64,000 nucleotides of DNA from Leptolinea tardivitalis (GTDB lineage Bacteria; Chloroflexota; Anaerolineae; Anaerolineales; Anaerolineaceae): NCBI RefSeq assembly GCF_001050275.1, contig NZ_BBYA01000010.1:124001-188000 (forward strand), written 5' to 3'. This document shows, in pieces, positions 1 through 64,000 of the stretch. Made by a program: the position numbers and the translations under genes. Within the stretch, counting starts at the first letter, position 1; each line of letters starts with the position of its first letter. The notes beneath the pieces are model-generated. The model had not been told where the DNA came from. It made no database searches and saw only the letters and a list, made by a program, of their open reading frames with translations.

Positions 1-708
1 CTGATCGGTGTTGAGCAGATTGAATTCCGACAGATCGGGTGTGATGAGCCAATCTGCATACTGGTTATAGGGCCGGGCAGCATTAATCATGGCAGAATAG
101 TAAGTATTGAGCAGCAGATCAACCAGATTATCAGGCGCCCGATGTGAATGGCTGGCCGTGAACAGGTCCACGGCGATTATGGTTTCAGCACCCATTTCGC
201 GCGCCAGCATAATGGGTACATTCTCCAACAAGCCGCCATCGATCAACAATTTGCTTTTAATATGCACCGGATTAAAAACCCCGGGGATGCAGGAACTGGC
301 CATGACTCCTTCTGCCACATTTCCCCTGGTCAGTTTAACCCGCTCACCAGTCACCACATCTGACGCCACCATACCCAGTTTAATTTTGGAATCTGAAAAT
401 TTCACGTCACCAATCAGGTTCCGTACAATTACACCCAATTTCTGATTGGACAACAAACCATATTGAGATAGAGCCAATCCGGCGGTATCGATCCATTCGA
501 GATCCATGGCAATCTGCTCGATCTGATCCCATGATTTGTCAAAAGCATACAGGGCAGCCACAAATGCACCGATGCTGGTTCCGGTGACAATATCCACTTT
601 AATCCCCAATTCGTGAATTGCCCGCAGCACTCCCACGTGAGCGGCTCCCAATACCACACCCCCGCCCAAAGCCAGACCAACTTTTTTACTTGAATCCCAC
701 TTTGCCAT
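1..708 (-). CDS. Patatin-like phospholipase, C-terminus cut by window edge
   Basis: Bacterial patatin-like serine hydrolase, expected to release fatty acids from membrane lipids with a Ser-Asp dyad. Reading from ATG at 708 gives an open 236-codon frame running off the left edge. An oxyanion glycine loop (LALGGGVVLGAAH) lies near residue 12, the nucleophile elbow GTSIG near residue 43, and the DGG motif with the catalytic Asp near residue 146 (LLIDGGLLENVP). Order and spacing match the RssA/YlbK-like family. There is no signal peptide, so a cytoplasmic or peripheral membrane location is likely. The substrate cannot be judged from sequence, and the C-terminal part lies outside the window. Confidence 0.9.
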   Translation of the reverse strand, partial: MAKWDSSKKVGLALGGGVVLGAAHVGVLRAIHELGIKVDIVTGTSIGAFVAALYAFDKSWDQIEQIAMDLEWIDTAGLALSQYGLLSNQKLGVIVRNLIGDVKFSDSKIKLGMVASDVVTGERVKLTRGNVAEGVMASSCIPGVFNPVHIKSKLLIDGGLLENVPIMLAREMGAETIIAVDLFTASHSHRAPDNLVDLLLNTYYSAMINAARPYNQYADWLITPDLSEFNLLNTDQ

Positions 709-770
709 ATTGTTTATTCAAGATTTTATTCTTTGTGGATGTAAGAAGAATTAATATTCAAAAATTTGGA

Positions 771-1742
771 TTATCCTACTCCCGGCGGAAGCTCCGGTTT
801 TCGTTTGCTTCGTTTACGGGTTCGCATTTTCTCCCAATGGTCTATGGCTGCACACAGATGTGCCCCAAACAGAATAATCAGAGAAGCCAGATAGATCAAT
901 AATAAAAAAGAAATGATGGTTCCAAGTGATCCATAAACCAATTTGAAGTTTCCAAAACCGCTGCGGATATACCAGTTAAACACTTCAGTGACTACTTTCC
1001 AGGCGACAGAAGAAACTATCGCCCCCCAGAAAGAGGCTCCAAATGGCAGGTTGGTGTTCGGAACCCAGTAATATAGGGCCAGAAATAACAAAAAACTTGT
1101 GACAAATGAAAGCAGGCTGGAAAACAGGCGAAACAAATCCAGATCGGCAAAAGACGTTTGATAAATTTCTTCTATCGGTATCAAGTTGGCTACAGATTCG
1201 AACAACATGGATATGACCAACAACACCGTAAATGCCACGATCATACCCACTCCGATCAACCGCTTTTCCAGGTAATTTCGCTGACGGATATCCGGCCATG
1301 CAAGATCAATATTGTAGACCAGGTTCGAAAAGAATCCAGACGCAGACCATAGAAGTGTGAGCAGACTGATGATTCCCACACGGCCGCGGGTGGCCAGAAC
1401 TTGTTGAAGAATTTCTTCGATCCACTCCTGAGATATGGGGATTGCTTCCCTGAAAAACCGCAGGACGTTATCATAGACCTGCTGACTATCCAGGAAATAA
1501 CTGCCTCCGACAATCAACAACAGAAGGAGTGGAAAAAGAGAAAAAATTGCATAATAAGCCAGACTGGCAGCCGCCTGTGGGGCTCTCGTTTTTGTGAATG
1601 TTGAAATGGTATTCCCCGGAATATCCAGCCGTCCACCCAACAATCGGTTGGTCCGTTTATACCAATCACCCATCAATTTCAAAAACGTCAAAAAGAACCT
1701 CCAACCCGAATTATCTTTTTGTGCCTGTTGACTCTCAGTCAT
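771..1742 (-). CDS. YihY/virulence factor BrkB family membrane protein
   Basis: A 323-residue polytopic membrane protein of the YihY/BrkB family, historically misnamed ribonuclease BN; the molecular function of the family is not established. The typical conserved block TRAPQAAASLAYYAIFSLFP lies near residue 50, followed by about six hydrophobic segments and a short basic C-terminal tail (MRTRKRSKRK). The length is usual for the family. It is transcribed toward the patatin gene with a 62-bp gap and may share a transcript with it. No strong ribosome site precedes the ATG at 1742, but no better in-frame start exists. Confidence 0.9.
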   Translation of the reverse strand: MTESQQAQKDNSGWRFFLTFLKLMGDWYKRTNRLLGGRLDIPGNTISTFTKTRAPQAAASLAYYAIFSLFPLLLLLIVGGSYFLDSQQVYDNVLRFFREAIPISQEWIEEILQQVLATRGRVGIISLLTLLWSASGFFSNLVYNIDLAWPDIRQRNYLEKRLIGVGMIVAFTVLLVISMLFESVANLIPIEEIYQTSFADLDLFRLFSSLLSFVTSFLLFLALYYWVPNTNLPFGASFWGAIVSSVAWKVVTEVFNWYIRSGFGNFKLVYGSLGTIISFLLLIYLASLIILFGAHLCAAIDHWEKMRTRKRSKRKPELPPGVG

Positions 1743-1871
1743 TACAGATTACGAGAAAACCCTCATTTCTTCTATTGTAAACGTAATCATCCTATTGAAA
1801 AACAGGATTTCTTGATTTCATATAAAATCAACACATCCATAAACGAATTTTTCTTTTACGGAGGGATTAAC

Positions 1872-3239
1872 ATGTCTACAAAAAGAAATTCGTTTTTCGT
1901 TGTCTGCACTATCTTCCTGGCAAGTCTGGCCTGTTCTGCCCCCGGTAATCTATTCCATGCATTTAATAATGGCAGCAATACTATCAATAAGATTACTTTT
2001 TGCCAGGATGTGACGGATGATGGCGAATGTATAGGCGAAAGTGATACGTTCCCTTCAGGAACGGAATCGGTATATGCCTTATTTACATACCAGGGAATGA
2101 AGGATGGGGAAAAATGGAGCCGCAGATGGACACAAAATGGTAAGCTCTACGATGAAACCATCGATGAGGAGTGGGATGGCGGTTCACAAGGATGGATGGC
2201 ATATTCGATAGAAGATCCAGATGGTTTGAGCGGTGAATTTACATTCACTATCTTGTTGAATAATCGGACGGTTCAGAAAGCATCTTTTACAACTCAAGAA
2301 TCTTCTGCAGGTCAATCACAAAAGAACGAAAACGCCAACTCGTTTCCAGCCTTCGGGCCTATAACGATAGCAGAGAGCGCCACAGAAGATGCATTCCCCA
2401 TCGGTGCAGCCAGATCATTTCCATACGGAATAAAAGAAGTGGTCGCTGTTTTCCCGTATGCCAATATGACCACGGATATGAGCTACACGGCGGAATGGCA
2501 GCGTAATGGAGAAAATTTGATCCGAAAAGATTATCCCTGGGAAGATACCAGCGATGGTATGCATTTCACCAGCCTTGTAGATGATAAACCGCTTGACGCA
2601 GGAAAATATAAATTGAATCTCTATCTGCAGGATGAGCTTGTTCGAACTGCCAGTTTTGAAATCATAAAAGAAACATCTCCTGATTCTGAAGGGGAATCAG
2701 AACAACCGGCTTCAACTACATCAAAAAAGCCGGATCGAATGGCTACACCGGAAGAAGTGGTGGATGCAGATGCCCTGAAGTATTTTTACAAAATATCCGA
2801 AGCCAATCTGCCAATTCTGAATCAGATTGTTAAAGACAACCTTATCGGTTGGACAAAAGTGAAAATAGTAGACAACAATCCCTGCGGAGAAAATGCCGTA
2901 GCCTGTTTCTCCGGTTCATGCGATAAACGATGGGGAGGCACAGTATATCTGCCTCGCGAAAATATCACCGGAGTTTCAGATGTTGATATTACCGCAACAT
3001 TGACACACGAATTAACGCATGGAATGCAATTATATGGTGGTATGAAATGCGGCTGTACGGTTCAAAAGGAATTTTATGCCATGGCTGCTGAAATGGATTT
3101 CGTATATTACAGCGGAAATATAAAAACTTTTGATGCCATGTATGGTGGAGTTTGGGGTGCCAATGGCCGGATCGACACTGACAAGCTTTGGAGTATTGTC
3201 AAGAAAGTCTATTATGGAGATAAATGCCCGGAGTACTAG
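1872..3239 (+). CDS. Lipoprotein with C-terminal HExxH metallopeptidase-like domain
   Basis: Predicted 455-residue lipoprotein. The start at 1872 is chosen because GGAGGG lies 7-12 bases upstream; the longer frame from 1719 overlaps the 5' end of the divergent BrkB gene. The N-terminus has a basic head, a hydrophobic stretch and a lipobox ending LASLAC (Cys about 21). Two beta-rich repeats follow (about 30-140 and 150-280), each with the pattern of a signal or stress-domain module ending in a residue such as TASFE. The C-terminal third contains THELTHGMQL, an HExxH zinc-binding motif, with conserved Cys residues around it. A zinc peptidase anchored outside the membrane is plausible, but the family was not recognised. 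Confidence 0.7.
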   Translation: MSTKRNSFFVVCTIFLASLACSAPGNLFHAFNNGSNTINKITFCQDVTDDGECIGESDTFPSGTESVYALFTYQGMKDGEKWSRRWTQNGKLYDETIDEEWDGGSQGWMAYSIEDPDGLSGEFTFTILLNNRTVQKASFTTQESSAGQSQKNENANSFPAFGPITIAESATEDAFPIGAARSFPYGIKEVVAVFPYANMTTDMSYTAEWQRNGENLIRKDYPWEDTSDGMHFTSLVDDKPLDAGKYKLNLYLQDELVRTASFEIIKETSPDSEGESEQPASTTSKKPDRMATPEEVVDADALKYFYKISEANLPILNQIVKDNLIGWTKVKIVDNNPCGENAVACFSGSCDKRWGGTVYLPRENITGVSDVDITATLTHELTHGMQLYGGMKCGCTVQKEFYAMAAEMDFVYYSGNIKTFDAMYGGVWGANGRIDTDKLWSIVKKVYYGDKCPEY

Positions 3240-3641
3240 ACGAGGTATGGAAAGATAAACACCTCCTCGATTGTTTTCGGGATACCTTCAATAAAACGGA
3301 TTAGACAATCGATAACGAATAGTAGTCAGGTGCATTTGGGAATCTACCGGAGAATCCAACGAATAGACCTTTAAGTTCTCTGGTAGTAGATCATTTTCTT
3401 GCCAGGAAACCATTCCAGGAGACATTGGTGGAATGCGGTTTTGGTGTATGTCTCCCTGTGACCAGCCATTACAAGATCAGGCAATAATTTGTGGATTGTT
3501 TGATTTTACATGGCTATTATTTGGTCAAAGATCTATGTAGATCGCTAGAATCAGGGATCGACAGGTATAATTCAAATTGGCGGGGGAAACATTTCTGGAG
3601 CCTCTGACCCTCCTAAAAATACTTCGTTTTCAACCGATATT
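3240..3641. other. 402-bp intergenic stretch without a recognised gene
   Basis: No ORF with plausible coding character. The only structure seen is a 7-bp inverted repeat, CATTCCA/TGGAATG (3411-3417 and 3429-3435), with no T-run after it. No convincing -35/-10 pair was found for the downstream kinase gene. Confidence 0.5.
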
Positions 3642-4628
3642 ATGAAAGAACCTTCCCCTGTTCCTGATAATGTAACGTACCATCCGGGTGATTCAATATC
3701 TGAGAACTGGCATATTGTCCGGCTGCTTGGATCAGGAAGCTATGGTCAGGTATATCTGGCCGAAAACAATTCCAGGCATGAATTGAAACGCGCCGTCAAA
3801 GTGCTGCGCCGCGATGACACCGGAGTATCCAGCGGTGTCTATCAAGACGCCGTCAGACGGTTTAATCAGGAAGCGTCCCTTGGGGCCAATCCCAAACTAA
3901 AGAAAAATCCTTATCTCCTCGAAGTCTATGACTTCTTCCCCGAGAATGACCATCTCACCATGTGGATGGATTATGCCCCCGGCGGCAGCCTGGCGGAACG
4001 GCTGTCAGAATGCAAAGAAAAAGGGCTGCTCCTTCCTGTAGAACAGGCGGTCAACTGGGGGTTGCAGATCGCTGAAGGTCTGGCTGCCCTGCATGATCCC
4101 GCCATTGATGTGGTCCATCGTGACTTGCATCCCGGGAATATTTTGTTCGACAGCACCGCCAGTGATGCCCATGCCCTGGTAGCCGATCTCGGTCTGGCAC
4201 AGATGCCGGGCGCCCCTTCCAGCCGTTACCTCAGCGGCAATATGTCCGCCCACCCCGGCCACCCCTCCTACCGCTCGCCGGAACATGAGAACCCCAACCG
4301 GGCGCTCACCCCGGCGGCCGATGTTTATGTGCTGGGAATGCTCCTGTTTGAAATGCTCACCGGCCAGCGGTATATCAACCACGAAGGCAAACACGTCCGC
4401 GCCATGCGCAAAGACGTCCCGCTCTGGCTGGATACGCTGATTTTCCACATGCTTTCCCGCGATCCATTGAAACGTCCGCAAAATGGTGCGGCGAATGGGT
4501 ACGAGACTCCTCTGTATTTGATTTCCCCAATACGGAAAACCTCATTTCACACTTGCACAATCCCACCTTCAGATCGACGGATTTATCATTCCGGTGTGCT
4601 CTGGATAACTAAGGCTGTCCACCATTAG
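3642..4628 (+). CDS. Hanks-type Ser/Thr protein kinase, truncated after the kinase domain
   Basis: Residues 25 to about 285 form a protein kinase domain: glycine loop GSGSYGQVY (30-38), ATP-binding Lys in AVK (K53), catalytic loop HRDLHPGN (159-166, with His where the usual Lys of HRDLKPxN stands) and DLG in place of DFG (182-184). The APE region reads SPE. The protein stops being kinase-like right after DPLKRPQNGAA (subdomain XI). The last ~45 residues look non-homologous and there is no transmembrane segment or sensor, unlike the two other kinases in this window (6881-9883 and 21431-23732). It is therefore either a soluble kinase or a remnant whose 3' part was lost. It precedes the ECF sigma gene by 125 bp and may act on that system, an inference from position only. 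Confidence 0.8.
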   Translation: MKEPSPVPDNVTYHPGDSISENWHIVRLLGSGSYGQVYLAENNSRHELKRAVKVLRRDDTGVSSGVYQDAVRRFNQEASLGANPKLKKNPYLLEVYDFFPENDHLTMWMDYAPGGSLAERLSECKEKGLLLPVEQAVNWGLQIAEGLAALHDPAIDVVHRDLHPGNILFDSTASDAHALVADLGLAQMPGAPSSRYLSGNMSAHPGHPSYRSPEHENPNRALTPAADVYVLGMLLFEMLTGQRYINHEGKHVRAMRKDVPLWLDTLIFHMLSRDPLKRPQNGAANGYETPLYLISPIRKTSFHTCTIPPSDRRIYHSGVLWITKAVHH

Positions 4629-4753
4629 AATAGATCTCGTCCTTTAGCCACTGGTTGCCTATCAGCTGGCAATCTTGTCCGCTTTTTCGATTTGCTGCGG
4701 TATTACTCTTGAAGATGCACCTTCAATTAACCGCAATATACAAAGGAGATTAC

Positions 4754-5326
4754 ATGTCCGAATCGATCATCCTTGACCGGAACTTTACCGGTTCCGTCGA
4801 CGAGGATGCGCAACTGGCGCAGGCAGCCCGGCAAAACCCGGCGAATTTTCACCAGATATATATCAAATGGCTGCCGCGTATCTACCGATATTTCTATTTC
4901 CGGGTAGAGAATGAAAAAGACGCAGAAGACCTGACGTCACAGGTCTTTTTGAAAGCGTTTGAAAATATCACGGATTATCGTGAAAAAGGTTGTTTCTCTG
5001 CCTGGCTGTTTACCATTGCGCATTCCCGCATTGTTGATTTTTACCGCCGGAAACAAAAAGAAATCTCACTCGAAGAAGCCGGTATTCTCACTGGCGGAAC
5101 AGATTTGCTGGTGGAATCTTCACGCCGTGAAGATATGGACCGCATGCTTAATCTGATCCGCACGTTGACCGATGAAGAGCAGGAATTAATCCGACTGCGA
5201 TTTGTGGCTGAACTGAGTTACGTTGAAATCGGCGCCATTACAAACCGCAGTGAAGATGCCGTTCGTAAAACAGTCACGCGATTATTGCAGCGACTGCAGA
5301 CGAAACTGGAGGTAAATCATGAGTAA
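4754..5326 (+). CDS. ECF-type RNA polymerase sigma factor
   Basis: Sigma-70 family factor of the extracytoplasmic-function type, 190 residues. Start at 4754 is set by AAAGGAG 7 bases upstream (4742-4748). Region 2 covers about 30-100 (YRYFYFRVENEKDAEDLTSQ, then the 2.4-like part AWLFTIAHSRIVDFYRR). Region 4 covers about 125-185 with LIRLRFVAELSYVEIGAI and a C-terminal helix-turn-helix. There is no extra C-terminal domain. It overlaps the next gene by 8 bp, so the two are almost certainly co-translated and the downstream membrane protein is the likely partner that restrains it. Confidence 0.93.
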   Translation: MSESIILDRNFTGSVDEDAQLAQAARQNPANFHQIYIKWLPRIYRYFYFRVENEKDAEDLTSQVFLKAFENITDYREKGCFSAWLFTIAHSRIVDFYRRKQKEISLEEAGILTGGTDLLVESSRREDMDRMLNLIRTLTDEEQELIRLRFVAELSYVEIGAITNRSEDAVRKTVTRLLQRLQTKLEVNHE

Positions 5327-6701
5327 CCCGACCAATCTACCTGTTGAAGATATGATCCGGGAGGCGGCCCGGTCAATTGAACCCCGCCCTGATTTTTCAG
5401 AAACACTCTGGAAGCAGATTGAATCAAAACCCCGAACCACCCAGCCTGACCGGCGGCGTACCTGGATGACCCGCCCGGTATGGACACTGGCCTCTCTGGC
5501 ACTTGCTCTGGCTTTAATAGCAGCCGCCTACGGGCCCGACCGTGTCGTGGCTGCCTTCAAAACCCTGATAGGTTATATCCCTGGGGTCGGTTTTGTGCAG
5601 CAGGATGAAGGAACCAAATATCTTTCAAAGCCGATCACGATTGAGAAGAACGGCGTCAAGCTTATTGTGGAACAGGCTGTAGCTGATTCGGAAAAAATCG
5701 TGGTTGCCTATCATATCGATAATCTGCCGGCAGTTCCGCCGGGCGGTACAGTTGTCTGTGTTTATTCTGATAACCGGCTCCGCCTTCCGAATGGAAAAGA
5801 CAGCCTTCCGATTGGTGGAGGGGTATCGGGCACAGAGGCGCGCATCCAATTTGCACCGTTACAGGCGGATGTAAACAAGGTCACGCTGGTTGTTCATGGC
5901 GAAAAAGATTGCCCTGCCCCGCAGGATTGGGAAGTGGAAATTCCCCTGGGCAAAGAAGCACCCCAACCCGCCCTGCCTGTCGTCGAAATTCAACAGACAG
6001 TGACAGAAGTACCGCCGGTAGCGCTTCAAAGTGCTGAAACCGGCCAACCTGACACCATTAAACTGGCTGTCGAAAAGGCAGTCGCCCTGCCAGACGGCTG
6101 GTTGATTACCGGCAAGGTAAGCTGGGATCAGGCGGGCATGCAGAATGTCTACCCTCAACCCGAGTCCGCCATTGTTACAGACGCCTCAGGGAAAGATGTT
6201 CCCGTCAGCCCATCGGATGAAGATGTTCATGATGGTGAATTCGCCCTGAAGTTGAACCAGAAGGATATCCAGGGGCCGATATCGCTTCAATACGGAAACA
6301 TGATGATCTTTGGAATGCTGGAAAACGGTCCCACTTTCACCTTTGACGCCGGCACCAACCCGCAGCCCGGCCAGAAATGGGACGTCAATCTGACGGTTGA
6401 ATTCCTGGGTGAAAAAGTTGTCATCAAGACCGTTGAAGCCGTAACTCTGGAGAATAATGTTCACGGATATGCTGTGACCATGCAGCTTCCCCAAAATGCC
6501 TACAATGCCAATTTGAGGGCTGTGGAGCCCAAACATAAGGGCGGCACGTTTGGGCAAGGGATGAAGGATGAGAAAGGCCTTTACCGGCTCGAGATGGGTT
6601 TCCCGGATGGATGCCCCACCGGAAAAGTGACCATGCAGCTCGTTGACATGCAATGGTCAAAATCGGGCAGCTGGAAAACAGAATGGAATATGGGGAAATA
6701 G
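5319..6701 (+). CDS. DUF4179-like single-pass membrane protein, putative anti-sigma factor
   Basis: A 460-residue protein with a short cytoplasmic N-terminus (about 1-48), one membrane helix (about 50-68, WTLASLALALALIAAAYGP) and a large extracytoplasmic beta-rich part. The topology and the 8-bp overlap with the ECF sigma gene are those of an anti-sigma factor, although no zinc-binding HxxxCxxC motif is visible in the N-terminal part, so it is not a classical ZAS anti-sigma. The segment after the helix (YIPGVGFVQ, then repeated IEKNGVKLIVEQAV-like blocks) resembles DUF4179-type proteins of Firmicutes and Chloroflexota. Start at 5319 has GGAGG at 5308-5312. What it senses is unknown. Confidence 0.75.
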   Translation: MSNPTNLPVEDMIREAARSIEPRPDFSETLWKQIESKPRTTQPDRRRTWMTRPVWTLASLALALALIAAAYGPDRVVAAFKTLIGYIPGVGFVQQDEGTKYLSKPITIEKNGVKLIVEQAVADSEKIVVAYHIDNLPAVPPGGTVVCVYSDNRLRLPNGKDSLPIGGGVSGTEARIQFAPLQADVNKVTLVVHGEKDCPAPQDWEVEIPLGKEAPQPALPVVEIQQTVTEVPPVALQSAETGQPDTIKLAVEKAVALPDGWLITGKVSWDQAGMQNVYPQPESAIVTDASGKDVPVSPSDEDVHDGEFALKLNQKDIQGPISLQYGNMMIFGMLENGPTFTFDAGTNPQPGQKWDVNLTVEFLGEKVVIKTVEAVTLENNVHGYAVTMQLPQNAYNANLRAVEPKHKGGTFGQGMKDEKGLYRLEMGFPDGCPTGKVTMQLVDMQWSKSGSWKTEWNMGK

Positions 6702-6729
6702 CAGGATAAATTCATCCCAAAAATTGAAA

Positions 6730-6768
6730 GAAGCCGGAAATCCAGTGTGGATTTCCGGCTTCTTCTAC
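6730..6768 (+). terminator. Rho-independent terminator after the sigma/anti-sigma operon
   Basis: Perfect 14-bp inverted repeat GAAGCCGGAAATCC / GGATTTCCGGCTTC (6730-6743 and 6749-6762) with a 5-base loop and a short T-rich tail. It can also serve in the other direction for the convergent kinase gene. Confidence 0.85.
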
Positions 6769-6880
6769 TGTAGAAATCAGATAGTTATCAGAACGTTATT
6801 CGTACACAATAAGGACGGGTCCCCATTTTCACCCTAAATGACGGGAGAGGATTCCTGGGAAATGCCTTTCTTAGTTCTTT

Positions 6881-9800
6881 TTATTTGCAACTGTTACTGT
6901 TGTTGAATGCTTCGTTATAATTTTCCTTCGTAATGATGGGTATCTTAGGTTCTGTAGAGGGAACATAACCTTTTCCGGTATAAACCTTTCCGGGTAGATT
7001 TGGTGTTTCTCCCTTAAGGAAAGATATGGCTGTGGAAACGACATCCCTTACGTACAGGCAATCATCCGGGTATATCGTCATAGATTGTTTTCCGGCTTTG
7101 ATATATTCCAATGAGGCGCTATGTGAGCCCATGCCGGTAATGACGTAACTTGTAATGGTTTTATCTGATGAGAATACATCGGCCAAACTGCGGGACAGGT
7201 TGTCATACGGTGAAAGGATAAATACATCTCCCTTCATTTTTGGATTGGCAGAAGAAAGGTTTGCTTCTGCAAGTTTTGCCGCCTCTTCTCCTATCCAATC
7301 CGAGCCAATCTGATTGATCACTGCCTTAATATTTTCATTGGATAAACTGTTCATGCCAGACACCTCAACCGCCGCTGTCGAATTGGCAACGACAAATGTT
7401 CCATCGGCAATTTTAGGCTGCAAAACGGACCAGGCGCCCTGGAAATACTTTTCTGCTCCTATATCTATCTTGCTGCCGGCATACAGGTAAAGCGGAATCC
7501 CCTTGCGCTGTCCGGCTTTTTGAACCAGATAGTCACCCTGAATTTTCCCAATTTGAACAGGATCAAATCCGATCGCGGCATCAACGAGCGTGTCATCATA
7601 GAGCAAATTATCAAAGGAAATAATCTTGACACCTAATTTTCTGGCCTGACTGACGGCATCTGAAATACTTGTAGATTGGTTGTCTATAGGATCAATGACC
7701 AGAACTTTTATTCCCTTATCCAATAGAGACATGATGGATAAATACTGATATTTTTCATCTTTATTGTCGCCTGATATTTCAATTTTTATCCCATTGGACG
7801 AGAAACTATTCTGAAATAATTCAGTTAATTCCTTATCATAAGTTTCGTTTTCACTCGGAAGGACGATGCCCACCAGAAGTTTATCTTTGTCAAATACCGG
7901 GGCACTGGCCGTTGGCGCAGCAGCAGAAACAGTTGATGCTGTTGCCGGCCCGGCAGCCGTTGGAGTTAGTGCGGCTCCCCCTCCCATAACCTGAATTTTC
8001 AGTGGGATCAACAATACCTGTCCGTTTTTCAGCGGGGCGTTTTCTTTCATCTGGTTGGCACTGACAATATCGGCTTGATTCACATCGAATTTAATAGCCA
8101 GTGCACGAATCGTATCGCCTGGCGATACGGTATATTCGATCATGCGTGTTGTCGTTTCGTCAGGGATCAAGACTTCTGGAATGGATGTCGCCGTAAAGGC
8201 CAAATCTGTCGCGGCGGGAGTGATGGATGCAACCGTTACGGGAGTGCCAGTGATCAATATCGTCGGAGCAGACGTCAATGCCGGTTTTGTCAGAGTGGCA
8301 GCGACTCTCTGCGGCGGGTATACCCCTGTCTGCCACAGAATCAGACCGGCAACAATCACCGCGCCCATCGCTCCAGCCCACCAGTATTTCTTCCAAACCG
8401 GAATGGATTCTTCTTTTATCTCAGCTTTAATGCGCAGGGCGGCCGCCTGTCCATCTTTTCCCAGCTTCTTTAACTCTTTGACGGTCTGCCGGGCAGCCGG
8501 CCAGTTCTGACCGGCACAGGCTTCCATGCCCTGAGTTTCCAGTTGGGTGATTTGTTCTTGCAGCCGGGCTTTCTCTTCGGCATCTTTCTTTGCCTTTTCT
8601 TCTGCCTCTTTTCGGATGCGTTCCTGCTCTGCCAGGCGGGCTTTCTCTTTTTCTTCTTCGCGGGCTTTTGCTGCGGCGTCCCGCCGTGCTTTGTCCTCCG
8701 CCGCCAGCCGGGCTTTTTCTTCGGCCTCTTTGCGGCGTTTTTCTTCCGCCGCCAATCGGGCGCGCTCAAGTTCTTCCTTCCGGGCTTTCTCTGCCGCTTC
8801 CCGACGGGCTTTCTCTTCCGCCGCTTTTTTGGCGTTCTCGACAGCTTCCAATCGCCGTCGTTCTTCTGCCGCCTGACGGGCACGCGCTTCTTCTTCCTGC
8901 TTTGCCTTTTCCAGCGCCTGCTGCCGGGCGCGTTCTTCTTCAACCTTTTTGATGCGTTCTGCTTCCAAACGTTGTTGCTCGGCGATGCGCGCACGTTCCA
9001 GCGCTTCCTTCTGTTCCTTTTCACGGATTTCCCGCGTCATCTGTTCGCCGACCAGAAGGCCTTTACGCAATTCTTCTGCGGTTTCCGCTCCGTCCCACGG
9101 CCGTTCCTTCGGTGATTCCGAAAGCATCCGCAGGATGTAGTTATCAAACCAATCTGGAACACCGGCAACCATATCCTTTATATGTGTGCCCGGCCGGATG
9201 TTCTTGTAGCTCCGACCGGTCAGCATCTCAAAAAGGATCAAACCCAGGGAATAGATGTCTGATGCCGGACGCAGATAAACTCCGGAAATCTCCTGCTCCG
9301 GGCTCATGTACATGGGAGTCCCCGGATGGGCTTTCGGCAGGCTTAATTGCGAGCGCATACTCGCTCCGCCTGGTACCTGTGCCAGACCCAGATCGGCCAC
9401 TTTGGCCAATTCATTCGAATCAAACAGGATGTTGGACGGTTTCAGGTCGCGGTGGACCACGTCCTTCTTGTGCATGACGGATAGCCCCTCCGCCACGTCA
9501 ATACCAAGTTTGACCGTCTCCTTGATTTCAAACCGCTCGCCGTTCTTGCGGTATCTGTCCAGCTTTTGTTTGAGGCTTCCCCCCGATGCATATTCCATGA
9601 TCAGGAACAGAACATTATCCTCTTCCTGAAAGTCATACACCCTGATCATGTTCGGGTGACTGAACCATTCCATCAGTTGAGATTCTTGACGGAACCTGTT
9701 TTTATAATCCTGATAATCTGAACTGCCCACACCAATATCATCGCGCAGCAGCACTTTGATGGCGCGTTTGCCATTCAACTCGATATGGGTGGCCAGAAAA

Positions 9801-9883
9801 ACTTCTCCAAATGCCCCCTGACCGATGCTTTTTTCGATGCGGTAGTTCTTTAATACAATGTCGTTTTCCGCGAACCGCCCCAT
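6881..9883 (-). CDS. Membrane Ser/Thr kinase with LysM and periplasmic-binding-protein sensor domains
   Basis: A 1000-residue receptor-type kinase. The cytoplasmic kinase domain occupies about 12-270 (glycine loop GQGAFGEV 21-28, K43, HRD 144-146, DLG instead of DFG). Then come about 190 residues of Ala/Glu/Arg-rich coiled coil (280-470), a short TPR-like segment, a membrane helix near 499-519 (WWAGAMGAVIVAGLILW), a Thr/Ala/Pro linker, a LysM domain (about 582-630, YTVSPGDTIRALAIKFDVNQ) and a type-1 periplasmic sugar-binding-protein domain (about 665-990, beginning LLVGIVLPSENETYDKELTE). LysM binds peptidoglycan or chitin-like glycans and the PBP fold binds small sugars or autoinducers. An extracellular ligand-to-kinase signalling role is inferred. 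RBS CGGAG precedes the ATG. The long antisense ORFs over the coiled coil are composition artefacts. Confidence 0.9.
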   Translation of the reverse strand: MGRFAENDIVLKNYRIEKSIGQGAFGEVFLATHIELNGKRAIKVLLRDDIGVGSSDYQDYKNRFRQESQLMEWFSHPNMIRVYDFQEEDNVLFLIMEYASGGSLKQKLDRYRKNGERFEIKETVKLGIDVAEGLSVMHKKDVVHRDLKPSNILFDSNELAKVADLGLAQVPGGASMRSQLSLPKAHPGTPMYMSPEQEISGVYLRPASDIYSLGLILFEMLTGRSYKNIRPGTHIKDMVAGVPDWFDNYILRMLSESPKERPWDGAETAEELRKGLLVGEQMTREIREKEQKEALERARIAEQQRLEAERIKKVEEERARQQALEKAKQEEEARARQAAEERRRLEAVENAKKAAEEKARREAAEKARKEELERARLAAEEKRRKEAEEKARLAAEDKARRDAAAKAREEEKEKARLAEQERIRKEAEEKAKKDAEEKARLQEQITQLETQGMEACAGQNWPAARQTVKELKKLGKDGQAAALRIKAEIKEESIPVWKKYWWAGAMGAVIVAGLILWQTGVYPPQRVAATLTKPALTSAPTILITGTPVTVASITPAATDLAFTATSIPEVLIPDETTTRMIEYTVSPGDTIRALAIKFDVNQADIVSANQMKENAPLKNGQVLLIPLKIQVMGGGAALTPTAAGPATASTVSAAAPTASAPVFDKDKLLVGIVLPSENETYDKELTELFQNSFSSNGIKIEISGDNKDEKYQYLSIMSLLDKGIKVLVIDPIDNQSTSISDAVSQARKLGVKIISFDNLLYDDTLVDAAIGFDPVQIGKIQGDYLVQKAGQRKGIPLYLYAGSKIDIGAEKYFQGAWSVLQPKIADGTFVVANSTAAVEVSGMNSLSNENIKAVINQIGSDWIGEEAAKLAEANLSSANPKMKGDVFILSPYDNLSRSLADVFSSDKTITSYVITGMGSHSASLEYIKAGKQSMTIYPDDCLYVRDVVSTAISFLKGETPNLPGKVYTGKGYVPSTEPKIPIITKENYNEAFNNSNSCK

Positions 9884-10182
9884 GGATCACTCCGAGTATA
9901 AAATGGCCATCCGGTCAATTTTATCATTTCAAACCAGATTATTACCCAAAATAGAAATTAATGGTTTATCTAAGCCCGGGCTCCTTAATCCTTTTATTTC
10001 CGGAGGTTCAAAAAAACCGTTATTTTTTTGAGAGACAGTTGAAGTGGGTGTGTATTTCAGAACCGGAACGGCAATTAAAAAAAAGACACCGCCTGTTGCG
10101 TATTGCCCCATCTCACCACCCCACAATCATGCCGGATATGACTTGATTTTAACATCTCTGACCAGATAATTCTTATGGATTC
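9884..10182. other. Intergenic stretch between two co-directional minus-strand genes
   Basis: About 300 bp with homopolymer A/T tracts. A weak inverted repeat GGCAAT/ATTGCC around 10068-10113 encloses an A-run and could be an inefficient terminator for the upstream PQQ gene. No gene is seen. Confidence 0.35.
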
Positions 10183-12189
10183 CTATGATTCAATCACCAC
10201 TTCGGTCCGAGTGGAATCATCCATTTCAAGACGAATGGGTTGATCTCCCAATCCCTTAATATTGATCTTCCCACGGATCATCTTTCCCGTCTTGATGGTC
10301 ACCGGGGCAACTTTGGCCATGATTTTGCCGGAGAAAATATTCCGAAATGGATCCGGCCGCTCCGGACGGTCTACATATTCAACACATACGCTGAGTTGAT
10401 TTTCGGATTGAGTGGGAACAATCTCCAGATTCAAATCCCACCAACTGTTAGGAGCAATACTCTGATTCTCATCCGCCCTCACACGGTCGGCATACATCAA
10501 CGAGCCGCCCACATAAACAACAATATTGTGTGCGGCGGCCCGGCCGGTATTCTTGATTCGTAATGTGATCTGGCCGGGTTCATTTTGTACAAGGGTAGGC
10601 GTGGTGGCCAGTTCTGATGTGAGCACCGGTAACATAGAAAGTGCTTCCGCTTTTCTCCGCCTTTCTTCTGCGCCAATGGGATCATTCATCCGTTCCAGTA
10701 CACCGGCAGCCAGCAGGTAATAATACGCCGCCCGTCCCGGGTCCTGTGTCCGCCAGATTAATGCTGCCCGCTCAAATCCTTCCACTCCGCGTTTGCGATC
10801 ACCCACACCAATCCAAAGGCGAGCGCCCCATTCCGGTTCATGGGCTTTCTCCCAGGCCTGGGCTGCTTTTTCAAGATCAGTATCCTGCTCACAGGGATCG
10901 CACCAGTATGTCTGCAAGGCGTACTGGATGGCAGCTTCATGATACTTTTCCTGATTCACTAACATGTTCGCTGCCCACATATGTTGTCCGCCGTGATACG
11001 GCATACTCCAGACGTAACCGCGCAAATCACCTTCTTTTGCATTGCACCGGGTGGCAAAATAGACACGATCTTTCTTTTTGGCCAGATTCCCCGTCAGGGC
11101 CTGATCCTTATTATTTAATCCCGAATATTTCCAAATACACACACCCGTTTGAATATCAAACCCATAGCTATACCCGTGCGAATCCCCACAAACGAGCAGC
11201 GCATCATTTACGATCTGCGGTCGCACCATCGCAGTTCCGTCAAGTTCAACCTCCCAGAGGACCTGGCTGGACATCCGGTCAAGGCAGCGCATTTTATGGT
11301 CTGAAGCACCAAAAAAAAGACGGTTTTTATAATAGGCCAATTTTCCAATTCGGGAAGATAATGACGAGCGTTGATTCAGCTCATATACCCATTGCTGCCT
11401 CCCCGAGATATCCATTGCATACAACTGACCTTTTTCGTTGGCCACATAGATATACTGGTCACCGGTTATCAGCATGTCTGTAAGATAGGCATATTCCGAA
11501 TCGGCGAATACTGTGGATGTATTGTTCCCCTGTATACGCAGCAACTGACCCGGGCGCGTACCGGTCACCAGGTAATAAATGGCATTTTGGAGGGAGAAAG
11601 TCTGCGGACTGTTTAACCGGGCTGTATTGTCCCAGCGGCCAATTTGACCGCTTTTTTGCGTAGCCGGGTTGACACCAACCAGTGTTCCATCGCTGACAGC
11701 AAGACTGACCCATTCAGGATTGTGTTTTACGATTTTTGGTGCAACTGGTCCGGCAAAATCATAAGACCAAACCAGTTTTCCATTCAAATCCAACACCAAA
11801 AGACAGGAGGGATCCGGTGATCGCCGGCCGGTTATTTGCAGGATCCAATCTCCGAAGATATACGGCCTTCCAATGGCCGGCCGGTCCAGCGGCAGAGACC
11901 ATTGTTTTTCCCGGGTTTCCAGACTATACGAAAACAATTCTCCTTCCGGCTGACCAACTACAGCCTCTTCACTGTGACGATTCCAGCCAACCAGCAACGT
12001 CTTCTCACCCAGTACTGTTATGCCAGCCGGTTTTCCGGGAACTGTGAACTGCCAGTCTGGAGTGCAGGGAGGCTTGGCCTGATGAAACGTCTCCCGTTTG
12101 AAGCCACAGATGGGGCATACTGGTGCATTATGTGGAAAATACGAAAGGCATTTCGTGCAAAAAAGCGATGGTATGGAAAAATTGGACAT
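10183..12189 (-). CDS. Zinc-ribbon / PQQ-like beta-propeller / TPR protein
   Basis: A 668-residue protein without signal peptide. Residues about 8-32 form a zinc ribbon with two CxxC pairs (CTKC ... CPIC). About 45-395 are PQQ-type propeller blades (WQFTVPGKPAGI, VWSYDFAGPV, LLWEVELDGTA, CIWKYSG). A helical TPR-like segment follows (about 410-510: YHEAAIQYALQTYW, AAYYYLLAAGVLERM), and the C-terminus (about 520-668) is a CARDB-like beta domain (ITLRIKNTGRAAAHNIVVYV). It probably acts as an intracellular scaffold; nothing suggests enzymatic PQQ chemistry. It lies head to head with the regulator gene at 12470 and near two kinases, so a link to the neighbouring signalling genes is possible but unproven. 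Confidence 0.8.
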   Translation of the reverse strand: MSNFSIPSLFCTKCLSYFPHNAPVCPICGFKRETFHQAKPPCTPDWQFTVPGKPAGITVLGEKTLLVGWNRHSEEAVVGQPEGELFSYSLETREKQWSLPLDRPAIGRPYIFGDWILQITGRRSPDPSCLLVLDLNGKLVWSYDFAGPVAPKIVKHNPEWVSLAVSDGTLVGVNPATQKSGQIGRWDNTARLNSPQTFSLQNAIYYLVTGTRPGQLLRIQGNNTSTVFADSEYAYLTDMLITGDQYIYVANEKGQLYAMDISGRQQWVYELNQRSSLSSRIGKLAYYKNRLFFGASDHKMRCLDRMSSQVLWEVELDGTAMVRPQIVNDALLVCGDSHGYSYGFDIQTGVCIWKYSGLNNKDQALTGNLAKKKDRVYFATRCNAKEGDLRGYVWSMPYHGGQHMWAANMLVNQEKYHEAAIQYALQTYWCDPCEQDTDLEKAAQAWEKAHEPEWGARLWIGVGDRKRGVEGFERAALIWRTQDPGRAAYYYLLAAGVLERMNDPIGAEERRRKAEALSMLPVLTSELATTPTLVQNEPGQITLRIKNTGRAAAHNIVVYVGGSLMYADRVRADENQSIAPNSWWDLNLEIVPTQSENQLSVCVEYVDRPERPDPFRNIFSGKIMAKVAPVTIKTGKMIRGKINIKGLGDQPIRLEMDDSTRTEVVIES

Positions 12190-12380
12190 TGTGCGGCCTG
12201 TGCTGGGGAAAACCGGATGAAGGTGAGGTATGAATATTTTAGCGGAGATGGAAGAAACAGATTAAGAGATTATTCAAACGTTCATCAGGATCATCTCAAA
12301 ACACACCGGAAGCCTAAGAAAATGTATCTCAATCCCGTCTTGATTCAGCCATCCGCATAAATAGTTTATCACGAATATTC

Positions 12381-12398
12381 ACAAATGTACATATTTGT
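12381..12398. promoter_or_regulatory. Inverted repeat, candidate operator upstream of the seven-gene operon
   Basis: ACAAAT-gtacat-ATTTGT, perfect 6-bp arms, lies 13 bp upstream of the -35 box. The central GTAC also occurs twice in the repeat over the -10 box, so both may be bound by the HTH protein encoded by the first gene. This is inference. Confidence 0.45.
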
Positions 12399-12410
12399 TC
12401 AAATTGCTTA

Positions 12411-12446
12411 TTGACATTTCATTGATATTTATGTACTATTTTGTAC
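12411..12446 (+). promoter_or_regulatory. Sigma70-like promoter with overlapping GTAC inverted repeat
   Basis: TTGACA (12411-12416), 17-bp spacer, TACTAT (12434-12439). A GTAC-N6-GTAC repeat (12433-12446) covers the -10 box and likely start point. It stands 31 bp before the ATG of the regulator gene and is the only good promoter before the operon 12470-21278. Confidence 0.7.
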
Positions 12447-12469
12447 AGTAAGAACAAGCTGATGAGGAA

Positions 12470-13702
12470 ATGATGTCCGACCCAAAATCTGATCCCGAAT
12501 ACATGAAAATTGGAGAAGCTGCCCGCTTTCTGGGCGTCAATCCGCGGACAGTGTATCGCCGGGTGTGGGCAGGTGAACTTCCCGCCGCCAGAATCGGGGG
12601 ATTGTATTTCATTCGTAAAGCCGACCTCGACGCCATCCTGTCACATAATCGAGCTGAACCGTCTGACCAGGCCGATACGGGATTGATGAAGTGTTCTGTT
12701 TGTTACAGGCTGCTTCCAAATGAGACCCACATCGGTGCAGTTTGTGCCGTAGAAGGATGCGAAGAGATCATCTGCACCCAGTGTGTCAGAAAAGGTGATC
12801 AATATTGCCCGGATCATGCCCCCTCGCAGGAACAACTTTTACTTGACGCCCTCCGGCGCCAGAAAAGTGGTGAAATTCCTGTGGTGGTAAAGAATTCAAT
12901 AGCACGCCTGCGGGAGATTAATTTCTTGAATCGAATTCAGACCCGTTTGACGGCTATGGGTTCCTTCTTGCATCCGGTTTCGGGTGAAGTCATCAATATT
13001 GGCAACTGGGCGGAAATACTGGAATTCGGTGATGACCGTGCTGAAATTATGCATATGCTGGGCAAGGTTGTTCTGGATGCAGACACTCTGGCAAAAAATC
13101 CATTGAATGCCTGGTTCTCAGCCCGTCCACCGTTGCCCAGAGGAAGCAAAGCGCCAGCCATTCATATCCAGGTGCACGTGATGAGCCATCTGGATGAGAT
13201 GATCAGGAATGGATTTGATACCCGGCCTCTTACAGCAGATGACCTCGCCCCCCGGCTTGTTCAACTATCCGAGGAAGCTCGTGAGAGTAAAGAAATGCAA
13301 ATGGTTGTTTTGGCTTCCTCCACCGGCTGGGATGCCACAGCCCGCACGGTGATCAACGGGCAAACCGGAGAAAAGCATGTTTTGCCTTTCTCGCATGGCA
13401 TGGTCATGATTTATCTATACGATCTGGAAAGTGGTGAGCTTTTATATAACAACCTGGATGACCGGGCCCGCCTGTATGCCGAATTGTTTATCCCTTTGCT
13501 CCCTTCGGAAGAAATGGAAGAGGTCAAAACTGCCATTGAAAAAGAGCTGGTAATGTATGACAGCCTTACTCTGGAAAATGCTGTTCAGACTCTCGGGTTT
13601 TCCCGTTCTCTGGTGCAAAAAACATTTGAAAATCTTTCTTCATCAAACCGCTTCACCCTGGTGGATGTACCAGGGTTCGGTTTGACAATTTCTCGTAAAT
13701 AA
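12470..13702 (+). CDS. MerR/excisionase-type HTH regulator with cysteine-rich zinc-binding domain
   Basis: A 410-residue protein and first gene of a seven-gene operon. Residues about 10-60 are a winged-helix DNA-binding domain of the HTH_17/excisionase type (MKIGEAARFLGVNPRTVYRR). Residues about 75-118 form a Cys/His cluster (CSVC ... CAVEGC ... CTQC ... CPDH), a B-box or ring-like zinc site. The remaining ~290 residues form a large unknown domain, ending in another winged-helix-like segment (LTLENAVQTLGFSRSLVQ). ATG at 12470 or 12473; GATGAGG just upstream fits either. It probably binds the palindromes at its own promoter and controls the operon, which is inference from position and domain type. 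The next gene begins 14 bp later. Confidence 0.75.
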   Translation: MMSDPKSDPEYMKIGEAARFLGVNPRTVYRRVWAGELPAARIGGLYFIRKADLDAILSHNRAEPSDQADTGLMKCSVCYRLLPNETHIGAVCAVEGCEEIICTQCVRKGDQYCPDHAPSQEQLLLDALRRQKSGEIPVVVKNSIARLREINFLNRIQTRLTAMGSFLHPVSGEVINIGNWAEILEFGDDRAEIMHMLGKVVLDADTLAKNPLNAWFSARPPLPRGSKAPAIHIQVHVMSHLDEMIRNGFDTRPLTADDLAPRLVQLSEEARESKEMQMVVLASSTGWDATARTVINGQTGEKHVLPFSHGMVMIYLYDLESGELLYNNLDDRARLYAELFIPLLPSEEMEEVKTAIEKELVMYDSLTLENAVQTLGFSRSLVQKTFENLSSSNRFTLVDVPGFGLTISRK

Positions 13703-13716
13703 CTGGGAGGTTTACC

Positions 13717-14406
13717 ATGACAGAAAAACGTACACTGGTTGATTTTGGGTTGAATATTTTGCGCGATTTATTGAACAATACCGCAAAATCACAGCCAGCT
13801 TCGGATACCGCAAAAAAGCTGAAATTGGATGAAGTCCCGTTGGAAACCTTGAAAAAGGAAAAAATCTCCCTTGAACAGGAAGAGAAGAAAACACTGTCAC
13901 GTTTACGCGAAATTGAAAATCGCAAACGCCAGCTTTTCAGCGAAGGTGTACAGAACATTTCCAGCGACCGCGAGCAGACAGTTTTGGCCCGCAAAATCAA
14001 AGAACTCGATGTCGAGGCAGCCGGCCTTGATCAGGTGCTTCATGCGCTTTCCAAACAGATGCGTGTTATCGATGGCCTTGTGCAGATTAAAGAACGCACC
14101 ATGATTTTCTCATCGACCAACAACACGATCCTGTCAAAATTGAACATGGACGACATTCTTCATTATGTGAATATGGCCAGCGCCGATGGTGAATTTCAGA
14201 TCAACAAATTCGACGATCTGCTGCGTGCCATGGAAATGAATGCCTCCATTGCGCCTGAATTCCGTGAAGAAGCCGATGTTCTTGAAATAAAAAAGGCCAT
14301 GCAGCGGGCCCGTGAAGCCGGTGAACTCAGTGATGAAAGAATCGATGAGGAATTGAAAAATCTGTACGAAAAGAAAGTTCAGCAAGCCGTTGAAGCTGAG
14401 TTTTAG
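13717..14406 (+). CDS. Helical coiled-coil protein with MIM1-like C-terminus, candidate ESCRT-III-like partner
   Basis: A 229-residue charged, almost wholly helical protein with RBS GGGAGG. A long hairpin-like coiled coil covers about 47-130 (EQEEKKTLSRLREIENRK, then LARKIKELDVEAAGLDQV), followed by shorter helices (about 145-200). The C-terminal helix reads DERIDEELKNL (206-216), matching the hydrophobic spacing of the eukaryotic MIT-interacting motif MIM1 (D/E-x-x-L-x-x-R-L-x-x-L) with Ile for the first Leu and Glu for Arg. The adjacent downstream gene encodes a MIT-AAA ATPase. Size, helix order and tail fit an ESCRT-III/Snf7/PspA-like filament subunit, but I see no decisive sequence identity. 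It could equally be a PspA-unrelated adaptor. Confidence 0.55.
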   Translation: MTEKRTLVDFGLNILRDLLNNTAKSQPASDTAKKLKLDEVPLETLKKEKISLEQEEKKTLSRLREIENRKRQLFSEGVQNISSDREQTVLARKIKELDVEAAGLDQVLHALSKQMRVIDGLVQIKERTMIFSSTNNTILSKLNMDDILHYVNMASADGEFQINKFDDLLRAMEMNASIAPEFREEADVLEIKKAMQRAREAGELSDERIDEELKNLYEKKVQQAVEAEF

Positions 14407-14439
14407 TGACGTCAATCCTGCATGCGAACAGAGACTATT

Positions 14440-15636
14440 ATGTCTGTAAATCTTGGTGACATGGCTTTTTCTGAATACCGACGGGTGCTCAAACGCGCTG
14501 AAGACGCCCGATTGAAGGGTGCTTTCTCTGATGCGGCGGCGGCTTACCGTCAATGTGCCGAGTTATACAGGCAATATGCCGCATCGTCCACTGATCCATC
14601 CATCCGAAAACAGCGATTGAAGCAGTCTGAGATCTTCCTGCAAAAATCCCGGCAATACGGTTCATCTTCCGTATCGCACCAGTCTGTTCATCACCAGGAA
14701 GCCCGGAAGGAAGCCGCCGGGCCGGCTGATCGGGATGATTATGAAGCCGATGTATTGAATCTGAGACAGCATACCAATATCAAATGGAAGGATATTGGCG
14801 GGTTGGAAGAGACCAAGAATTCCATCAAAGCAGCCTATGGAATGGCTCTGGCCCAAAAACCGAAAGGAGTGCAGATTAACAGCTGGCGGAACATTCTTCT
14901 TTTCGGGCCTCCGGGAACCGGGAAAACACTTCTGGCCGCCGCCACAGCCGGAAGTCTGGAAGCGGATTTCTTTAACGTCAAAGTGAGCAATCTGGTATCC
15001 AAGTATTTCGGTGAAACCAGCAAATTAATCTCCGCTTTGTATTCCGTCGCCCACCAGCGAAGCCCATCGGTCATTTACATGGATGAATTCGAATCCCTTA
15101 CGCCTCCCCGTGATTCAGGCGACAGCGGTGCGGAACGGAGAATTGTCAGCACATTCCTTTCCGAGCTGGACGGACTGGCCACCAAGGAAGACGAAAGTTT
15201 TATTCTGACCATGGGAGCCACGAATTTCCCCTGGCTGCTGGATTCGGCCATGTTGAGCCGCTTCCAGCGACGAATTTACGTCCCCCTGCCTGATGAAGCT
15301 GCCCGGAAATCCATTCTCGAAATCCACCTGACCCGCCGCGGCCATAAGACAACGCAGGATATCAATGAGTGGGTAAAAGCCACCCGTGGATTCGCCGGAC
15401 GTGAAATTGAACAGCTTTGTCAGACGGCTATCGCCAGCATGACTCAGCGGGCCAACCCCGGTCTTCTTGATCTGGTAGATCAGGGACGAAAAGCCCTGAG
15501 CAAATATGAAATCAAAATTGAGCCGCTCACAGAAAATGATATGAAATCAGCACTCGATCAAATACATCCGATCACCACGGCAGACATGCTAAGGCAGTAT
15601 GATGATTGGAACCATCAATCTGAACACCAGATGTAA
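14440..15636 (+). CDS. MIT-domain AAA+ ATPase of the Vps4/katanin (meiotic) type
   Basis: A 398-residue protein. Residues about 8-75 look like a MIT three-helix bundle (YRRVLKRAEDARLKGAFSDA, AYRQCAELYRQY, then a third helix before a short linker). The AAA module begins NIKWKDIGGLEETKNSIK. Walker A is GPPGTGKT (156-163), Walker B VIYMDE (211-216) and the arginine-finger/SRH motif RFQRRIYVPLPD starts at R274, a signature of Vps4, katanin, spastin and fidgetin. The C-terminus ALDQIHPITTADMLRQYDDW is also Vps4/katanin-like. Such enzymes are hexameric unfoldases that pull on filament subunits bound by MIT. Start 14440 is preferred over 14422 because AGAGA precedes it, but both are possible. It sits 33 bp after the coiled-coil gene. 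Confidence 0.88.
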   Translation: MSVNLGDMAFSEYRRVLKRAEDARLKGAFSDAAAAYRQCAELYRQYAASSTDPSIRKQRLKQSEIFLQKSRQYGSSSVSHQSVHHQEARKEAAGPADRDDYEADVLNLRQHTNIKWKDIGGLEETKNSIKAAYGMALAQKPKGVQINSWRNILLFGPPGTGKTLLAAATAGSLEADFFNVKVSNLVSKYFGETSKLISALYSVAHQRSPSVIYMDEFESLTPPRDSGDSGAERRIVSTFLSELDGLATKEDESFILTMGATNFPWLLDSAMLSRFQRRIYVPLPDEAARKSILEIHLTRRGHKTTQDINEWVKATRGFAGREIEQLCQTAIASMTQRANPGLLDLVDQGRKALSKYEIKIEPLTENDMKSALDQIHPITTADMLRQYDDWNHQSEHQM

Positions 15637-15661
15637 AAATCTCTCAATCAGGGAAAACCTC

Positions 15662-17002
15662 ATGTCCACTTTTGATGATAAAAAAGCATCTTTTGAACAA
15701 CGGCTTCAAAAATCCCGTGCCAATCATGAAGCCAACCTTGATAAACAACTGGCGGATATGCGGGTACGCCTGTTGAAAGATGCTCCCCCGGCTCTTCCAG
15801 ATGCAGCCATCCGCCAGATCACCCGTTTGGACCATGAGATCAAACAGCAAAGAATCTCCGGGATGCCAAGGGAAATGCGTGTTCAGATGGGTGGAAGTAC
15901 ACCATTACGTCAGGTAGATTCATTCTTCATCAAGGAATTTCAAACCAATAAGTACCTGTACTCCAATCTAATGAGTTATCCTACTGTTTTCTGCGAGACT
16001 CTTGAGGAATTCTTTAATACCTTTATTGACGACCTTGACGTTTCACCATCGGCAAAAAGACAGGAATTGAACCGAATGGTGGAGGAAGCACAACAGACTG
16101 CCGCCGATTCCCACGGGGGCGGTATATTCGGGGTCAACCTGCCAGGCCAGGGGTGTTACTTAAATGGATGGTTGTTTGCCTATGAAAGCGGGAAAAAACC
16201 ATCTGAAATTCTTCAATCAGAAAGTCATCTTCCATCCATATTAATGACCGCCGCCCATGAAAAACTCGGACATGGATTTCTCGCAGAATGCAGTGTCCTC
16301 GGGAAAACAAAATCGCGGTTGGGTTTGGATATGGTGGAAGTAGCCCGTCGCTTCAGCCTCCGTTCAGCAGAAGATCCTCTTACAAGCCTGAGGCAGCAGC
16401 AAAATGGTCTGATCCATACCACATCACAGCTTGTGGAAGAAGGATGGGCTACCTGGGTTGAAAGTTATATTGGCCAGTGTCTCTGGGAGAGACAACATCC
16501 CACCCACACCGTAGAACCCCTGATTGAAGCCTGCCAGAACCTTCCGCAGAATATAGAAAACCGCCAGCAGGTAAAAGAAGCTCTATTGACCGCAATGGCC
16601 TACCTTCTTGGCGATCAACAGGCCAACCTTCAAGCACTTCACTGGGCCATCAATACCATTGAAATACTGGGATCTGATTTTGATGATTATTTCTTCTCGG
16701 CTGCCAGCCAGCCCTTACGGTACTGCATCGGTGAATTGCTTCTGATGCGTATTGAAACACAGATGGGACCGTTGTGTGCTCCTTACGCCGCCCTGACGGC
16801 CGCCAATGTTGCCATTGAGCCCGACAAAATCAGTCTCAGCGATTTACAAACATTAATGGATCAGGATCCACGTCTTCACCCCGATACACGCCTGGCGGCC
16901 ATTGCGCAGTTATCCATCCGCAACAAAAATGACGTGGCCGAGATGGGCAGGCAGATCGAACAGCAATTAAGCTTCTCCGTGCCTCCAAGACTTCTGAATT
17001 AA
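15662..17002 (+). CDS. Zincin-like protein of unknown family within the Vps4-like operon
   Basis: A 446-residue protein with a helical N-terminus (about 1-70). HEKLGH (199-204) followed about 55 residues later by LVEEGWATWVES (E259-A263 core) recalls DUF885/M-type gluzincins, which have HExxPGHH and EGWA-Y-E. Here the first motif is one residue shorter, so whether zinc is bound is uncertain. A glycine-rich stretch SHGGGIFGVNLPGQGCY (about 150) is another candidate active-site feature. There is no signal peptide or membrane segment, so it is cytoplasmic. It is 25 bp from the ATPase gene and is probably co-translated. A regulatory peptidase or an inactive derivative acting on an operon partner is conceivable. 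RBS AGGGAAAACC precedes 15662. Confidence 0.6.
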   Translation: MSTFDDKKASFEQRLQKSRANHEANLDKQLADMRVRLLKDAPPALPDAAIRQITRLDHEIKQQRISGMPREMRVQMGGSTPLRQVDSFFIKEFQTNKYLYSNLMSYPTVFCETLEEFFNTFIDDLDVSPSAKRQELNRMVEEAQQTAADSHGGGIFGVNLPGQGCYLNGWLFAYESGKKPSEILQSESHLPSILMTAAHEKLGHGFLAECSVLGKTKSRLGLDMVEVARRFSLRSAEDPLTSLRQQQNGLIHTTSQLVEEGWATWVESYIGQCLWERQHPTHTVEPLIEACQNLPQNIENRQQVKEALLTAMAYLLGDQQANLQALHWAINTIEILGSDFDDYFFSAASQPLRYCIGELLLMRIETQMGPLCAPYAALTAANVAIEPDKISLSDLQTLMDQDPRLHPDTRLAAIAQLSIRNKNDVAEMGRQIEQQLSFSVPPRLLN

Positions 17003-17030
17003 GCTGACATTTTGGTCTCAGGGAAACCCC

Positions 17031-18611
17031 ATGGAAAGTAAACCTTCTTCCGCATCCACACCATCTGCCCGGGTATTGCCGCTTGACAAATTACCCGGTT
17101 GGATAAGCAAATCCCTCGATGTTCCGCCTCTCCGGACAGGCATTGTGGTTACGTCCAGTGGAAAATCCACTACCTACCCTTCCGGGAAACATATCATTCT
17201 TTCACCAATTGATCGATTGAGAGGTAAGGGTGTTGGATTGCAAATTGGTTATGTTTCCACAGAACCAGTAACAGCCCGATTAACCGCATCATATCTTTTA
17301 TCGGGTGACGAAATTCTTGTGGATGCCGCCATCACGTATGATGCCCGGATTACCGATCTCCAGCGATATTTCTGCGAGCTGGTCATTCCTATGGGTGAAA
17401 TTCCTGCAGGACAGATAAATTTCAGCAATGAAGAAGCTGCCTCATCCATCCGGCAATTGGTCCGCCGGTATACCGCCGATGATTTGATCCACGGGCTGCC
17501 TACTCACCTTCTGGCGGCCGAAATCCAACGAGCGTTGTCTGCCACCCTTCAAAATCTGGGAATGGAGGTCGATAGAATCTTATTGATAACCTTCTGGCGC
17601 TCGGATGATAAAGTGAAAGCGACAGAAAAAATCATGGAACTGGAACAAGACCTCCAGAACATTGAACTTCAGAAGAAAATGGCGGAGGTTGAATCTCAAA
17701 TCCAACTGGATGATTTTATTCATCAATTGGATCCCGAATTCAGTCAATCAGCCGGAGTCCGGCCGGTGATGCATGAACGAACCGTTTCCGGTAATGACAC
17801 GGCCAATTCTGCGGAAAATCTAAAAAAATGGCTTGTTGATCAGACAACTCATTCAAGCGGCTCCCATTGGCGGTTATCTAATTTATTCTCCAACGATAAT
17901 AAAAATTCCCTCCTTCCATCACGCCGTCCTCCACAAAACTGGTGGGTAGGTAGAACAATCTGGATCTTGTTCCTGGTTTGTTCTGGCGCCGGAATCACGC
18001 TCTTGACGACAAACCGGTTCTCTGGTGAACCGCGCAAGGATCTGCTTTATGGTTTCCTGACAGGCTTATGGTTATTCCTTCTGCCCTTTATTCTGGGTGA
18101 AATTAAAAAACTGGTCGAAAAATGGGAAAAAGTAAACGAAGCCGTCTGGAATCTGCCTTCTGCTACGCATTTACAGGAACTGATTGGAGATGATAAAAAT
18201 CGGGCAGACCGGCTTGTGCGGAAACAATGCCTTTCTGAAATGGAACGAAGTCGTTCCATTTTGGAAGATATGGTTTCACGTCTATATAATGCCGGATCTA
18301 CTGATTCGGCGATAAGATTGCGCGAGTTGCGGCACAAGTTTGAAAGTACCCAGGAGCGACTCAAGCAACCTGATTTTGGCAATCCGGCATATTTGAGCGA
18401 TAATCATCTAAGCAGTGCCGCCTGGGGAAGAACGCTCGATTATGATGAAAATCTCCTGTCTTTCGCCGGTGCCATAACGGAACAGGTTTTCACCGCCCAG
18501 CAAAATTTGTCGTCATCCAAGGAAATTCCCACTCTCAATTCAATAGAACAACACCTGGACGAATTCTTGTACCGCTTCAGCGGGCGGTCGCAGGTTTTGA
18601 AAAATCTATAA
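17031..18611 (+). CDS. SPFH/Band-7-like protein with two C-terminal-half membrane helices
   Basis: A 526-residue protein. Residues about 30-215 resemble an SPFH/Band-7 core: LRTGIVVTSSGKSTTYPSGK, a middle strand block with ARLTASYLLSGDEILVDAAI, then LAAEIQRALSATLQNLGMEV and a charged helix (about 200-225). Two membrane helices lie near 308-327 (WILFLVCSGAGITLL) and 335-356 (FLTGLWLFLLPFILGEI). A cytoplasmic helical C-terminus follows, to 526. SPFH proteins scaffold membrane microdomains. Its place between the zincin and the zinc-ribbon SPFH protein suggests both SPFH proteins work together. Assignment to SPFH is from pattern, not strong identity. Confidence 0.6.
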   Translation: MESKPSSASTPSARVLPLDKLPGWISKSLDVPPLRTGIVVTSSGKSTTYPSGKHIILSPIDRLRGKGVGLQIGYVSTEPVTARLTASYLLSGDEILVDAAITYDARITDLQRYFCELVIPMGEIPAGQINFSNEEAASSIRQLVRRYTADDLIHGLPTHLLAAEIQRALSATLQNLGMEVDRILLITFWRSDDKVKATEKIMELEQDLQNIELQKKMAEVESQIQLDDFIHQLDPEFSQSAGVRPVMHERTVSGNDTANSAENLKKWLVDQTTHSSGSHWRLSNLFSNDNKNSLLPSRRPPQNWWVGRTIWILFLVCSGAGITLLTTNRFSGEPRKDLLYGFLTGLWLFLLPFILGEIKKLVEKWEKVNEAVWNLPSATHLQELIGDDKNRADRLVRKQCLSEMERSRSILEDMVSRLYNAGSTDSAIRLRELRHKFESTQERLKQPDFGNPAYLSDNHLSSAAWGRTLDYDENLLSFAGAITEQVFTAQQNLSSSKEIPTLNSIEQHLDEFLYRFSGRSQVLKNL

Positions 18612-18638
18612 TCCCGGTCTCATTTTTCAGGAGGAAAA

Positions 18639-20906
18639 ATGGTATTCAATCTCTTCGGTAAAAAATGCCCTAACTGCCAGTCTCCGGTTTCATCTGATGC
18701 CAAATTCTGCTCCAAATGCGGCACCCCGCTCGCAGGTGGAGTAATCAAATGTGGTGTATGTGGAACCGAGAACAGTGGTGATGCAAAATTCTGCCGTTCC
18801 TGCGGCCGAGATTTGTCCAAAAATGCTACTCCTGAAATCCAGCGTCATCACTGGGCTCGAAATGACCAGGATTTCGCCATCCGTTTGGAAGCCGATGACC
18901 TTCCGGGGATGCTTCGTAAGGGTATCACCATTGAACCCGGATTGAATGCCCTGCTCATCGAACGTGGCGTAACCCGCGGAACCATTCCAGCCGGTACGTA
19001 TTTATTGGAACGCCCGGAGCAAAAATTGTGGGATTGGCTGACCACCGGTATTCCGGAACGGGCTACCTTATTAATGGTGGAAGTAACACCCACAGAATTA
19101 ATGTTCAACCTGGGCGGACGGTTTACCAATGACCCCTTGCCCATCGGCGCCAACATCCGCATGCAGGTAGAAGTGGCTGAACCGGGAAAATTCCTGACCA
19201 ATCTCCTTAAGGGACGGGAGAAGCTGTCCAAAGAAGACCTGCGCGAATTCCTGTACCCTGAAGTGGTGCAGATTGCAGATCAATGGCTGCGTGAGCATTC
19301 GTTGAAAGAGCTGGCAGAAAATCCGGCCACCAAAGCTCAATTGGACATTGCCCTGGAAGAAAACCTGAAGAAAACCTTCCAGCAGGTAGGACTTGTTTTC
19401 AAAAACATCCGCACCGTGGAGTTGAACCTCGAACCCTATGACAAGATAAAAGGGACACGCAGCCAGATGGCGCTGCTTAATATGTCAGCCAGCGTGGAAC
19501 TCGAATACCAGAAGCTTCAGGCAACCACAGAAGAAGACAAACACCGCCTGGAAGAAGAGACCAGGCTGCGCCGGGCACAGGAAGAAGCCGAATTACGCCG
19601 CCGGTGGGGTGACATTCAGAAACTCAACATCCTTGAAAACCTGGCCGAAGAAACTCGCAAGGTGGAAGAGGAAGAGTCGAAGGTAGACCTTTACAGCCGC
19701 ATGCGTCAGGCGGTGATGAGCGACAAGATGAATGAGGTCAAATCAGAAGCTGATTTTGACAAATTCATGGATGATGTTGATTACCAGAAATTACTGCGTG
19801 AAAAAGAACGCACCGACCTGCTGCAAACCTGGAAAGAAAGCAAGGAAGATCACGACCGTGCCCGCCTGCATCTGATGGCACGTGCGGATGTGGAACACGA
19901 GTATGAATTGATCGCCCTGCAAACCCGGTTGAAATTTGGACAGGATTTCCAGGCTGTTGAAAATCAAATCAATATTGCCCGAAAACACGCTGATTTTGAT
20001 TTTGAGAACCGCCTGAAAGAAAGTGATCTGGCGTTGGAAATGAACCGGAGAAACCGCCAGGATAAACGGGAAGACCGTGAATTGGAAGCGGAAGACCGTA
20101 TTCGTCAGATCGACATCGAAGAACGTGAAGACAAGAGCGATTTTGAGTCCCTTAAGAGATTGACAGATCTCGAACTTTCCAAAAACGAAGAAACACGACG
20201 GATTGCCCGCGAAGATGAGTTAGCCCGAGCAGAGGCAGAACAAAAGAAATGGCGAGAACAATGGGATGCCCAGCAACAGAAGGAAAAGAGCATCCGTGAA
20301 GATGCCATCCTCCTGAACGAATCACTGGCAAAACTTGGCCCCGATGCACTGATTGCCGCGTCCGGTTTGGAACAGGCAAAACTTATCAAGGAGCTGAAGG
20401 AAACAGAAATCCTGAAAGGCATGAGTGAAGAACAGATCTTGGCCATGGCCGCCAAAGATTCTCCGGAACTGGCGAAAGCGTTTGAAGAGAAATTCAAAGC
20501 GGCGTCTTCCGGCCAGTCCAGTCAACAGATGGCTGCTTTATACGAACGGTTATTGCATGAAAAAGATGCACTACTCCACCAATCCATCGAACAGTCTGAC
20601 AAGCACATTCAGGATATGAAAGAGACGCTGGATAAAGCCGCCGGATTGTCATCAGAAACATCAAGACATGCCATGGATAGCATGGCGGATATGGCCAGAT
20701 CACTCGGGTCAGGCTCGCATCAACAACCGCCAATCATCATTAACACGCCATCCGGAGCTGTCACACCGGCGGTGCCTTCCGGCTTTGGAAGTCAGGCACC
20801 ATCCAATACGCCAGCCAACAAGATGTGCGTGCAGTGCGGCCAGTTCGTTCCGGCTGATTCAAAACATTGTGAACATTGCGGTCACAAATTTGAGGGCGTA
20901 GATTAG
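18639..20906 (+). CDS. Zinc-ribbon / SPFH / long coiled-coil / zinc-ribbon protein
   Basis: A 755-residue protein with RBS AGGAGG. Two zinc ribbons at the N-terminus (CPNC-CSKC about 6-27, CGVC-CRSC about 38-59) precede an SPFH-like domain (about 75-275: LRKGITIEPGLNALLIERGV, IPAGTYLLERPEQ, MLFNLGGRFTNDPLPIGAN-like block). A very charged coiled coil runs from about 280 to 610. A Ser/Gly/Pro linker leads to a terminal zinc ribbon (CVQC-CEHC, 731-748). The order ZnR-SPFH is that of Bacillus YdjI, which recruits the ESCRT-III-family protein PspA to membranes (established for ydjFGHI). Here the same role toward the coiled-coil/Vps4-like pair is inferred. There is no membrane helix. Confidence 0.8.
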   Translation: MVFNLFGKKCPNCQSPVSSDAKFCSKCGTPLAGGVIKCGVCGTENSGDAKFCRSCGRDLSKNATPEIQRHHWARNDQDFAIRLEADDLPGMLRKGITIEPGLNALLIERGVTRGTIPAGTYLLERPEQKLWDWLTTGIPERATLLMVEVTPTELMFNLGGRFTNDPLPIGANIRMQVEVAEPGKFLTNLLKGREKLSKEDLREFLYPEVVQIADQWLREHSLKELAENPATKAQLDIALEENLKKTFQQVGLVFKNIRTVELNLEPYDKIKGTRSQMALLNMSASVELEYQKLQATTEEDKHRLEEETRLRRAQEEAELRRRWGDIQKLNILENLAEETRKVEEEESKVDLYSRMRQAVMSDKMNEVKSEADFDKFMDDVDYQKLLREKERTDLLQTWKESKEDHDRARLHLMARADVEHEYELIALQTRLKFGQDFQAVENQINIARKHADFDFENRLKESDLALEMNRRNRQDKREDRELEAEDRIRQIDIEEREDKSDFESLKRLTDLELSKNEETRRIAREDELARAEAEQKKWREQWDAQQQKEKSIREDAILLNESLAKLGPDALIAASGLEQAKLIKELKETEILKGMSEEQILAMAAKDSPELAKAFEEKFKAASSGQSSQQMAALYERLLHEKDALLHQSIEQSDKHIQDMKETLDKAAGLSSETSRHAMDSMADMARSLGSGSHQQPPIIINTPSGAVTPAVPSGFGSQAPSNTPANKMCVQCGQFVPADSKHCEHCGHKFEGVD

Positions 20907-20915
20907 GTCAAGAGA

Positions 20916-21278
20916 ATGAAGAAAAAAATCATCGTCCTCATGGTATGCCTTCTGCTGTCTCTGGCAGCGACCGGTCAGGTATTTGCCAGCGCATTACCGG
21001 ATGACACTGCTCCGACATCCACTGTCGGGGCAGTGGAAGCGACAACGGCACCTACCGCAGTGACCGCCGGACAAGCTGCTTCAAACCAGCAATTTAATGC
21101 CTCCTGGGTACTGGTTATCCTTGGTCTGGCCTTGTTGTTTGTGCTCTATTTCAATCGTTGGAATGCCCGACCCAAACCAACAGCTGAGCAGTGCGCCCAG
21201 TGCGGGTTTGACCTGACCGGCAAGTCCGGTCCCTGCCCGCAATGTGGTGGTACCAGGCGTTTGCCAAAACTTCACTGA
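20916..21278 (+). CDS. Small membrane protein with C-terminal zinc ribbon
   Basis: A 120-residue protein and last gene of the operon, 9 bp after the previous stop. The N-terminal hydrophobic segment (about 5-25, IVLMVCLLLSLAATGQVFA) looks like a signal peptide. A Thr/Ala-rich spacer, a second membrane helix (about 62-80, WVLVILGLALLFVLYF) and a cytoplasmic zinc ribbon CAQC-CPQC (about 93-110) follow. This puts the ribbon at the inner face of the membrane, where it could dock the ribbons of the upstream SPFH protein. Comparable ZnR-TM proteins (YdjG type) occur beside PspA in Bacillus. Confidence 0.7.
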   Translation: MKKKIIVLMVCLLLSLAATGQVFASALPDDTAPTSTVGAVEATTAPTAVTAGQAASNQQFNASWVLVILGLALLFVLYFNRWNARPKPTAEQCAQCGFDLTGKSGPCPQCGGTRRLPKLH

Positions 21279-21307
21279 TGTAGGTTTTGTCGTACATTTA
21301 CTCAAAT

Positions 21308-21349
21308 GGGGCGTATAAAGATGCTTTTCTTTGCGCCCCCTTTTTTTTT
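21308..21349 (+). terminator. Terminator closing the seven-gene operon
   Basis: GGGGCG (21308-21313) pairs with CGCCCC (21334-21339). The loop has an inner AAAG/CTTT pairing and a run of nine T follows. It separates the operon from the kinase gene that has its own promoter. Confidence 0.85.
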
Positions 21350-21372
21350 GAACAATTATCGACTGGGCTGGA

Positions 21373-21400
21373 TTGACAGTGAGCAGATTCTTAATATGCT
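21373..21400 (+). promoter_or_regulatory. Sigma70-like promoter of the kinase/WD40 gene
   Basis: TTGACA (21373-21378), 16-bp spacer, TATGCT (21395-21400), 30 bp before the ATG at 21431. Confidence 0.6.
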
Positions 21401-21430
21401 AACCAATATCAAATCCGTAGAGAGATCAAA

Positions 21431-23732
21431 ATGGGGCATTATTCAGAAAACGATATCGTAGCAAAAAACTATCGGATTGATCGAAGTGTAGGTCGGGGAG
21501 CCTTTGGCGAGGTATACCTGGCCACCCATACCGGTTTGAACGGCAAACGAGCCATCAAGGTACTCTTCCGTGATTCTGTCGGGTTGGGATCTTCTGACTA
21601 TGAAGATTATAAGAACCGCTTCCGGCAGGAATCTCAACTGATGGAATGGTTTAATCATCCCAACATCATACGGATTTATGATTTCCAGGAAGAAAATGAC
21701 ACCCTGTTTCTCATCATGGAGTATGCGGCCGGGGGAAAATCTCAGACAGCGATTGGAAAAGGCCAGAAAAACCGGAGAGTCAATTGCCTTCCAGGAAGTT
21801 GTGAAGACCGGTATTGATATAGCAGAGGGTCTGGCAGTTCTTCACCGTAAAGATGTCGTCCATAGAGACTTGAAACCTTCGAATATCCTGTTTGATTCAG
21901 ACGGCCTGGCTAAGGTTGCCGATCTTGGACTGGCACAAATACCCGGCGGGGCGAGCATGCGGTCACAGCTTAGTGTTCTCAAACCACATCCCGGAACTCC
22001 TGCCTATATGAGCCCCGAACAGGAAATTTCGGGGATGTATCTACGCCCTGCATCAGACGTCTATTCGCTTGGACTGATCCTGTTTGAAATGCTGACCGGA
22101 CGCGGCTATAAAAATATCCGCCCGGGAACACATGTATCTGACCTTTCCCCTGCGGTTCCAGAATGGTTTGATGACCTGTTATTACGAATGCTCGCCGATT
22201 CTGCCAAAGAACGTCCCTGGGATGGGGCGGAAACCGTGCAGGAACTTCGACGCGGACTTACTGAAGGCGCCTCGTTGAAGAGGGAAACTGTCTCGACAAT
22301 TACTAACCAGCCGGTTGAACCTGTGATCCTTCATGAAAAGCCTTCAGCGGAAAATATCAAACCACCAGAACCGGTTGTTACTGAGCCAAAAGAAGTTTTG
22401 AAGCAGGATATTGCCACTCCCTCTCCATCGAATCTGGATAGAGGCCAAGCAACCTCAAATGAAGAAATAACCCGGACAATTCTTGACTATGAAGAAAAGG
22501 GGCTGGTCGCCTGCCAGTTGCAGGATTGGACATCTGCCAGATTGTATGTGAAGTATCTGAGGGAATCAGGCCCTGTAGGTGAACAGGCTGCTGATCAGCT
22601 GGAAGCCAGGATAAATCCACAGGGAATATCTTTTATAAAACGGTACTGGTGGGCTATTGTCGGGATCGTTTGCCTTGCATTCATCTATTTCATCATTACA
22701 AATGGCAATTCCATTTCTGCCAGTCCAATGAATTTCTCCGGAGACAAGACTCTGGCATCGAATATGACGGAAGTGTCTGGTGATGTTTCCAATCAGAGTG
22801 GCTCTGGTGAAAACAAGCAGCAGGGAGTGATTGATTTCTATAAAGAAGCCATTGGCGATTACACCTCCCTGACGTTCAGCCGGGATGGAAAATACTTGTA
22901 TTCCGCATCATCCAATAACCAGGTGACGAAATGGAACGCTCAAAACTTCCAACTCGTGAGCAACCTGACAAAGGCTAAATCCAGCATTTATGATCTGGAC
23001 GTCTCTCCGGATGGTCTATATCTGAGTATCGGCACACAGAGTGATGAAATGTATGCCGTAGATAGTCAGGCTGGAACAACAAATTTCACATTGTTGTTTT
23101 ATAAACCGGTCAAACTGGTGAAATATTCCCCAGACAATAAATACATTGCCGGTGTGGATGATACGGGGCATTTCTGCATTATTGATAATCCGAGAGGGGC
23201 AACCCCCATTATTAAGTACGATAACAATACATCGGTCACCAGTGTGGATATTGCCAGTCCGGAACCAGGCATTCATAATGTCGCCTTCGCTACAGATGAT
23301 GGCAGGGTAAAGATTTTCACCATTGAAGAAAGCACCCCCGGTCAAATGGGTAGTACGGCCAATATTAAATGGGAAACTCAACAAGTAGCTACGGGCATTG
23401 GCGTTGCTTTTCGGGCTGACCCCACTTTTATTATCGGAGCCTGGTCAGATGGGACTGTGTCTGTTTTCGACCTGATGGGCTCCAAAAAACCAATCACCAG
23501 CTTTAATGCCGGTTCTCCAATTTCGCATTTTGCCTATAATGCCAAAAAGGATCTGATTGCCACTGGTGGAATCGATGGAAAGATTCGTGTCTTCAAAACG
23601 AATGGACAAATTGTACGGTTATTCCAGAACAGCAATCCAGTTTTATCGATAGCCTTTTCACCAGATGGGAACAAGCTGGTAGAAAGTAATAAAGCGTCTG
23701 GCTTATATACCTGGGATTTGAGTGGATTATAA
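21431..23732 (+). pseudogene. Membrane Ser/Thr kinase with WD40-like sensor, broken by a one-base frameshift
   Basis: Two frames together encode one protein of about 767 residues closely related to the 1000-residue kinase at 6881-9883. Frame one (from 21431) gives the glycine loop GRGAFGEVYLA and stops making sense after MEYAAGG. The next frame continues NLRQRLEKARK, VVHRDLKPSNILFDS and DLGLA (DLG for DFG) to 23732. The join is at GGGGGAAAA (21736-21744); deleting one base restores the frame. After the kinase come a TPR-like segment, a membrane helix (about 405-425, YWWAIVGIVCLAFIYFII) and WD40/quinoprotein-like blades to the end. Either a sequencing indel in a homopolymer or a real inactivation; a +1 programmed shift is less likely because no classical slippery stop context is seen. 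Confidence 0.85.
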
Positions 23733-23734
23733 AG

Positions 23735-23771
23735 AAAAAGGCAGGTTTTCTTTCCGAAAGCCTGCCTTTTT
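23735..23771. terminator. Bidirectional terminator between convergent genes
   Basis: AAAAAGGCAGG (23735-23745) pairs with CCTGCCTTTTT (23761-23771), and the loop holds an inner CTTT-ccg-AAAG hairpin. Both sides end in A/T runs, fitting use by the kinase gene and the convergent membrane protein gene. Confidence 0.9.
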
Positions 23772-23786
23772 AGTTTTGTTATAAAC

Positions 23787-25097
23787 CTATTTAACCAATT
23801 CAGGCAAAGAGCTGTACCCGGTAATTGTATCTTTTTTCTCGTGGTCTGGCTCCACCTGATATAAAGCCATTCCAAGCAAGATGGCTGTAACCAGCAGAGC
23901 TTCATTCAAAGCCACGTTGAGAATCCATTCGGAATTGATGGTGCAATTGATGGTAAAGATGGCCGGATAGAATTGCATGACGGCATGAATACCCAGCGCC
24001 ACGGCAATGGATAGTATGATGACCTTTTTCTTTCCGGTTTGGGTTCGCACACGTGACATCCAGACGGGGGCGATCAAGGACAACATTGAACGGTACGTCA
24101 TCACAGCCAGGGTGATGATCAATAATTGATCCGGATTATTTTGGAGATCCCATGGAGTGCCCACCACCATTACTGGCAGGATATACCCGACCAGTATGAG
24201 TATGGAAAAGAAACCATGCCGGCGGACAAAGAACGTCCCCAGAAATACCAGCAACAGCAGGGCGGCGGCGTTATACACCGTATAAGACAGTGTATTTTTC
24301 AACAAATCCATCAGTACAAATTGCCGTTCTGCCGGAAGGATCATATTCCAAATGATCGCGCTGATATTGACCCAGGCAATTCCTGCCGTGATCAATAAAA
24401 TCAACACAAATCCACCACCCCAGATCCACACACCCCGGGTTGGTCTATGGCGCCGAAAATAGAATATGGCTATGGCGACCGTCAGAAGGAAAAAGGCAGC
24501 CGCAGGGAGAAACAAATCGCTCTCCACTTTTCGCGCCACCTCAAGTATAAAATTTAACAATGTATTGCTGGAGAAGACATTTGGATGCAAAATGATGAGC
24601 TGATAACCAATCTCTTGTACCAGCCGGAAAAGCAATCCAGCCGGGATTAATCCCCAGATCGGGAAACGCCGGGTAACAGCCCATACGATCAACACGGGGA
24701 TGATCAAAAAGAAAGCCGCCCGATAATATACGGTCAGGTACCAGGTTTCACCGTTGAGCTGGGCAATTTGACTGACCAGATAAACCAGACCAGGTAATAG
24801 GATCAGTAACACACCTTTCCAGGGCAGCGGCTCATCAGGTACGGGTTCCATCAATCCCCATGAAGCCCGCGGAGTGGAAAGATGTTCAACCACGGCGGTA
24901 TAGCCCAGGTCAGGCAAGACACGCAGCCACAATAATACGATCCCCAATCCGCCGTTTTGCTGATAGGCATCCCGGCATTGGTCTGTGAAAACCTGCAGCA
25001 TTGCATCAGAAAAATCACTCCGGTATTCCCTGGGGTACAGGGTTAATAAACGAGAGAATATTCGGCGCGATGATTCAATCCACCTGTTTGTGGTCAT
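23787..25097 (-). CDS. Polytopic membrane protein paired with a PadR regulator
   Basis: A 436-residue protein. Start at 25097 is supported by a GGAG 6-9 bases upstream; a longer frame to 25205 would run into the PadR gene. The N-terminal cytoplasmic segment (FSRLLTLYPREYRSDFSDAM) is typical of proteins encoded next to PadR regulators (permease-prefix type). About ten hydrophobic helices follow. No transport motif or catalytic residue is seen, so function is unknown. It is 13 bp downstream of the PadR gene and should be its main target. Confidence 0.75.
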   Translation of the reverse strand: MTTNRWIESSRRIFSRLLTLYPREYRSDFSDAMLQVFTDQCRDAYQQNGGLGIVLLWLRVLPDLGYTAVVEHLSTPRASWGLMEPVPDEPLPWKGVLLILLPGLVYLVSQIAQLNGETWYLTVYYRAAFFLIIPVLIVWAVTRRFPIWGLIPAGLLFRLVQEIGYQLIILHPNVFSSNTLLNFILEVARKVESDLFLPAAAFFLLTVAIAIFYFRRHRPTRGVWIWGGGFVLILLITAGIAWVNISAIIWNMILPAERQFVLMDLLKNTLSYTVYNAAALLLLVFLGTFFVRRHGFFSILILVGYILPVMVVGTPWDLQNNPDQLLIITLAVMTYRSMLSLIAPVWMSRVRTQTGKKKVIILSIAVALGIHAVMQFYPAIFTINCTINSEWILNVALNEALLVTAILLGMALYQVEPDHEKKDTITGYSSLPELVK

Positions 25098-25110
25098 GAT
25101 GTTCTCCTGA

Positions 25111-25461
25111 TTAACGGCAGACCAGAATCTGTTTTTGACGGGCAACCGCCACAGCCTGATCCAGCCGTTTACATTCAGCCTGCAATACCTTCTGCCCCAG
25201 ACCACTCATACGGTAATACCGCCGGCGTTCATCGTCCAATTCCGGATCCGGGCGTTCATCTGATTCTTCGATCAGATTGGCATTTAACATTCGTTTGATA
25301 GAACCATACAATGTTCCGGGTCCCAATTTCAATTTTCCATCTGTCTGTTTCTCAACATCTTTCATGATGGAGTAACCATGTTTTTCTCCATCTGCCAGGG
25401 CCATCAAAATATAAAACACAGCCGGGGTAAGTGGTTGGTCGGGTGAAACAAAATCAGTCAT
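25111..25461 (-). CDS. PadR family transcriptional regulator
   Basis: A 116-residue winged-helix repressor. FYILMALADGEKHGYSIMKDVEKQ and GPGTLYGSIKRM are the conserved PadR-N motifs, followed by the wing and a C-terminal helix (GQKVLQAECKRLDQAV) for dimerisation. It is co-transcribed with the membrane protein downstream. A 32-bp palindrome lies just upstream of its start (25484-25515), so it most likely represses its own operon and is released by a ligand or stress. Confidence 0.93.
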   Translation of the reverse strand: MTDFVSPDQPLTPAVFYILMALADGEKHGYSIMKDVEKQTDGKLKLGPGTLYGSIKRMLNANLIEESDERPDPELDDERRRYYRMSGLGQKVLQAECKRLDQAVAVARQKQILVCR

Positions 25462-25483
25462 GGTCAGGTTCCTTTCAATATCT

Positions 25484-25515
25484 ATATCCGTTACAGATAT
25501 ATCTGTTGCGGATAT
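25484..25515. promoter_or_regulatory. 32-bp near-perfect palindrome, likely PadR operator
   Basis: ATATCCG-ttac-AGAT at 25484-25498 mirrored by ATCT-gttg-CGGATAT to 25515, centred on AT. It sits 22 bp upstream of the PadR start codon in an AT-rich stretch. Confidence 0.75.
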
Positions 25516-25573
25516 AGTAGATCAAACAAAACAGATTGTCAAGAGGGATTATAGTAATTCGGAAAATTGACTA

Positions 25574-25628
25574 TTGACTGACGGTCTGTCATATTGTATA
25601 CTATCTTAAGTTGACCGACGGTCGGTCA
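25574..25628 (+). promoter_or_regulatory. TetR promoter with two 17-bp operators
   Basis: TTGACT (25574-25579), 17-bp spacer, TATACT (25597-25602). TGACTGACGGTCTGTCA (25575-25591) overlaps the -35 and spacer, and TGACCGACGGTCGGTCA (25612-25628) is a perfect odd-centred palindrome just after the -10, directly before the RBS of the TetR gene. Same-consensus sites strongly suggest autorepression. Confidence 0.85.
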
Positions 25629-25642
25629 GTAAGGAGCATAAA

Positions 25643-26266
25643 ATGGTTAGAACGGTAAAAGATCCAGAAACACGCAGAGCAGAAATCATCGCCGCAGCCC
25701 GACGCTTGTTTCAAATCCGTGAATATGAAAAAACCACCATGCAGGATGTGATGGATGATCTGGGGATCGCCAAAGGCACAATCTACTATTACTTCAAATC
25801 AAAAGAGGAATTGATGGATGCCGTGATCAATCAGATGGGGGACGAAGCGGTAGAACGTATGCAAAAGGTGGTTGATGAAGGGCATGGAAATGCGCTGGAA
25901 CGTTTTCAACAACTGATTGCCGCCGGCAATATTGCAGATGAAAACCCGGAAATTATGGAGCAGCTTCATAACCCGAAGAATGCCGGTATGCATGCCGCCA
26001 TGATCGCCGTAACCGCCAAACGATCAGCTCCGCTCTATGCCCAGATCATACGCCAGGGATGCGAGGAAGGTCTTTTTCATGTAGAAAATCCACTAGAGAC
26101 ATCGGAATTTATTCTGGTCTCCATCCAATTCTTGATGGATATGGGTGTCTACCAGTGGACAGAAGAAGATTTGATGCGCCGGGCCCGGGCTCTTCCAGGG
26201 CTAATCGAAACATTATTACACGCCGAACCTGGTTCGTTTCAATTTTTGTTTCAACAGGGGAATTAA
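25643..26266 (+). CDS. TetR/AcrR family transcriptional regulator
   Basis: A 207-residue protein with an N-terminal TetR HTH (RRAEIIAAARRLFQIREYEK, DDLGIAKGTIYYYFKSKEEL, about 10-55) and a helical ligand-binding part. RBS AAGGAG precedes it. It overlaps the protease gene by one base (TAATG) and heads an operon with the CPBP protease and an MFS transporter, so it probably controls export of a toxic compound and itself. Two matching palindromes flank the promoter. Confidence 0.95.
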   Translation: MVRTVKDPETRRAEIIAAARRLFQIREYEKTTMQDVMDDLGIAKGTIYYYFKSKEELMDAVINQMGDEAVERMQKVVDEGHGNALERFQQLIAAGNIADENPEIMEQLHNPKNAGMHAAMIAVTAKRSAPLYAQIIRQGCEEGLFHVENPLETSEFILVSIQFLMDMGVYQWTEEDLMRRARALPGLIETLLHAEPGSFQFLFQQGN

Positions 26267-27099
26267 TGGCCATGGAAACCACTCTTTATAAACCTGGCCG
26301 CTTTTTTTTCATTACCTATCTGGTTACCTTTGTTTCCTGGTTCATCAGCGCCTATATAAGCTATCAACCCGGCGGAGAAAAGTTATATTTCTTATTTCTT
26401 CTCCCCGGCCTGGTGGCACCATTCTGTGTCGCCCTTTACATGATTCGCTCATCCGGTTCGAAAGAACTCTGGAACACCTTCACATCCAGGTTGACCGATC
26501 TGCGTCTAATCAAATGGTCTGTGTTTCTTCCGTCACTATTAATCACACCAGTGGCTATTCTTATTGCCACTGGGATATCTATCCTATTCGGCGGGAGTAC
26601 TGCCCAATTGAAATTCGCCGATGGTTTCTCCTTTTCCATCGGAATGGTTCCCACCCTTCTGGTTCTCATTCTTGCTGCAGCCTTTGAAGAACTGGGTTGG
26701 CGCAGTTATGCCATGGATAGCCTGCATGCCAGATTTGACTATTTCACGGCCTCATTGATCTTCGGCCTCTTGTGGTCCGGGTGGCATTTTCCCATGATTT
26801 TCGTAAAAGACACATACCAAAACTTGATTGCTCTTGAAAATCTCTGGTACGCGGTCAATTTTATGGTTTCGATAATTCCGCTGGCTTTTATCATCAGTTG
26901 GATTTGCAAAGCGAACCGGGGCAGTATCACGGCTGCCGTAGTCCTGCACTTTTTTATCAATTTATCTCAGGAAGCTCTGAATATCACTCAGGCAACCAAG
27001 TGTATTGAAACAGGCATCTTTGCATTGATGGCAATCGGTATCGTTTTGTTGAATAAATCACTGTTTTTTGACAAAGTAAATGGAAAGGTTATTGAATGA
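26266..27099 (+). CDS. CPBP family intramembrane metalloprotease
   Basis: A 277-residue polytopic protein; start at 26266 is translationally coupled to the TetR stop. It carries the glutamate-arginine motif FEELGWRSYAMD (EExxxR) and the second motif GLLWSGWHFPMIF with the metal-binding His, both as in CPBP/Rce1-like proteases. A later segment has the third motif asparagine-rich helix (VVLHFFINLS). It could process or protect a membrane or peptide substrate; in many bacteria the family lies with bacteriocin immunity or stress genes. Confidence 0.92.
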   Translation: MAMETTLYKPGRFFFITYLVTFVSWFISAYISYQPGGEKLYFLFLLPGLVAPFCVALYMIRSSGSKELWNTFTSRLTDLRLIKWSVFLPSLLITPVAILIATGISILFGGSTAQLKFADGFSFSIGMVPTLLVLILAAAFEELGWRSYAMDSLHARFDYFTASLIFGLLWSGWHFPMIFVKDTYQNLIALENLWYAVNFMVSIIPLAFIISWICKANRGSITAAVVLHFFINLSQEALNITQATKCIETGIFALMAIGIVLLNKSLFFDKVNGKVIE

Positions 27100-28379
27100 C
27101 AAACTCCACCTCCTCCCAGAATCCCATGGCCCGTGTTATGGGTCTTCGAGACTTCCAGCTGTTGTTCGCCGGAGCCACAACTTCCCTGCTGGGTGACCAG
27201 TTTTCTCTGATCGCCACCCCCTGGCTGGTTTTGAAACTGACCAATGATCCGATGGCATTGGGCACAGTACTGGCCCTGGAAGGCATCCCCCGGGCGCTCT
27301 TCATGCTGCTGGGCGGTGCCATTACTGACCGTCTATCTCCCCGAAAAGTTATGCTGTCTGCCAGTATCATTCGCTTCATTTTGACCGCATTTATGGCTAT
27401 GATTGTGTTCGCCGGTGTGGCGCAGATCTGGATGATCTACCTGTTCGCACTGGCCTTCGGGATCGTCGCCGGATTTGCCATACCCGCAGAAAACAGCATT
27501 GTCCCCATGATCGTAGAAGAAGGTGACTTGCAGGCGGGCAATTCAATCATCATGGGAATTACCCAGTTGGCCGGTTTTGTGGGACCCACAATTGCCGGCT
27601 TGTTGATCGGGCATTATGCCTCTTCGAATATGGGCATTATCCTTTCCTTCACCATTGATGCCCTGACTTTCATCGTTTCGGCCGTTACACTGGCGATCAT
27701 GAAAACTGCTGGAAAATCATCCGCTTCTGGAAACCAGGAATCCGTCTGGACATCCATACTCACCGGAATAAAATACCTTCTTACTGATAAAGCCCTTCGT
27801 CTGGTTTTTATTGTTTTGATGTCAGTAAATTTTTTCCTGATGGGACCACTGCTTGTCGGAATCCCCGTTTTATCCAACCAGCGTCTTCCGGAAGGTGCCG
27901 TAGCGTATGGCCTGTTGTTGTCTGCTTTTGCCGGCGGTAATCTGATTGGAATTCTGTCAGCCGGAGCCCTGCCCCGGCCTAATTCCGGAATTATGAAAGG
28001 TATCTTGATTGCATTTGTCATTGCGTTCGGGCTGGGAGTGTTATCCCTCGGATTTGTCACCTCAACCTGGATTGATTTTGCCTCCATGCTGGTCCTTGGC
28101 CTGGCCAACGGATATGTTTCCATCATCATGTTCACATGGATGCAGATCGAAACACCTAAAGAGATGCTCGGCCGCATGATGAGCCTGATCACTTTTTCAA
28201 GCACCGGGTTGGTGCCGATTTCCCAGGCGCTGGCCGGTGTGATCAGCAAATGGGATCTCACCATGATGTTCACCATCTCCGGAGGAATCGTTGTCCTGTT
28301 TGGTCTGGTACTGTCATTCCATCCAGATTTACAGGTGTTGGGTGCCAGTCTTACCCAGGCATCGGCTAAAGAAGCCTGA
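27096..28379 (+). CDS. MFS transporter (12-helix type)
   Basis: A 427-residue major facilitator overlapping the protease gene by 4 bp (ATGA). The N-terminal half has TTSLLGDQFSLIATPWLVLK and the loop 2-3 motif GGAITDRLSPRKVML, typical for the drug:H+ or macrolide efflux-like (MFS_3/enterobactin exporter) group. Last gene of the TetR operon; a perfect terminator follows. The substrate is unknown. Confidence 0.93.
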   Translation: MTNSTSSQNPMARVMGLRDFQLLFAGATTSLLGDQFSLIATPWLVLKLTNDPMALGTVLALEGIPRALFMLLGGAITDRLSPRKVMLSASIIRFILTAFMAMIVFAGVAQIWMIYLFALAFGIVAGFAIPAENSIVPMIVEEGDLQAGNSIIMGITQLAGFVGPTIAGLLIGHYASSNMGIILSFTIDALTFIVSAVTLAIMKTAGKSSASGNQESVWTSILTGIKYLLTDKALRLVFIVLMSVNFFLMGPLLVGIPVLSNQRLPEGAVAYGLLLSAFAGGNLIGILSAGALPRPNSGIMKGILIAFVIAFGLGVLSLGFVTSTWIDFASMLVLGLANGYVSIIMFTWMQIETPKEMLGRMMSLITFSSTGLVPISQALAGVISKWDLTMMFTISGGIVVLFGLVLSFHPDLQVLGASLTQASAKEA

Positions 28380-28402
28380 TACTTTTTTCCAGAAAGTTTT
28401 TA

Positions 28403-28432
28403 CCATCCGGTTTTCTTCCGGATGGTCTTTTA
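28403..28432 (+). terminator. Terminator of the TetR-protease-MFS operon
   Basis: CCATCCGG (28403-28410) and CCGGATGG (28418-28425) with a 7-base loop, followed by TCTTTTATT. Confidence 0.9.
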
Positions 28433-28706
28433 TTAGATGGAAGAGCAGTCAAATGGGTTGTTTGTAGATACTGTACAAAAAAGATATAATCAGACTTGAT
28501 TTCTTCACGATAGATTGGTCTGGTTGGAAATAGTCCAATGTTTTCCAATCAGGAGATTTCTTTATAGAGAGCTTTTACAATTAACTATATAAACGCCGCT
28601 TACGGGGTAAAGTAATGATGCATGGTAAAAAAGTATATGAGGATCATTTCTGCATAGTTCGAATACGGCTGTGTGAAGTTATTTATTCGTAAAAACAGGG
28701 AATATC
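28433..28706. other. Leader region of the LacI-type gene
   Basis: No gene. A possible promoter TTGTAG (28463-28468), 17-bp spacer, TATAAT (28486-28491) would give a leader of about 210 nt before the ATG at 28707. AGGGA is the RBS. No clear LacI-type palindrome was noticed. Confidence 0.4.
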
Positions 28707-29747
28707 ATGGGATTTCCAAATCGTTCAAGGGTAACGATAAAAGATGTGGCAAAAGCCTGCGGCGTTTCAACGCAGACAATTTCACGAGTCATAAATGACC
28801 GTATTGATGTCTCTTCAACGACCCGCGAGAAAATTCTGGCCGTTATGCAAGAGATGGATTACCAGCCCAGTGCCCTGGCACGATCCATGCGTCAAAACTC
28901 AAAAACCCTTGGCGTGATTGTAGCCGAACTGCGATTCGTGGGAATTTCCTCCACACTGAACGGCATTACCCAGGCTGCTGATGCCCGGGGTTACAGCCTG
29001 ATGCTAAAAGAACTTCCCAGTTTTGATTCAATGGAAATGCAACCGCTTATCCAATCGCTCATAGCCCACCGGGTAGAAGGGATCATCTATGCGGCACCGG
29101 AGGTCGGTGAAAATTGGAAAACGATCCAGCGCAATCTATCGAAGCAAATACCACCAATGGTCTATCTCAAAGGGAATCCATCATCTGCACCCATCACCCT
29201 TTCAATGGACAACTACTCCGGCGCCTATTCAATCACCCGTCACCTGATAGACCAGGGCTACCGGCATATTGCACATATCAGCGGGCCGATGGATTGGTGG
29301 GAATCGCGGGAACGGCAGCGCGCCTGGAGCCGCGCGTTGTTTGATGCCGGTCTCCCTGTTCCAGAATATGCCTCCATTCAGGGGAATTGGTCTTCGGCCA
29401 GCGGATACACCTGCATGGATTCTCTTCTTAAGCAGTATCCAGAAATGGATGCTGTCTTTGCGGCGAACGATCAAATGGCCCTCGGAGTCCTCAATATTGC
29501 CTGGGAGAAACATATCAATATTCCCGGCCAACTGGGCGTAGCCGGCTTTGATGATATCCCGGAATCAAAGTATTTCTCTCCTCCTTTGACTACTGTGTAT
29601 CAAGACTTGAACAAACTTGGCGATCTGGCTGTGCGTAAGTTGATTTCACTTTCATCACCCGATGATACTGATCCGGCTGTCCAAGGGAATTCTCTAATGC
29701 TGCCTACTGAGCTTCGCGTGCGTCAGTCTACAACCCGCCAAAATTAA
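28707..29747 (+). CDS. LacI family transcriptional regulator
   Basis: A 346-residue protein with an N-terminal LacI HTH (TIKDVAKACGVSTQTISRVI, about 8-30) and hinge helix (YQPSALARSM). A periplasmic-binding-like sensor domain (about 60-335) ends GFDDIPESKYFSPPLTTVYQ. Such proteins repress sugar-use genes until a sugar binds. No sugar transporter or hydrolase lies nearby; neighbours are glycosyltransferases, so the target is not evident. Confidence 0.95.
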   Translation: MGFPNRSRVTIKDVAKACGVSTQTISRVINDRIDVSSTTREKILAVMQEMDYQPSALARSMRQNSKTLGVIVAELRFVGISSTLNGITQAADARGYSLMLKELPSFDSMEMQPLIQSLIAHRVEGIIYAAPEVGENWKTIQRNLSKQIPPMVYLKGNPSSAPITLSMDNYSGAYSITRHLIDQGYRHIAHISGPMDWWESRERQRAWSRALFDAGLPVPEYASIQGNWSSASGYTCMDSLLKQYPEMDAVFAANDQMALGVLNIAWEKHINIPGQLGVAGFDDIPESKYFSPPLTTVYQDLNKLGDLAVRKLISLSSPDDTDPAVQGNSLMLPTELRVRQSTTRQN

Positions 29748-29831
29748 TCCCTTTTGAATGAAAAACCACCATCTGTTAGTCTTATGAACGGCACATGGAT
29801 GTCTGCATGATACAATCACCCCGCCAGTCTC

Positions 29832-30992
29832 ATGATTAAACGACATCCTGAACGCTTCATTTTGCTGACTGCTGTAATCCTCTATGCCCCATTTCTCTTT
29901 ATGGGGTATGGATCTGATATTGACACCTATCGAGTACTGCATGCAGGGCGGCACTTTGTTCAGACACTGGACTATATTCCCTCCCGCGGCCCTGGTTTCT
30001 TTGTCTTTGAAACCATCATGTTTTTTATGGATCAACTGGGAGGGAGTTTTCTTGCCAATTTGACCATCATGGGCATGGCGTTGATTATCCTGTATGGATT
30101 CATGCGCCTTTGCCGGGAATACAAAATTCCACATTACCTTCTCCTGACAATCGCCCTGATGGTTCATCCGTTTTTCTGGGCCAATGCCGCCTGCAGTATG
30201 GACTACCTGATGGGAATTGGCTTTGCTTTTCTGGGTATGATCCAGATCAGGCGCAGGCACTATTTCACCGCCGGGGCTGCTTTTGCTCTGGGTGCCGGGT
30301 CACGCCTGACGGTTGTCTTGCTGGCCGGAGGTTTTTTGCTCTGGCAATTCCTTATTGAACCTCAAAACCGTTGGAAGTTGATTCAAGCTGGACTTGTGTT
30401 CGGCTTTTTTACGATTGTTTTCTACCTCCCGCCAGCCGATTTCGCCCAGTGGACAACCCGCTTCCTGGTGGCATCTGTCGGCAGCCAGGAATACTGGTCA
30501 CCCGGGTTGCGCTTCGGGCGATGGGGATATAAAAACCTGATGTTCTGGTCCATACCCGGGTTTCTCCTGTTGATTGGGTTCATCATCCGTGGATTGATCA
30601 AATCCGGATGGGAATCCTTCAGCCGCCATGCCTGGCTGCCTGCAGCCGCTCTGCTGATCACCCTGGTATACGAATCCTTCTATCTGGGTATTCCAACAGA
30701 ACCATCCTACCTGATCCCCACCATACCGCTGGTGTTGATTGTCTTTGGTATTTTCGTGGGAGACCACCGCTGGCCCGTCATCCTTTTGACAGTAGTTTTG
30801 TGTCTTTCCGGCATCGTGACAATCAATATTGCCCAGCCTAATCTGGGAAATCGGGCAACCTCCGCAGAATATGGATTTTGGCTGGAACCGGGTCATCTGG
30901 CAGCGTTAACAACCGAGAGGTTGAATTATCAGCAATGCGGACGGCCTTATTGCAATGTAATCCATAGCCCCATTCAGGTACAATCGAAATAA
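29832..30992 (+). CDS. Polytopic membrane protein, GT-C glycosyltransferase-like
   Basis: A 386-residue protein with about ten hydrophobic segments. YGSDIDTYRVLHAGRHF in the first periplasmic loop carries the acidic pair typical of GT-C/GT39 transferases that use polyprenyl-phosphate sugars. The following gene is clearly of the same kind, so both may add sugars to lipid or protein carriers outside the membrane. No strong RBS at 29832; the frame is open and otherwise typical. The specific substrate is unknown. Confidence 0.65.
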   Translation: MIKRHPERFILLTAVILYAPFLFMGYGSDIDTYRVLHAGRHFVQTLDYIPSRGPGFFVFETIMFFMDQLGGSFLANLTIMGMALIILYGFMRLCREYKIPHYLLLTIALMVHPFFWANAACSMDYLMGIGFAFLGMIQIRRRHYFTAGAAFALGAGSRLTVVLLAGGFLLWQFLIEPQNRWKLIQAGLVFGFFTIVFYLPPADFAQWTTRFLVASVGSQEYWSPGLRFGRWGYKNLMFWSIPGFLLLIGFIIRGLIKSGWESFSRHAWLPAAALLITLVYESFYLGIPTEPSYLIPTIPLVLIVFGIFVGDHRWPVILLTVVLCLSGIVTINIAQPNLGNRATSAEYGFWLEPGHLAALTTERLNYQQCGRPYCNVIHSPIQVQSK

Positions 30993-31058
30993 GTGCAAAA
31001 TCCTGAAATCTTCTATAATCGCTGAGTACACAACCCTTAACGGGATCTCGCGTTCATC

Positions 31059-32621
31059 ATGGATACTCCCTTGGCAGGTTCTCAGAAAAAAGCTGAAAGA
31101 CTGATTTTTACCGTAATTATTCTATTTACGATCGTCACAGCCATCTATTTTCGATTTAATAACCTTCATCAGTCGCCCGCATGGTACAGTGACGAAGGCA
31201 ATCATATTGACCTTGCCGAGAACTGGATGCAGGGGAAATGGCAGAATTACGGAATACTCGGTGCACCATACAGCCAGCGACCGCCATTGTATATGTATAC
31301 CGTGGCAGCGGCTATGAGATTGTTTGGCGTGGATATCCAGGTTTCGCGGGGGGTCAGTGCATGTGGTAATCTGATCTGTTGTCTATTGGCTGGCTGGATT
31401 GCCTGGAAAAGGCAGGGACGCCGTGAGGGGATACTAACCCTTTGGGTGGCGGCTGCGGCACCCTGGATCGTTACATTTGGTCGTCTGGGACTGACCTATA
31501 ACCTGATGGCTCCGTTTTTCCTCTTTTCGTTGATGGCCATACATGAATATTGTCTTAAGCCGTCTCCCGGTTGGCTTGCCGCCAGCGCCATAGAAGCCGC
31601 ATTGGCTTTTTCGACCGATTACCTGGGAATTCTCTGCGGTGTGACTGCCGGGTTGGTGTTGCTGGTTAAAAGACCTCGGTCTCTCTTTGGATTCGGCACC
31701 ATTTTTCTCGCGGTGCTGGTTGTTGTTTTCCTGCCAGTGTTGTGTGTGAATGCAGGTGTTTTCTTTACGGATATGCGCAACCTCTTTGTCTGGGGCGGCG
31801 GGGTGCAATCCAGCTCGTCTTCCCTGATCAGCATTCTGGTCAACTATGTTGAACTGCTTCGCCGTGAAAGCTGGATCCTGATCGGTCTGTGTGGTTTGTT
31901 CCTTCTGAAAGATGGTTCACTTCGCAACATTCTTTTGACCGCTGTCGGCTTGACTCTGTTGATGGTTACCCGGGCGTATACTCCGGTTGGAGTTGGTCTG
32001 CATTATTTGATGCACCTTTTCCCGATTTTCGCCCTGGGTTTGGCCGTTTTTATGCTGCATGCCTATGAGTTTATTAAGAGGTTGATGCAAAAAGAACTGA
32101 CATCCTTATTCTCACGCCTTCCCAGGGTGGTCTCACCTGCAGCCACACTTCTTTCCGCCGCCATCGTATTTACACCACTGGTCTGGATGGTTCTCAGTTC
32201 TTTCGCCATAACAACATACAACTCTAATTATATTTTCACCGGCAACGATGACCTGCGCCTTCTTGAAGTGAAACCCGCCGAGAATGTACGGGCGTTTATA
32301 TCAGCTCATGTGTCCCCCGGCGACCTGGTGTTGGGTTCGCCCGCCATTCTGTGGGGTTTGCCAACTATGAACAGGGCTGATTTTCTCGCCGCGCTGGCAT
32401 ATATCGGACAGAAACCCCAGAATTACATTACGGTGGACAGGCAGCGATATACCAATGACATCTCGCTGGAAAAAGCCAAATTTGTCATCCTTGACCCTCT
32501 CGCAGAAGAATTTGCTCCTCTGGTACTGCCCGGTATGGATGGTTTCCTTCTGGAAATCCATAAGATGCCGGCCGTTTTTACCTCTGGCAATATTACAGTA
32601 TACGCCGGGCAGGAAAAATAG
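31059..32621 (+). CDS. ArnT/PMT-like membrane glycosyltransferase (GT39 type)
   Basis: A 520-residue polytopic protein with basic N-terminus and first helix at about 15-35. The loop WYSDEGNHIDLAENWMQGKW holds the DE acidic motif of GT39/ArnT family enzymes, and QRPPLYMYTVAAAMRLFG is the typical following block. About eleven helices are visible and a C-terminal soluble part (about 410-520) resembles the periplasmic domain of such enzymes. It probably uses polyprenyl-phosphate-linked sugar to modify an envelope component. Confidence 0.82.
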   Translation: MDTPLAGSQKKAERLIFTVIILFTIVTAIYFRFNNLHQSPAWYSDEGNHIDLAENWMQGKWQNYGILGAPYSQRPPLYMYTVAAAMRLFGVDIQVSRGVSACGNLICCLLAGWIAWKRQGRREGILTLWVAAAAPWIVTFGRLGLTYNLMAPFFLFSLMAIHEYCLKPSPGWLAASAIEAALAFSTDYLGILCGVTAGLVLLVKRPRSLFGFGTIFLAVLVVVFLPVLCVNAGVFFTDMRNLFVWGGGVQSSSSSLISILVNYVELLRRESWILIGLCGLFLLKDGSLRNILLTAVGLTLLMVTRAYTPVGVGLHYLMHLFPIFALGLAVFMLHAYEFIKRLMQKELTSLFSRLPRVVSPAATLLSAAIVFTPLVWMVLSSFAITTYNSNYIFTGNDDLRLLEVKPAENVRAFISAHVSPGDLVLGSPAILWGLPTMNRADFLAALAYIGQKPQNYITVDRQRYTNDISLEKAKFVILDPLAEEFAPLVLPGMDGFLLEIHKMPAVFTSGNITVYAGQEK

Positions 32622-32726
32622 ATTTCCTCCGCCAACCTGCTAACGCTAGCGATTATCGGTTCGATTCTTTTTCATTTTGTGGCGATCACTATATAAAACA
32701 TTGAATTACAATGCGTTATCTTTTTA

Positions 32727-33359
32727 ATGCAGGAAAATCCCATCACATACATCAGTTTCTTTCCGTTGCCCTTTATTTTCTGCCTAATCATTCTGGCTGT
32801 ATTGGTTATCCGTGCCCGTAAAAAAGGCCGGACATATGGATTGGTGACCGGTATTTTTGGCGGATATGTCATAGCTGTTTTAATGATCGTTTTCTTTCCG
32901 ATACCTGTATCTGTCTACTGGCCGGATAATCTTCATTGGAGCAATACCCTCCGAGAAATACGGCGGGTAAACCTTATACCCCTCTGGTATCCGGGTTTAT
33001 TTCATTTTTCGATCAAATCGATTGGCATGCTGGTGGATATTGTATTGAATATACTCCTGACGATTCCCGTCGGTATTTGTGTGCCAATTCTAAAACCGGG
33101 TAAGCCGAAATTTATTCTGGGACTGGCTTTCGCTACAGGTTTCCTGATGGAAATAGCTGAATTGGCTGTCCAACTGGTGACAGGGATTCACTACCATGTC
33201 GTCACAATGAATGATGTCGTCATGAATGCACTGGGCGTTCTGACAGGTTATGGCATTTTAATTTCGATCCGGTGGTTAAATACACAACTCAAAAGAGGAA
33301 ATCCCGGCAACCAAATAATCTCACAAACCAGTCAAACCAGGGGGAACGAGAACCAGTAG
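32727..33359 (+). CDS. VanZ family membrane protein
   Basis: A 210-residue protein with four or five helices. VNLIPLWYPGLFHFS and DIVLNILLTIPVGICVPIL, followed by GLAFATGFLMEIAELAVQ, are the conserved VanZ-like pattern. The family confers low-level teicoplanin resistance in enterococci, but most members are of unknown role. The TTTAATGCAGG context gives a weak RBS. Confidence 0.88.
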   Translation: MQENPITYISFFPLPFIFCLIILAVLVIRARKKGRTYGLVTGIFGGYVIAVLMIVFFPIPVSVYWPDNLHWSNTLREIRRVNLIPLWYPGLFHFSIKSIGMLVDIVLNILLTIPVGICVPILKPGKPKFILGLAFATGFLMEIAELAVQLVTGIHYHVVTMNDVVMNALGVLTGYGILISIRWLNTQLKRGNPGNQIISQTSQTRGNENQ

Positions 33360-33407
33360 TTTTCGATTAAAATACTCCAATCCCACGGTGCTATTAGAGG
33401 CATGAAT

Positions 33408-34088
33408 ATGACGCAAAGCAAACGCAGAGCCAAATTGGAAGCGAAAAGAAAAACCGAGAAAGTTGTCCAGATCATTGCCGGTGTAGTCATTCTGGTTATT
33501 CTGGCTGCCATTCTATGGGCGATACAATCCTCCAGTAAACCGTCAGCCTCACAACAAGCGGCTGCAGGAGCCGCACATTCAGGAAAATATGAAAAAGAAC
33601 CTGAAATGAGCATTGACCCGGCAAAGAAATACACAGCCACGTTTAAAATGGCCAAAGGTGGCGAATTCACCATCCAACTTTTCCCGGATAAAGCTCCCAG
33701 AACCGTAAACAGCTTTGTGTTCCTTGCCCGCGAAAAATTCTATGATGGAACCACCTTTCACCGGGTACTGGAAGGATTTATGGCCCAGGGTGGTGATCCT
33801 ACTGGAACCGGCGCCGGTGGTCCGGGATATGAATTTAAAAATGAAGACAGTGATTTAAAATTTGACAAACCCGGTGTGGTTGCCATGGCCAATGCCGGCC
33901 GAGACACCAACGGCAGCCAGTTCTTCATTACCTTTGTCCCCACCCCACAATTGGATGGCGGATACACCATTTTCGGTCAGGTGATTGAAGGCATGGATGT
34001 GGTCAATGGTATTACCCGGCGGGATCCCCAGGAAAATCCCAATTTCACCGGTGATGTGATTGAGAGTGTCACCATCACTGAACAGTAA
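33408..34088 (+). CDS. Membrane-anchored cyclophilin-type peptidyl-prolyl isomerase
   Basis: A 226-residue protein; start at 33408 chosen because GAGG lies 7 bases upstream (33397-33400), whereas the ATG at 33402 is too close. A basic N-terminus, one membrane helix (about 22-45, IIAGVVILVILAAILWAI), a linker and the cyclophilin domain (about 80-225) are seen. FHRVLEGFMAQGGDPTGTGAGG and NGSQFFITFVP contain the catalytic Arg and the Gln/Phe residues. It should fold proteins outside the membrane. Confidence 0.95.
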   Translation: MTQSKRRAKLEAKRKTEKVVQIIAGVVILVILAAILWAIQSSSKPSASQQAAAGAAHSGKYEKEPEMSIDPAKKYTATFKMAKGGEFTIQLFPDKAPRTVNSFVFLAREKFYDGTTFHRVLEGFMAQGGDPTGTGAGGPGYEFKNEDSDLKFDKPGVVAMANAGRDTNGSQFFITFVPTPQLDGGYTIFGQVIEGMDVVNGITRRDPQENPNFTGDVIESVTITEQ

Positions 34089-34092
34089 ACTT

Positions 34093-34662
34093 ATGGAGAC
34101 TTCCCGGCAGAAACAACCATACACTCTGGCATCCGTATGTATCAAGACAGCATTGATACATACGGTGAGCTATTTTTTGATCGGGCTGATCAGCTTTACC
34201 GTATTTGACTATTCCGCACGATATGCCGACCCTCTGCTGGGGAATTTCATGCGGCAGACCACCCATCCCATGGTGGCTGCCGGACCTCTCTTCCAGATAC
34301 TTCGCGGGTTGCTTTTTGGCCTGGTCTTTTTTACCCTGCGTGATGTTGTTTTTGCCCGTAAAAGAGGATGGTTAACTCTGTGGTTGGTTCTGCTGGTAGT
34401 AGGGATTATTTCACCCTTCGGACCTTCTCCCAGTTCGATCGAAGGCATGGTCTATACGACCGTTCCATTGAACTTCCATGTTATTGGACTTCCAGAGGTC
34501 ATCGTCCAATCATTGGTTCTGGCGGTCGGCACATTTTTTTGGGTGAACCATCCTGAAAAGAAATGGATTGGATGGGTCATAGGTATAGTCTTTGCCATGG
34601 TGATCTTGATGGCGGTCATGGGGATTCTCTCTGCCGTCGGAATATTGGTGCAGCCAAAATAA
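34093..34662 (+). CDS. Hypothetical five-helix membrane protein
   Basis: A 189-residue protein starting 4 bp after the cyclophilin stop (the frame from 34060 would overlap it). Five hydrophobic segments are visible: about 20-38, 66-85, 92-112, 126-150 and 160-183. No family recognised. Co-transcription with the cyclophilin gene is likely. Confidence 0.6.
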   Translation: METSRQKQPYTLASVCIKTALIHTVSYFLIGLISFTVFDYSARYADPLLGNFMRQTTHPMVAAGPLFQILRGLLFGLVFFTLRDVVFARKRGWLTLWLVLLVVGIISPFGPSPSSIEGMVYTTVPLNFHVIGLPEVIVQSLVLAVGTFFWVNHPEKKWIGWVIGIVFAMVILMAVMGILSAVGILVQPK

Positions 34663-34685
34663 TTGTTCAATAAACAGGGTCTGTT

Positions 34686-34976
34686 ATGAAATTTCTTGCC
34701 ATGGAAATAGAAAACTACCCGGTACAGTGGAATGATGTTGATCCCGCTTTGTTGAAAGCTGAAGCAAGGCGGGTTTTTGACCTTCAACAGGCGGATCGTA
34801 TCCGGCAAATCCATTTCCGCCAGGACACCAAAAGCGCCGTCATTGAATGGGAATGTGACACGGAGGAAGAAGTCCGAAACCTTTTAGATACATTCCCCCT
34901 TGTTCAGGCTGGGTTGATTCATTTTGAAATTATTCCATTAATCCCCTATTCTGGATTTAATCGGCTTTTTAGGTAG
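34686..34976 (+). CDS. Muconolactone delta-isomerase-like small protein
   Basis: A 96-residue protein with a ferredoxin-like alpha/beta pattern. LLKAEARRVFDLQQADRIRQ, FRQDTKSAVIEWECD and TFPLVQAGLIHFEIIPLIPY match the style of the muconolactone isomerase/YCII-like family, often found as stand-alone stress proteins. No aromatic-degradation genes are near, so a catabolic isomerase role is unlikely here. Confidence 0.65.
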   Translation: MKFLAMEIENYPVQWNDVDPALLKAEARRVFDLQQADRIRQIHFRQDTKSAVIEWECDTEEEVRNLLDTFPLVQAGLIHFEIIPLIPYSGFNRLFR

Positions 34977-35042
34977 TATTAATGGAATTTCTTTGGGGGT
35001 AATTGAATAATGTTTTAAATCCCTGATCATTATCCAAAAAAC

Positions 35043-36239
35043 ATGAATCCTGATCTGATAATCGATATTCGGACAGTTGTCGTTATCCAGGTGATCGTCA
35101 ATCTCACCATTGGACTTACCCTCTGGTTATCCATGCGGGGACGGTACCAGTTTGGGATGAATTACTTTATCACTTTGTTTCTATCACAGTTTTTTGTGCA
35201 AATCCTGTATATCTTACGCGGCATCCTGCCGGATTTTATTACAATTGTCCTTGCGAATGTACTGTTGATTGCTTCTTATAACCTGGGTTATCTCGGATAT
35301 TGCAGCTTTTTCAATCGAAGAGTTAACTGGTGGTTTGTTTATCTTCCCATAATTGTCATTCTGGTGGTTTTCACAATTTATATCAACGATTTCCGTATTC
35401 GGGTAATTTCACTTGGATTGGTGTCGAGCGTACAATATGCCATCCAATCAGTCTTTGTCATTACTGTCAAAGAAGAAGCAGTAAAACGCTCGAAACCCAT
35501 TCTACTTATTGGCTACACATTGATCCTGTCGCTTTTTTTGGTCAGAGCCATCTACATGATCATCAATCCGAATGGCATTAAAGGATATTTCGATCCGATT
35601 TGGATCAATTCTCTCACATTGATCTTATCCATCCCCAGTATCATCCTGATCGCGCTGGGAGTTCTGGTAATGATTTCGGACCGCCTGATGGAAGTGAATC
35701 GGGAGCTGGCCACACGAGATTGGTTAACCCATATTTTCAATCGTGGAACTTTCATCGATCTGGCCAACCGCGAACTTTCTCGGGCAGAACGGTACAACCA
35801 CGAAACGTCGTTGGTAATGATTGATATTGATCGGTTTAAAGTCGTCAATGATACATACGGTCATCCAATTGGAGATGAAGCCTTAATTCACCTGGTCCAC
35901 ATTTTAAAGGACTCTCTTCGTATGCAAGACTTGTATGGACGGTATGGGGGAGAAGAATTTGTCATTCTGCTGGCAGAAACATCCTCAGAAGAGGCCTTCC
36001 AGATAGCCGAACGAATCCGGAAACAAATAGCGAATACCCCTCTTCTAACTCACAACCTCACAATCAAATTAACCGTCAGTATCGGGGTTGCCACAGCCCA
36101 TGGCGGAAGTAGACCATCTTTGAATGCATTAATCAGTGCTGCCGATACCGCCATGTATCAGGCAAAAACCGCCGGCCGCAATTGCACCCGCATACTTAAT
36201 CTATCCGCCATCCAATCAGATGCCCCGGTTGTGGTGTAA
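35043..36239 (+). CDS. Membrane diguanylate cyclase (GGDEF)
   Basis: A 398-residue protein: seven or so membrane helices (about 8-212) resembling a MASE-type sensor, then a GGDEF domain (about 222-385). The active site is RYGGEEF (300-306), the metal-binding Asp lies in MIDIDRFKVVND, and an inhibitory I-site RMQD is five residues before it (293-296). It should make cyclic di-GMP with feedback inhibition. No PilZ or EAL gene is adjacent. Confidence 0.95.
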   Translation: MNPDLIIDIRTVVVIQVIVNLTIGLTLWLSMRGRYQFGMNYFITLFLSQFFVQILYILRGILPDFITIVLANVLLIASYNLGYLGYCSFFNRRVNWWFVYLPIIVILVVFTIYINDFRIRVISLGLVSSVQYAIQSVFVITVKEEAVKRSKPILLIGYTLILSLFLVRAIYMIINPNGIKGYFDPIWINSLTLILSIPSIILIALGVLVMISDRLMEVNRELATRDWLTHIFNRGTFIDLANRELSRAERYNHETSLVMIDIDRFKVVNDTYGHPIGDEALIHLVHILKDSLRMQDLYGRYGGEEFVILLAETSSEEAFQIAERIRKQIANTPLLTHNLTIKLTVSIGVATAHGGSRPSLNALISAADTAMYQAKTAGRNCTRILNLSAIQSDAPVVV

Positions 36240-36389
36240 TGCTGTGATTGCCTGATGATAAACATTATGATTACAACCAGGAATTCATCCGACAAAATAC
36301 TTCTGCTTATCTATGGATAATTCTGGAAGAATCATATTCAAGCAGCGAAAATTGACATACAATCCACTCGTAGCTGAAAGCAATAGACG

Positions 36390-38048
36390 ATGAATGGAAT
36401 TCTACATAAAACACACCAACGGGTGATGGGGGAAAAAACAAGATCGACACACTGGCAGCAGATATTTGATGTTAGCGGGTTGATTCTGTTTTCACTTTGC
36501 CTGTATCTGCTGGATGATTATTTAACCGGCTTGATGCAGGCGCATCATCTTGCCTGGATGTTCCGTGATGAATACCGGACCGATAGGTCATCCCTTGCCG
36601 TGATCACACTGTTGTATCTTTTTATCGTCTGGGTGATCTATTGTTGGGCCAGTTTCCGTTCCGCCAAACCTGTGCGGATAATTTTGTGTGCCTTTTTTGT
36701 ATTATCAGTGTTTATTGAATACGGATACTTCAGCACATTCAACCGCTGGATGACATCGGTTGACCTGTGGACAGCAGCTCTTTCCCCCTGGTCATTATGG
36801 ACGGAAGCCATCGGGATGTATTTCAATAAGAGTGCCCTGTTGATGGCGGCCATTTTTACAGCAGCCGTAGCCTTAAACTGGAGAAAGCCCCGCTCCAAAG
36901 CATTACCTGAAGTGATTCTGCTGGTCTGCCTGATCGGCACCTGGGTCTATCGAACATACCTGCCCTTTGACCGCATTGTCGGGTCTTCTGTTTTTCAATA
37001 CACTCATCTGCTCGAAGATATCCGGCCAGCCGACCGGTTGTTTGGAAGCCGCATTGATGTACCGCAAATCTCTACAAGCCGGCCTGCAAACAATATCATC
37101 CTGGTGATTGATGAGAGTCTGCGCGGCGATCATTTATCCATCAATGGATACGGGCGTGATACCACCCCCACCCTGCAAAAATTAAAGGATGAAGGTCTGG
37201 TAACCAACTGGGGAATTGCTGTATCCAGCGCCACCTGCAGTGTTTTTTCCAATCCGCATATTCTCACCGGAGTACCGTCAACACCCGGGACTGACAACCG
37301 CCTGACATCCCATTGGCCGACAATCTTCCAATATGCCCGAGCCATGGGATATAAAACATATTATCTGGATGCCCAGGCCAATTACCTGTGGAACGGCCTT
37401 TTGACGTCTGACCTGACTTACGTAGATGTGCATATGACAACAGACGATTTCACCGCAACCATGCATTCTGATAAAAATGCTGCCATGTACATCCGTCAAC
37501 TGATCACAGGTTCGACGGGCAATTTTATCGTATTGAACAAAATGGGCATGCACATCCTTTATGAAAATAATTATCCACCATCAGAAGCTCACTGGCTGCC
37601 CACCCCGCCGGATAGGGATTACAAACATAATCCCACCCTGGTGATTAATGCATACGATAATGCCCTTCACTATAACCTTGAGACATTTTTCCAGACACTG
37701 ATGCCTGATCTGAAAGAATTGCCAAATACACTCATTGTCTATACATCAGATCACGGCGATACACTTCAAGAGCATGGTGAAACCTGGTCACATTGTCATA
37801 ATACTGATCCTGAAGCCATGGTTCCATTGTTTATCGTGGGAAAACTTGACCATTCTGTAGACACCGGATATTCAGCCAGTCATGTGAATATCATGCCAAC
37901 CATTCTGGATTTGATGCAGGTGCCAGAGTCAAAGAGAAGTCAGACGTATGCCCTTTCATTATTGTCTGCCGAAGCCAGTTTGGGTGAAAAGCGGTACTTC
38001 ATAGACGGGGATTTGCAGTCGGTTCAGTATAAATCCAGGTCACAGTAA
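36390..38048 (+). CDS. Sulfatase-fold membrane enzyme, phosphoethanolamine-transferase-like
   Basis: A 552-residue protein with five N-terminal membrane helices (about 20-205) and a periplasmic alkaline-phosphatase/sulfatase-fold domain. IILVIDESLRGDHLSINGYG holds the metal-binding Glu and typical DHLS element, SSATCSVFSNPHILTG the region of the nucleophile, and YTSDHGDTLQEHGETWSHCH the second metal site. This arrangement is that of EptA/CptA/MCR-like transferases, which put phosphoethanolamine on lipids or glycans; LTA-synthase-like activity is the alternative. Confidence 0.88.
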   Translation: MNGILHKTHQRVMGEKTRSTHWQQIFDVSGLILFSLCLYLLDDYLTGLMQAHHLAWMFRDEYRTDRSSLAVITLLYLFIVWVIYCWASFRSAKPVRIILCAFFVLSVFIEYGYFSTFNRWMTSVDLWTAALSPWSLWTEAIGMYFNKSALLMAAIFTAAVALNWRKPRSKALPEVILLVCLIGTWVYRTYLPFDRIVGSSVFQYTHLLEDIRPADRLFGSRIDVPQISTSRPANNIILVIDESLRGDHLSINGYGRDTTPTLQKLKDEGLVTNWGIAVSSATCSVFSNPHILTGVPSTPGTDNRLTSHWPTIFQYARAMGYKTYYLDAQANYLWNGLLTSDLTYVDVHMTTDDFTATMHSDKNAAMYIRQLITGSTGNFIVLNKMGMHILYENNYPPSEAHWLPTPPDRDYKHNPTLVINAYDNALHYNLETFFQTLMPDLKELPNTLIVYTSDHGDTLQEHGETWSHCHNTDPEAMVPLFIVGKLDHSVDTGYSASHVNIMPTILDLMQVPESKRSQTYALSLLSAEASLGEKRYFIDGDLQSVQYKSRSQ

Positions 38049-38248
38049 ACATCTGCATCCTTTTTTAGTAATAAAGCGAAATAAATCCTCTGGTTCTACC
38101 AAGGGAGTTTGGAAGAATCTCCGAACGCAGATGATGGCGGTAGACACCAATATGTCTTTCCATCATATTGTAACTAAACGTCTATAGACAATGTGGTAAT
38201 AAAAGCTGTTTTATGCCAGATATTGTTGATAAAACCTGTAATAAATTA
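38049..38248. other. Intergenic stretch downstream of the sulfatase-fold gene
   Basis: About 200 AT-rich bases without gene or clear terminator, before the strong promoter at 38249. Confidence 0.4.
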
Positions 38249-38276
38249 TTGACAAACAGTATTTCATTTGTATACT
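38249..38276 (+). promoter_or_regulatory. Strong sigma70-like promoter
   Basis: Consensus TTGACA (38249-38254), 16-bp spacer, TATACT (38271-38276). It drives the hairpin-rich stretch that follows and probably the two ORFs at 38703 and 38858. Confidence 0.75.
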
Positions 38277-38335
38277 CATAATTAAACACGGAATAATTAA
38301 TTTCACCGCGGATACACTATTCTGCAGGGAATGAG

Positions 38336-38608
38336 AGCGTTGAACTGATACTGAGAAATTGGTCGCATATCCGGCCTTCATCCCGGAGACAGTATCAGGG
38401 AGCTAATGCGAAACCGATCACAAAAAGTGAATCGGTTTCTGTGTTTAATGAACCTTAACTCGTCAAAACAGCTTTCATTCACCAGGTTGACACCTTTTTT
38501 GACAGGTAGTTTTTGAAAAGGTGGAATCCAGGGTGGCTTTTTTTTCACATCGCGGGAACACGACCAGACTGGTTTCTTGATCTTACCGGCAGAGCATTAT
38601 CAAGAAAC
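38336..38608 (+). ncRNA. Candidate structured RNA or leader of unknown class
   Basis: Nested pairings: GCGTT/AATGC (38337-38341, 38405-38409, one G-U), CTGATACTG/CAGTATCAG (38345-38353, 38390-38398, perfect 9 bp) and inner TCCGG/CCGGA (38370-38374, 38383-38387). Next comes a 12-bp stem with a bulge GAAACCGATCAC / GTGAATCGGTTTC (38410-38421, 38427-38439), then CACCTTTT/AAAAGGTG (38491-38498, 38516-38523) and GTTTCTTGAT/ATCAAGAAAC (38572-38581, 38599-38608). No ORF covers the region. It does not match any riboswitch class I can recall (no c-di-GMP-I, SAM, cobalamin or ZTP core). Confidence 0.5.
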
Positions 38609-38702
38609 GTTTCCCGCTTCATAGAAAGATGAACTGCAGACATTTTCGTGCAGGTCATTTTTGATTTTTATTAACCTGATCATTTTGATTAAGGAGGAAT
38701 AT

Positions 38703-38807
38703 ATGAATCTATATTTCCTGATTGTGTTCTCGTTCTCATGCCTGGCACTCATCTACAGGGAATGGAGCAGGTCACGCAAAAGTTTGTTGACTGTTTTTTC
38801 AGACTAA
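38703..38807 (+). CDS. 34-residue single-helix membrane peptide
   Basis: ATG at 38703 after an excellent AAGGAGG (38691-38697). The peptide begins MNLYFLIVFSFSCLALIY, a plausible membrane helix, followed by a basic tail REWSRSRKS and a stop at 38805. It lies between the structured RNA and the RCC1 gene, 50 bp before that gene. It could be a true small protein or a leader peptide; nothing links it to a known family. Confidence 0.5.
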   Translation: MNLYFLIVFSFSCLALIYREWSRSRKSLLTVFSD

Positions 38808-38857
38808 GAGGATGAGAGTGTTCTTTTTCTTGTAACCTCGAAAGAAAGGAGATGGAT

Positions 38858-41776
38858 ATGTCTGGCATAAAAACCTTTCTTCAAAGAATCCTCCTGATAC
38901 TTGTTTACCTCCTCCTGATACCGGGTATGTTGGGTTTAAACAACCAAATCGTCCTTGCACAGGATGTCCCCCCGGATACATCCGTACAGGAACCCGCATC
39001 CCCACCGGAGGAATCTTCCACTTCTGTGGATCAACCTGTGCAAGAACCAGCCACTCCTGCTGAAATGTCACCGCCGGAGACGACAAACATCGAACCACCT
39101 CCTCCGGAAGCCAGCGCCGAATCCGGTGTCTCTTCCCCGGCGGAGGAAATCCCGGCAGTGAATTCGTTACAGGAAACACCCGTTGATGTGCCCGCTATAC
39201 TACCAGCAGAAAACCCGACGGTTGGTTCAAAACCTGATGAATCATCATCGAAAGAGGTAATCGCCGCCAGTATTGAAACTCTGGTTGAAACAGGATCGGT
39301 CATTACCAATGAAAGCGGTGATCCATTGCCGCTTTCCAGTGTACAAGCGGCAGACCTGTTGGCCGAAGGTGACCCGGTCATTGTGCGCGGAGGTGTTACT
39401 TACAATTTCCTGCCAACCGGTTCAAGTTGTCCGGCGGGAAATATCTGCATATTCTCAGACACTCCCATATCTACGGCCATCCATTTCGCCACACCGGGTG
39501 AACAGATCACTATTGCAGCAGGCACTTATACAGAACATGTATCTGTAGACAAAGATGTCCTTCTGATCGGTGGTTCATCTGGTGTCAATGTCAGCAGTAT
39601 GATCCTCAGTGCCCCGGTGACCAGCCTGGCATTATGGACCAACATTTTCACCAACAATGTGGTTGTGAAGACCGATACGATCGGTGGAACGCAGGGAGAC
39701 ATCCAGAATGGGATTGATCTGGTCAATCCCGGAGGAACTGTTCTGGTTTTGGAAGGCACCTATGAATTAACCAATTCCCTGACGATCAATAAAGCCGTCA
39801 CCCTCACCGGGAATGTGGGAAATCCAACTTCACCGGGGGCGGCTCTTGATGCTCCAGTGATCCAACACAAATCGGGTGGAACCAGTACAGGTCTGATCAT
39901 ATCGGCCAATAATGTAACCGTTCAGGGATTCATCATCAAGGGTTTCAGCACCGGCATTGAAGTTCAGGGTACTTCGGGTGGAGGCGGCCTATCCAACCTG
40001 CTCATTGCGAATAATACATTTTCAGACAATACACAATTCGATGTAAAACTGCTCGGAAAGATCACGAATCCGCATGTGGACTACAACGCCTTTCTCGATC
40101 CATCTTCACCTACAGGGTACCCGGTTGGCTATGCCATTTATAAAGCTCCAGAGACATCCCAGTTGTATGCCATCGGTGATTACTGGGGCGGCGATCCCAT
40201 GACCGTTTGCAAGCATTATTTGCTTAAAGTTTGTATCGAATGGGAAACCATCATGCTCTATGGGCCAGTGGGATATGTGGAAACAATACCCGATGAATTC
40301 GGCAGTATTGTCCCCAGAACCCTGGACAATGATGACAAGCTCAACGGCCTGAATATCATTCCCGCTGGTGGACCTTTAACTCACCGTCAGGGAATTGTGA
40401 ACGGATTTGCCCTGCAGGAACCCAATACTATTAAAGTCAAACTGGACAATGAACCCCCAGAAGACTACGACCATACTCAATGCCCTCAAGGCACCATGTA
40501 TAACGGAACAAATTGCGCCACTGAAACGCCCGTCGTTACAGAAACCCCCGTAGTAACTGAAACGCCAGTTGTTACAGAGACACCTGTTGTGACGGAGACG
40601 CCGGTTGTTACGGAAACACCGGTTGTGACGGAGACACCCGTGGTAACCGAAACACCCGTGGTTACAGAGACTCCCGTGGTTACCGAAACGCCTGTGGTAA
40701 CGGAAACACCCGTGGTGACTCCGGGTATCCCATTGATACCATTAACCGGCGGAGGTGCGCCAGTTCTGGCCATTGGCGGCATCATCCCGGTGACCGGAGG
40801 TTCGGTGATCGTGGCTGGCCTGGGGCATACCTGTATGACCACATCTGACGGAATGGTCCTTTGCTGGGGTTTGAATAAATCCGGACAGGATGGCGATGGA
40901 ACAACCATTGACCGCCACAAGCCGGTATTTGTCATCGGGCTTGAAGGCATCAGCAACCTTACAGCCGGCAGTCTTCATACCTGCGCTTTGAATGGCGAAG
41001 GCCAAATATGGTGTTGGGGAGACAATGCCTCTGGTCAATTGGGCAATAACTCCACCATCAATAGTTCAATTCCTGTTAAAGTCCAGGGGCTGCCAGGTCC
41101 GGCTGTATCATTCACAGCCGGGAAAGATTTTACCTGCGCTGTAATGGAAAACAGTGATGTGTGGTGCTGGGGTGAAAACGGAAGCGGTCAATTGAATGAT
41201 GGTACGAAAACCAACCGCCTGGTACCGGTCAAGACAGGATTCAAGACACCACCCAATCAGATTTCTGGCGGCATCAATTCTCTGCTTGGAGAAACCAGCG
41301 GAGCTGTAGCAAATTGGGGTATGTTGAATTCGGCGGCGGTCAAACAGCTTGAGTCATCTCTGGCCATTTCAGCGAACCGGTTTGCACTGGGAGGTTGTGC
41401 CGTGACTCTAACCGGTCAGGTAAAGTGCTGGGATCAAGATCTTGTATCCTACAGCATTATGGATGCAGCCAACACGTTGTCTGTTGGTGCCGGATGGGAT
41501 CACGGTTGTGCCGTAAACAACGATTTCAGCGTTTCCTGTTGGGGTAACAATGAATTTGGCGAATTGGGAGATGGAACCAAACTTTCCCGGTCCACAGCTG
41601 CATTGGTTAAGAACCTGCCGGTTGTCGGCGCGTTGGCCGTCGGCGGTCATCACGCCTGTGTATTGACGGCAGACGGTCTGCCCAAGTGCTGGGGTCAGAA
41701 TATCTACGGACAGGATGGCGATGATTCAACCATCGATCGAACCTTACCGGTGGACGTGAAATTGCCATCCAGATAA
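38858..41776 (+). CDS. Secreted beta-helix / RCC1-repeat protein
   Basis: A 972-residue protein. Start at 38858 has AGGAG 6 bases upstream; ATG 38852 abuts it. Signal peptide about 1-30 (LLILVYLLLIPGMLGL in the hydrophobic core). A Pro/Glu/Ser-rich segment reaches to about 150. A right-handed parallel beta-helix (about 180-470: VSVDKDVLLIGGSSGVNVSS, NVTVQGFIIKGFSTGIEVQG) follows, then 11 TETPVV repeats (about 555-620) and RCC1 blades to the end (GLGHTCMTTSDGMVLCWGLN, GSLHTCALNGEGQIWCWGDN). No sortase motif or C-terminal helix is seen. Probably a secreted or surface adhesin-like protein. Confidence 0.85.
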   Translation: MSGIKTFLQRILLILVYLLLIPGMLGLNNQIVLAQDVPPDTSVQEPASPPEESSTSVDQPVQEPATPAEMSPPETTNIEPPPPEASAESGVSSPAEEIPAVNSLQETPVDVPAILPAENPTVGSKPDESSSKEVIAASIETLVETGSVITNESGDPLPLSSVQAADLLAEGDPVIVRGGVTYNFLPTGSSCPAGNICIFSDTPISTAIHFATPGEQITIAAGTYTEHVSVDKDVLLIGGSSGVNVSSMILSAPVTSLALWTNIFTNNVVVKTDTIGGTQGDIQNGIDLVNPGGTVLVLEGTYELTNSLTINKAVTLTGNVGNPTSPGAALDAPVIQHKSGGTSTGLIISANNVTVQGFIIKGFSTGIEVQGTSGGGGLSNLLIANNTFSDNTQFDVKLLGKITNPHVDYNAFLDPSSPTGYPVGYAIYKAPETSQLYAIGDYWGGDPMTVCKHYLLKVCIEWETIMLYGPVGYVETIPDEFGSIVPRTLDNDDKLNGLNIIPAGGPLTHRQGIVNGFALQEPNTIKVKLDNEPPEDYDHTQCPQGTMYNGTNCATETPVVTETPVVTETPVVTETPVVTETPVVTETPVVTETPVVTETPVVTETPVVTETPVVTETPVVTPGIPLIPLTGGGAPVLAIGGIIPVTGGSVIVAGLGHTCMTTSDGMVLCWGLNKSGQDGDGTTIDRHKPVFVIGLEGISNLTAGSLHTCALNGEGQIWCWGDNASGQLGNNSTINSSIPVKVQGLPGPAVSFTAGKDFTCAVMENSDVWCWGENGSGQLNDGTKTNRLVPVKTGFKTPPNQISGGINSLLGETSGAVANWGMLNSAAVKQLESSLAISANRFALGGCAVTLTGQVKCWDQDLVSYSIMDAANTLSVGAGWDHGCAVNNDFSVSCWGNNEFGELGDGTKLSRSTAALVKNLPVVGALAVGGHHACVLTADGLPKCWGQNIYGQDGDDSTIDRTLPVDVKLPSR
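40520..40717 (+). repeat. Eleven tandem 18-bp repeats encoding TETPVV
   Basis: Eleven in-frame copies differ mostly at third codon positions (ACA/ACT/ACG/ACC, GAA/GAG, CCC/CCA/CCG), which shows selection on the peptide rather than recent duplication. It forms the linker between beta-helix and RCC1 domains. Confidence 0.95.
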
Positions 41777-41794
41777 CCTGATTGGCTTTCACGG

Positions 41795-41835
41795 GAAACC
41801 TCCTCATCAGCTCTCGAGATGGGGAGGTTTCGTTT
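41795..41835 (+). terminator. Terminator of the RCC1 gene
   Basis: GAAACCTCCTCAT paired with ATGGGGAGGTTTC (41795-41807, 41819-41831, one G-U), followed by GTTT. Confidence 0.8.
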
Positions 41836-42045
41836 AATCCTACGAATTGTGAATCATTACATCATCCTCAAAATCCGCAGAAATGATTTGATCCCACGGC
41901 AAAATATCCAGTATAAATAACTGAACAATAGGCCATGACGAGAATCATTCGCAAGGTCTGGTTCAACATAATCGATACTGTCAAATTTTCAGATTCGGAT
42001 TATTTGCCCTGTATCTTTGATCACAAACACAATAGATGAGGATAT

Positions 42046-42525
42046 ATGACAACAGATATGATCACAACCTTCTGGGAAACCTTTCTGGAGGATCGAAAAT
42101 CCAGGAACCTGCCATTGCCTGTCAGATATGATGCCTGGCATTTCTGCAATGATGAAACCAGTGCCAACAATCTGGCTGACCTTGTTCTGGCAGGTCAAAA
42201 AAAAGCCACAGCCAGTCTCTTCTGGGAGTACGAAGCAGAAGGTTCATCTGTTCCCAAACCAGGCGACCTGAGCATCATTACCCGTTGGGATGGTACTCCG
42301 GTCTGCATCATTGAAACTACGGAAATCACCATCTATCCGTTTGACCAGGTGCCGGAATCTTTTGCCTTTGATGAAGGGGAAGGTGACCGCTCATTGCAGT
42401 ACTGGAAAGATGTGCATCTTGCATACTTCACAGAAGAATGCGCTGCCATCGGACGGACAGTTGAACCTTCCATGCCGGTTGTCTGTGAACGATTCAGGAT
42501 GATTTACCGGCCAACACCAAAATAA
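42046..42525 (+). CDS. ASCH domain protein
   Basis: A 159-residue protein of the ASCH superfamily (PUA-like fold, RNA-binding or N4-acetylcytidine amidohydrolase). GQKKATASLFWEYEAEGSSV and PKPGDLSIITRWDGTPVCII are the typical strands with the Lys/Thr nucleotide pocket; the C-terminus ends with the usual CERFRMIY. Stand-alone gene; its substrate is uncertain. Confidence 0.9.
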   Translation: MTTDMITTFWETFLEDRKSRNLPLPVRYDAWHFCNDETSANNLADLVLAGQKKATASLFWEYEAEGSSVPKPGDLSIITRWDGTPVCIIETTEITIYPFDQVPESFAFDEGEGDRSLQYWKDVHLAYFTEECAAIGRTVEPSMPVVCERFRMIYRPTPK

Positions 42526-42626
42526 CGGTTGCGTGAAACAGTTTCGTCAATCTTTCGTACAATGGATATGATAAATATATCCGGTCATCCTGAATACGGC
42601 TCAAGCCCATATCTTCGGAGGGATTG

Positions 42627-43271
42627 ATGACAAAGAAAATAACGCGGTCCATTTTGTTGGGTGTTGGTCTGGCAGGTGCTGTTATGGCTGCCTGGCGGAT
42701 CGTTTCTCGGATTAAGCCGCTGCCCTGCCCGCCGTGGTTAAGTTGGATGCTGGAAAATCCACTTACTCGCGGAATGAACGCCGATCTCTTGATCAAACGG
42801 GCAGGCCTGAAGAGAGGAATGCGGGTTCTGGATGCCGGTTGTGGCGCCGGCCGTATCACAGTGCCAGCCGCAACTATGGTTGGGGAAACGGGTGAAGTAA
42901 TTGCCCTGGATATTCAACCCGCCATGCTGGAAATGACTCGTAACCGGGTAAAAGCTGCCGGTCTGGAAAATGTTCGTTATATGCTTGTCCCCCTGGGTGA
43001 AAACATGATCCCCGAAAATCGGTTTGACCGCGCTTTTCTTGTCACTGTTTTAGGCGAGATTCCTGACCGCCTTGCTGCCATGAAAGAAATTGCTGCTTCT
43101 CTTAAGCCCGGCGGAATCCTTTCAGTCACAGAAATGCTGCCTGATCCACATTATCAATCTATAAGGACCGTCCGACTGCTGGCACATCAGGCCGGGTTGG
43201 TGGAAACCCGTGTGTTTGGCAATACCATGATTTATACATTGAACCTCCGGAAACCAATTCCAGCCGGTTAA
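42627..43271 (+). CDS. Class I SAM-dependent methyltransferase
   Basis: A 214-residue protein; ATG 42627 is preferred to the TTG before it because CGGAGGG (42616-42622) is well spaced. After an N-terminal hydrophobic segment the methyltransferase motif I VLDAGCGAGRITVPAA (about 70-85) and motif II acidic end VIALDIQPAML are clear; SLKPGGILSVTEML is the post-motif. The substrate is unknown, a small molecule or quinone/lipid being most likely. Confidence 0.88.
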   Translation: MTKKITRSILLGVGLAGAVMAAWRIVSRIKPLPCPPWLSWMLENPLTRGMNADLLIKRAGLKRGMRVLDAGCGAGRITVPAATMVGETGEVIALDIQPAMLEMTRNRVKAAGLENVRYMLVPLGENMIPENRFDRAFLVTVLGEIPDRLAAMKEIAASLKPGGILSVTEMLPDPHYQSIRTVRLLAHQAGLVETRVFGNTMIYTLNLRKPIPAG

Positions 43272-43288
43272 CGGGTTTCATTGCTTTT

Positions 43289-43330
43289 GTTAAAAAGGCA
43301 ACAGGCTGATTACCCGTTGCCTTTTTTAAC
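43289..43330 (+). terminator. Terminator after the methyltransferase gene
   Basis: GTTAAAAAGGCAAC (43289-43302) pairs with GTTGCCTTTTTTAAC (43316-43330), which includes a T-run. Confidence 0.85.
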
Positions 43331-43381
43331 GAAAATAAAGGATGTACTTTATCCGAATTTCGGTTACTATTACTCTTCATC

Positions 43382-45157
43382 ATGGAGAGAACCCTGAATA
43401 CTGAGATTAACCTTTTTTTACCCACCTCGCCTGAAGAATTGACGGCACGCGGCTGGGATTACTGTGATGTGGTCTTGGTATCAGGTGACAGTTATATTGA
43501 CAGCCCATTTATTGGAGCGGCTGTCATTGGCCGGGTTCTGGAAAAAGCTGGTTTCAGGGTGGGAATCATTGCCCAACCGGATACCACGACAGGATCAGAT
43601 ATCACCCGGCTGGGGGAACCCCGTCTCTTCTGGGGAGTTACCGGCGGCAGTGTAGATTCGATGGTGGCCAATTACACAGCCACGAAAAAACGCCGGAAAA
43701 ACGATGATTACACCCCCGGCGGTGAGAACACCCGACGGCCTGACCGTGCTGTTATAACCTATACGAATTTGATTCGCCGATTTTATAAGAATACCCGCCC
43801 CATCGTTCTGGGAGGGATCGAAGCCTCCCTGCGCCGCGTGCCCCATTATGATTACTGGTCCAATTCGGTGCGGCGTTCCATATTGTTTGATGCCAAAGCC
43901 GATTTCATTCTCTATGGAATGGCAGAAAAATCTGTCGTTGAACTGGCGTCTGCTCTGGCTGCAGGCTCAGGAATCACGAACATTAAGGGACTGAGTTATA
44001 TCAGCCATGATCTTCCATCCGGTGATTCTCTCGAATTACCCGCTTATGAAGATATTGTTGCAGATAAACTGGCATTTATCCGTATGTTCCATGATTTTTA
44101 CCAAAATAATGATCCTCTCACAGCCCGCCGCCTGGTGCAGCGTCATGGAGACCGCTACCTGGTACAAAATCCGCCCGCACCTTACCTGTCTCAGCAAGAA
44201 TTGGATGAAGCTGCGGGACTGCCATATCAGCGCAGGCAGCATCCCTATTATGAAAAACAGGGAGCGGTAAGAGCTCTGGAAACCATTCAATTCTCCATTA
44301 ATACCCATCGCGGCTGCTACGGGGAATGTAATTTTTGCGCCATTGCCGTGCATGAAGGCCGCACCGTCCGCTGGCGGAGTATCGATTCCATCAAAAAAGA
44401 AGCCGAAACCCTGACCCGGCATCCTGATTTCAAAGGCATCATCCAGGATGTTGGCGGACCCACAGCCAACATGTACGGATTTGAATGCCGGAAGAAGCTG
44501 GCTAAAGGAGTCTGTTCTGATAAACGCTGCCTGTATCCTGTAGATTGTTCCGTACTGAAGCCAGACCATCAAATGCAGATCAAGCTCCTTAAAACACTTC
44601 GGGCAGTTTCCGGTGTGAAAAAAGTATTTGTTGCTTCAGGTATCCGGTATGATCTGATCCAGGCCGACGGTACCCATGGCAGAGCCTACCTGCAGGAAAT
44701 TGTGGAGCATCATGTTTCCGGTCAACTGAAAGTCGCCCCGGAACATACAGAAGATCATATCCTGGCGAAAATGGGCAAACCGGGCAGGGCCAGTTTGTTG
44801 CAATTCAAAAAGGATTTTGATCTGCTCACAGCGCAGGTTGGCAAAAAGCAATTCCTCACGTATTATCTGATTGCCGCCCATCCCGGCTGCACCGATGAAG
44901 ATATGCGCCATTTAAAACGGTTTGCCAGTCAAGAATTGCATATCTCACCGGAACAGGTGCAAATCTTTACCCCCACACCTTCTACGTATTCCAGTTTGAT
45001 GTATTACACAGAAATGGATCCGTTTACCCTGAAACCGCTGTTTGTCGAAAAAGACACACTCCGAAAAGAACGGCAGAAAATGATCGTGGTAGAAAAACCG
45101 GCCAACCAACCCGGCCGCACCTTCGCGGCGGGCAGAAAGAATGGAAAGAAATCATGA
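43382..45157 (+). CDS. YgiQ family radical SAM protein
   Basis: A 591-residue protein, typical length for the UPF0313/YgiQ family. The radical SAM cluster motif is CYGECNFCAI (about 314-323), with NTHRG before it, and the N-terminal Rossmann-like cobalamin-binding-type domain begins GWDYCDVVLVSGDSYIDSPF. Function of the family is not established. It overlaps the next gene by 4 bp (ATGA), suggesting a joint role, perhaps in RNA modification. Confidence 0.95.
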   Translation: MERTLNTEINLFLPTSPEELTARGWDYCDVVLVSGDSYIDSPFIGAAVIGRVLEKAGFRVGIIAQPDTTTGSDITRLGEPRLFWGVTGGSVDSMVANYTATKKRRKNDDYTPGGENTRRPDRAVITYTNLIRRFYKNTRPIVLGGIEASLRRVPHYDYWSNSVRRSILFDAKADFILYGMAEKSVVELASALAAGSGITNIKGLSYISHDLPSGDSLELPAYEDIVADKLAFIRMFHDFYQNNDPLTARRLVQRHGDRYLVQNPPAPYLSQQELDEAAGLPYQRRQHPYYEKQGAVRALETIQFSINTHRGCYGECNFCAIAVHEGRTVRWRSIDSIKKEAETLTRHPDFKGIIQDVGGPTANMYGFECRKKLAKGVCSDKRCLYPVDCSVLKPDHQMQIKLLKTLRAVSGVKKVFVASGIRYDLIQADGTHGRAYLQEIVEHHVSGQLKVAPEHTEDHILAKMGKPGRASLLQFKKDFDLLTAQVGKKQFLTYYLIAAHPGCTDEDMRHLKRFASQELHISPEQVQIFTPTPSTYSSLMYYTEMDPFTLKPLFVEKDTLRKERQKMIVVEKPANQPGRTFAAGRKNGKKS

Positions 45158-46317
45158 GTTTTCGATTATTTGCCATCACAGCCCCCGGGCTGGAACCTTT
45201 TACCACGGCTGAACTGGCATCATTGGGAATCACAGCCAATCCGCCGGTCACATTTGCCGCCCGCGGAGAACCCAAAGAAGAAATCGGCGGGGTGGAATTT
45301 GACGCCAGTCAGGCAGACTTGTACCGGACGAACCTTTTACTTCGGACGGCCAACCGCATTGTTTACCGGTTGGGAGAATTTACCGCCGTTTCGTTTCCGG
45401 AGCTGCGTAAAAAAGCAGCCCGCCTTCCGTGGGAAACCATCCTGCAGCCGGGTCAACCGGTGGCTGTACGGGTCACCTGCCATAAATCAAAACTTTACCA
45501 TTCAGACGCTGTGGCGGAACGGGTAGCTGGTGCCATCGGAGACTTTTTTGGCAAACCCGCACCCATGAAAAAATTCAATGAAAACAGCCGCCCGCTGCCA
45601 CAGCTTATTTTGGTGCGGTTCAACCATGATACCTGTACGATCAGTGCCGACACATCCGGCGAGTTGCTTCACCGCAGAGGATACCGTCTGGAGACCGCTA
45701 AAGCGCCGCTGCGTGAAACCCTGGCTGCCGGTCTCATCATGGCATCCGGCTGGGATGGGCGGTCGCCATTACTTGATCCATTTTGCGGTTCTGGAACCCT
45801 GGCAATCGAAGCAGCACTTTATGCCCGGCGAATTGCTCCCGGTAAAAATCGCCGGTTTGCTTTTATGGATTGGCCTGGATTTGACAAGAAGAAATGGGAG
45901 CACCAGCTTGCCCGGGCTAATTCGCTGGAAATTCGCTCACCGGTCACAATTCTGGCGTCAGACCGGGATGCCGGCGCCATCCAGATTGCCCGCAGTAATG
46001 CGGAGCGGGCTGGAGTGCTGGACCTGATTCAGTTTGATTGCCTTGCGGTTTCGGCCATACAACCGCCCAATCAGGCCGGCTGGGTGGTTACAAATCCACC
46101 GTATGGCGTGAGGGTCAGCCCGGATAAGGATTTACGAGATTTGTATGCTCGGTTTGGAGATGTCCTCCGCCGCCAGTGCCCTGACTGGAACACAGGCGTG
46201 CTATGTTCTAATGATCTGCTGATCGGTCAAATGCATATTCCGTTATTGGAGAAAATCCATCTGACAAACGGAGGGCTGCCCGTCAGTTTCTATCGTGGAA
46301 AAGTGCAATCCCTTTAA
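45154..46317 (+). CDS. THUMP-domain rRNA guanine-N2 methyltransferase (RlmL/YpsC type)
   Basis: A 387-residue protein: N-terminal ferredoxin-like and THUMP part (about 1-165), then a methyltransferase with motif I DPFCGSGTLAIEAA and catalytic motif NPPYGVRV, as in RlmL and YpsC which make m2G in 23S rRNA. Coupled by a 4-bp overlap to the YgiQ gene. Confidence 0.92.
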   Translation: MSFRLFAITAPGLEPFTTAELASLGITANPPVTFAARGEPKEEIGGVEFDASQADLYRTNLLLRTANRIVYRLGEFTAVSFPELRKKAARLPWETILQPGQPVAVRVTCHKSKLYHSDAVAERVAGAIGDFFGKPAPMKKFNENSRPLPQLILVRFNHDTCTISADTSGELLHRRGYRLETAKAPLRETLAAGLIMASGWDGRSPLLDPFCGSGTLAIEAALYARRIAPGKNRRFAFMDWPGFDKKKWEHQLARANSLEIRSPVTILASDRDAGAIQIARSNAERAGVLDLIQFDCLAVSAIQPPNQAGWVVTNPPYGVRVSPDKDLRDLYARFGDVLRRQCPDWNTGVLCSNDLLIGQMHIPLLEKIHLTNGGLPVSFYRGKVQSL

Positions 46318-46467
46318 CCGAGATGTTTTTGATATATCATTTAGAATATGCAATTTTCATACGAGATGTCTTATCAAAAATGTAAGGACTCAATACCGAT
46401 TCCATTGCTAAAATAGTCACAGACGAATACACGCATTGTCCATCATTCCAGAAAGAAGGGGTTGAAA

Positions 46468-46839
46468 TTGGCTACTTCAAGAACTCAGCTTATGGTAGAT
46501 CGTTTGAACCAGATGCAATCGTCCTCACCGGATATTGAAGCATCTGCCGTAGTGAGCGTTGACGGCCTGACTATCGCATCAGCGCTTCCACATGGTGTTG
46601 AAGAAGACCGTGTCTCTGCTATGTCCGCTGCTATGCTTTCGTTGGGTGAAAGAATCGCCGGAGAATTGGGACGCGGTTCACTGGAACAAATCTATATTAA
46701 AGGAGACATGGGCTTTGTTGTCCTGATGTCTGTCGGAAATGATGCTGTATTGACTGTTCTGGCGCGGGAACAGGCGAAACTTGGCCTGATCTTTCTGGAT
46801 ATCCGCCGGGCAGCAGAAGATCTTTCCAAACTGATTTAA
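46468..46839 (+). CDS. Roadblock/LC7 domain protein
   Basis: A 123-residue protein. No ATG is available near the homology start; TTG 46468 lies 7 bases after GAAGGGG and TTG 46462 is the alternative. The fold pattern DIEASAVVSVDGLTIASALP, then VSAMSAAMLSLGERIAGELG and IKGDMGFVVLMSVGNDAVL, is that of Roadblock/MglB proteins, which regulate small GTPases or serve in signalling dimers. It precedes a V4R-type gene by 13 bp. No MglA-type GTPase gene is in this window. Confidence 0.9.
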   Translation: MATSRTQLMVDRLNQMQSSSPDIEASAVVSVDGLTIASALPHGVEEDRVSAMSAAMLSLGERIAGELGRGSLEQIYIKGDMGFVVLMSVGNDAVLTVLAREQAKLGLIFLDIRRAAEDLSKLI

Positions 46840-46852
46840 ACCCAAACTAACT

Positions 46853-47485
46853 ATGGAATCTCTACCGAAAAGTGGTCTTTATTATCCCAATAATTTAGCC
46901 CGCATCACTTTGCTTGCCCTGGAAGATGTTATGGGGACAAACGGCGTCAATGCGCTATTAAATCTGGCCAATCATCGAGAGTTGATCGGCAACTTTCCAC
47001 CCGATAACATGGAGGCACAGTTCGATTTTGCCGACCTATCGGGTATCATCGGCAGTCTGGATGATATGTATGGGGCACGCGGCAGTCGTGTTCTAGCCCT
47101 TCGGGCAGGAATAGCTACATTTGACGAAACTCTTAAAAATATTGGTGAAGCTGTGGATGTAAAAGACGAGAGTTTTGTTGCCATGCCAATCGTCGAGAAA
47201 ATGCGGGTCGGACTGTCTCTTGTAGGTATCACCTTCACACAATCCACAAAGAACATTCCAACCATCAGCGAAGATGACAGTCATTTTATCTATTCGGTTG
47301 CCTACTGCCCTATCTGCTGGGGACGAACAACGGCTGAACCTTCCTGCCATATCCTGACTGGTTTATTAAAAGGTGCATTGAAATGGGTTACCCAGGGTAC
47401 CGAATTTAATGTATCCCAGAATACGGCCCATTCTTGTGGCGCTCCCACATGTGATTTTATTATTCCAAAAGAGCCCGCTTCCTAG
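46853..47485 (+). CDS. V4R-like (4-vinyl-reductase) domain protein
   Basis: A 210-residue protein. N-terminal helical part (about 10-60), then a V4R/Heme-NO-binding-like domain (about 70-205) with Cys-rich zinc-type residues: YCPICWG, EPSCHILTGLLKGALKWV and HSCGAPTCDFII. Roadblock and V4R proteins are known to occur together in signalling loci of several phyla. The role is probably as a ligand sensor upstream of the Roadblock protein. Confidence 0.8.
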   Translation: MESLPKSGLYYPNNLARITLLALEDVMGTNGVNALLNLANHRELIGNFPPDNMEAQFDFADLSGIIGSLDDMYGARGSRVLALRAGIATFDETLKNIGEAVDVKDESFVAMPIVEKMRVGLSLVGITFTQSTKNIPTISEDDSHFIYSVAYCPICWGRTTAEPSCHILTGLLKGALKWVTQGTEFNVSQNTAHSCGAPTCDFIIPKEPAS

Positions 47486-47509
47486 CTTGAAGGATAATGT
47501 TAAAAAAGA

Positions 47510-47547
47510 GAAACGGCAGTCCACTCGATGAACTGCCGTTTCTTTTG
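47510..47547. terminator. Bidirectional terminator between convergent genes
   Basis: GAAACGGCAGT (47510-47520) and ACTGCCGTTTC (47532-47542) with A-run before and TTTTG after. Confidence 0.9.
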
Positions 47548-47560
47548 TTATTTCATGATT

Positions 47561-48673
47561 TTACTTATTAGCCGGTGTTGGCAGGGGGAGAGTAACAAAT
47601 GGGCCATTCAATTCACAGACAACAAGATTGTCATAATAAATCACGCCATCAGCATTGAAGTGGGGTTCAAGCCCAATGGTGCCTGCCGGAAAAGGTTCTT
47701 TATCTTCATAAACAATCATTTTCTTTCCATCCATCCAGACTTGAATATTTCCATTGTAAAAACTAATCTCAAAATAATGCCACTTCTTCACCGATACTGC
47801 AGACCCTGTCCGGCCTACCGGAATGCCATTCCCTGAGTCAAATCGGGTTAAATCCACATATACCTGGGGACCAAAATGGGTAAAGTACCGCACATCTCCC
47901 GTATCAAAACTATGGCGCCAGTTCAAGAAAGTAGAAATGGCAGGTTTCCCCTCAAACCAGACTCTGGTACGCCAGACGGCATTATTGAATTTCTGATCAG
48001 ATTTCAAGTCTGTTGGTGGGGGTTGAACATCCTTGCTTCCACTCGCAGCGATCACAAAGTTTCCCGGTTCATCCGGTTTTTCCATGACCGACCAACCCAT
48101 TGCACCGGCATCAATTTCTGGCCAATTATCCGCTATCTTATCCTGTAGATCTTCTATATAGACTGGAGTCTCTCCAGGACCGCAGGCGGATGAGGTTTTT
48201 ATGCCGTATGGTTCTTCCTCCAATTTGAAAATGGCGGTGTTTTCTCCCCGATTCAAGATGTAATCTTTTTCAATGGTCTTGTATCCGGGGGCATTGACAA
48301 TGATTTTATTGCTATCCGAATTGAGGTTGGTCCAAGTAATCTGCCCTTTTTGGTCTGTTTGAATCACAATATCCGATTCGGAAAGGTTTTGGACATTCAC
48401 CTGCGGCAAGGGATTCCCGCCTTCATCCAGTATTGTCAACACGAAATTAATGGGAACAAGAGTGGCTGTAGGTTCGGGTGTAGCGGTGGGATTGGGAGTT
48501 GCTGTAGGTTCGGGTGTAGCAGTCGGTTTTACTACCTCAGCAGGTAAAACAGGCGATTCAGTCGGTATGACGTTGGTTTCTGTCACCGGTTGAGGTGGGG
48601 TTTGTGTCGTGCAGGCTGCGAAGGAGACAACCAGGCCGATGGAACAAAACAAAGCCAGAGTGGTTTGTTTCAT
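47561..48673 (-). CDS. Lipoprotein with carboxypeptidase-regulatory-like and lectin-like domains
   Basis: A 370-residue lipoprotein with lipobox VSFAAC (Cys about 21). A Thr/Pro/Glu linker (PTATPEPTATPNP) precedes a CarboxypepD_reg-like beta domain (about 75-150, LTILDEGGNPLPQVNVQNLS) and a C-terminal concanavalin A-like beta sandwich (about 175-360, WHYFEISFYNGNIQVWMDGK), a pattern of LamG/DUF1080-type carbohydrate-binding folds. RBS GGAG. Surface binding of glycans is plausible. Confidence 0.75.
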   Translation of the reverse strand: MKQTTLALFCSIGLVVSFAACTTQTPPQPVTETNVIPTESPVLPAEVVKPTATPEPTATPNPTATPEPTATLVPINFVLTILDEGGNPLPQVNVQNLSESDIVIQTDQKGQITWTNLNSDSNKIIVNAPGYKTIEKDYILNRGENTAIFKLEEEPYGIKTSSACGPGETPVYIEDLQDKIADNWPEIDAGAMGWSVMEKPDEPGNFVIAASGSKDVQPPPTDLKSDQKFNNAVWRTRVWFEGKPAISTFLNWRHSFDTGDVRYFTHFGPQVYVDLTRFDSGNGIPVGRTGSAVSVKKWHYFEISFYNGNIQVWMDGKKMIVYEDKEPFPAGTIGLEPHFNADGVIYYDNLVVCELNGPFVTLPLPTPANK

Positions 48674-48729
48674 ATGATTCTCCTTCTTTCCATATTTTCA
48701 AGGTGCATTCATAAGATCTATCTATATGG

Positions 48730-48758
48730 ATTGTATTCCGGTAAAAAATTGAATTCAA
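48730..48758 (-). promoter_or_regulatory. Sigma70-like promoter for the lipoprotein gene
   Basis: On the minus strand TTGAAT (48758-48753), 17-bp spacer, TACAAT (48735-48730), about 57 bp before the start codon at 48673. Confidence 0.6.
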
Positions 48759-48777
48759 TCCTCAATCTGTCAACCTG

Positions 48778-48805
48778 TTGTAATCGAATCAAATAAGGAT
48801 ATGAT
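48778..48805 (+). promoter_or_regulatory. Sigma70-like promoter for the gene at 48835
   Basis: TTGTAA (48778-48783), 16-bp spacer, TATGAT (48800-48805). AGGAAGGA follows as RBS before the ATG. Confidence 0.5.
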
Positions 48806-48834
48806 GGTATCAAGAAAAGCATAGGAAGGAATAT

Positions 48835-49815
48835 ATGGGGATATCTGATCACTGGTTATTAGGTGGCCCCGCATATGTTCAATATCGTACCCGGTTGGAC
48901 TTGCTTGGGCTTTCTGCAAGCGATCCCCAGGTCAAATCTGCGCGGGCAGAGATGCTTCGCATGCCAGAGGTTCAGAATCTGGTATTTTCCCTCCAAGATT
49001 GGCCAGGGAAGGTACTCTCAAGTCATAAATCATCCAATCAATCTTTTCACACTCTTAATTTCCTTGCTGATCTTGGATTGACAATTGAAGACCCGGGAAT
49101 GCCGCCAGTGATCGACAAAATTCTCGCGACAGCCTCACCTGAAGGACCTTTCCGTTTGACCATGAACATCGGTGCATCTCACGGAGGCCATGGCATAGAC
49201 ACCGGAGCCTGGGCTCTTTGCGATGCCCCCAACTTGATTTATGCATTGATAAAAATGGGTTTGCGGTATGATCCAAAAGTGGAGAAGGCTGCATCCTATC
49301 TGATACACCTGGTTGAGGATTTCGGCTGGCCTTGTGGTGTCTCTCAAGAGTTGGGAAGTTTTCACGGGCCGGGGAAAAAGACGGATCCATGCCCATACGC
49401 CACCCTTGTAATGTTGAAGGTGATGGGACTTGATCCAATCTGGCGCAATGACCCGGCTGCGTCTGCCGGAGTTCGGGCTCTGTTAAAACTATGGCAGGAA
49501 CGGCGCAATCAGCATCCTTACATTTTTTATATGGGCACTGATTTTTGTAAATTAAAGGCGCCGTTGATCTGGTATGACATCGTTCATGTGCTCGATGTGC
49601 TTTCGTTTTTTCCTGCAGCCATCCATGATCCCCGGTATCAGGAAATGCTCCAACTGGTCAGAGAAAAAGAGCAGCCAGAAGGATGCTTCATCCCTGAATC
49701 GGTGTATATTCCATACAGAGAATGGGATTTCGGTCAGAAAAAGCAGCCATCATATTGGTTGACTTTTTTAATCCAGCGGATTTTCCACCGATCTTCACTT
49801 TCTATATCTGATTAA
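48835..49815 (+). CDS. Hypothetical alpha-toroid (prenyltransferase/squalene-cyclase-like) protein
   Basis: A 326-residue protein. Repeated helical pairs with aromatic residues and Gly-Ala-rich turns (ALIKMGLRYDPKVEKAASYL, TGAWALCDAPNLIYALIKMG) fit a terpenoid-cyclase/prenyltransferase alpha-alpha toroid. No DXDD catalytic motif was seen, so enzymatic cyclisation is doubtful. RBS AGGAAGG. Probably co-transcribed with the HEAT-like gene 19 bp later. Confidence 0.55.
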   Translation: MGISDHWLLGGPAYVQYRTRLDLLGLSASDPQVKSARAEMLRMPEVQNLVFSLQDWPGKVLSSHKSSNQSFHTLNFLADLGLTIEDPGMPPVIDKILATASPEGPFRLTMNIGASHGGHGIDTGAWALCDAPNLIYALIKMGLRYDPKVEKAASYLIHLVEDFGWPCGVSQELGSFHGPGKKTDPCPYATLVMLKVMGLDPIWRNDPAASAGVRALLKLWQERRNQHPYIFYMGTDFCKLKAPLIWYDIVHVLDVLSFFPAAIHDPRYQEMLQLVREKEQPEGCFIPESVYIPYREWDFGQKKQPSYWLTFLIQRIFHRSSLSISD

Positions 49816-49833
49816 CGTGAAGATAGGAGAATC

Positions 49834-50469
49834 ATGACGGCTTTAGAGGAAATCGCGATTGCGATGGGGCGGCGTGACGAGATACCCAATCAGCAGCTGG
49901 CCAAAAAGCTGGTTGCCAGTCAGGATACAGCTGGAATAAAAGAATTGGCAGATCATCTGCATGACCGGAATTCTGATGTTGCCAGCGATTGCCTGAAGAC
50001 GCTGTATGAAATTGGAATGATTGCCCCGACTTTCATTGAAGACTACGCCGATGAATTCCTCAAGTTGCTGCGTTCAAAAAACAATCGTATGGTCTGGGGA
50101 GCGATGATCTCACTGACCACAATTGCCGCTCAAAAAGCAGATACTCTTTTTCCTCATATCGATTTGATCATCAAAACCACCCGCGAAGGTTCTGTGATCA
50201 CCACAGATAACGGGATTAAAACACTCGCATTAATCGGATCGGCCAGTTCAGATTATCGGTCGGCGGTATTTCCATTCTTGATCGAGCATTTAAGTACCTG
50301 CCGGCCGAAATCGGTGCCTCAACATGCAGAACATATTTTTGCTTCCGTAGATTCCATCAACAAAGCGGACTATATCCGGGTGCTGCAAAGCCGGTTGACA
50401 GATCTAAACGGAACTGGTCTGGCAAGAGTAAGAAAGCTAATTAAGAATACCGACAGAATATCGTCATAA
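49834..50469 (+). CDS. HEAT-repeat-like protein
   Basis: A 211-residue all-helical protein with HEAT/armadillo-like repeats: ADHLHDRNSDVASDCLKTLY, LLRSKNNRMVWGAMISLTTI, ITTDNGIKTLALIGSASSDY. Such proteins bind partners; no further call is possible. Confidence 0.7.
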   Translation: MTALEEIAIAMGRRDEIPNQQLAKKLVASQDTAGIKELADHLHDRNSDVASDCLKTLYEIGMIAPTFIEDYADEFLKLLRSKNNRMVWGAMISLTTIAAQKADTLFPHIDLIIKTTREGSVITTDNGIKTLALIGSASSDYRSAVFPFLIEHLSTCRPKSVPQHAEHIFASVDSINKADYIRVLQSRLTDLNGTGLARVRKLIKNTDRISS

Positions 50470-50470
50470 A

Positions 50471-50508
50471 GAAGACGGCCGGGTTCAATTCAAAACCCGG
50501 CCGTCTTT
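50471..50508. terminator. Bidirectional terminator between convergent genes
   Basis: GAAGACGGCCGGGTT (50471-50485) with AACCCGGCCGTCTTTC (50494-50508), loop of 8. Confidence 0.9.
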
Positions 50509-50517
50509 CATCTATCA

Positions 50518-51171
50518 TCAGCATCCGGCACAGTAGCGCGAGTCCACCACCCGGGTGACATATGGTTTGATCGCCTTCAATAATTGTTTTTCTTCCACGC
50601 CCTCTATTCGCATGACCAATTGTGATGTCTTGCTATCTTCACCGAGGAAGGAACCCATAGAGAGTATATTTCCGCCATTTTCATAAATCGCCTGCGACAG
50701 CCTGGCAATAATACCGGGACCTTTGGCCGTTTCAACAGTCAGACGCAGGCCGGCTTCACGGGCGCCAAATACCTCAAGGAAAGCTTTAAAGATATCCGTT
50801 TCCGTGATAATACCAACAACACTCTCACCGCGGACAACCGGCATCCCACCAATTTTATGGTCAGACATAATACGGGCGGCTTCTTCCAATGGCATATCTT
50901 CCGTCACCGTGAAAACATCACGGGTCATGATTTTTTCAATCGGGAAAGAGCTTAACAGGGATTTGATTTCCCAGACACTCAGGGAGGTAGCCGCGGAAGG
51001 AGAAGCTTTGAGCAAATCCAATTCCGTTACGATGCCCACAAGGTTCCCTGTTTGATCAACCACCGGAAGTCGGCGGATGTGCTCTTTGGTCATCAGGGAC
51101 AGGGCTTCATCAAGAGACGTTTTTGGACCTATTGTGATCACAGGGTGTTTCATGCGGGATCCTACGAACAT
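50518..51171 (-). CDS. CBS-pair and ACT-like domain protein
   Basis: A 217-residue protein; start 51171 has GGAG 7 bases upstream and the longer start at 51210 lacks one. Two CBS motifs (about 1-58 with [20 protein letters not shown], and about 75-135 with [20 protein letters not shown]) precede an ACT-like domain (about 140-215, [20 protein letters not shown]). This AcuB-like arrangement binds adenine nucleotides and amino acids in sensing. A partner enzyme is not adjacent. Confidence 0.9.
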
Positions 51172-51339
51172 GGCAATCTCCTTTTGTTTCGGATATTGAA
51201 TTACTAACATTGTATATTACATTGAGTTTATATGAAATTGATTGGAATCGCTTGAATGGATATAATCTTTATTATAGATTTTTAAGCCTGTATCCCGGAG
51301 GTTGTGTTTCAGGCTCTACCAGGAAAATAATGGAGCAGA

Positions 51340-52650
51340 ATGACACAAAATACAATAACCCGTCGGGAATTTATTAAAGGCAGTCTCAGTCTTTTGGGTG
51401 CCGTTTCCATAGGTCGGGTGGTTGACCTTTCACATCTCCCCAATCCTGCACCCGAACAAGAGACTCTTCCACAGGCTGTGGCAGCAAAAGGATCTGACCT
51501 GCATACCCCTGCAGAAATTTTAGAAACCGCGCTGGATGGTCTGGGTGGAATAAAGCGGTTTGTTAAATCTGGACAGGTAGTAGCAATAAAACCAAATGCC
51601 ACCTGGGCATTTGCCCCACACACAGCCTCGTCTACTGACCCAGATCTCTTGCGGGCATTAATTGAGCAGGTGAAAGAAGCAGGTGCATCAAGGATTATCG
51701 TTATGGATCACTGCTCGGTTGAACCTGGAACAGCACAGGCTCTTAAGGCCAATCTTCTGGGGACAGTGGTGGAAGAAACCGGAGTGGAAGGGCTTTTTCC
51801 AGACCGGTATCTGGCGCCAAAAGAAACGTATACCACCATTGAGCTGCCGCAAGGTCATGCCTTTAAAAAAATAGGGGTAATAAAAGCCGCTGTGGAAGCC
51901 GATGTGCGTATTAATATGGGGCTGGCAAAGAGCCACAGTGTAACCCGAATGACGCTTTCATTGAAGCACATGATGGGCTTTTTACAATCACCATCTGGCC
52001 TGCATACCAATCTTCATAAAGGTATCGCTGATATCAATACACCGTCACAGATTAAAGCTGACCTTCATATTCTCGAAGCCCTGTATATTCGCACTGCCTA
52101 TGGTGATTATGTCACCTGTGGCGGACCCGAAACGGTGGAGACCAATCCGTATGTGGTGAAGCGAAGGAATCAGATTATTGCCGGTGTAGATCCCGTTTTG
52201 ATTGATGCGTATGCATGCAGCACATTTTATGACATCAATCCCGCCGAACTGGCTCATTTGAAAAACGCCGCCGACTGGGGTATCGGCGATCTTGAAATTG
52301 AAGCGGCAAAGACCAGCGGTAAATTCAAAATTTTTAATGTGGGTGAAGTACCTGTCAAAGAACCGGAAGCTGTCCCCACAGAAGAATTATCAACCAAACC
52401 AGATGACCAACCGGGTGAATTGCGCACCAATCCAACCGGTATTCCTCTGCCAGAAGTTGAAGTACCCTCAAACACTCCAATCCAGATTGCGGCCAGTCCA
52501 AATTGCCAGACGGCAGCCAATCCCAATACCTTGTTGGATAAAGCTCTGATCCCGGCGTCTCTGGTGCTGGTCGGTGCCGGATTGGTAGCATCCAGGAAAA
52601 AACCGAAATCCAACGCACCCGACAATAAGGATCAGCCTTTTGATGAGTAA
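51340..52650 (+). CDS. DUF362 domain protein with Tat-type signal
   Basis: A 436-residue protein with a twin-arginine-type signal (TRREFIKGSLSLLGAVSI, about 5-22). The DUF362 domain (about 60-325) has VKSGQVVAIKPNATWAFAPH and GLAKSHSVTRMTLSLKHMMG. A Pro/Thr linker and a C-terminal hydrophobic helix (about 400-418, ALIPASLVLVGAGLVAS) follow. Several DUF362 proteins bind or sit next to iron-sulfur proteins. It overlaps the polyferredoxin gene by 8 bp, so the pair probably works as one extracytoplasmic redox unit. Confidence 0.88.
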   Translation: MTQNTITRREFIKGSLSLLGAVSIGRVVDLSHLPNPAPEQETLPQAVAAKGSDLHTPAEILETALDGLGGIKRFVKSGQVVAIKPNATWAFAPHTASSTDPDLLRALIEQVKEAGASRIIVMDHCSVEPGTAQALKANLLGTVVEETGVEGLFPDRYLAPKETYTTIELPQGHAFKKIGVIKAAVEADVRINMGLAKSHSVTRMTLSLKHMMGFLQSPSGLHTNLHKGIADINTPSQIKADLHILEALYIRTAYGDYVTCGGPETVETNPYVVKRRNQIIAGVDPVLIDAYACSTFYDINPAELAHLKNAADWGIGDLEIEAAKTSGKFKIFNVGEVPVKEPEAVPTEELSTKPDDQPGELRTNPTGIPLPEVEVPSNTPIQIAASPNCQTAANPNTLLDKALIPASLVLVGAGLVASRKKPKSNAPDNKDQPFDE

Positions 52651-54115
52651 TGTTCCGAAGAACACCATCGGTCGAGTAAGGATCGGACGAAGGTTGGTTC
52701 AAACCGGGTTTCTGCTTCTGTTTCTTTTCCCCTGGCTGCCGGTTCTCCTCCACCGATTGTATGGAAAAGAAACACAGCCAATGACCTCATGGTTACTGCC
52801 TTTTGATGTTCTATTGAATGGGTCAAAAGCCCTGCATGGTGAATTTGCCTGGATTGTTGCCGGAGCCGCCCTGTTTGTGGCAGCCGGATCATGGGTTCTG
52901 GGTCGCTCGTTCTGTGGTTGGATTTGCCCGATAGGGACAATTCTGGATTGGATCAGGCCTTTGTTTTTCTGGCAGCGAAAAAAAACTGTCAGACCATCTG
53001 CTAAGAACAGCCGATTACGGTTCAGGATACTGGTATTCGTTCTTGTTGCAGCATTCCTGTCACTTCAGTTTACCGGATGGCTGGACCCGCTGGTTATTTT
53101 CAACCGAACAGTCTCTGCCATTATCACCAATCTTGCCATCTTTGATCTGTCAAATTTACGCATATTGCCCTTTACTGGCTTTCTCCTCTTCGCTGTCATT
53201 GTGATTCTGGAATTTCTTCAACCGAGGTTTTGGTGTAGAAACGTGTGCCCGTTTGGCGCATTGATCAGCCTGCCGGCACATTTCAGTCTGATGAATCGCA
53301 GGGTGACCAATGACTGCACATATTGCGGAGAATGCCGGAATATGTGCCCCATGCGGGCGATAGGTCCTGAACCTCACGAAACACGATATGCCGATTGCAC
53401 CTTTTGCCTGGATTGCGAAGCCGCCTGCCCGAACCAGGGGATCTCATTTGGTTTTGGAAAGCTGGCTTCTTCTCGATGGAAAAAAATCCCACCGACCGAT
53501 GGGATGAAGGATCAGCCTATAACAGGTTCATATGAAGAGACAGGCAGTATGGTGCCTGGAACCATTTCCCGTCGGAGAGTTCTGGAACTGGTGGCGGCTG
53601 GCGGCGTGGGATTGGCCGCCGCACCTGCCTTGAATTTACTCAGGCCTCAAACTGGACTGGTTCGCCCACCGGGTGCACTACCTGAAGCACAGTTCACTCA
53701 AACATGTATTTCCTGCCAGGAATGCATTCGCATCTGCCCGAGTCAGGCGCTTCGTCCGGCGCTTTTCGAAGGCGGATTAACTTCCATTGGCACACCATAT
53801 CTGTCACCCCGACAGGGTGCCTGTTCTTTCAATCCAAGCTGCCCTCAATTATGCGCCCAGGTTTGCCCGGTGGGTGCCATTCGATCGATACCGGTACATA
53901 AAATGAAAACCGGAATCGCCCGGGTCAACCATAACACGTGCCTTGCCTGGGACCAGGGTGTGAAATGTCTGGTTTGTGTTGAAGCCTGCCTATCGGACGC
54001 AGCCAAATCAGAAAATGGACGTGTTATTGTAAATGCGGAAAAATGTACAGGTTGCGGCCGATGCGAAAGCGGCTGCCCTGTTCCAGGAAGTGCCATCAAA
54101 GTTTACCCGCTCTAA
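52643..54115 (+). CDS. NapH/MauN-like membrane polyferredoxin
   Basis: A 490-residue protein; ATG 52643 is chosen (the TTG at 52640 is in frame). Membrane helices: about 18-40, 68-85, 125-145, 170-190. Cysteine blocks: CGWICPIG, CRNVCPFGA, CTYCGECRNMCP, CTFCLDCEAACP (after ~220), then an internal Tat-like RRRVLELVAAGG (about 310), and later CISCQECIRICP, CLVCVEACL, CTGCGRCESGCP. At least six iron-sulfur cluster sites are present. It most likely moves electrons across or along the membrane for the DUF362 protein. Confidence 0.9.
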   Translation: MSNVPKNTIGRVRIGRRLVQTGFLLLFLFPWLPVLLHRLYGKETQPMTSWLLPFDVLLNGSKALHGEFAWIVAGAALFVAAGSWVLGRSFCGWICPIGTILDWIRPLFFWQRKKTVRPSAKNSRLRFRILVFVLVAAFLSLQFTGWLDPLVIFNRTVSAIITNLAIFDLSNLRILPFTGFLLFAVIVILEFLQPRFWCRNVCPFGALISLPAHFSLMNRRVTNDCTYCGECRNMCPMRAIGPEPHETRYADCTFCLDCEAACPNQGISFGFGKLASSRWKKIPPTDGMKDQPITGSYEETGSMVPGTISRRRVLELVAAGGVGLAAAPALNLLRPQTGLVRPPGALPEAQFTQTCISCQECIRICPSQALRPALFEGGLTSIGTPYLSPRQGACSFNPSCPQLCAQVCPVGAIRSIPVHKMKTGIARVNHNTCLAWDQGVKCLVCVEACLSDAAKSENGRVIVNAEKCTGCGRCESGCPVPGSAIKVYPL

Positions 54116-55413
54116 TTAATTCTATACGAAAGTAAAGCGCCGTCTTTTCCGGCTAATAGCAGGTGCTTTCCGGATTTCATCGGGCCAGCCGCGATCCAAT
54201 CGCCTGTATTGATTACTGTTTTAATCTGCCCGGCGGCCGTATCCATTACATATAAATTGGACTGCGAAATGCCCGAGAAGTAAAGCTGTTCATTAATTAA
54301 AACCGGAGTGCTGCGCACCGGAACGGGAATTTCTACCTGCCAGAGCTTTTCTCCTGACTTAAGATCAACCGCAGCGGCTGACTGGCCAATGGAAAAAATA
54401 TATGCCCTGTCATTATCCACTACGGGATTTGAATAAATGCTATCAGACATGGAAAACTGCCAGAAGTAATCCTTGCCATTCAATGCCAGGGCATACACCC
54501 GGCTGTCATTGGTTGCCACAAGTATCCGGTCTGACACAACAACCGGTTGAGCTTCAAGGCTGCCAGGAAGACGGGCAGGTTTTATCCATAGCGCTTCACC
54601 TGTGTTTCGATTTAACGAATGGACAGTTCCAGCCGTGGTTGCAACATACAGCGTTTCCCCATCAACAGCCACAGGAGCGAGAATGGGGCTTTCGGCATCC
54701 GCCTGCCAACGGACAGAACCATTCGCCAGATCAATGGCAGCCAGTTGACCTTCATATGAACCGACGTACAGTAAGCCGTTTTTTGCAACCGGACTGGCAT
54801 ATATGGCGCCCTTCAGATGAGTTTCCCAAATTATTTTCCCATCAGAACGGCGCAATGCGGTCAGCGCCCCCGATTCACAGCCCACAAAAACAGCGGATGA
54901 CGTCAACGATGGCGGTGATGTGATAACCTTTTCTGTGGAGATGGACCAGAGAATCGATCCATTTGTTATATCCACGAGAGCTACATGCCCTGCGCGATAA
55001 GAGACTACCACAGCCTGTTCATCAGCCGTCAGTCCGACTGGTTCTTCATGGTTGAGCATCTGGATCCAGTCCAGTTTCACGTTTTCCGACTCTCCCGGTG
55101 AAAGATCGGCAGGCTCAATTTTCAGAGCATTTCGATCTGCCTCAGGGATTAGCTGAAACAAGTAATACGCCTCACGCAATCGGCCCTGTTTTTGATAAAG
55201 AGGGATCAATTTTCTTGTGGCCGAAAAATTCAAAGGATCTGAATCAATTGATTGGCGATATGCCAGAAGTGCTTCGCTGACGCGATCATCCGCCAGAAGC
55301 CTGTCAGCTTCATATTCCAAACGCTGGGAATCCGTTTGAAAAAGAAAAGGCGAGCAGGCTGTCAGCCAGGCCAATATCACTACGACGGAGAAGATTTTAG
55401 AGAGGTTATTCAT
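54112..55413 (-). CDS. PQQ-like beta-propeller lipoprotein
   Basis: A 433-residue lipoprotein with lipobox LAWLTAC. A TPR-like helical segment (about 28-75) leads into propeller blades (about 110-430: GSILWSISTEKVITSPPSL, KIIWETHLKGAIYASP, GEKLWQVEIPVPVRSTP). It resembles BamB and other PQQ-type scaffold proteins in length and domain order, but no BAM genes are here. It overlaps the polyferredoxin gene at the 3' ends by 4 bp. Confidence 0.85.
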   Translation of the reverse strand: MNNLSKIFSVVVILAWLTACSPFLFQTDSQRLEYEADRLLADDRVSEALLAYRQSIDSDPLNFSATRKLIPLYQKQGRLREAYYLFQLIPEADRNALKIEPADLSPGESENVKLDWIQMLNHEEPVGLTADEQAVVVSYRAGHVALVDITNGSILWSISTEKVITSPPSLTSSAVFVGCESGALTALRRSDGKIIWETHLKGAIYASPVAKNGLLYVGSYEGQLAAIDLANGSVRWQADAESPILAPVAVDGETLYVATTAGTVHSLNRNTGEALWIKPARLPGSLEAQPVVVSDRILVATNDSRVYALALNGKDYFWQFSMSDSIYSNPVVDNDRAYIFSIGQSAAAVDLKSGEKLWQVEIPVPVRSTPVLINEQLYFSGISQSNLYVMDTAAGQIKTVINTGDWIAAGPMKSGKHLLLAGKDGALLSYRIN

Positions 55414-55510
55414 CTTTATCTATTTAATGATAGTATGGAACCGATTTTTTCGTCAAAAATAGCTGTTATAATCGATGCCAGAACCCATTGTGAAGAAAAG
55501 GTCAGAGAAG

Positions 55511-56230
55511 ATGAAAACGATTAAAATCACTGGCACCATTGCCATCATTGGAACAATTTCAGGATTGCTCCTATCTGCCTGTGGTGCTGCTGCTCCTGCT
55601 ACTCCAACATCAGATCCTGGAGCCGTGTATACGATGGCAGCAGCTACTGTTCAGGCTCAATTAACTCAGGCAGCAGCGGCTAATCCGACAGCCGTTCCAC
55701 CAACCAACACACCTGAGCCCTCTCCTACAACTCCACCTGTTCCGACAGAAGCTCCCACCCAGGAAGTTGCCCAGCAGCCAACTGCCCCGTTTGGCGGAAA
55801 TGCCCTGGCTACTGCACTTCCAACTGTTGCCAACAATTTGAACCCCAATCTCGCACCAACCCGTGCCGGTTCAGCTGTTGAAGGTTTTCAGGCTGGTGAT
55901 GTCGCTCAATTCCAGTACAGTATTCCTGCCGACGGCACTGTATTTGCGCCGGGTGAATTTTTCCAGATTGAAGTCGGTCTGAAGAATGTGGGTAGTGTAA
56001 CATGGACCACAGACTACACGCTGAAATTCGCCTATGGAGATCAAATGTCTGGTGTCACTTCGGTTCCTCTGAAAAAAGCAGTCAAACCAGGTGAAAAAGC
56101 CATCTTCAATATTGACCAGCATGCTCCGGGAACTCCAGGCAAAAAATATACAACCCACTGGGTTTTAACCACCCAGTCAGGGCTGGCCGTAGCAAACGGT
56201 GAAGTTTACGTGATGATCGTAGTCAAATAA
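55511..56230 (+). CDS. NBR1-Ig-like domain lipoprotein
   Basis: A 239-residue lipoprotein; start at 55511 gives a signal with lipobox GLLLSAC (Cys about 23). A Thr/Pro/Ala-rich linker (about 45-120) precedes an NBR1-Ig-like beta sandwich (about 140-238: FFQIEVGLKNVGSVTWTTDY, FNIDQHAPGTPGKKYTTHW). This Ig-like fold is common in Chloroflexota lipoproteins and in eukaryotic NBR1. Ligand unknown. Confidence 0.9.
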   Translation: MKTIKITGTIAIIGTISGLLLSACGAAAPATPTSDPGAVYTMAAATVQAQLTQAAAANPTAVPPTNTPEPSPTTPPVPTEAPTQEVAQQPTAPFGGNALATALPTVANNLNPNLAPTRAGSAVEGFQAGDVAQFQYSIPADGTVFAPGEFFQIEVGLKNVGSVTWTTDYTLKFAYGDQMSGVTSVPLKKAVKPGEKAIFNIDQHAPGTPGKKYTTHWVLTTQSGLAVANGEVYVMIVVK

Positions 56231-56235
56231 GTAAA

Positions 56236-56264
56236 AAAGCGCCGGATAAACCGGCGCTTTTTTT
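56236..56264 (+). terminator. Terminator of the NBR1-Ig-like gene
   Basis: AAAGCGCCGG (56236-56245) with CCGGCGCTTT (56251-56260) and a T-run. Confidence 0.9.
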
Positions 56265-56309
56265 GCTTGACGGTCTGCAATGGACATGGTATATTAATCG
56301 GACACACGA

Positions 56310-56381
56310 TGCGGGGTAGAGCAGAGGCAGCTCGTCGGGCTCATAACCCGGAGGTCAGTGGTTCGAATCCACTCCCCGCTA
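56310..56381 (+). tRNA. Initiator tRNA-Met (CAU)
   Basis: A complete 72-nt cloverleaf with anticodon loop CTCATAA. Position 1 (T) does not pair with position 72 (T), and the anticodon stem has three consecutive G-C pairs (CGGG/CCCG); both are marks of initiator tRNA. D stem GAGC/GCTC, T stem AGTGG/CCACT with TTCGAAT loop, discriminator A. CCA is not encoded. A tyrosine recombinase gene follows 90 bp later. Confidence 0.95.
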
Positions 56382-56390
56382 CTAGGAAGG

Positions 56391-56419
56391 AACCAGAGTA
56401 CTATGTACTCTGGTTTTTC
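56391..56419 (+). terminator. Terminator of the tRNA gene
   Basis: ACCAGAGTAC (56392-56401) and GTACTCTGGT (56405-56414) with a 3-base loop followed by T-run. Confidence 0.85.
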
Positions 56420-56431
56420 GTTAACCCGGCG

Positions 56432-56485
56432 TACTGCGGTTGAATTTTTCTCAGAATCGGAGGATTTTTCAATGAACCGCAGTAC
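56432..56485 (+). repeat. 11-bp perfect inverted repeat around the integrase start
   Basis: GTACTGCGGTT (56432-56442) and AACCGCAGTAC (56475-56485). The 32-base loop contains the RBS (GGAGG) and the ATG of the recombinase gene. It may limit translation in RNA or be a recombinase binding site in DNA. Confidence 0.7.
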
Positions 56486-57485
56486 TCTAAGCTCGTCAAA
56501 AAAACGGATTTCCATTCCCATATCCAAAGCCATCGATGGCTTCATGAAATTTAAGGTAGCAGAGGGGTTAAGTAAACGCACGATCGACTCCTATGAATTC
56601 TATCTAAACCAATGGATGGAACATGTCGGAGATCAGGATGTTGCCAAAGTCACGGCGTCCGATCTCACCAATTACATCGCCTGGATGCGTACCGAGTACA
56701 AACCGCGACGATGGAACGGGAACAAAGATCCCCTCTCGGCCAAATCGCTGCGCAACGTCTACATTGCCTTGCGATCTTTCTACACCTGGTTGCACAAAGA
56801 GTTCAAAATCCCCAGCCCCTTTGTCGACATCACCCCGCCCAAGTTTCCGCAGCATATCATTCAGACTTTTTCCAAAGAGGACATTGAAAAGCTGATCAAG
56901 GCCTGCGTCTACTCGCGTGAAGCTCAGACGGATGACCGGAAGGCTTTTGTCATGCGTCGACCCAGCGCCAACCGTGACCAGGCCATTGTCTTGACCTTGC
57001 TGGACACTGGTCTGCGTGCCACCGAACTTTGCTCGCTGACCGTCGAGGACGTGGATTTGAAAACCGGTAAAGTGAATATCCGCCACGGGATTAGCGGCGG
57101 TGCAAAGGGTGGAAAAGGCCGGGTCACTTACCTGGGTAAAGTTGCCCGCAAAGCTGTCTGGCGCTACCTGGCTACCCGGGAAGATGGAGATGATCCCAAG
57201 GCTCCCCTCTTCATCAGCGCTGGTGACCGCCCATTTAACCGCAACAGCCTGCGCATCCTGATCCGGCGTTTGGGTGAACGAGCTGAGATTGCTCATGTTC
57301 ATCCACATAAATTTCGCCACACCTTCGCCATCACCTATTTGCGTTCGGGTGGGGATGTCTTCACGCTTCAATCGCTGCTGGGACATGGCTCGTTGGATAT
57401 GGTGCGCCACTATGCCCAAATTGCAGAGGTAGACGTGGAGAACGCGCATCGTAAGGCCAGCCCAGTGGATAATTGGAGACTGTAA
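56472..57485 (+). CDS. Tyrosine recombinase / integrase
   Basis: A 337-residue phage-type integrase. SAM-like N-terminal domain about 15-115 (FKVAEGLSKRTIDSYEFYLN), catalytic domain about 135-325 with R182 (LDTGLRATELC), H279-xx-R282 (HKFRH), H305 (LLGHGS) and Y314. All of the RHRHY set are present. The start at 56472 follows GGAGG; a long frame to 56358 would run into the tRNA. It is immediately 3' of the initiator tRNA gene, the usual position of an integrase at the left end of a tRNA-integrated element. Confidence 0.95.
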   Translation: MNRSTLSSSKKRISIPISKAIDGFMKFKVAEGLSKRTIDSYEFYLNQWMEHVGDQDVAKVTASDLTNYIAWMRTEYKPRRWNGNKDPLSAKSLRNVYIALRSFYTWLHKEFKIPSPFVDITPPKFPQHIIQTFSKEDIEKLIKACVYSREAQTDDRKAFVMRRPSANRDQAIVLTLLDTGLRATELCSLTVEDVDLKTGKVNIRHGISGGAKGGKGRVTYLGKVARKAVWRYLATREDGDDPKAPLFISAGDRPFNRNSLRILIRRLGERAEIAHVHPHKFRHTFAITYLRSGGDVFTLQSLLGHGSLDMVRHYAQIAEVDVENAHRKASPVDNWRL

Positions 57486-57493
57486 CCGGCTGT

Positions 57494-58609
57494 TCATTGG
57501 GTCAATTTCCCGGCAATGAAGACCAGGGCACGGCCCAGGCTTTCTTTGCCTAAACTGCTGAGGTAGACTTCAACTTCATCTCCTGCAAGAGGTACCTTAT
57601 CATCCGGCCTGGACACTGCCCTACCTGACAGCCCAGCGATACGGTCCTGAACATCCGAGGACAACATAGGCGCGTAGGTGCTGTCGGTGATTTCGATGCT
57701 ATCGTGCATCAGGTTCATGGAAACGGCTTTATAGTCGGCCATCGTCTGAGCGTGCAGTAAACCGAAAACTGCGTGTCCATGCCGGAATTTATGCGGCGAC
57801 TTAAAATCCAATTTCGCCAGGGAGAACAATAATTTCAAGCGTTTTTCCAGCCCGTTCAAGCGGCATTTACCAGGCTCTTCATTAGAAAGGCTTTGTTCTC
57901 CCCAATAGTGTTCGATGGGCGCATACCAGGGGGTAGTCGATGGCAGAGCGGGTCGGACAATCGCATCCCAACGGCGTACGGATACAAGCAGGTCTGGAAT
58001 ATTTAAAAGGAAGGTGGTAGCTTTCTTGCTGTTTTTGGTATGGACGCCCAGCTCCGGCCACTGGCGAACGGTCAGGTTTTCAAGATCAAGAGCTGAGATG
58101 GGTAGGGTCACAAAGGCGCTGCCGCGCATTCCGGAGAGGAACAGAAGGGCTGCAGCAGCCTGATCTCGCAATAGCGCCAGGTCATCCTGTGCGGCAGGGT
58201 ATGCGATTAATTGCCTTACTTCTTCCTCGGATACAAACACATTCTCTGTGGTAACCTGGGGCTGGCGGATCATTCTGAGCGTATCGATCCAGGCCAACGG
58301 CAAGTTATTCAGTTCGCGTGGATAGGTTGCCTTTGCCCAGCGAAAAAAGCGCTTGCTGGTGTCCAGAATTTTCTTTTGGGTGCATCCTGCCAGAGTACCT
58401 TTTCCATCTTTTCCCGGCAAACTTGCCAGGTAACTGGGAAGGGTTGGGCGAATGTCCTGGACTGTTTTAAAATCTTTCTCCCCCGCCCAAAGAAGTAAAT
58501 GGCGCAAATAAAAGCGGTAGCGATCCAAGGATGCCGGGTTCAGTTGCATCACTTCCTGGAGATAGGTAAGATGTTTGCGAGTCTTAAGATAATTCTGTCG
58601 TTCGATCAT
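57494..58609 (-). CDS. Second tyrosine recombinase-fold protein
   Basis: A 371-residue protein; start 58609 has GGAGA upstream, the longer ORF begins at 58639. Core-binding region at about 15-115 (LNPASLDRYRFYLRHLLLW), catalytic domain with R (FLSGMRGSAFVTL), HKFRHG (H-xx-R), and a late H/Y pair (HDSIEITDSTYAPM). It ends 9 bp from the end of the first integrase gene (convergent). Either a second recombinase of the element or its excision partner; sequence is quite different from the first. Confidence 0.85.
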   Translation of the reverse strand: MIERQNYLKTRKHLTYLQEVMQLNPASLDRYRFYLRHLLLWAGEKDFKTVQDIRPTLPSYLASLPGKDGKGTLAGCTQKKILDTSKRFFRWAKATYPRELNNLPLAWIDTLRMIRQPQVTTENVFVSEEEVRQLIAYPAAQDDLALLRDQAAAALLFLSGMRGSAFVTLPISALDLENLTVRQWPELGVHTKNSKKATTFLLNIPDLLVSVRRWDAIVRPALPSTTPWYAPIEHYWGEQSLSNEEPGKCRLNGLEKRLKLLFSLAKLDFKSPHKFRHGHAVFGLLHAQTMADYKAVSMNLMHDSIEITDSTYAPMLSSDVQDRIAGLSGRAVSRPDDKVPLAGDEVEVYLSSLGKESLGRALVFIAGKLTQ

Positions 58610-58997
58610 ACCGATCTCCGCGATTGATGATATGCCCACATTGAGGGCACTTTCCTCTTATATGGATTAACTTACCTTTGATATGGCGTACTTCGGGTGA
58701 CTGGAGCTGGGTGATTTGATTGCAATGCATGCAATACCCCTCACCGGCTGTCAACTTGCGATGCGTTCTTGGCTTTTGCTGGGCCTTAACCCAGGCGGCA
58801 AAACTTTCGCCATTAACCCACAAGTGATCCCGGCTATCCCGTTGGTGCGGTGCGCCGGCCACAAGCCAATCCCGCAAGGTGCTATCCGGGATGCCCAATT
58901 CCTCACCCAACTCACGCAGGGTGTAGAGCATGGGCAGTAGGCCAGGGGCGCGGACGATGACGAGGTGGGGGATTTTCATTCTACTTGGTGATTCCAT
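58584..58997 (-). CDS. HTH and zinc-ribbon DNA-binding protein
   Basis: A 137-residue protein. An HTH of excisionase type (LYTLRELGEELGIPDSTLRD, about 20-40) is followed by a C-terminal zinc ribbon with CMHC and CPQC. Start 58997 is after GGAG (spacing 9). It overlaps the recombinase gene (58609) by 26 bp and so is translated with it. Likely a recombination directionality factor or regulator. Confidence 0.7.
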   Translation of the reverse strand: MESPSRMKIPHLVIVRAPGLLPMLYTLRELGEELGIPDSTLRDWLVAGAPHQRDSRDHLWVNGESFAAWVKAQQKPRTHRKLTAGEGYCMHCNQITQLQSPEVRHIKGKLIHIRGKCPQCGHIINRGDRYDRTTELS

Positions 58998-59050
58998 CCA
59001 ACGATTCTCCAATCAATAAAACTAAGTCTGTTAATAATGTCGGTAGGACG

Positions 59051-59545
59051 TTACCCCGGATTGCCATTCCATTCCGAGGTCAATCCATAAACGGCATTGG
59101 ACACGACCCGATTGATCTGTTCGATATCTTCGGGAGCCGGAGACAGCGACTGCAATCCACCCATGCCCGTTCGAATCTTGGTGAGGGTCAGGGTCAACTG
59201 GTTGGCCAGTTTATTGGCACGTCTGGCATCTTTGCGAACATCGTCCCAGCGATGATTGGGGAAGACGAGTTCAGCGCTGATTTCTTCATCAATGTATGGT
59301 TCAACGAATTCATTTTCGTAGGCCGCGACCTGGATCGCCAGGCAGCGCGCCTCAAAACGATTCAGGCAGTGGTGAATGGAATCCAATTGGTCTGAAATAT
59401 CAAAGGCAGCCGATGCTTCATCCGATAATCCGGCTAGGTAAGTCACAATTTCGGATAAACGGGATAGGTCTTCCTGTAAAGTTACTACCTGGTCATACAG
59501 CCGCCGGTTTTGTTTTTTTGTGTGTATATCTAAATAGCAGGTCAT
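59051..59545 (-). CDS. Hypothetical helical protein
   Basis: A 164-residue protein; start 59545 has GGAG 5 bases upstream. N-terminal helix rich in Arg and Gln (KKQNRRLYDQVVTLQEDL), further helices with many Leu/Ile; no domain recognised. First gene of the three-gene minus-strand transcript with the HTH and recombinase genes. Confidence 0.55.
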   Translation of the reverse strand: MTCYLDIHTKKQNRRLYDQVVTLQEDLSRLSEIVTYLAGLSDEASAAFDISDQLDSIHHCLNRFEARCLAIQVAAYENEFVEPYIDEEISAELVFPNHRWDDVRKDARRANKLANQLTLTLTKIRTGMGGLQSLSPAPEDIEQINRVVSNAVYGLTSEWNGNPG

Positions 59546-59901
59546 TCGTACTCCTTGTCTCACGTCGTTGTGATTAGCATAGCATCCGGAAATACCCTGC
59601 TCAAGGTGTTAATATTGACACCTATTTTTTATCCATTTTTTCTGAGATTATTGGTTAGGACTGCTTGCATAATCGTAAAATGTACCCTATAATGAAATAG
59701 CACGTTTGTTCTATATTAAATCGAACAGCAAAAACACCGTTACCAACCTTACACATATCATCCTGAAATGATCGTATCAACACATAAACTCCGTTACACC
59801 CACTATCCATTTTCCTCTACTCGTAAGCTGTCTACTCCGAGCCGAGGAATCTGTGTTTTAAGAGCCACAGGATAAATCATCCATAGGGGAGGATTTTTTC
59901 A
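59546..59901. other. Divergent regulatory region of the element
   Basis: No gene. A 20-bp palindrome AGGTGTTAATATTGACACCT (59604-59623, one mismatch) lies just upstream of a minus-strand promoter (TTGAGC 59604-59599, 17-bp spacer, TATGCT 59581-59576). A plus-strand promoter TTGCAT (59665-59670), 17-bp spacer, TATAAT (59688-59693) gives a leader of about 200 nt to the gene at 59902. Confidence 0.65.
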
Positions 59902-60306
59902 ATGGCGTTCATCAAGGTTAACAATGAAGAAGGCGATATTCTCAAAATCAACGCTGGGGGTATACAAGGTGATGAGAATTATCTACCTCCGTTATCGGAT
60001 CCTTATAGATCGGTTGTTGAATACCGTGGTTCGGAATTTACGATCACTGCCAAAGAGCCCCTTCCCGCAGAGATTCAGGCTCCAAAATTATCGTTGAGGG
60101 AAAGCGAAGTACTTCAGTATTTGGCTTATGGATTCTCGCCGGATCAAATTGCCGTAAAAATGAAGATTAAGGTCAGAACGGTAAGGAAACATTTAGACAA
60201 TCTGGAAGCAAAATTCCAAACGAATAGCAGAGATCAATTAATGGCCAGAGCTGGCTACCTACGCCTGTGCAACCCATATCAAATCCCCCCACCGGTCTTG
60301 TGTTGA
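59902..60306 (+). CDS. LuxR-type HTH protein
   Basis: A 134-residue protein with RBS GGGGAGG (11-12 bases upstream of the ATG). The C-terminal GerE/LuxR HTH (about 68-125: LSLRESEVLQYLAYGFSPDQ, IKVRTVRKHLDNLEAKF) is clear; the N-terminal half has no recognised domain and no receiver Asp. A small regulator of the element. Confidence 0.8.
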   Translation: MAFIKVNNEEGDILKINAGGIQGDENYLPPLSDPYRSVVEYRGSEFTITAKEPLPAEIQAPKLSLRESEVLQYLAYGFSPDQIAVKMKIKVRTVRKHLDNLEAKFQTNSRDQLMARAGYLRLCNPYQIPPPVLC

Positions 60307-60423
60307 TCCCATAAATACCACAATGTTTTTGTGCAAGAGATTATTGCTATAAACGAAAAAATATACTATGATTAAAGAAGAACAAAATTTTCATTATCCG
60401 CATCAACCTCGAACACCTAAACA

Positions 60424-60843
60424 ATGATTATGTCCAATTTCCCGGACTGGTTCACGCAAGAATATAGGCGATGGAATAAAACTCGGCCAGGTGAAGAAGA
60501 TTTCCTGGCTTTTTGTTCTCTATTAGGGTACACGCCCGAGACTGTATTATCCTGGATGCACGGAGAATCGACCCCTCAAAATGGCGAAGTTTTGAGCATC
60601 GCCGGGATGTTTAGCGTTAAGGTTTACAAGGTGTTGGGTCTGCCTGAACCTGATAAAGAAATCCTACAGGCGTACGTATCGTTTTCAAATCTTGCAGGGG
60701 AGTTACGCAGTAAAGCTGCCCATGCCCTTTGGGAAGCTGATGTAGAGATAAAGAATAATAGGATATCGCCCCAATCCGATGAAGCAAAGGCGATTATCGC
60801 TAAAACTTTTGACAAATGGGGATTTGCTGTTTCTGGGAATTAG
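60424..60843 (+). CDS. XRE-like HTH protein, small
   Basis: A 139-residue protein, ATG 60424 or 60430. FLAFCSLLGYTPETVLSWMH (about 20-40) and GEVLSIAGMFSVKVYKVLGL suggest an XRE-like HTH; the C-terminal part is helical (QAYVSFSNLAGELRSKAAHA). No ligand domain seen. Terminator follows. Confidence 0.55.
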   Translation: MIMSNFPDWFTQEYRRWNKTRPGEEDFLAFCSLLGYTPETVLSWMHGESTPQNGEVLSIAGMFSVKVYKVLGLPEPDKEILQAYVSFSNLAGELRSKAAHALWEADVEIKNNRISPQSDEAKAIIAKTFDKWGFAVSGN

Positions 60844-60897
60844 AGTTTTGGCTTTGAATACAGGGAAGGGGAACTAAAAGCAAGGTTACAAAGATAG

Positions 60898-60930
60898 GAC
60901 GCATCCGATTTTGATGCGTCTTTTATTTTA
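60898..60930 (+). terminator. Terminator before the right-edge operon
   Basis: GACGCATC (60898-60905), loop CGATTTT, GATGCGTC (60913-60920), then TTTTATTTTA. Confidence 0.9.
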
Positions 60931-60954
60931 TGACCAATTCACTGGCATTTTTGT

Positions 60955-60982
60955 TTGACGTCAACAATCGTAATGCTATAAT
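60955..60982 (+). promoter_or_regulatory. Promoter with palindromic -35 region
   Basis: TTGACG (60955-60960), 16-bp spacer, TATAAT (60977-60982). The -35 lies in the perfect palindrome TTGACGTCAA (60955-60964), a likely operator. It drives the operon from 61027. Confidence 0.75.
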
Positions 60983-61026
60983 AAACTCAACCAACTGTGA
61001 AAAAATAATTTATTTGGGAGGGTCAA

Positions 61027-61221
61027 ATGGACTCCGAATTCCTAACAGCCGAGGAAGTAGCAGAGTATTTACGTCTCCCGCTATCAACGGTCTACAAATT
61101 AGTTCAAGATAAACGATTACCTGGTTTCAAAGTTGGAAAACATTGGCGTTTTCGTAAAGATACAATCCAAAAATGGATCAAAGACCAAGAAAGTAAAAAC
61201 GAGCCGGCTGATGAAAAATAA
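61027..61221 (+). CDS. Excisionase-type HTH DNA-binding protein
   Basis: A 64-residue protein with RBS GGGAGGG. FLTAEEVAEYLRLPLSTVYK followed by RLPGFKVGKHWRFRKD is the classic HTH_17/excisionase pattern (also used as small transcription factors). It overlaps the next gene by 11 bp and heads the operon whose promoter has a perfect palindrome, so autoregulation is likely. Confidence 0.88.
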   Translation: MDSEFLTAEEVAEYLRLPLSTVYKLVQDKRLPGFKVGKHWRFRKDTIQKWIKDQESKNEPADEK

Positions 61222-62014
61222 TGGGGACTCAATAATCAAAAATATGCAAACCAAAATCTATACCGGCCAAATTTGGGAACAAAGCACTTCTTTAATTTAT
61301 CCGTCTGAGCTATTAGGCTTGCTAGAATCTAAAGACACTTTGGTAATTCTTAAAAATGGAGAACCGCCTTTTCGAGTTGTCATTGGCGTTCCTCATCAGG
61401 CAGCGATTGGTGAATCGGTAATTGCCGAAAATTGGACAAACCAACATGGCAGGAAAGGTCGCGACTCTGATGAAAATGCTGCTTCTTTTGCATTAGTAAC
61501 TTTCTCCAAACTGTGTGAGCAAAGTATTCCTTGCAAGATTGTCATTGCCACCCATGCTACCGATCACGATCCAAATAAGGATACGAATAGCGCTTATTGT
61601 GAGGAGGTTTTTTCTGAGGAGACAAATTTGCTTTTTGAGTGTCACGGTGCCGGCGATAAACGGAAGCAAGACATCGAAATCTCAGCTGGCGCTAATACAT
61701 TCTCCAATGCTTTAGATTTTGGTCGACGTTTGGCGTCACAGTTGAATTACCACTATTCCTTATCCGCTCAAATTGAAGCAAGTTCAAAAAATGCGAAGAG
61801 TATCTGCAGAGAAAATGAAGCAGATACTACTTTGACCCTTCCGGCATTAGAGACCACCTCATTAATTCAAGCAGGGAAAAGGAAAGTTGCTGCTTTACAT
61901 TTGGAAGCCAAACCCTGCTTTCGAATTCCCGAGAATGATCATTCAGTATCTGGGGAAGGACTGGTTTTAGGAAATGCAATAGCTGAAGTCATCCTCTCAA
62001 AGGTAGATTTATGA
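61211..62014 (+). CDS. N-formylglutamate-amidohydrolase-like protein
   Basis: A 267-residue protein; start 61211 is coupled to the preceding gene (M also at 61244). PHQAAIGE (PHxxxxxE), HATDHDPNKDTNSAYCEEVF and LLFECHGAG follow the order of metal-binding motifs in N-formylglutamate amidohydrolases and related zinc hydrolases, though spacing differs. No signal peptide. Presence in a defence-like operon suggests a nucleic acid, nucleotide-linked or peptide substrate rather than histidine catabolism; this is inference. Confidence 0.55.
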   Translation: MKNNGDSIIKNMQTKIYTGQIWEQSTSLIYPSELLGLLESKDTLVILKNGEPPFRVVIGVPHQAAIGESVIAENWTNQHGRKGRDSDENAASFALVTFSKLCEQSIPCKIVIATHATDHDPNKDTNSAYCEEVFSEETNLLFECHGAGDKRKQDIEISAGANTFSNALDFGRRLASQLNYHYSLSAQIEASSKNAKSICRENEADTTLTLPALETTSLIQAGKRKVAALHLEAKPCFRIPENDHSVSGEGLVLGNAIAEVILSKVDL

Positions 62015-62835
62015 AACTTCAACTCACAAACGGCTACCGGCCTCGTTTTGACCAAATCTCTCGCATCCTTCAATACCTTCTTTTGCAAGGAGATAAGAAA
62101 AAGATATCTCGGCTAGAGATTGTCACCTCCTTAGGTATTCCCGAAAATCAAGTTGAGAATTTGATCAGTATGATGACCGGATTTGGATTAGTGCATCCGC
62201 GAGTCACTACACTTACCCCTTTTGGGAAAGCCATTATACAAGCCGATCCATATTTCGATAAAGAAGAAACCCTTTGGATCATTCACTACATCGTATCGAG
62301 CAATCCAGAATGGGTTGTGTGGCATAGAATTATCAATACGGTACTCCCGTCTCAGGATCATTATTCGGTCGAACAAATAAGCACCCAGTATTTCTCAGAC
62401 CTTGCCATTCATTTTTCCGAAAGAACCATATCCGAAAAATTACCGAAAGAGGTTGGATCGGTCTTTGCTGCTTATTCACGAAGTGAATTGTCTCGTTTGG
62501 GAATTCTTGGGGTAGAAGGAACAGGCAATTTTATTAAATCCAATCCAATAGAAATACCAAATCTGGCTTTCCTTTTCTGTTTACTTTATTATCGCGACAA
62601 ATATTCACCGGGATCTTCAGCAGTGAATACTGAAGATGTATGCCTGGCTGAAAACAGTCCCGGTAGAGTCATTAACTTACCCGAGTACCAGGTGCGAACG
62701 ATATTAGGGAACCTACATAACGCTGGTTTGGTTCGGTTAGAGCAATTAGCCAACCTCGATCAAGTGCGATTATCGGATACATTGACGCAAGAAGATGTAT
62801 TAGGACGAATATATGGGGGAAAAAATGCCAATTAG
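62011..62835 (+). CDS. DUF4007-like protein
   Basis: A 274-residue protein overlapping the previous gene by 4 bp (ATGA). YRPRFDQISRILQYLLLQGD at the start, LTPFGKAIIQADPYFDKEET and LWIIHYIVSSNPE in the middle follow the DUF4007 pattern (LT-FG, DPY, tLW-lHY). DUF4007 proteins are known from DNA-phosphorothioation and other anti-phage loci. Winged-helix-like segments at both ends suggest nucleic-acid binding. Confidence 0.7.
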   Translation: MKLQLTNGYRPRFDQISRILQYLLLQGDKKKISRLEIVTSLGIPENQVENLISMMTGFGLVHPRVTTLTPFGKAIIQADPYFDKEETLWIIHYIVSSNPEWVVWHRIINTVLPSQDHYSVEQISTQYFSDLAIHFSERTISEKLPKEVGSVFAAYSRSELSRLGILGVEGTGNFIKSNPIEIPNLAFLFCLLYYRDKYSPGSSAVNTEDVCLAENSPGRVINLPEYQVRTILGNLHNAGLVRLEQLANLDQVRLSDTLTQEDVLGRIYGGKNAN

Positions 62836-63304
62836 CGTGTTCGACGCCATAAGTCATCTGGAACAAGAACGTTATCGGGCGGTTGTTATACATACGGTTC
62901 CAGAAAAGAGCCCTTCTATGTCTTTATTTTTCCAGAAGCTTTGTAAACAAGCGAATGGAAAGTACTTGGATTTATTGGAATTTTTTATTCAGTCCCCAGC
63001 TCTAAGTGAGAGTATCGATCGTTTCAGTCCTGAGAAATTCAGGGGCTTGTTGATTGAACAAAGCCAGGGCCGGTCATTGCTTGTCGTTGATCGAGCTGAC
63101 TTTTTGCTGGATACCTGGCGCAAATCGGAACGGCAGGATTTTTTCCGATTTATCAACAACCAATGGGATAGTTATAAAGATGGCATGAAAGCTAAACTCA
63201 TCATCGGGTTGCAAACGTCACAAGAAATTGAGGCGTTGAAAATACTCGATTCGAAAGACCAAAGTCGCATATTCCGGTTGCATGATTTCAATGATATAGG
63301 ATAG
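62825..63304 (+). CDS. Small P-loop-like protein, BrxF-like by size and place
   Basis: A 159-residue protein starting 11 bp inside the previous gene (ATG 62825; 62813 also possible). A Walker B-like strand SLLVVDRADFLLD (Asp 89) is clear, but the N-terminal Walker A position holds HTVPEKSPS, so nucleotide binding is doubtful. Size and position just before a large P-loop ATPase recall BrxF, which precedes BrxC in type 3 BREX. The match is by context and pattern only. Confidence 0.5.
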   Translation: MPISVFDAISHLEQERYRAVVIHTVPEKSPSMSLFFQKLCKQANGKYLDLLEFFIQSPALSESIDRFSPEKFRGLLIEQSQGRSLLVVDRADFLLDTWRKSERQDFFRFINNQWDSYKDGMKAKLIIGLQTSQEIEALKILDSKDQSRIFRLHDFNDIG

Positions 63305-63318
63305 GGGAGTTCTTCACT

Positions 63319-64000
63319 ATGACCAAGATTCGAGACATCGTACAAATAAACAGTGGGTACACCAGTTACGTCGATCTGTATGAGGATTACTACGACCTGG
63401 TAAAAAATCGCGGCCGTATGGAGCGTTATAAGCCGATCGCCGCTCATCGACAGGTTTTTGAAAAAATTGCCAATGTACTCAACCCTTTAGATCGCCGATT
63501 CTATTTCCTTTCAGGTAGTTATGGTACTGGTAAGTCCCATTTACTGTTAATGTTCGCAAATTATTTTGCCAATCCAAGTGATCTTCCTGAAATAGAAGCG
63601 TTTTTCAAGAATTATGAAACCGCCCAAAACGAAGTCCTTCTGAAACCGGGAGAGTCGCTCAAGGAAAGAAAGGCTGCTTCGCTAAAGGAAGCCCGTAAAT
63701 CAGGTCGCTTTCTGGTTGCACTTTGCCGCTATAGTTTAAATCTTGATTTCGAAGGCGCAGTTTTAAGGGCCTTGGAAGAGGCTTTGCAGAAGGATGAATC
63801 GAATATCCTTTTGGATAGCCATTACCGAGAGGCTTTACGTCGGATCAAAGATTGGGAATCGCGACGGAATGAAACGCGTTTTTTCTCGGATCTTGAAGCT
63901 GTTATCAGTCGCTTATATCCAGATTGGACTGTCAATGATCTGATCGATGGTTTGGAAAAGTATGATGAGCAAGCGCTAAAAGCATTCAAGAGCTGCTTCC
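63319..64000 (+). CDS. Large P-loop ATPase (BrxC/PglY/DUF6079-like), cut by window end
   Basis: The first 227 residues of an ORF that runs off the window. Walker A GSYGTGKSH (66-74) follows a region FEKIANVLNPLDRRFYFLSG. A charged helical region follows (LKERKAASLKEARKSGR) and then LVALCRYSLNLDF. Such large ATPases are core parts of BREX (BrxC, PglY) and related defence systems. The remaining gene and its neighbours to the right would settle which. Confidence 0.7.
   Translation, partial: MTKIRDIVQINSGYTSYVDLYEDYYDLVKNRGRMERYKPIAAHRQVFEKIANVLNPLDRRFYFLSGSYGTGKSHLLLMFANYFANPSDLPEIEAFFKNYETAQNEVLLKPGESLKERKAASLKEARKSGRFLVALCRYSLNLDFEGAVLRALEEALQKDESNILLDSHYREALRRIKDWESRRNETRFFSDLEAVISRLYPDWTVNDLIDGLEKYDEQALKAFKSCF

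Follow-up and report, generated by a model that had tools for sequence, protein, structure and literature searches.

To our knowledge, a complete ESCRT set including the motor protein is generally held to be absent from bacteria. The bacterial proteins PspA and Vipp1 are relatives of ESCRT-III, according to the accessible part of the source (PMC8281802). Vps4-like ATPases have also been transferred to bacteria, with snf7 replaced by a TPR and 6TM gene, and bacterial PspA and Snf7 members occur with other AAA proteins (Ravi et al. 2024, PMC11237479, as far as the available portion goes). In archaea, the available part of Makarova et al. (2024, PMC10936438) describes a Main clade of ESCRT loci, found in Thermococcales, Halobacteriales and others, where Vps4 and ESCRT-III are accompanied by a protein with a C-terminal winged helix like that of ESCRT-II Vps22 and, in many genomes, by kinases and phosphatases; in the Meth_adaptin loci of the same source, SPFH proteins with a zinc ribbon and a coiled coil are found.

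The window considered here is a stretch of 64,000 nucleotides from Leptolinea tardivitalis, and it contains a gene (14440..15636, plus strand) for a Vps4-type AAA ATPase of 398 aa, below referred to as type 1. The reading frame is intact, with no interruption. An in-frame ATG is also situated at 14422, 18 bases 5' of 14440; since most homologues start with M(S/P)(V/I)(N/D)(L/I) at the same place as 14440, the latter position is the likely translation start, as judged from the aligned homologues.

The initial annotation had assigned the gene to a bacterial operon. Two upstream plus-strand genes, absent from that annotation, have products that look like ESCRT-like partners. The first (12470..13702) encodes a protein with an HTH_17 domain, a conserved Cys/His cluster, a central domain and a C-terminal winged-helix-like segment (Pfam, hhalign; the winged helix is read from sequence, without a fold). 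The second gene, CC229 (13717..14406), encodes a coiled-coil hairpin protein, a candidate ESCRT-III-like partner. Downstream, on the same strand, lies the gene for a metallopeptidase-like protein (15599..17002; relatives point to 15662 as the probable start), for which no Pfam family was found, with the motifs HEKLGHGF and [EQ]EGWxxW[VI]E in all three aligned proteins. It is followed by the genes for an SPFH/Band-7 protein (17031..18611; Pfam Band_7, 35.5 bits), a zinc-ribbon, SPFH-like and coiled-coil protein (18639..20906; in Pfam its zinc ribbons exceed the cut-off and Band_7_1 matches weakly, E 0.016) and, after a 9-bp gap, a small protein with one membrane segment and zinc-ribbon-like cysteines (20916..21278), a probable member of the operon; the hydrophobic membrane segments of the Band-7 protein, as well as both features of the small one, were derived from the amino acid sequences only. 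On the minus strand, the divergent neighbour (10183..12189) encodes a PQQ/beta-propeller protein with blastp relatives in loci L012, L025 and L026, and a further gene (6881..9883) encodes a Ser/Thr kinase with LysM and periplasmic-binding domains; kinases recur in related loci. Integrase genes are located about 41 kb downstream.

All the ATPase motifs listed in the initial annotation (GPPGTGKT, IYMDE and the arginine-finger block RFQRRIYVPLPD) are present in the open frame: Walker A GPPGTGKT at residues 156-163 (14905..14928, plus strand), SKYFGE at 187, VIYMDEF at 211, GATN at 259 and RFQRRIYVPLPD at 274. The AlphaFold2 model (12-row alignment, mean pLDDT 83) consists of a three-helix bundle, the AAA module and a C-terminal helix. 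The bundle, which had been described as an MIT-like N-terminus, spans residues 5-74 (14452..14661, plus strand), with helices H5-25, H29-48 and H53-74 and block pLDDT of 85-95 for residues 11-70. Although Pfam MIT was not listed for this protein at E<=1, comparisons of profiles built from the first 88 residues (L040, cut at the start, was excluded) supported the assignment. The bacterial type-1 profile matched those of type 1 from Thermococcus and haloarchaea (98.3, E 2e-14) and of a second bacterial family, type 2 (97.4, E 1.4e-11), while CdvC/Vps4 were matched by the Thermococcus/haloarchaeal type 1 (93.9, E 1.5e-7), by type 2 (84.6, E 6.9e-6) and directly by the bacterial type 1 (64.9, E 6.1e-5); five controls did not exceed 0.9. 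The N-termini of the Thermoplasmatota type 1 (three rows) yielded no profile match (1.8; 0.5 in a smaller comparison). Two type-2 relatives have Pfam MIT matches that fall short of the curated cut-off (E 5.3e-4 and 7.1e-3), and in the PDB a type-2 MIT region retrieved a chitin synthase chain (E 0.01), a match too weak for use. By predicted fold and profile, the ATPase meets the expectation that a Vps4 or CdvC carries an N-terminal MIT domain.

As to the proposed Vps4/katanin-type C-terminal helix, a helix is predicted at residues 381-397 (15580..15630, plus strand) and the C-terminus aligns with katanin and Vps4 structures up to residue 398, but Pfam Vps4_C is weak (E 0.074). The latter domain scores over the cut-off in archaeal members of the clade (Thermococcus, 35.8 bits; L170, 23.1 bits), reaches 19.9 bits against a cut-off of 21.3 in the relative L026, and is not listed for the Chlorohelix ATPase at E<=0.1.

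In Pfam, the window ATPase has one AAA domain (117.9 bits), and, as sequence matches, its similarities to the AAA and CdvC profiles lie far beyond chance. The best NCBIfam model is CdvC (180.2 bits, residues 24-398, under the cut-off of 650), the second is CDC48 (175 bits), and for L026 CDC48 comes first (191.9 vs. 169.5); hence NCBIfam scores alone are insufficient to settle the family. Cdc48/p97 were also at the top of PDB sequence searches with the full ATPases, and therefore the sequence score alone does not single out Vps4. In the structural comparisons, each of the ten best Foldseek matches in PDB was katanin, Vps4, FIGNL1, Metallosphaera Vps4 or spastin, and the first 22 of 50 rows in the VIA comparison belonged to the katanin, Vps4, FIGNL1 and spastin families (best row, katanin: Z 30.3, rmsd 2.4, 286 aligned; Metallosphaera Vps4: Z 29.7). 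The margin is modest, as Afg2/p97 appear from rank 23 already with Z 27.6.

The initial annotation had suggested a phylogeny of the AAA domain as the check on its claim of a Vps4/katanin (meiotic-clade) identity, to be refuted by a position in an unrelated bacterial clade with no MIT fold. We constructed two trees of AAA cores (61 and 54 sequences; IQ-TREE, LG+C20), which contained one Lokiarchaeal Vps4, but no eukaryotic Vps4, katanin or spastin, and no IetA; the second tree omits the long-branched Lokiarchaeal AAA L173 and six of the 14 Cdc48 pairs, all of which are in the first. The same named groups were obtained in both, some deeper branches being placed differently. FtsH (the genome's own), PAN and both Cdc48 domains, D1 and D2, are separated from the window ATPase by a strong branch (99/94 in the first tree, 100/97 in the second), and a topology uniting the bacterial proteins with FtsH and PAN was rejected (AU p 6e-6), and with it an FtsH or PAN origin. 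Thus, the claim survived: an MIT-like three-helix domain is predicted, the predicted fold is closest to those of Vps4, katanin, spastin and FIGNL1, and, so far as aligned sequences can tell, the protein clusters with Vps4/CdvC and away from FtsH, PAN and Cdc48.

Within this part of the trees, the bacterial type-1 ATPases are monophyletic (99/94, seven rows; 100/96, eight rows), including the protein encoded by a complete plasmid of Ca. Chlorohelix (Chloroflexota). Together with archaeal Vps4-type proteins they form the type-1 clade (100/97 and 100/99), whose archaeal members in the second tree (n = 8) are from Thermococcus, three haloarchaea, Methanophagales, Cuniculiplasma and a near relative, and one other member of Thermoplasmatota. 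The bacterial clade is placed beside the Cuniculiplasma pair, within the archaeal diversity, with modest support (92/73 and 89/76), and the branch uniting type 1 with CdvC has only 89/79 in the second tree. Type 2 (eight rows) is a separate clade (100/99 and 100/98) near Thermoplasmata Vps4 (95/91 in the first tree; 83/63 in the second, or 99/96 with a Streptomyces row). These groupings support, at the level of sequence phylogeny, the identification of the ATPase as specifically an archaeal-type Vps4 allied with euryarchaeal proteins, given that eukaryotic members are absent from the trees.

Among bacteria, the window ATPase was found at E<=1e-40 in three of 61 genomes, its own included. In L012 and L013 the gene order is HTH protein, CC229, ATPase, other genes, SPFH protein, zinc-ribbon SPFH protein; the peptidase-like gene is present in L013 and absent from L012. 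The class-wide search at E<=1e-55, where four candidates per genome were scored among the matches listed, retrieved seven of 396 genomes, of which six have type 1 and the seventh, G218, has type 2 alone. A phylum-wide search for type 2 at E<=1e-90 retrieved none of 400 genomes and is uninformative, only four candidates per genome having been scored among the matches listed. The scan of genome contigs with the single window protein found no relative; the same scan with a six-row alignment gave mostly two-domain Cdc48 among the at least 80 loci listed, and supplied archaeal references.

The CC229 profile was found in six of the 396 genomes of the class, the same six that have the type-1 ATPase, and in five of them the gene is directly 5' of the ATPase gene. 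In the remaining one, G304, a full CC229 is on a different contig, and a fusion of the coiled coil with a nuclease lies inside the ATPase cluster. The profile was derived from the window genome and four others of the six (G017, G345, G347, G430), as well as G023 from outside the sample. As most of the six genomes supplied the profile, a fair reading of this co-occurrence is only that there is no further genome with CC229 and without the ATPase; the unlinked copy in G304 was found independently.

Comparison of CC229 with Pfam and NCBIfam yielded no Snf7 or PspA_IM30 match at E<=1, and hence its assignment to the ESCRT-III/PspA superfamily was dropped. The AlphaFold2 model is weak (pLDDT 60, pTM 0.40, two-row alignment) and features a low-confidence N-terminal helix, a more confident long hairpin (H42-80/H84-141) and shorter helices after it. 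Foldseek placed Vipp1 at ranks 1, 2, 5 and 6 with E 0.21 and worse, which is not significant. With VIA, CHMP, Snf7, PspA or Vipp1 occupied 17 of 50 rows for the hairpin (Z 9.2-10.9), but unrelated coiled coils matched as well, CT398 with Z 11.8 and Rad50 and prefoldin equally good.

Several relatives have a further coiled-coil gene, Snf7-like, beside the ATPase gene. The products match Pfam Snf7 with E 0.0011, 0.0026 and 0.0083, all below the curated cut-off. In the whole-genome Snf7 search of eight genomes, the two best matches were the Snf7-like genes of G430 and G304 (below the cut-off) and the fifth was in G218; a weak signal, never over the cut-off, was also seen in nine of 14 controls. 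A profile of six Snf7-like proteins (four bacterial, two archaeal) was found in five of the 396 class genomes, each time at most 140 bp from a Vps4-type gene, and two of these, G345 and G347, were not in the profile. The bacterial and archaeal Snf7-like sets match each other (hhalign 98.8, E 1e-16), and one archaeal member passes Snf7 (33.0 bits), L175 and L170 having no Snf7 match. The profile search detected no Snf7-like gene in the window genome or G017. PspA scored over the cut-off in G304, G347 and G430, and had no match in the window genome, G017 or G023.

The hhalign comparison of the CC229 family with the Snf7-like one gave 45.6 (E 2.1e-4, 146 co-linear columns) for the larger set and 50.6 without one masked row; with smaller sets it was under 12, and the CCA-SNA comparison alone gave 6.0. 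Coiled-coil controls, two of them single sequences, did not exceed 1. The family also matched two Lokiarchaeal coiled-coil genes situated 5' of the long-branched AAA gene (52.8, E 1.4e-4). No similarity to PspA was detected (0.3); this miss means little, because the same method fails to link the Snf7-like proteins with PspA. The search of PDB with the CC229 profile produced one chance match (E 0.44). The acidic/MxRA motif at the C-terminus is conserved, as judged by eye; the segment, DVLEIKKAMQRAREAG in the window, looks similar in the other bacterial rows and looser in three archaeal ones. CC229 is thus probably ESCRT-III-like, by position and probable fold, without its identity as an ESCRT-III having been established.

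The search of plasmids with the window ATPase gave 190 records, of which four had at least 80% query coverage: Ca. Chlorohelix allophototropha (43.8% identity), Thermococcus peptonophilus (37.4%), Halomicrobium urmianum and Halarchaeum. The complete Chlorohelix plasmid encodes a CC229 homologue (154 bits), a second coiled-coil protein (22 bits with a wider model), the ATPase and a Ser/Thr kinase. The Thermococcus locus comprises genes for a 172-aa protein, a 607-aa protein, two CC229 homologues (62 and 68 bits), a kinase, the type-1 ATPase, a PP2C phosphatase and a Snf7-like protein (103-106 bits). The bacterial and archaeal CC229 families are matched by hhalign with 98.7 (E 2.5e-16), and the haloarchaeal genes 5' of the ATPase score 95.7, 47.5 and, in Halomicrobium urmianum, 3.2.

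The Thermococcus locus also contains a relative of the HTH protein, whose residues 140-408 match residues 354-607 of the 607-aa protein (98.6, E 5.3e-16, 253 columns; controls at most 0.2). It is the central domain that carries this match (98.4); the 75 residues at the C-terminus score 2.2 by themselves. The 172-aa protein showed no match to the HTH protein. From the taxon and gene content, without an arCOG test, we infer that the Thermococcus locus belongs to the Main clade of PMC10936438, and, from the layout described there, that the 607-aa protein is arCOG09748.

Relative to the Main clade as described in the available part of that source, the window has an ATPase from the clade with Thermococcus and haloarchaeal proteins, an upstream coiled-coil partner, an HTH/winged-helix-like protein homologous to the Thermococcus one and Ser/Thr kinases nearby, whereas it differs in the bacterial host, in HTH_17 and the cysteine-rich N-terminus of the HTH protein, in the additional SPFH and metallopeptidase-like genes and in the lack of a Snf7-like gene in its genome. 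With CdvC/Vps4 of TACK archaea and eukaryotes the ATPase shares the MIT-like domain, the single AAA module, a predicted C-terminal helix and the fold, but it belongs to a separate clade and its hosts have FtsZ. As in the type of Ravi et al. (PMC11237479), so far as the portion of that paper at hand describes it, a Vps4-like AAA protein has been transferred to bacteria; in contrast to it, a coiled-coil ESCRT-III-like gene stands beside the window ATPase and five relatives from the class keep a Snf7-like gene. Separately, the Streptomyces ATPase L200 is followed by a TPR gene and resembles that type, within the same limits of the source; in the second tree its long branch joins type 2. The predicted helical-hairpin arrangement of CC229 is similar to that of PspA/Vipp1, without profile similarity by the insensitive method mentioned above. 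We know of no PspA/Vipp1 locus with such a Vps4 partner.

We consider it likely that the locus is a bacterial version of the archaeal ESCRT-type membrane-remodelling module, the function being inferred rather than demonstrated. This is based on the sequence, predicted fold and phylogenetic position of the ATPase, on the linkage of CC229 to it, and on the homology of the HTH and coiled-coil proteins to those of the Thermococcus locus with the same ATPase; the N-terminal profile matches and the position of all five Snf7-like genes of the class near Vps4-type genes also speak for it. Against it count the missing Snf7 or PspA match of CC229, its weak link to the Snf7-like family and its low-confidence model, the restriction of the HTH protein match to the central domain, the absence of a Snf7-like gene and of PspA from the window genome, the rarity of the ATPase (three of 61 genomes) and the Halomicrobium urmianum gene that does not match CC229. 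Alternatively, if the ATPase unfolded substrates of an SPFH cage and fed them to the metallopeptidase-like protein, there would be no remodelling polymer, and the locus would serve membrane protein quality control. Two SPFH genes and the conserved HEKLGHGF protein directly downstream of the ATPase agree with this. So do L028, where an SPFH gene again adjoins a Vps4-type gene, Halomicrobium urmianum, which has an M48 metalloprotease gene some 5.6 kb upstream of its ATPase, and the fact that CC229 is not a recognised ESCRT-III. However, the ATPase is not FtsH- or PAN-like, and it is the coiled-coil protein that bacteria and archaea both retain as a partner, whereas the peptidase motif HE[KR]LGH occurs in only two (L013, L025) of 17 related stretches, which differ in length, and the Thermococcus and Chlorohelix stretches have no annotated peptidase; quality control is thus unlikely, though not negligible. 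An anti-phage module of an IetA-like ATPase with partner genes appears very unlikely. The PADLOC IetA models do match the AAA domain (132 bits), mad1 matches the HTH (32 bits), and the integrase genes mentioned above lie about 41 kb downstream; still, the IetA match is confined to residues 91-338 and is below the 180 bits of CdvC, the N-terminal domain is MIT-like, and at E<=0.001 PADLOC has no match to CC229, the peptidase-like or the SPFH proteins. The protease partner of IetA is a subtilase, and a full-length IetA match with a protease partner was not obtained, the neighbouring protease-like gene having no Pfam family. The defence ATPase was dropped as the first choice on these PADLOC results; IetA is absent from the trees.

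As regards origin, a constraint uniting the archaeal type-1 rows in a single clade was not rejected (AU p 0.066), and hence the module could predate the split of bacteria and archaea instead of having been transferred from the latter. Against this rather improbable scenario stand its very patchy occurrence in bacteria, seen in both genome samples above (three of 61; six of 396), and the modestly supported position of the bacterial clade inside the archaeal diversity. Transfer from archaea fits the patchy spread and the tree, its direction being inferred and not proven. Archaeal contamination or misassembly might be suspected, as the other host genomes are mostly drafts of tens to hundreds of contigs, but the window lies inside a 723,768-base contig, and the same core is found in three genera of the family and on the RefSeq plasmid of Ca. 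Chlorohelix. Since that plasmid is complete and its ATPase belongs to the bacterial clade, metagenome contamination is excluded in practice, and an artefact of this kind is hardly conceivable.

For the ESCRT-type reading, a mechanism may be drawn from the biology of Vps4 and ESCRT-III, each step thus being inferred. CC229, which probably plays the ESCRT-III part of the module, would form a polymer at the inner side of the cell membrane, nucleated or recruited by the HTH/winged-helix-like protein, as by ESCRT-II-like proteins; alternatively, the latter might regulate the operon via its HTH. The ATPase would dock by its MIT domain onto a short C-terminal helix of CC229, DVLEIKKAMQRAREAG being the candidate docking site, and its hexamer would extract CC229 subunits, so that the polymer is remodelled and recycled. 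The SPFH proteins might mark or cage the membrane site and guide CC229 assembly, and the flanking Ser/Thr kinases may regulate the module. Polymerisation, docking and the membrane target remain inferences, as does ATP-dependent disassembly of ESCRT-III polymers, for which there is no biochemistry; we know of no experiment on the module. As FtsZ is present in all eight genomes searched, division probably does not depend on the module, which is more likely to serve in repair, remodelling or vesicle formation than to have an essential part in division.

A literature search by titles and abstract starts, covering few subscription papers and no bioRxiv, found no bacterial locus with an ATPase, coiled-coil and HTH/winged-helix-like partners of the archaeal type. 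Thus, while the PspA/Vipp1 relatives and transfers of Vps4-like ATPases are known, a bacterial locus with this archaeal-type set is new within the literature searched. The operon matters more than the ATPase gene alone: a bacterial operon whose ATPase, coiled-coil and HTH/winged-helix-like proteins are all homologous to those of one archaeal locus alters the accepted picture. It represents a minimal set that can be tested free of eukaryotic complexity, including in enriched Chloroflexota such as Ca. Chlorohelix. It is possible, with a chance that we would put slightly short of even, that a functioning ESCRT pathway of archaeal architecture operates in some Chloroflexota-related bacteria, with an ESCRT-II-like winged-helix protein, an ESCRT-III-like polymer, Vps4, SPFH platforms and kinases, which would serve remodelling, repair or vesicle formation beside FtsZ-based division, Vps4 having been acquired at least twice, as types 1 and 2.

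In three members of the family (G000, G017 and G023) we observed two FtsZ-family genes apiece, all of them over the cut-off, and in each of the other five genomes searched a single such gene. The genes for a coiled-coil hairpin protein and a type-1 ATPase, the kind of Vps4-type AAA ATPase found in the window, are followed in one Thermoplasmatota genome by a gene of the tubulin/FtsZ family (PF00091, 51.8 bits; L171:4326-5504).

At L026:11119-12042, a staphylococcal-nuclease domain (65.5 bits) is fused to a hairpin resembling that of CC229, the coiled-coil protein encoded in the window, and the fusion shares its cluster with two Vps4-type ATPases. In a Chloroflexi bacterium (L174; entry coordinates 1931-3673 and 545-1246), a gene for the type-2 ATPase, a second bacterial Vps4-type family, is immediately preceded by a Snf7-like gene, and an FHA protein and a kinase lie farther along; this locus is reminiscent of the haloarchaeal FHA-type ESCRT loci.

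On a Streptomyces plasmid (L200:3638-6006), a Vps4-like ATPase is followed by a TPR gene, an order that resembles the TPR-type bacterial loci of Ravi et al. (PMC11237479). In the AAA tree this ATPase is long-branched and clusters with type 2. In Halomicrobium urmianum, an M48 metalloprotease gene and a gene for a PQQ propeller (L197:19-3584) lie some kilobases upstream of the type-1 ATPase, a faint echo of the bacterial neighbourhood.

In the window, the protein encoded at 6881-9883, in which LysM and periplasmic sugar-binding-like domains are joined to a protein kinase, is an unusual single-protein sensor architecture. The Ser/Thr kinase with WD40 repeats at 21431-23732 is broken into two overlapping frames (21431-21817 and 21678-23732), which is a frameshift or a sequencing error. 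Farther downstream, a convergent pair of phage-type integrases (56358-58639) may mark a mobile element.

For the protein encoded at 15599-17002, no family was matched at E<=1 in Pfam or NCBIfam. The motifs HEKLGHGF and [EQ]EGWxxW[VI]E are conserved in all three aligned sequences, and the protein possibly represents a new metallopeptidase family.
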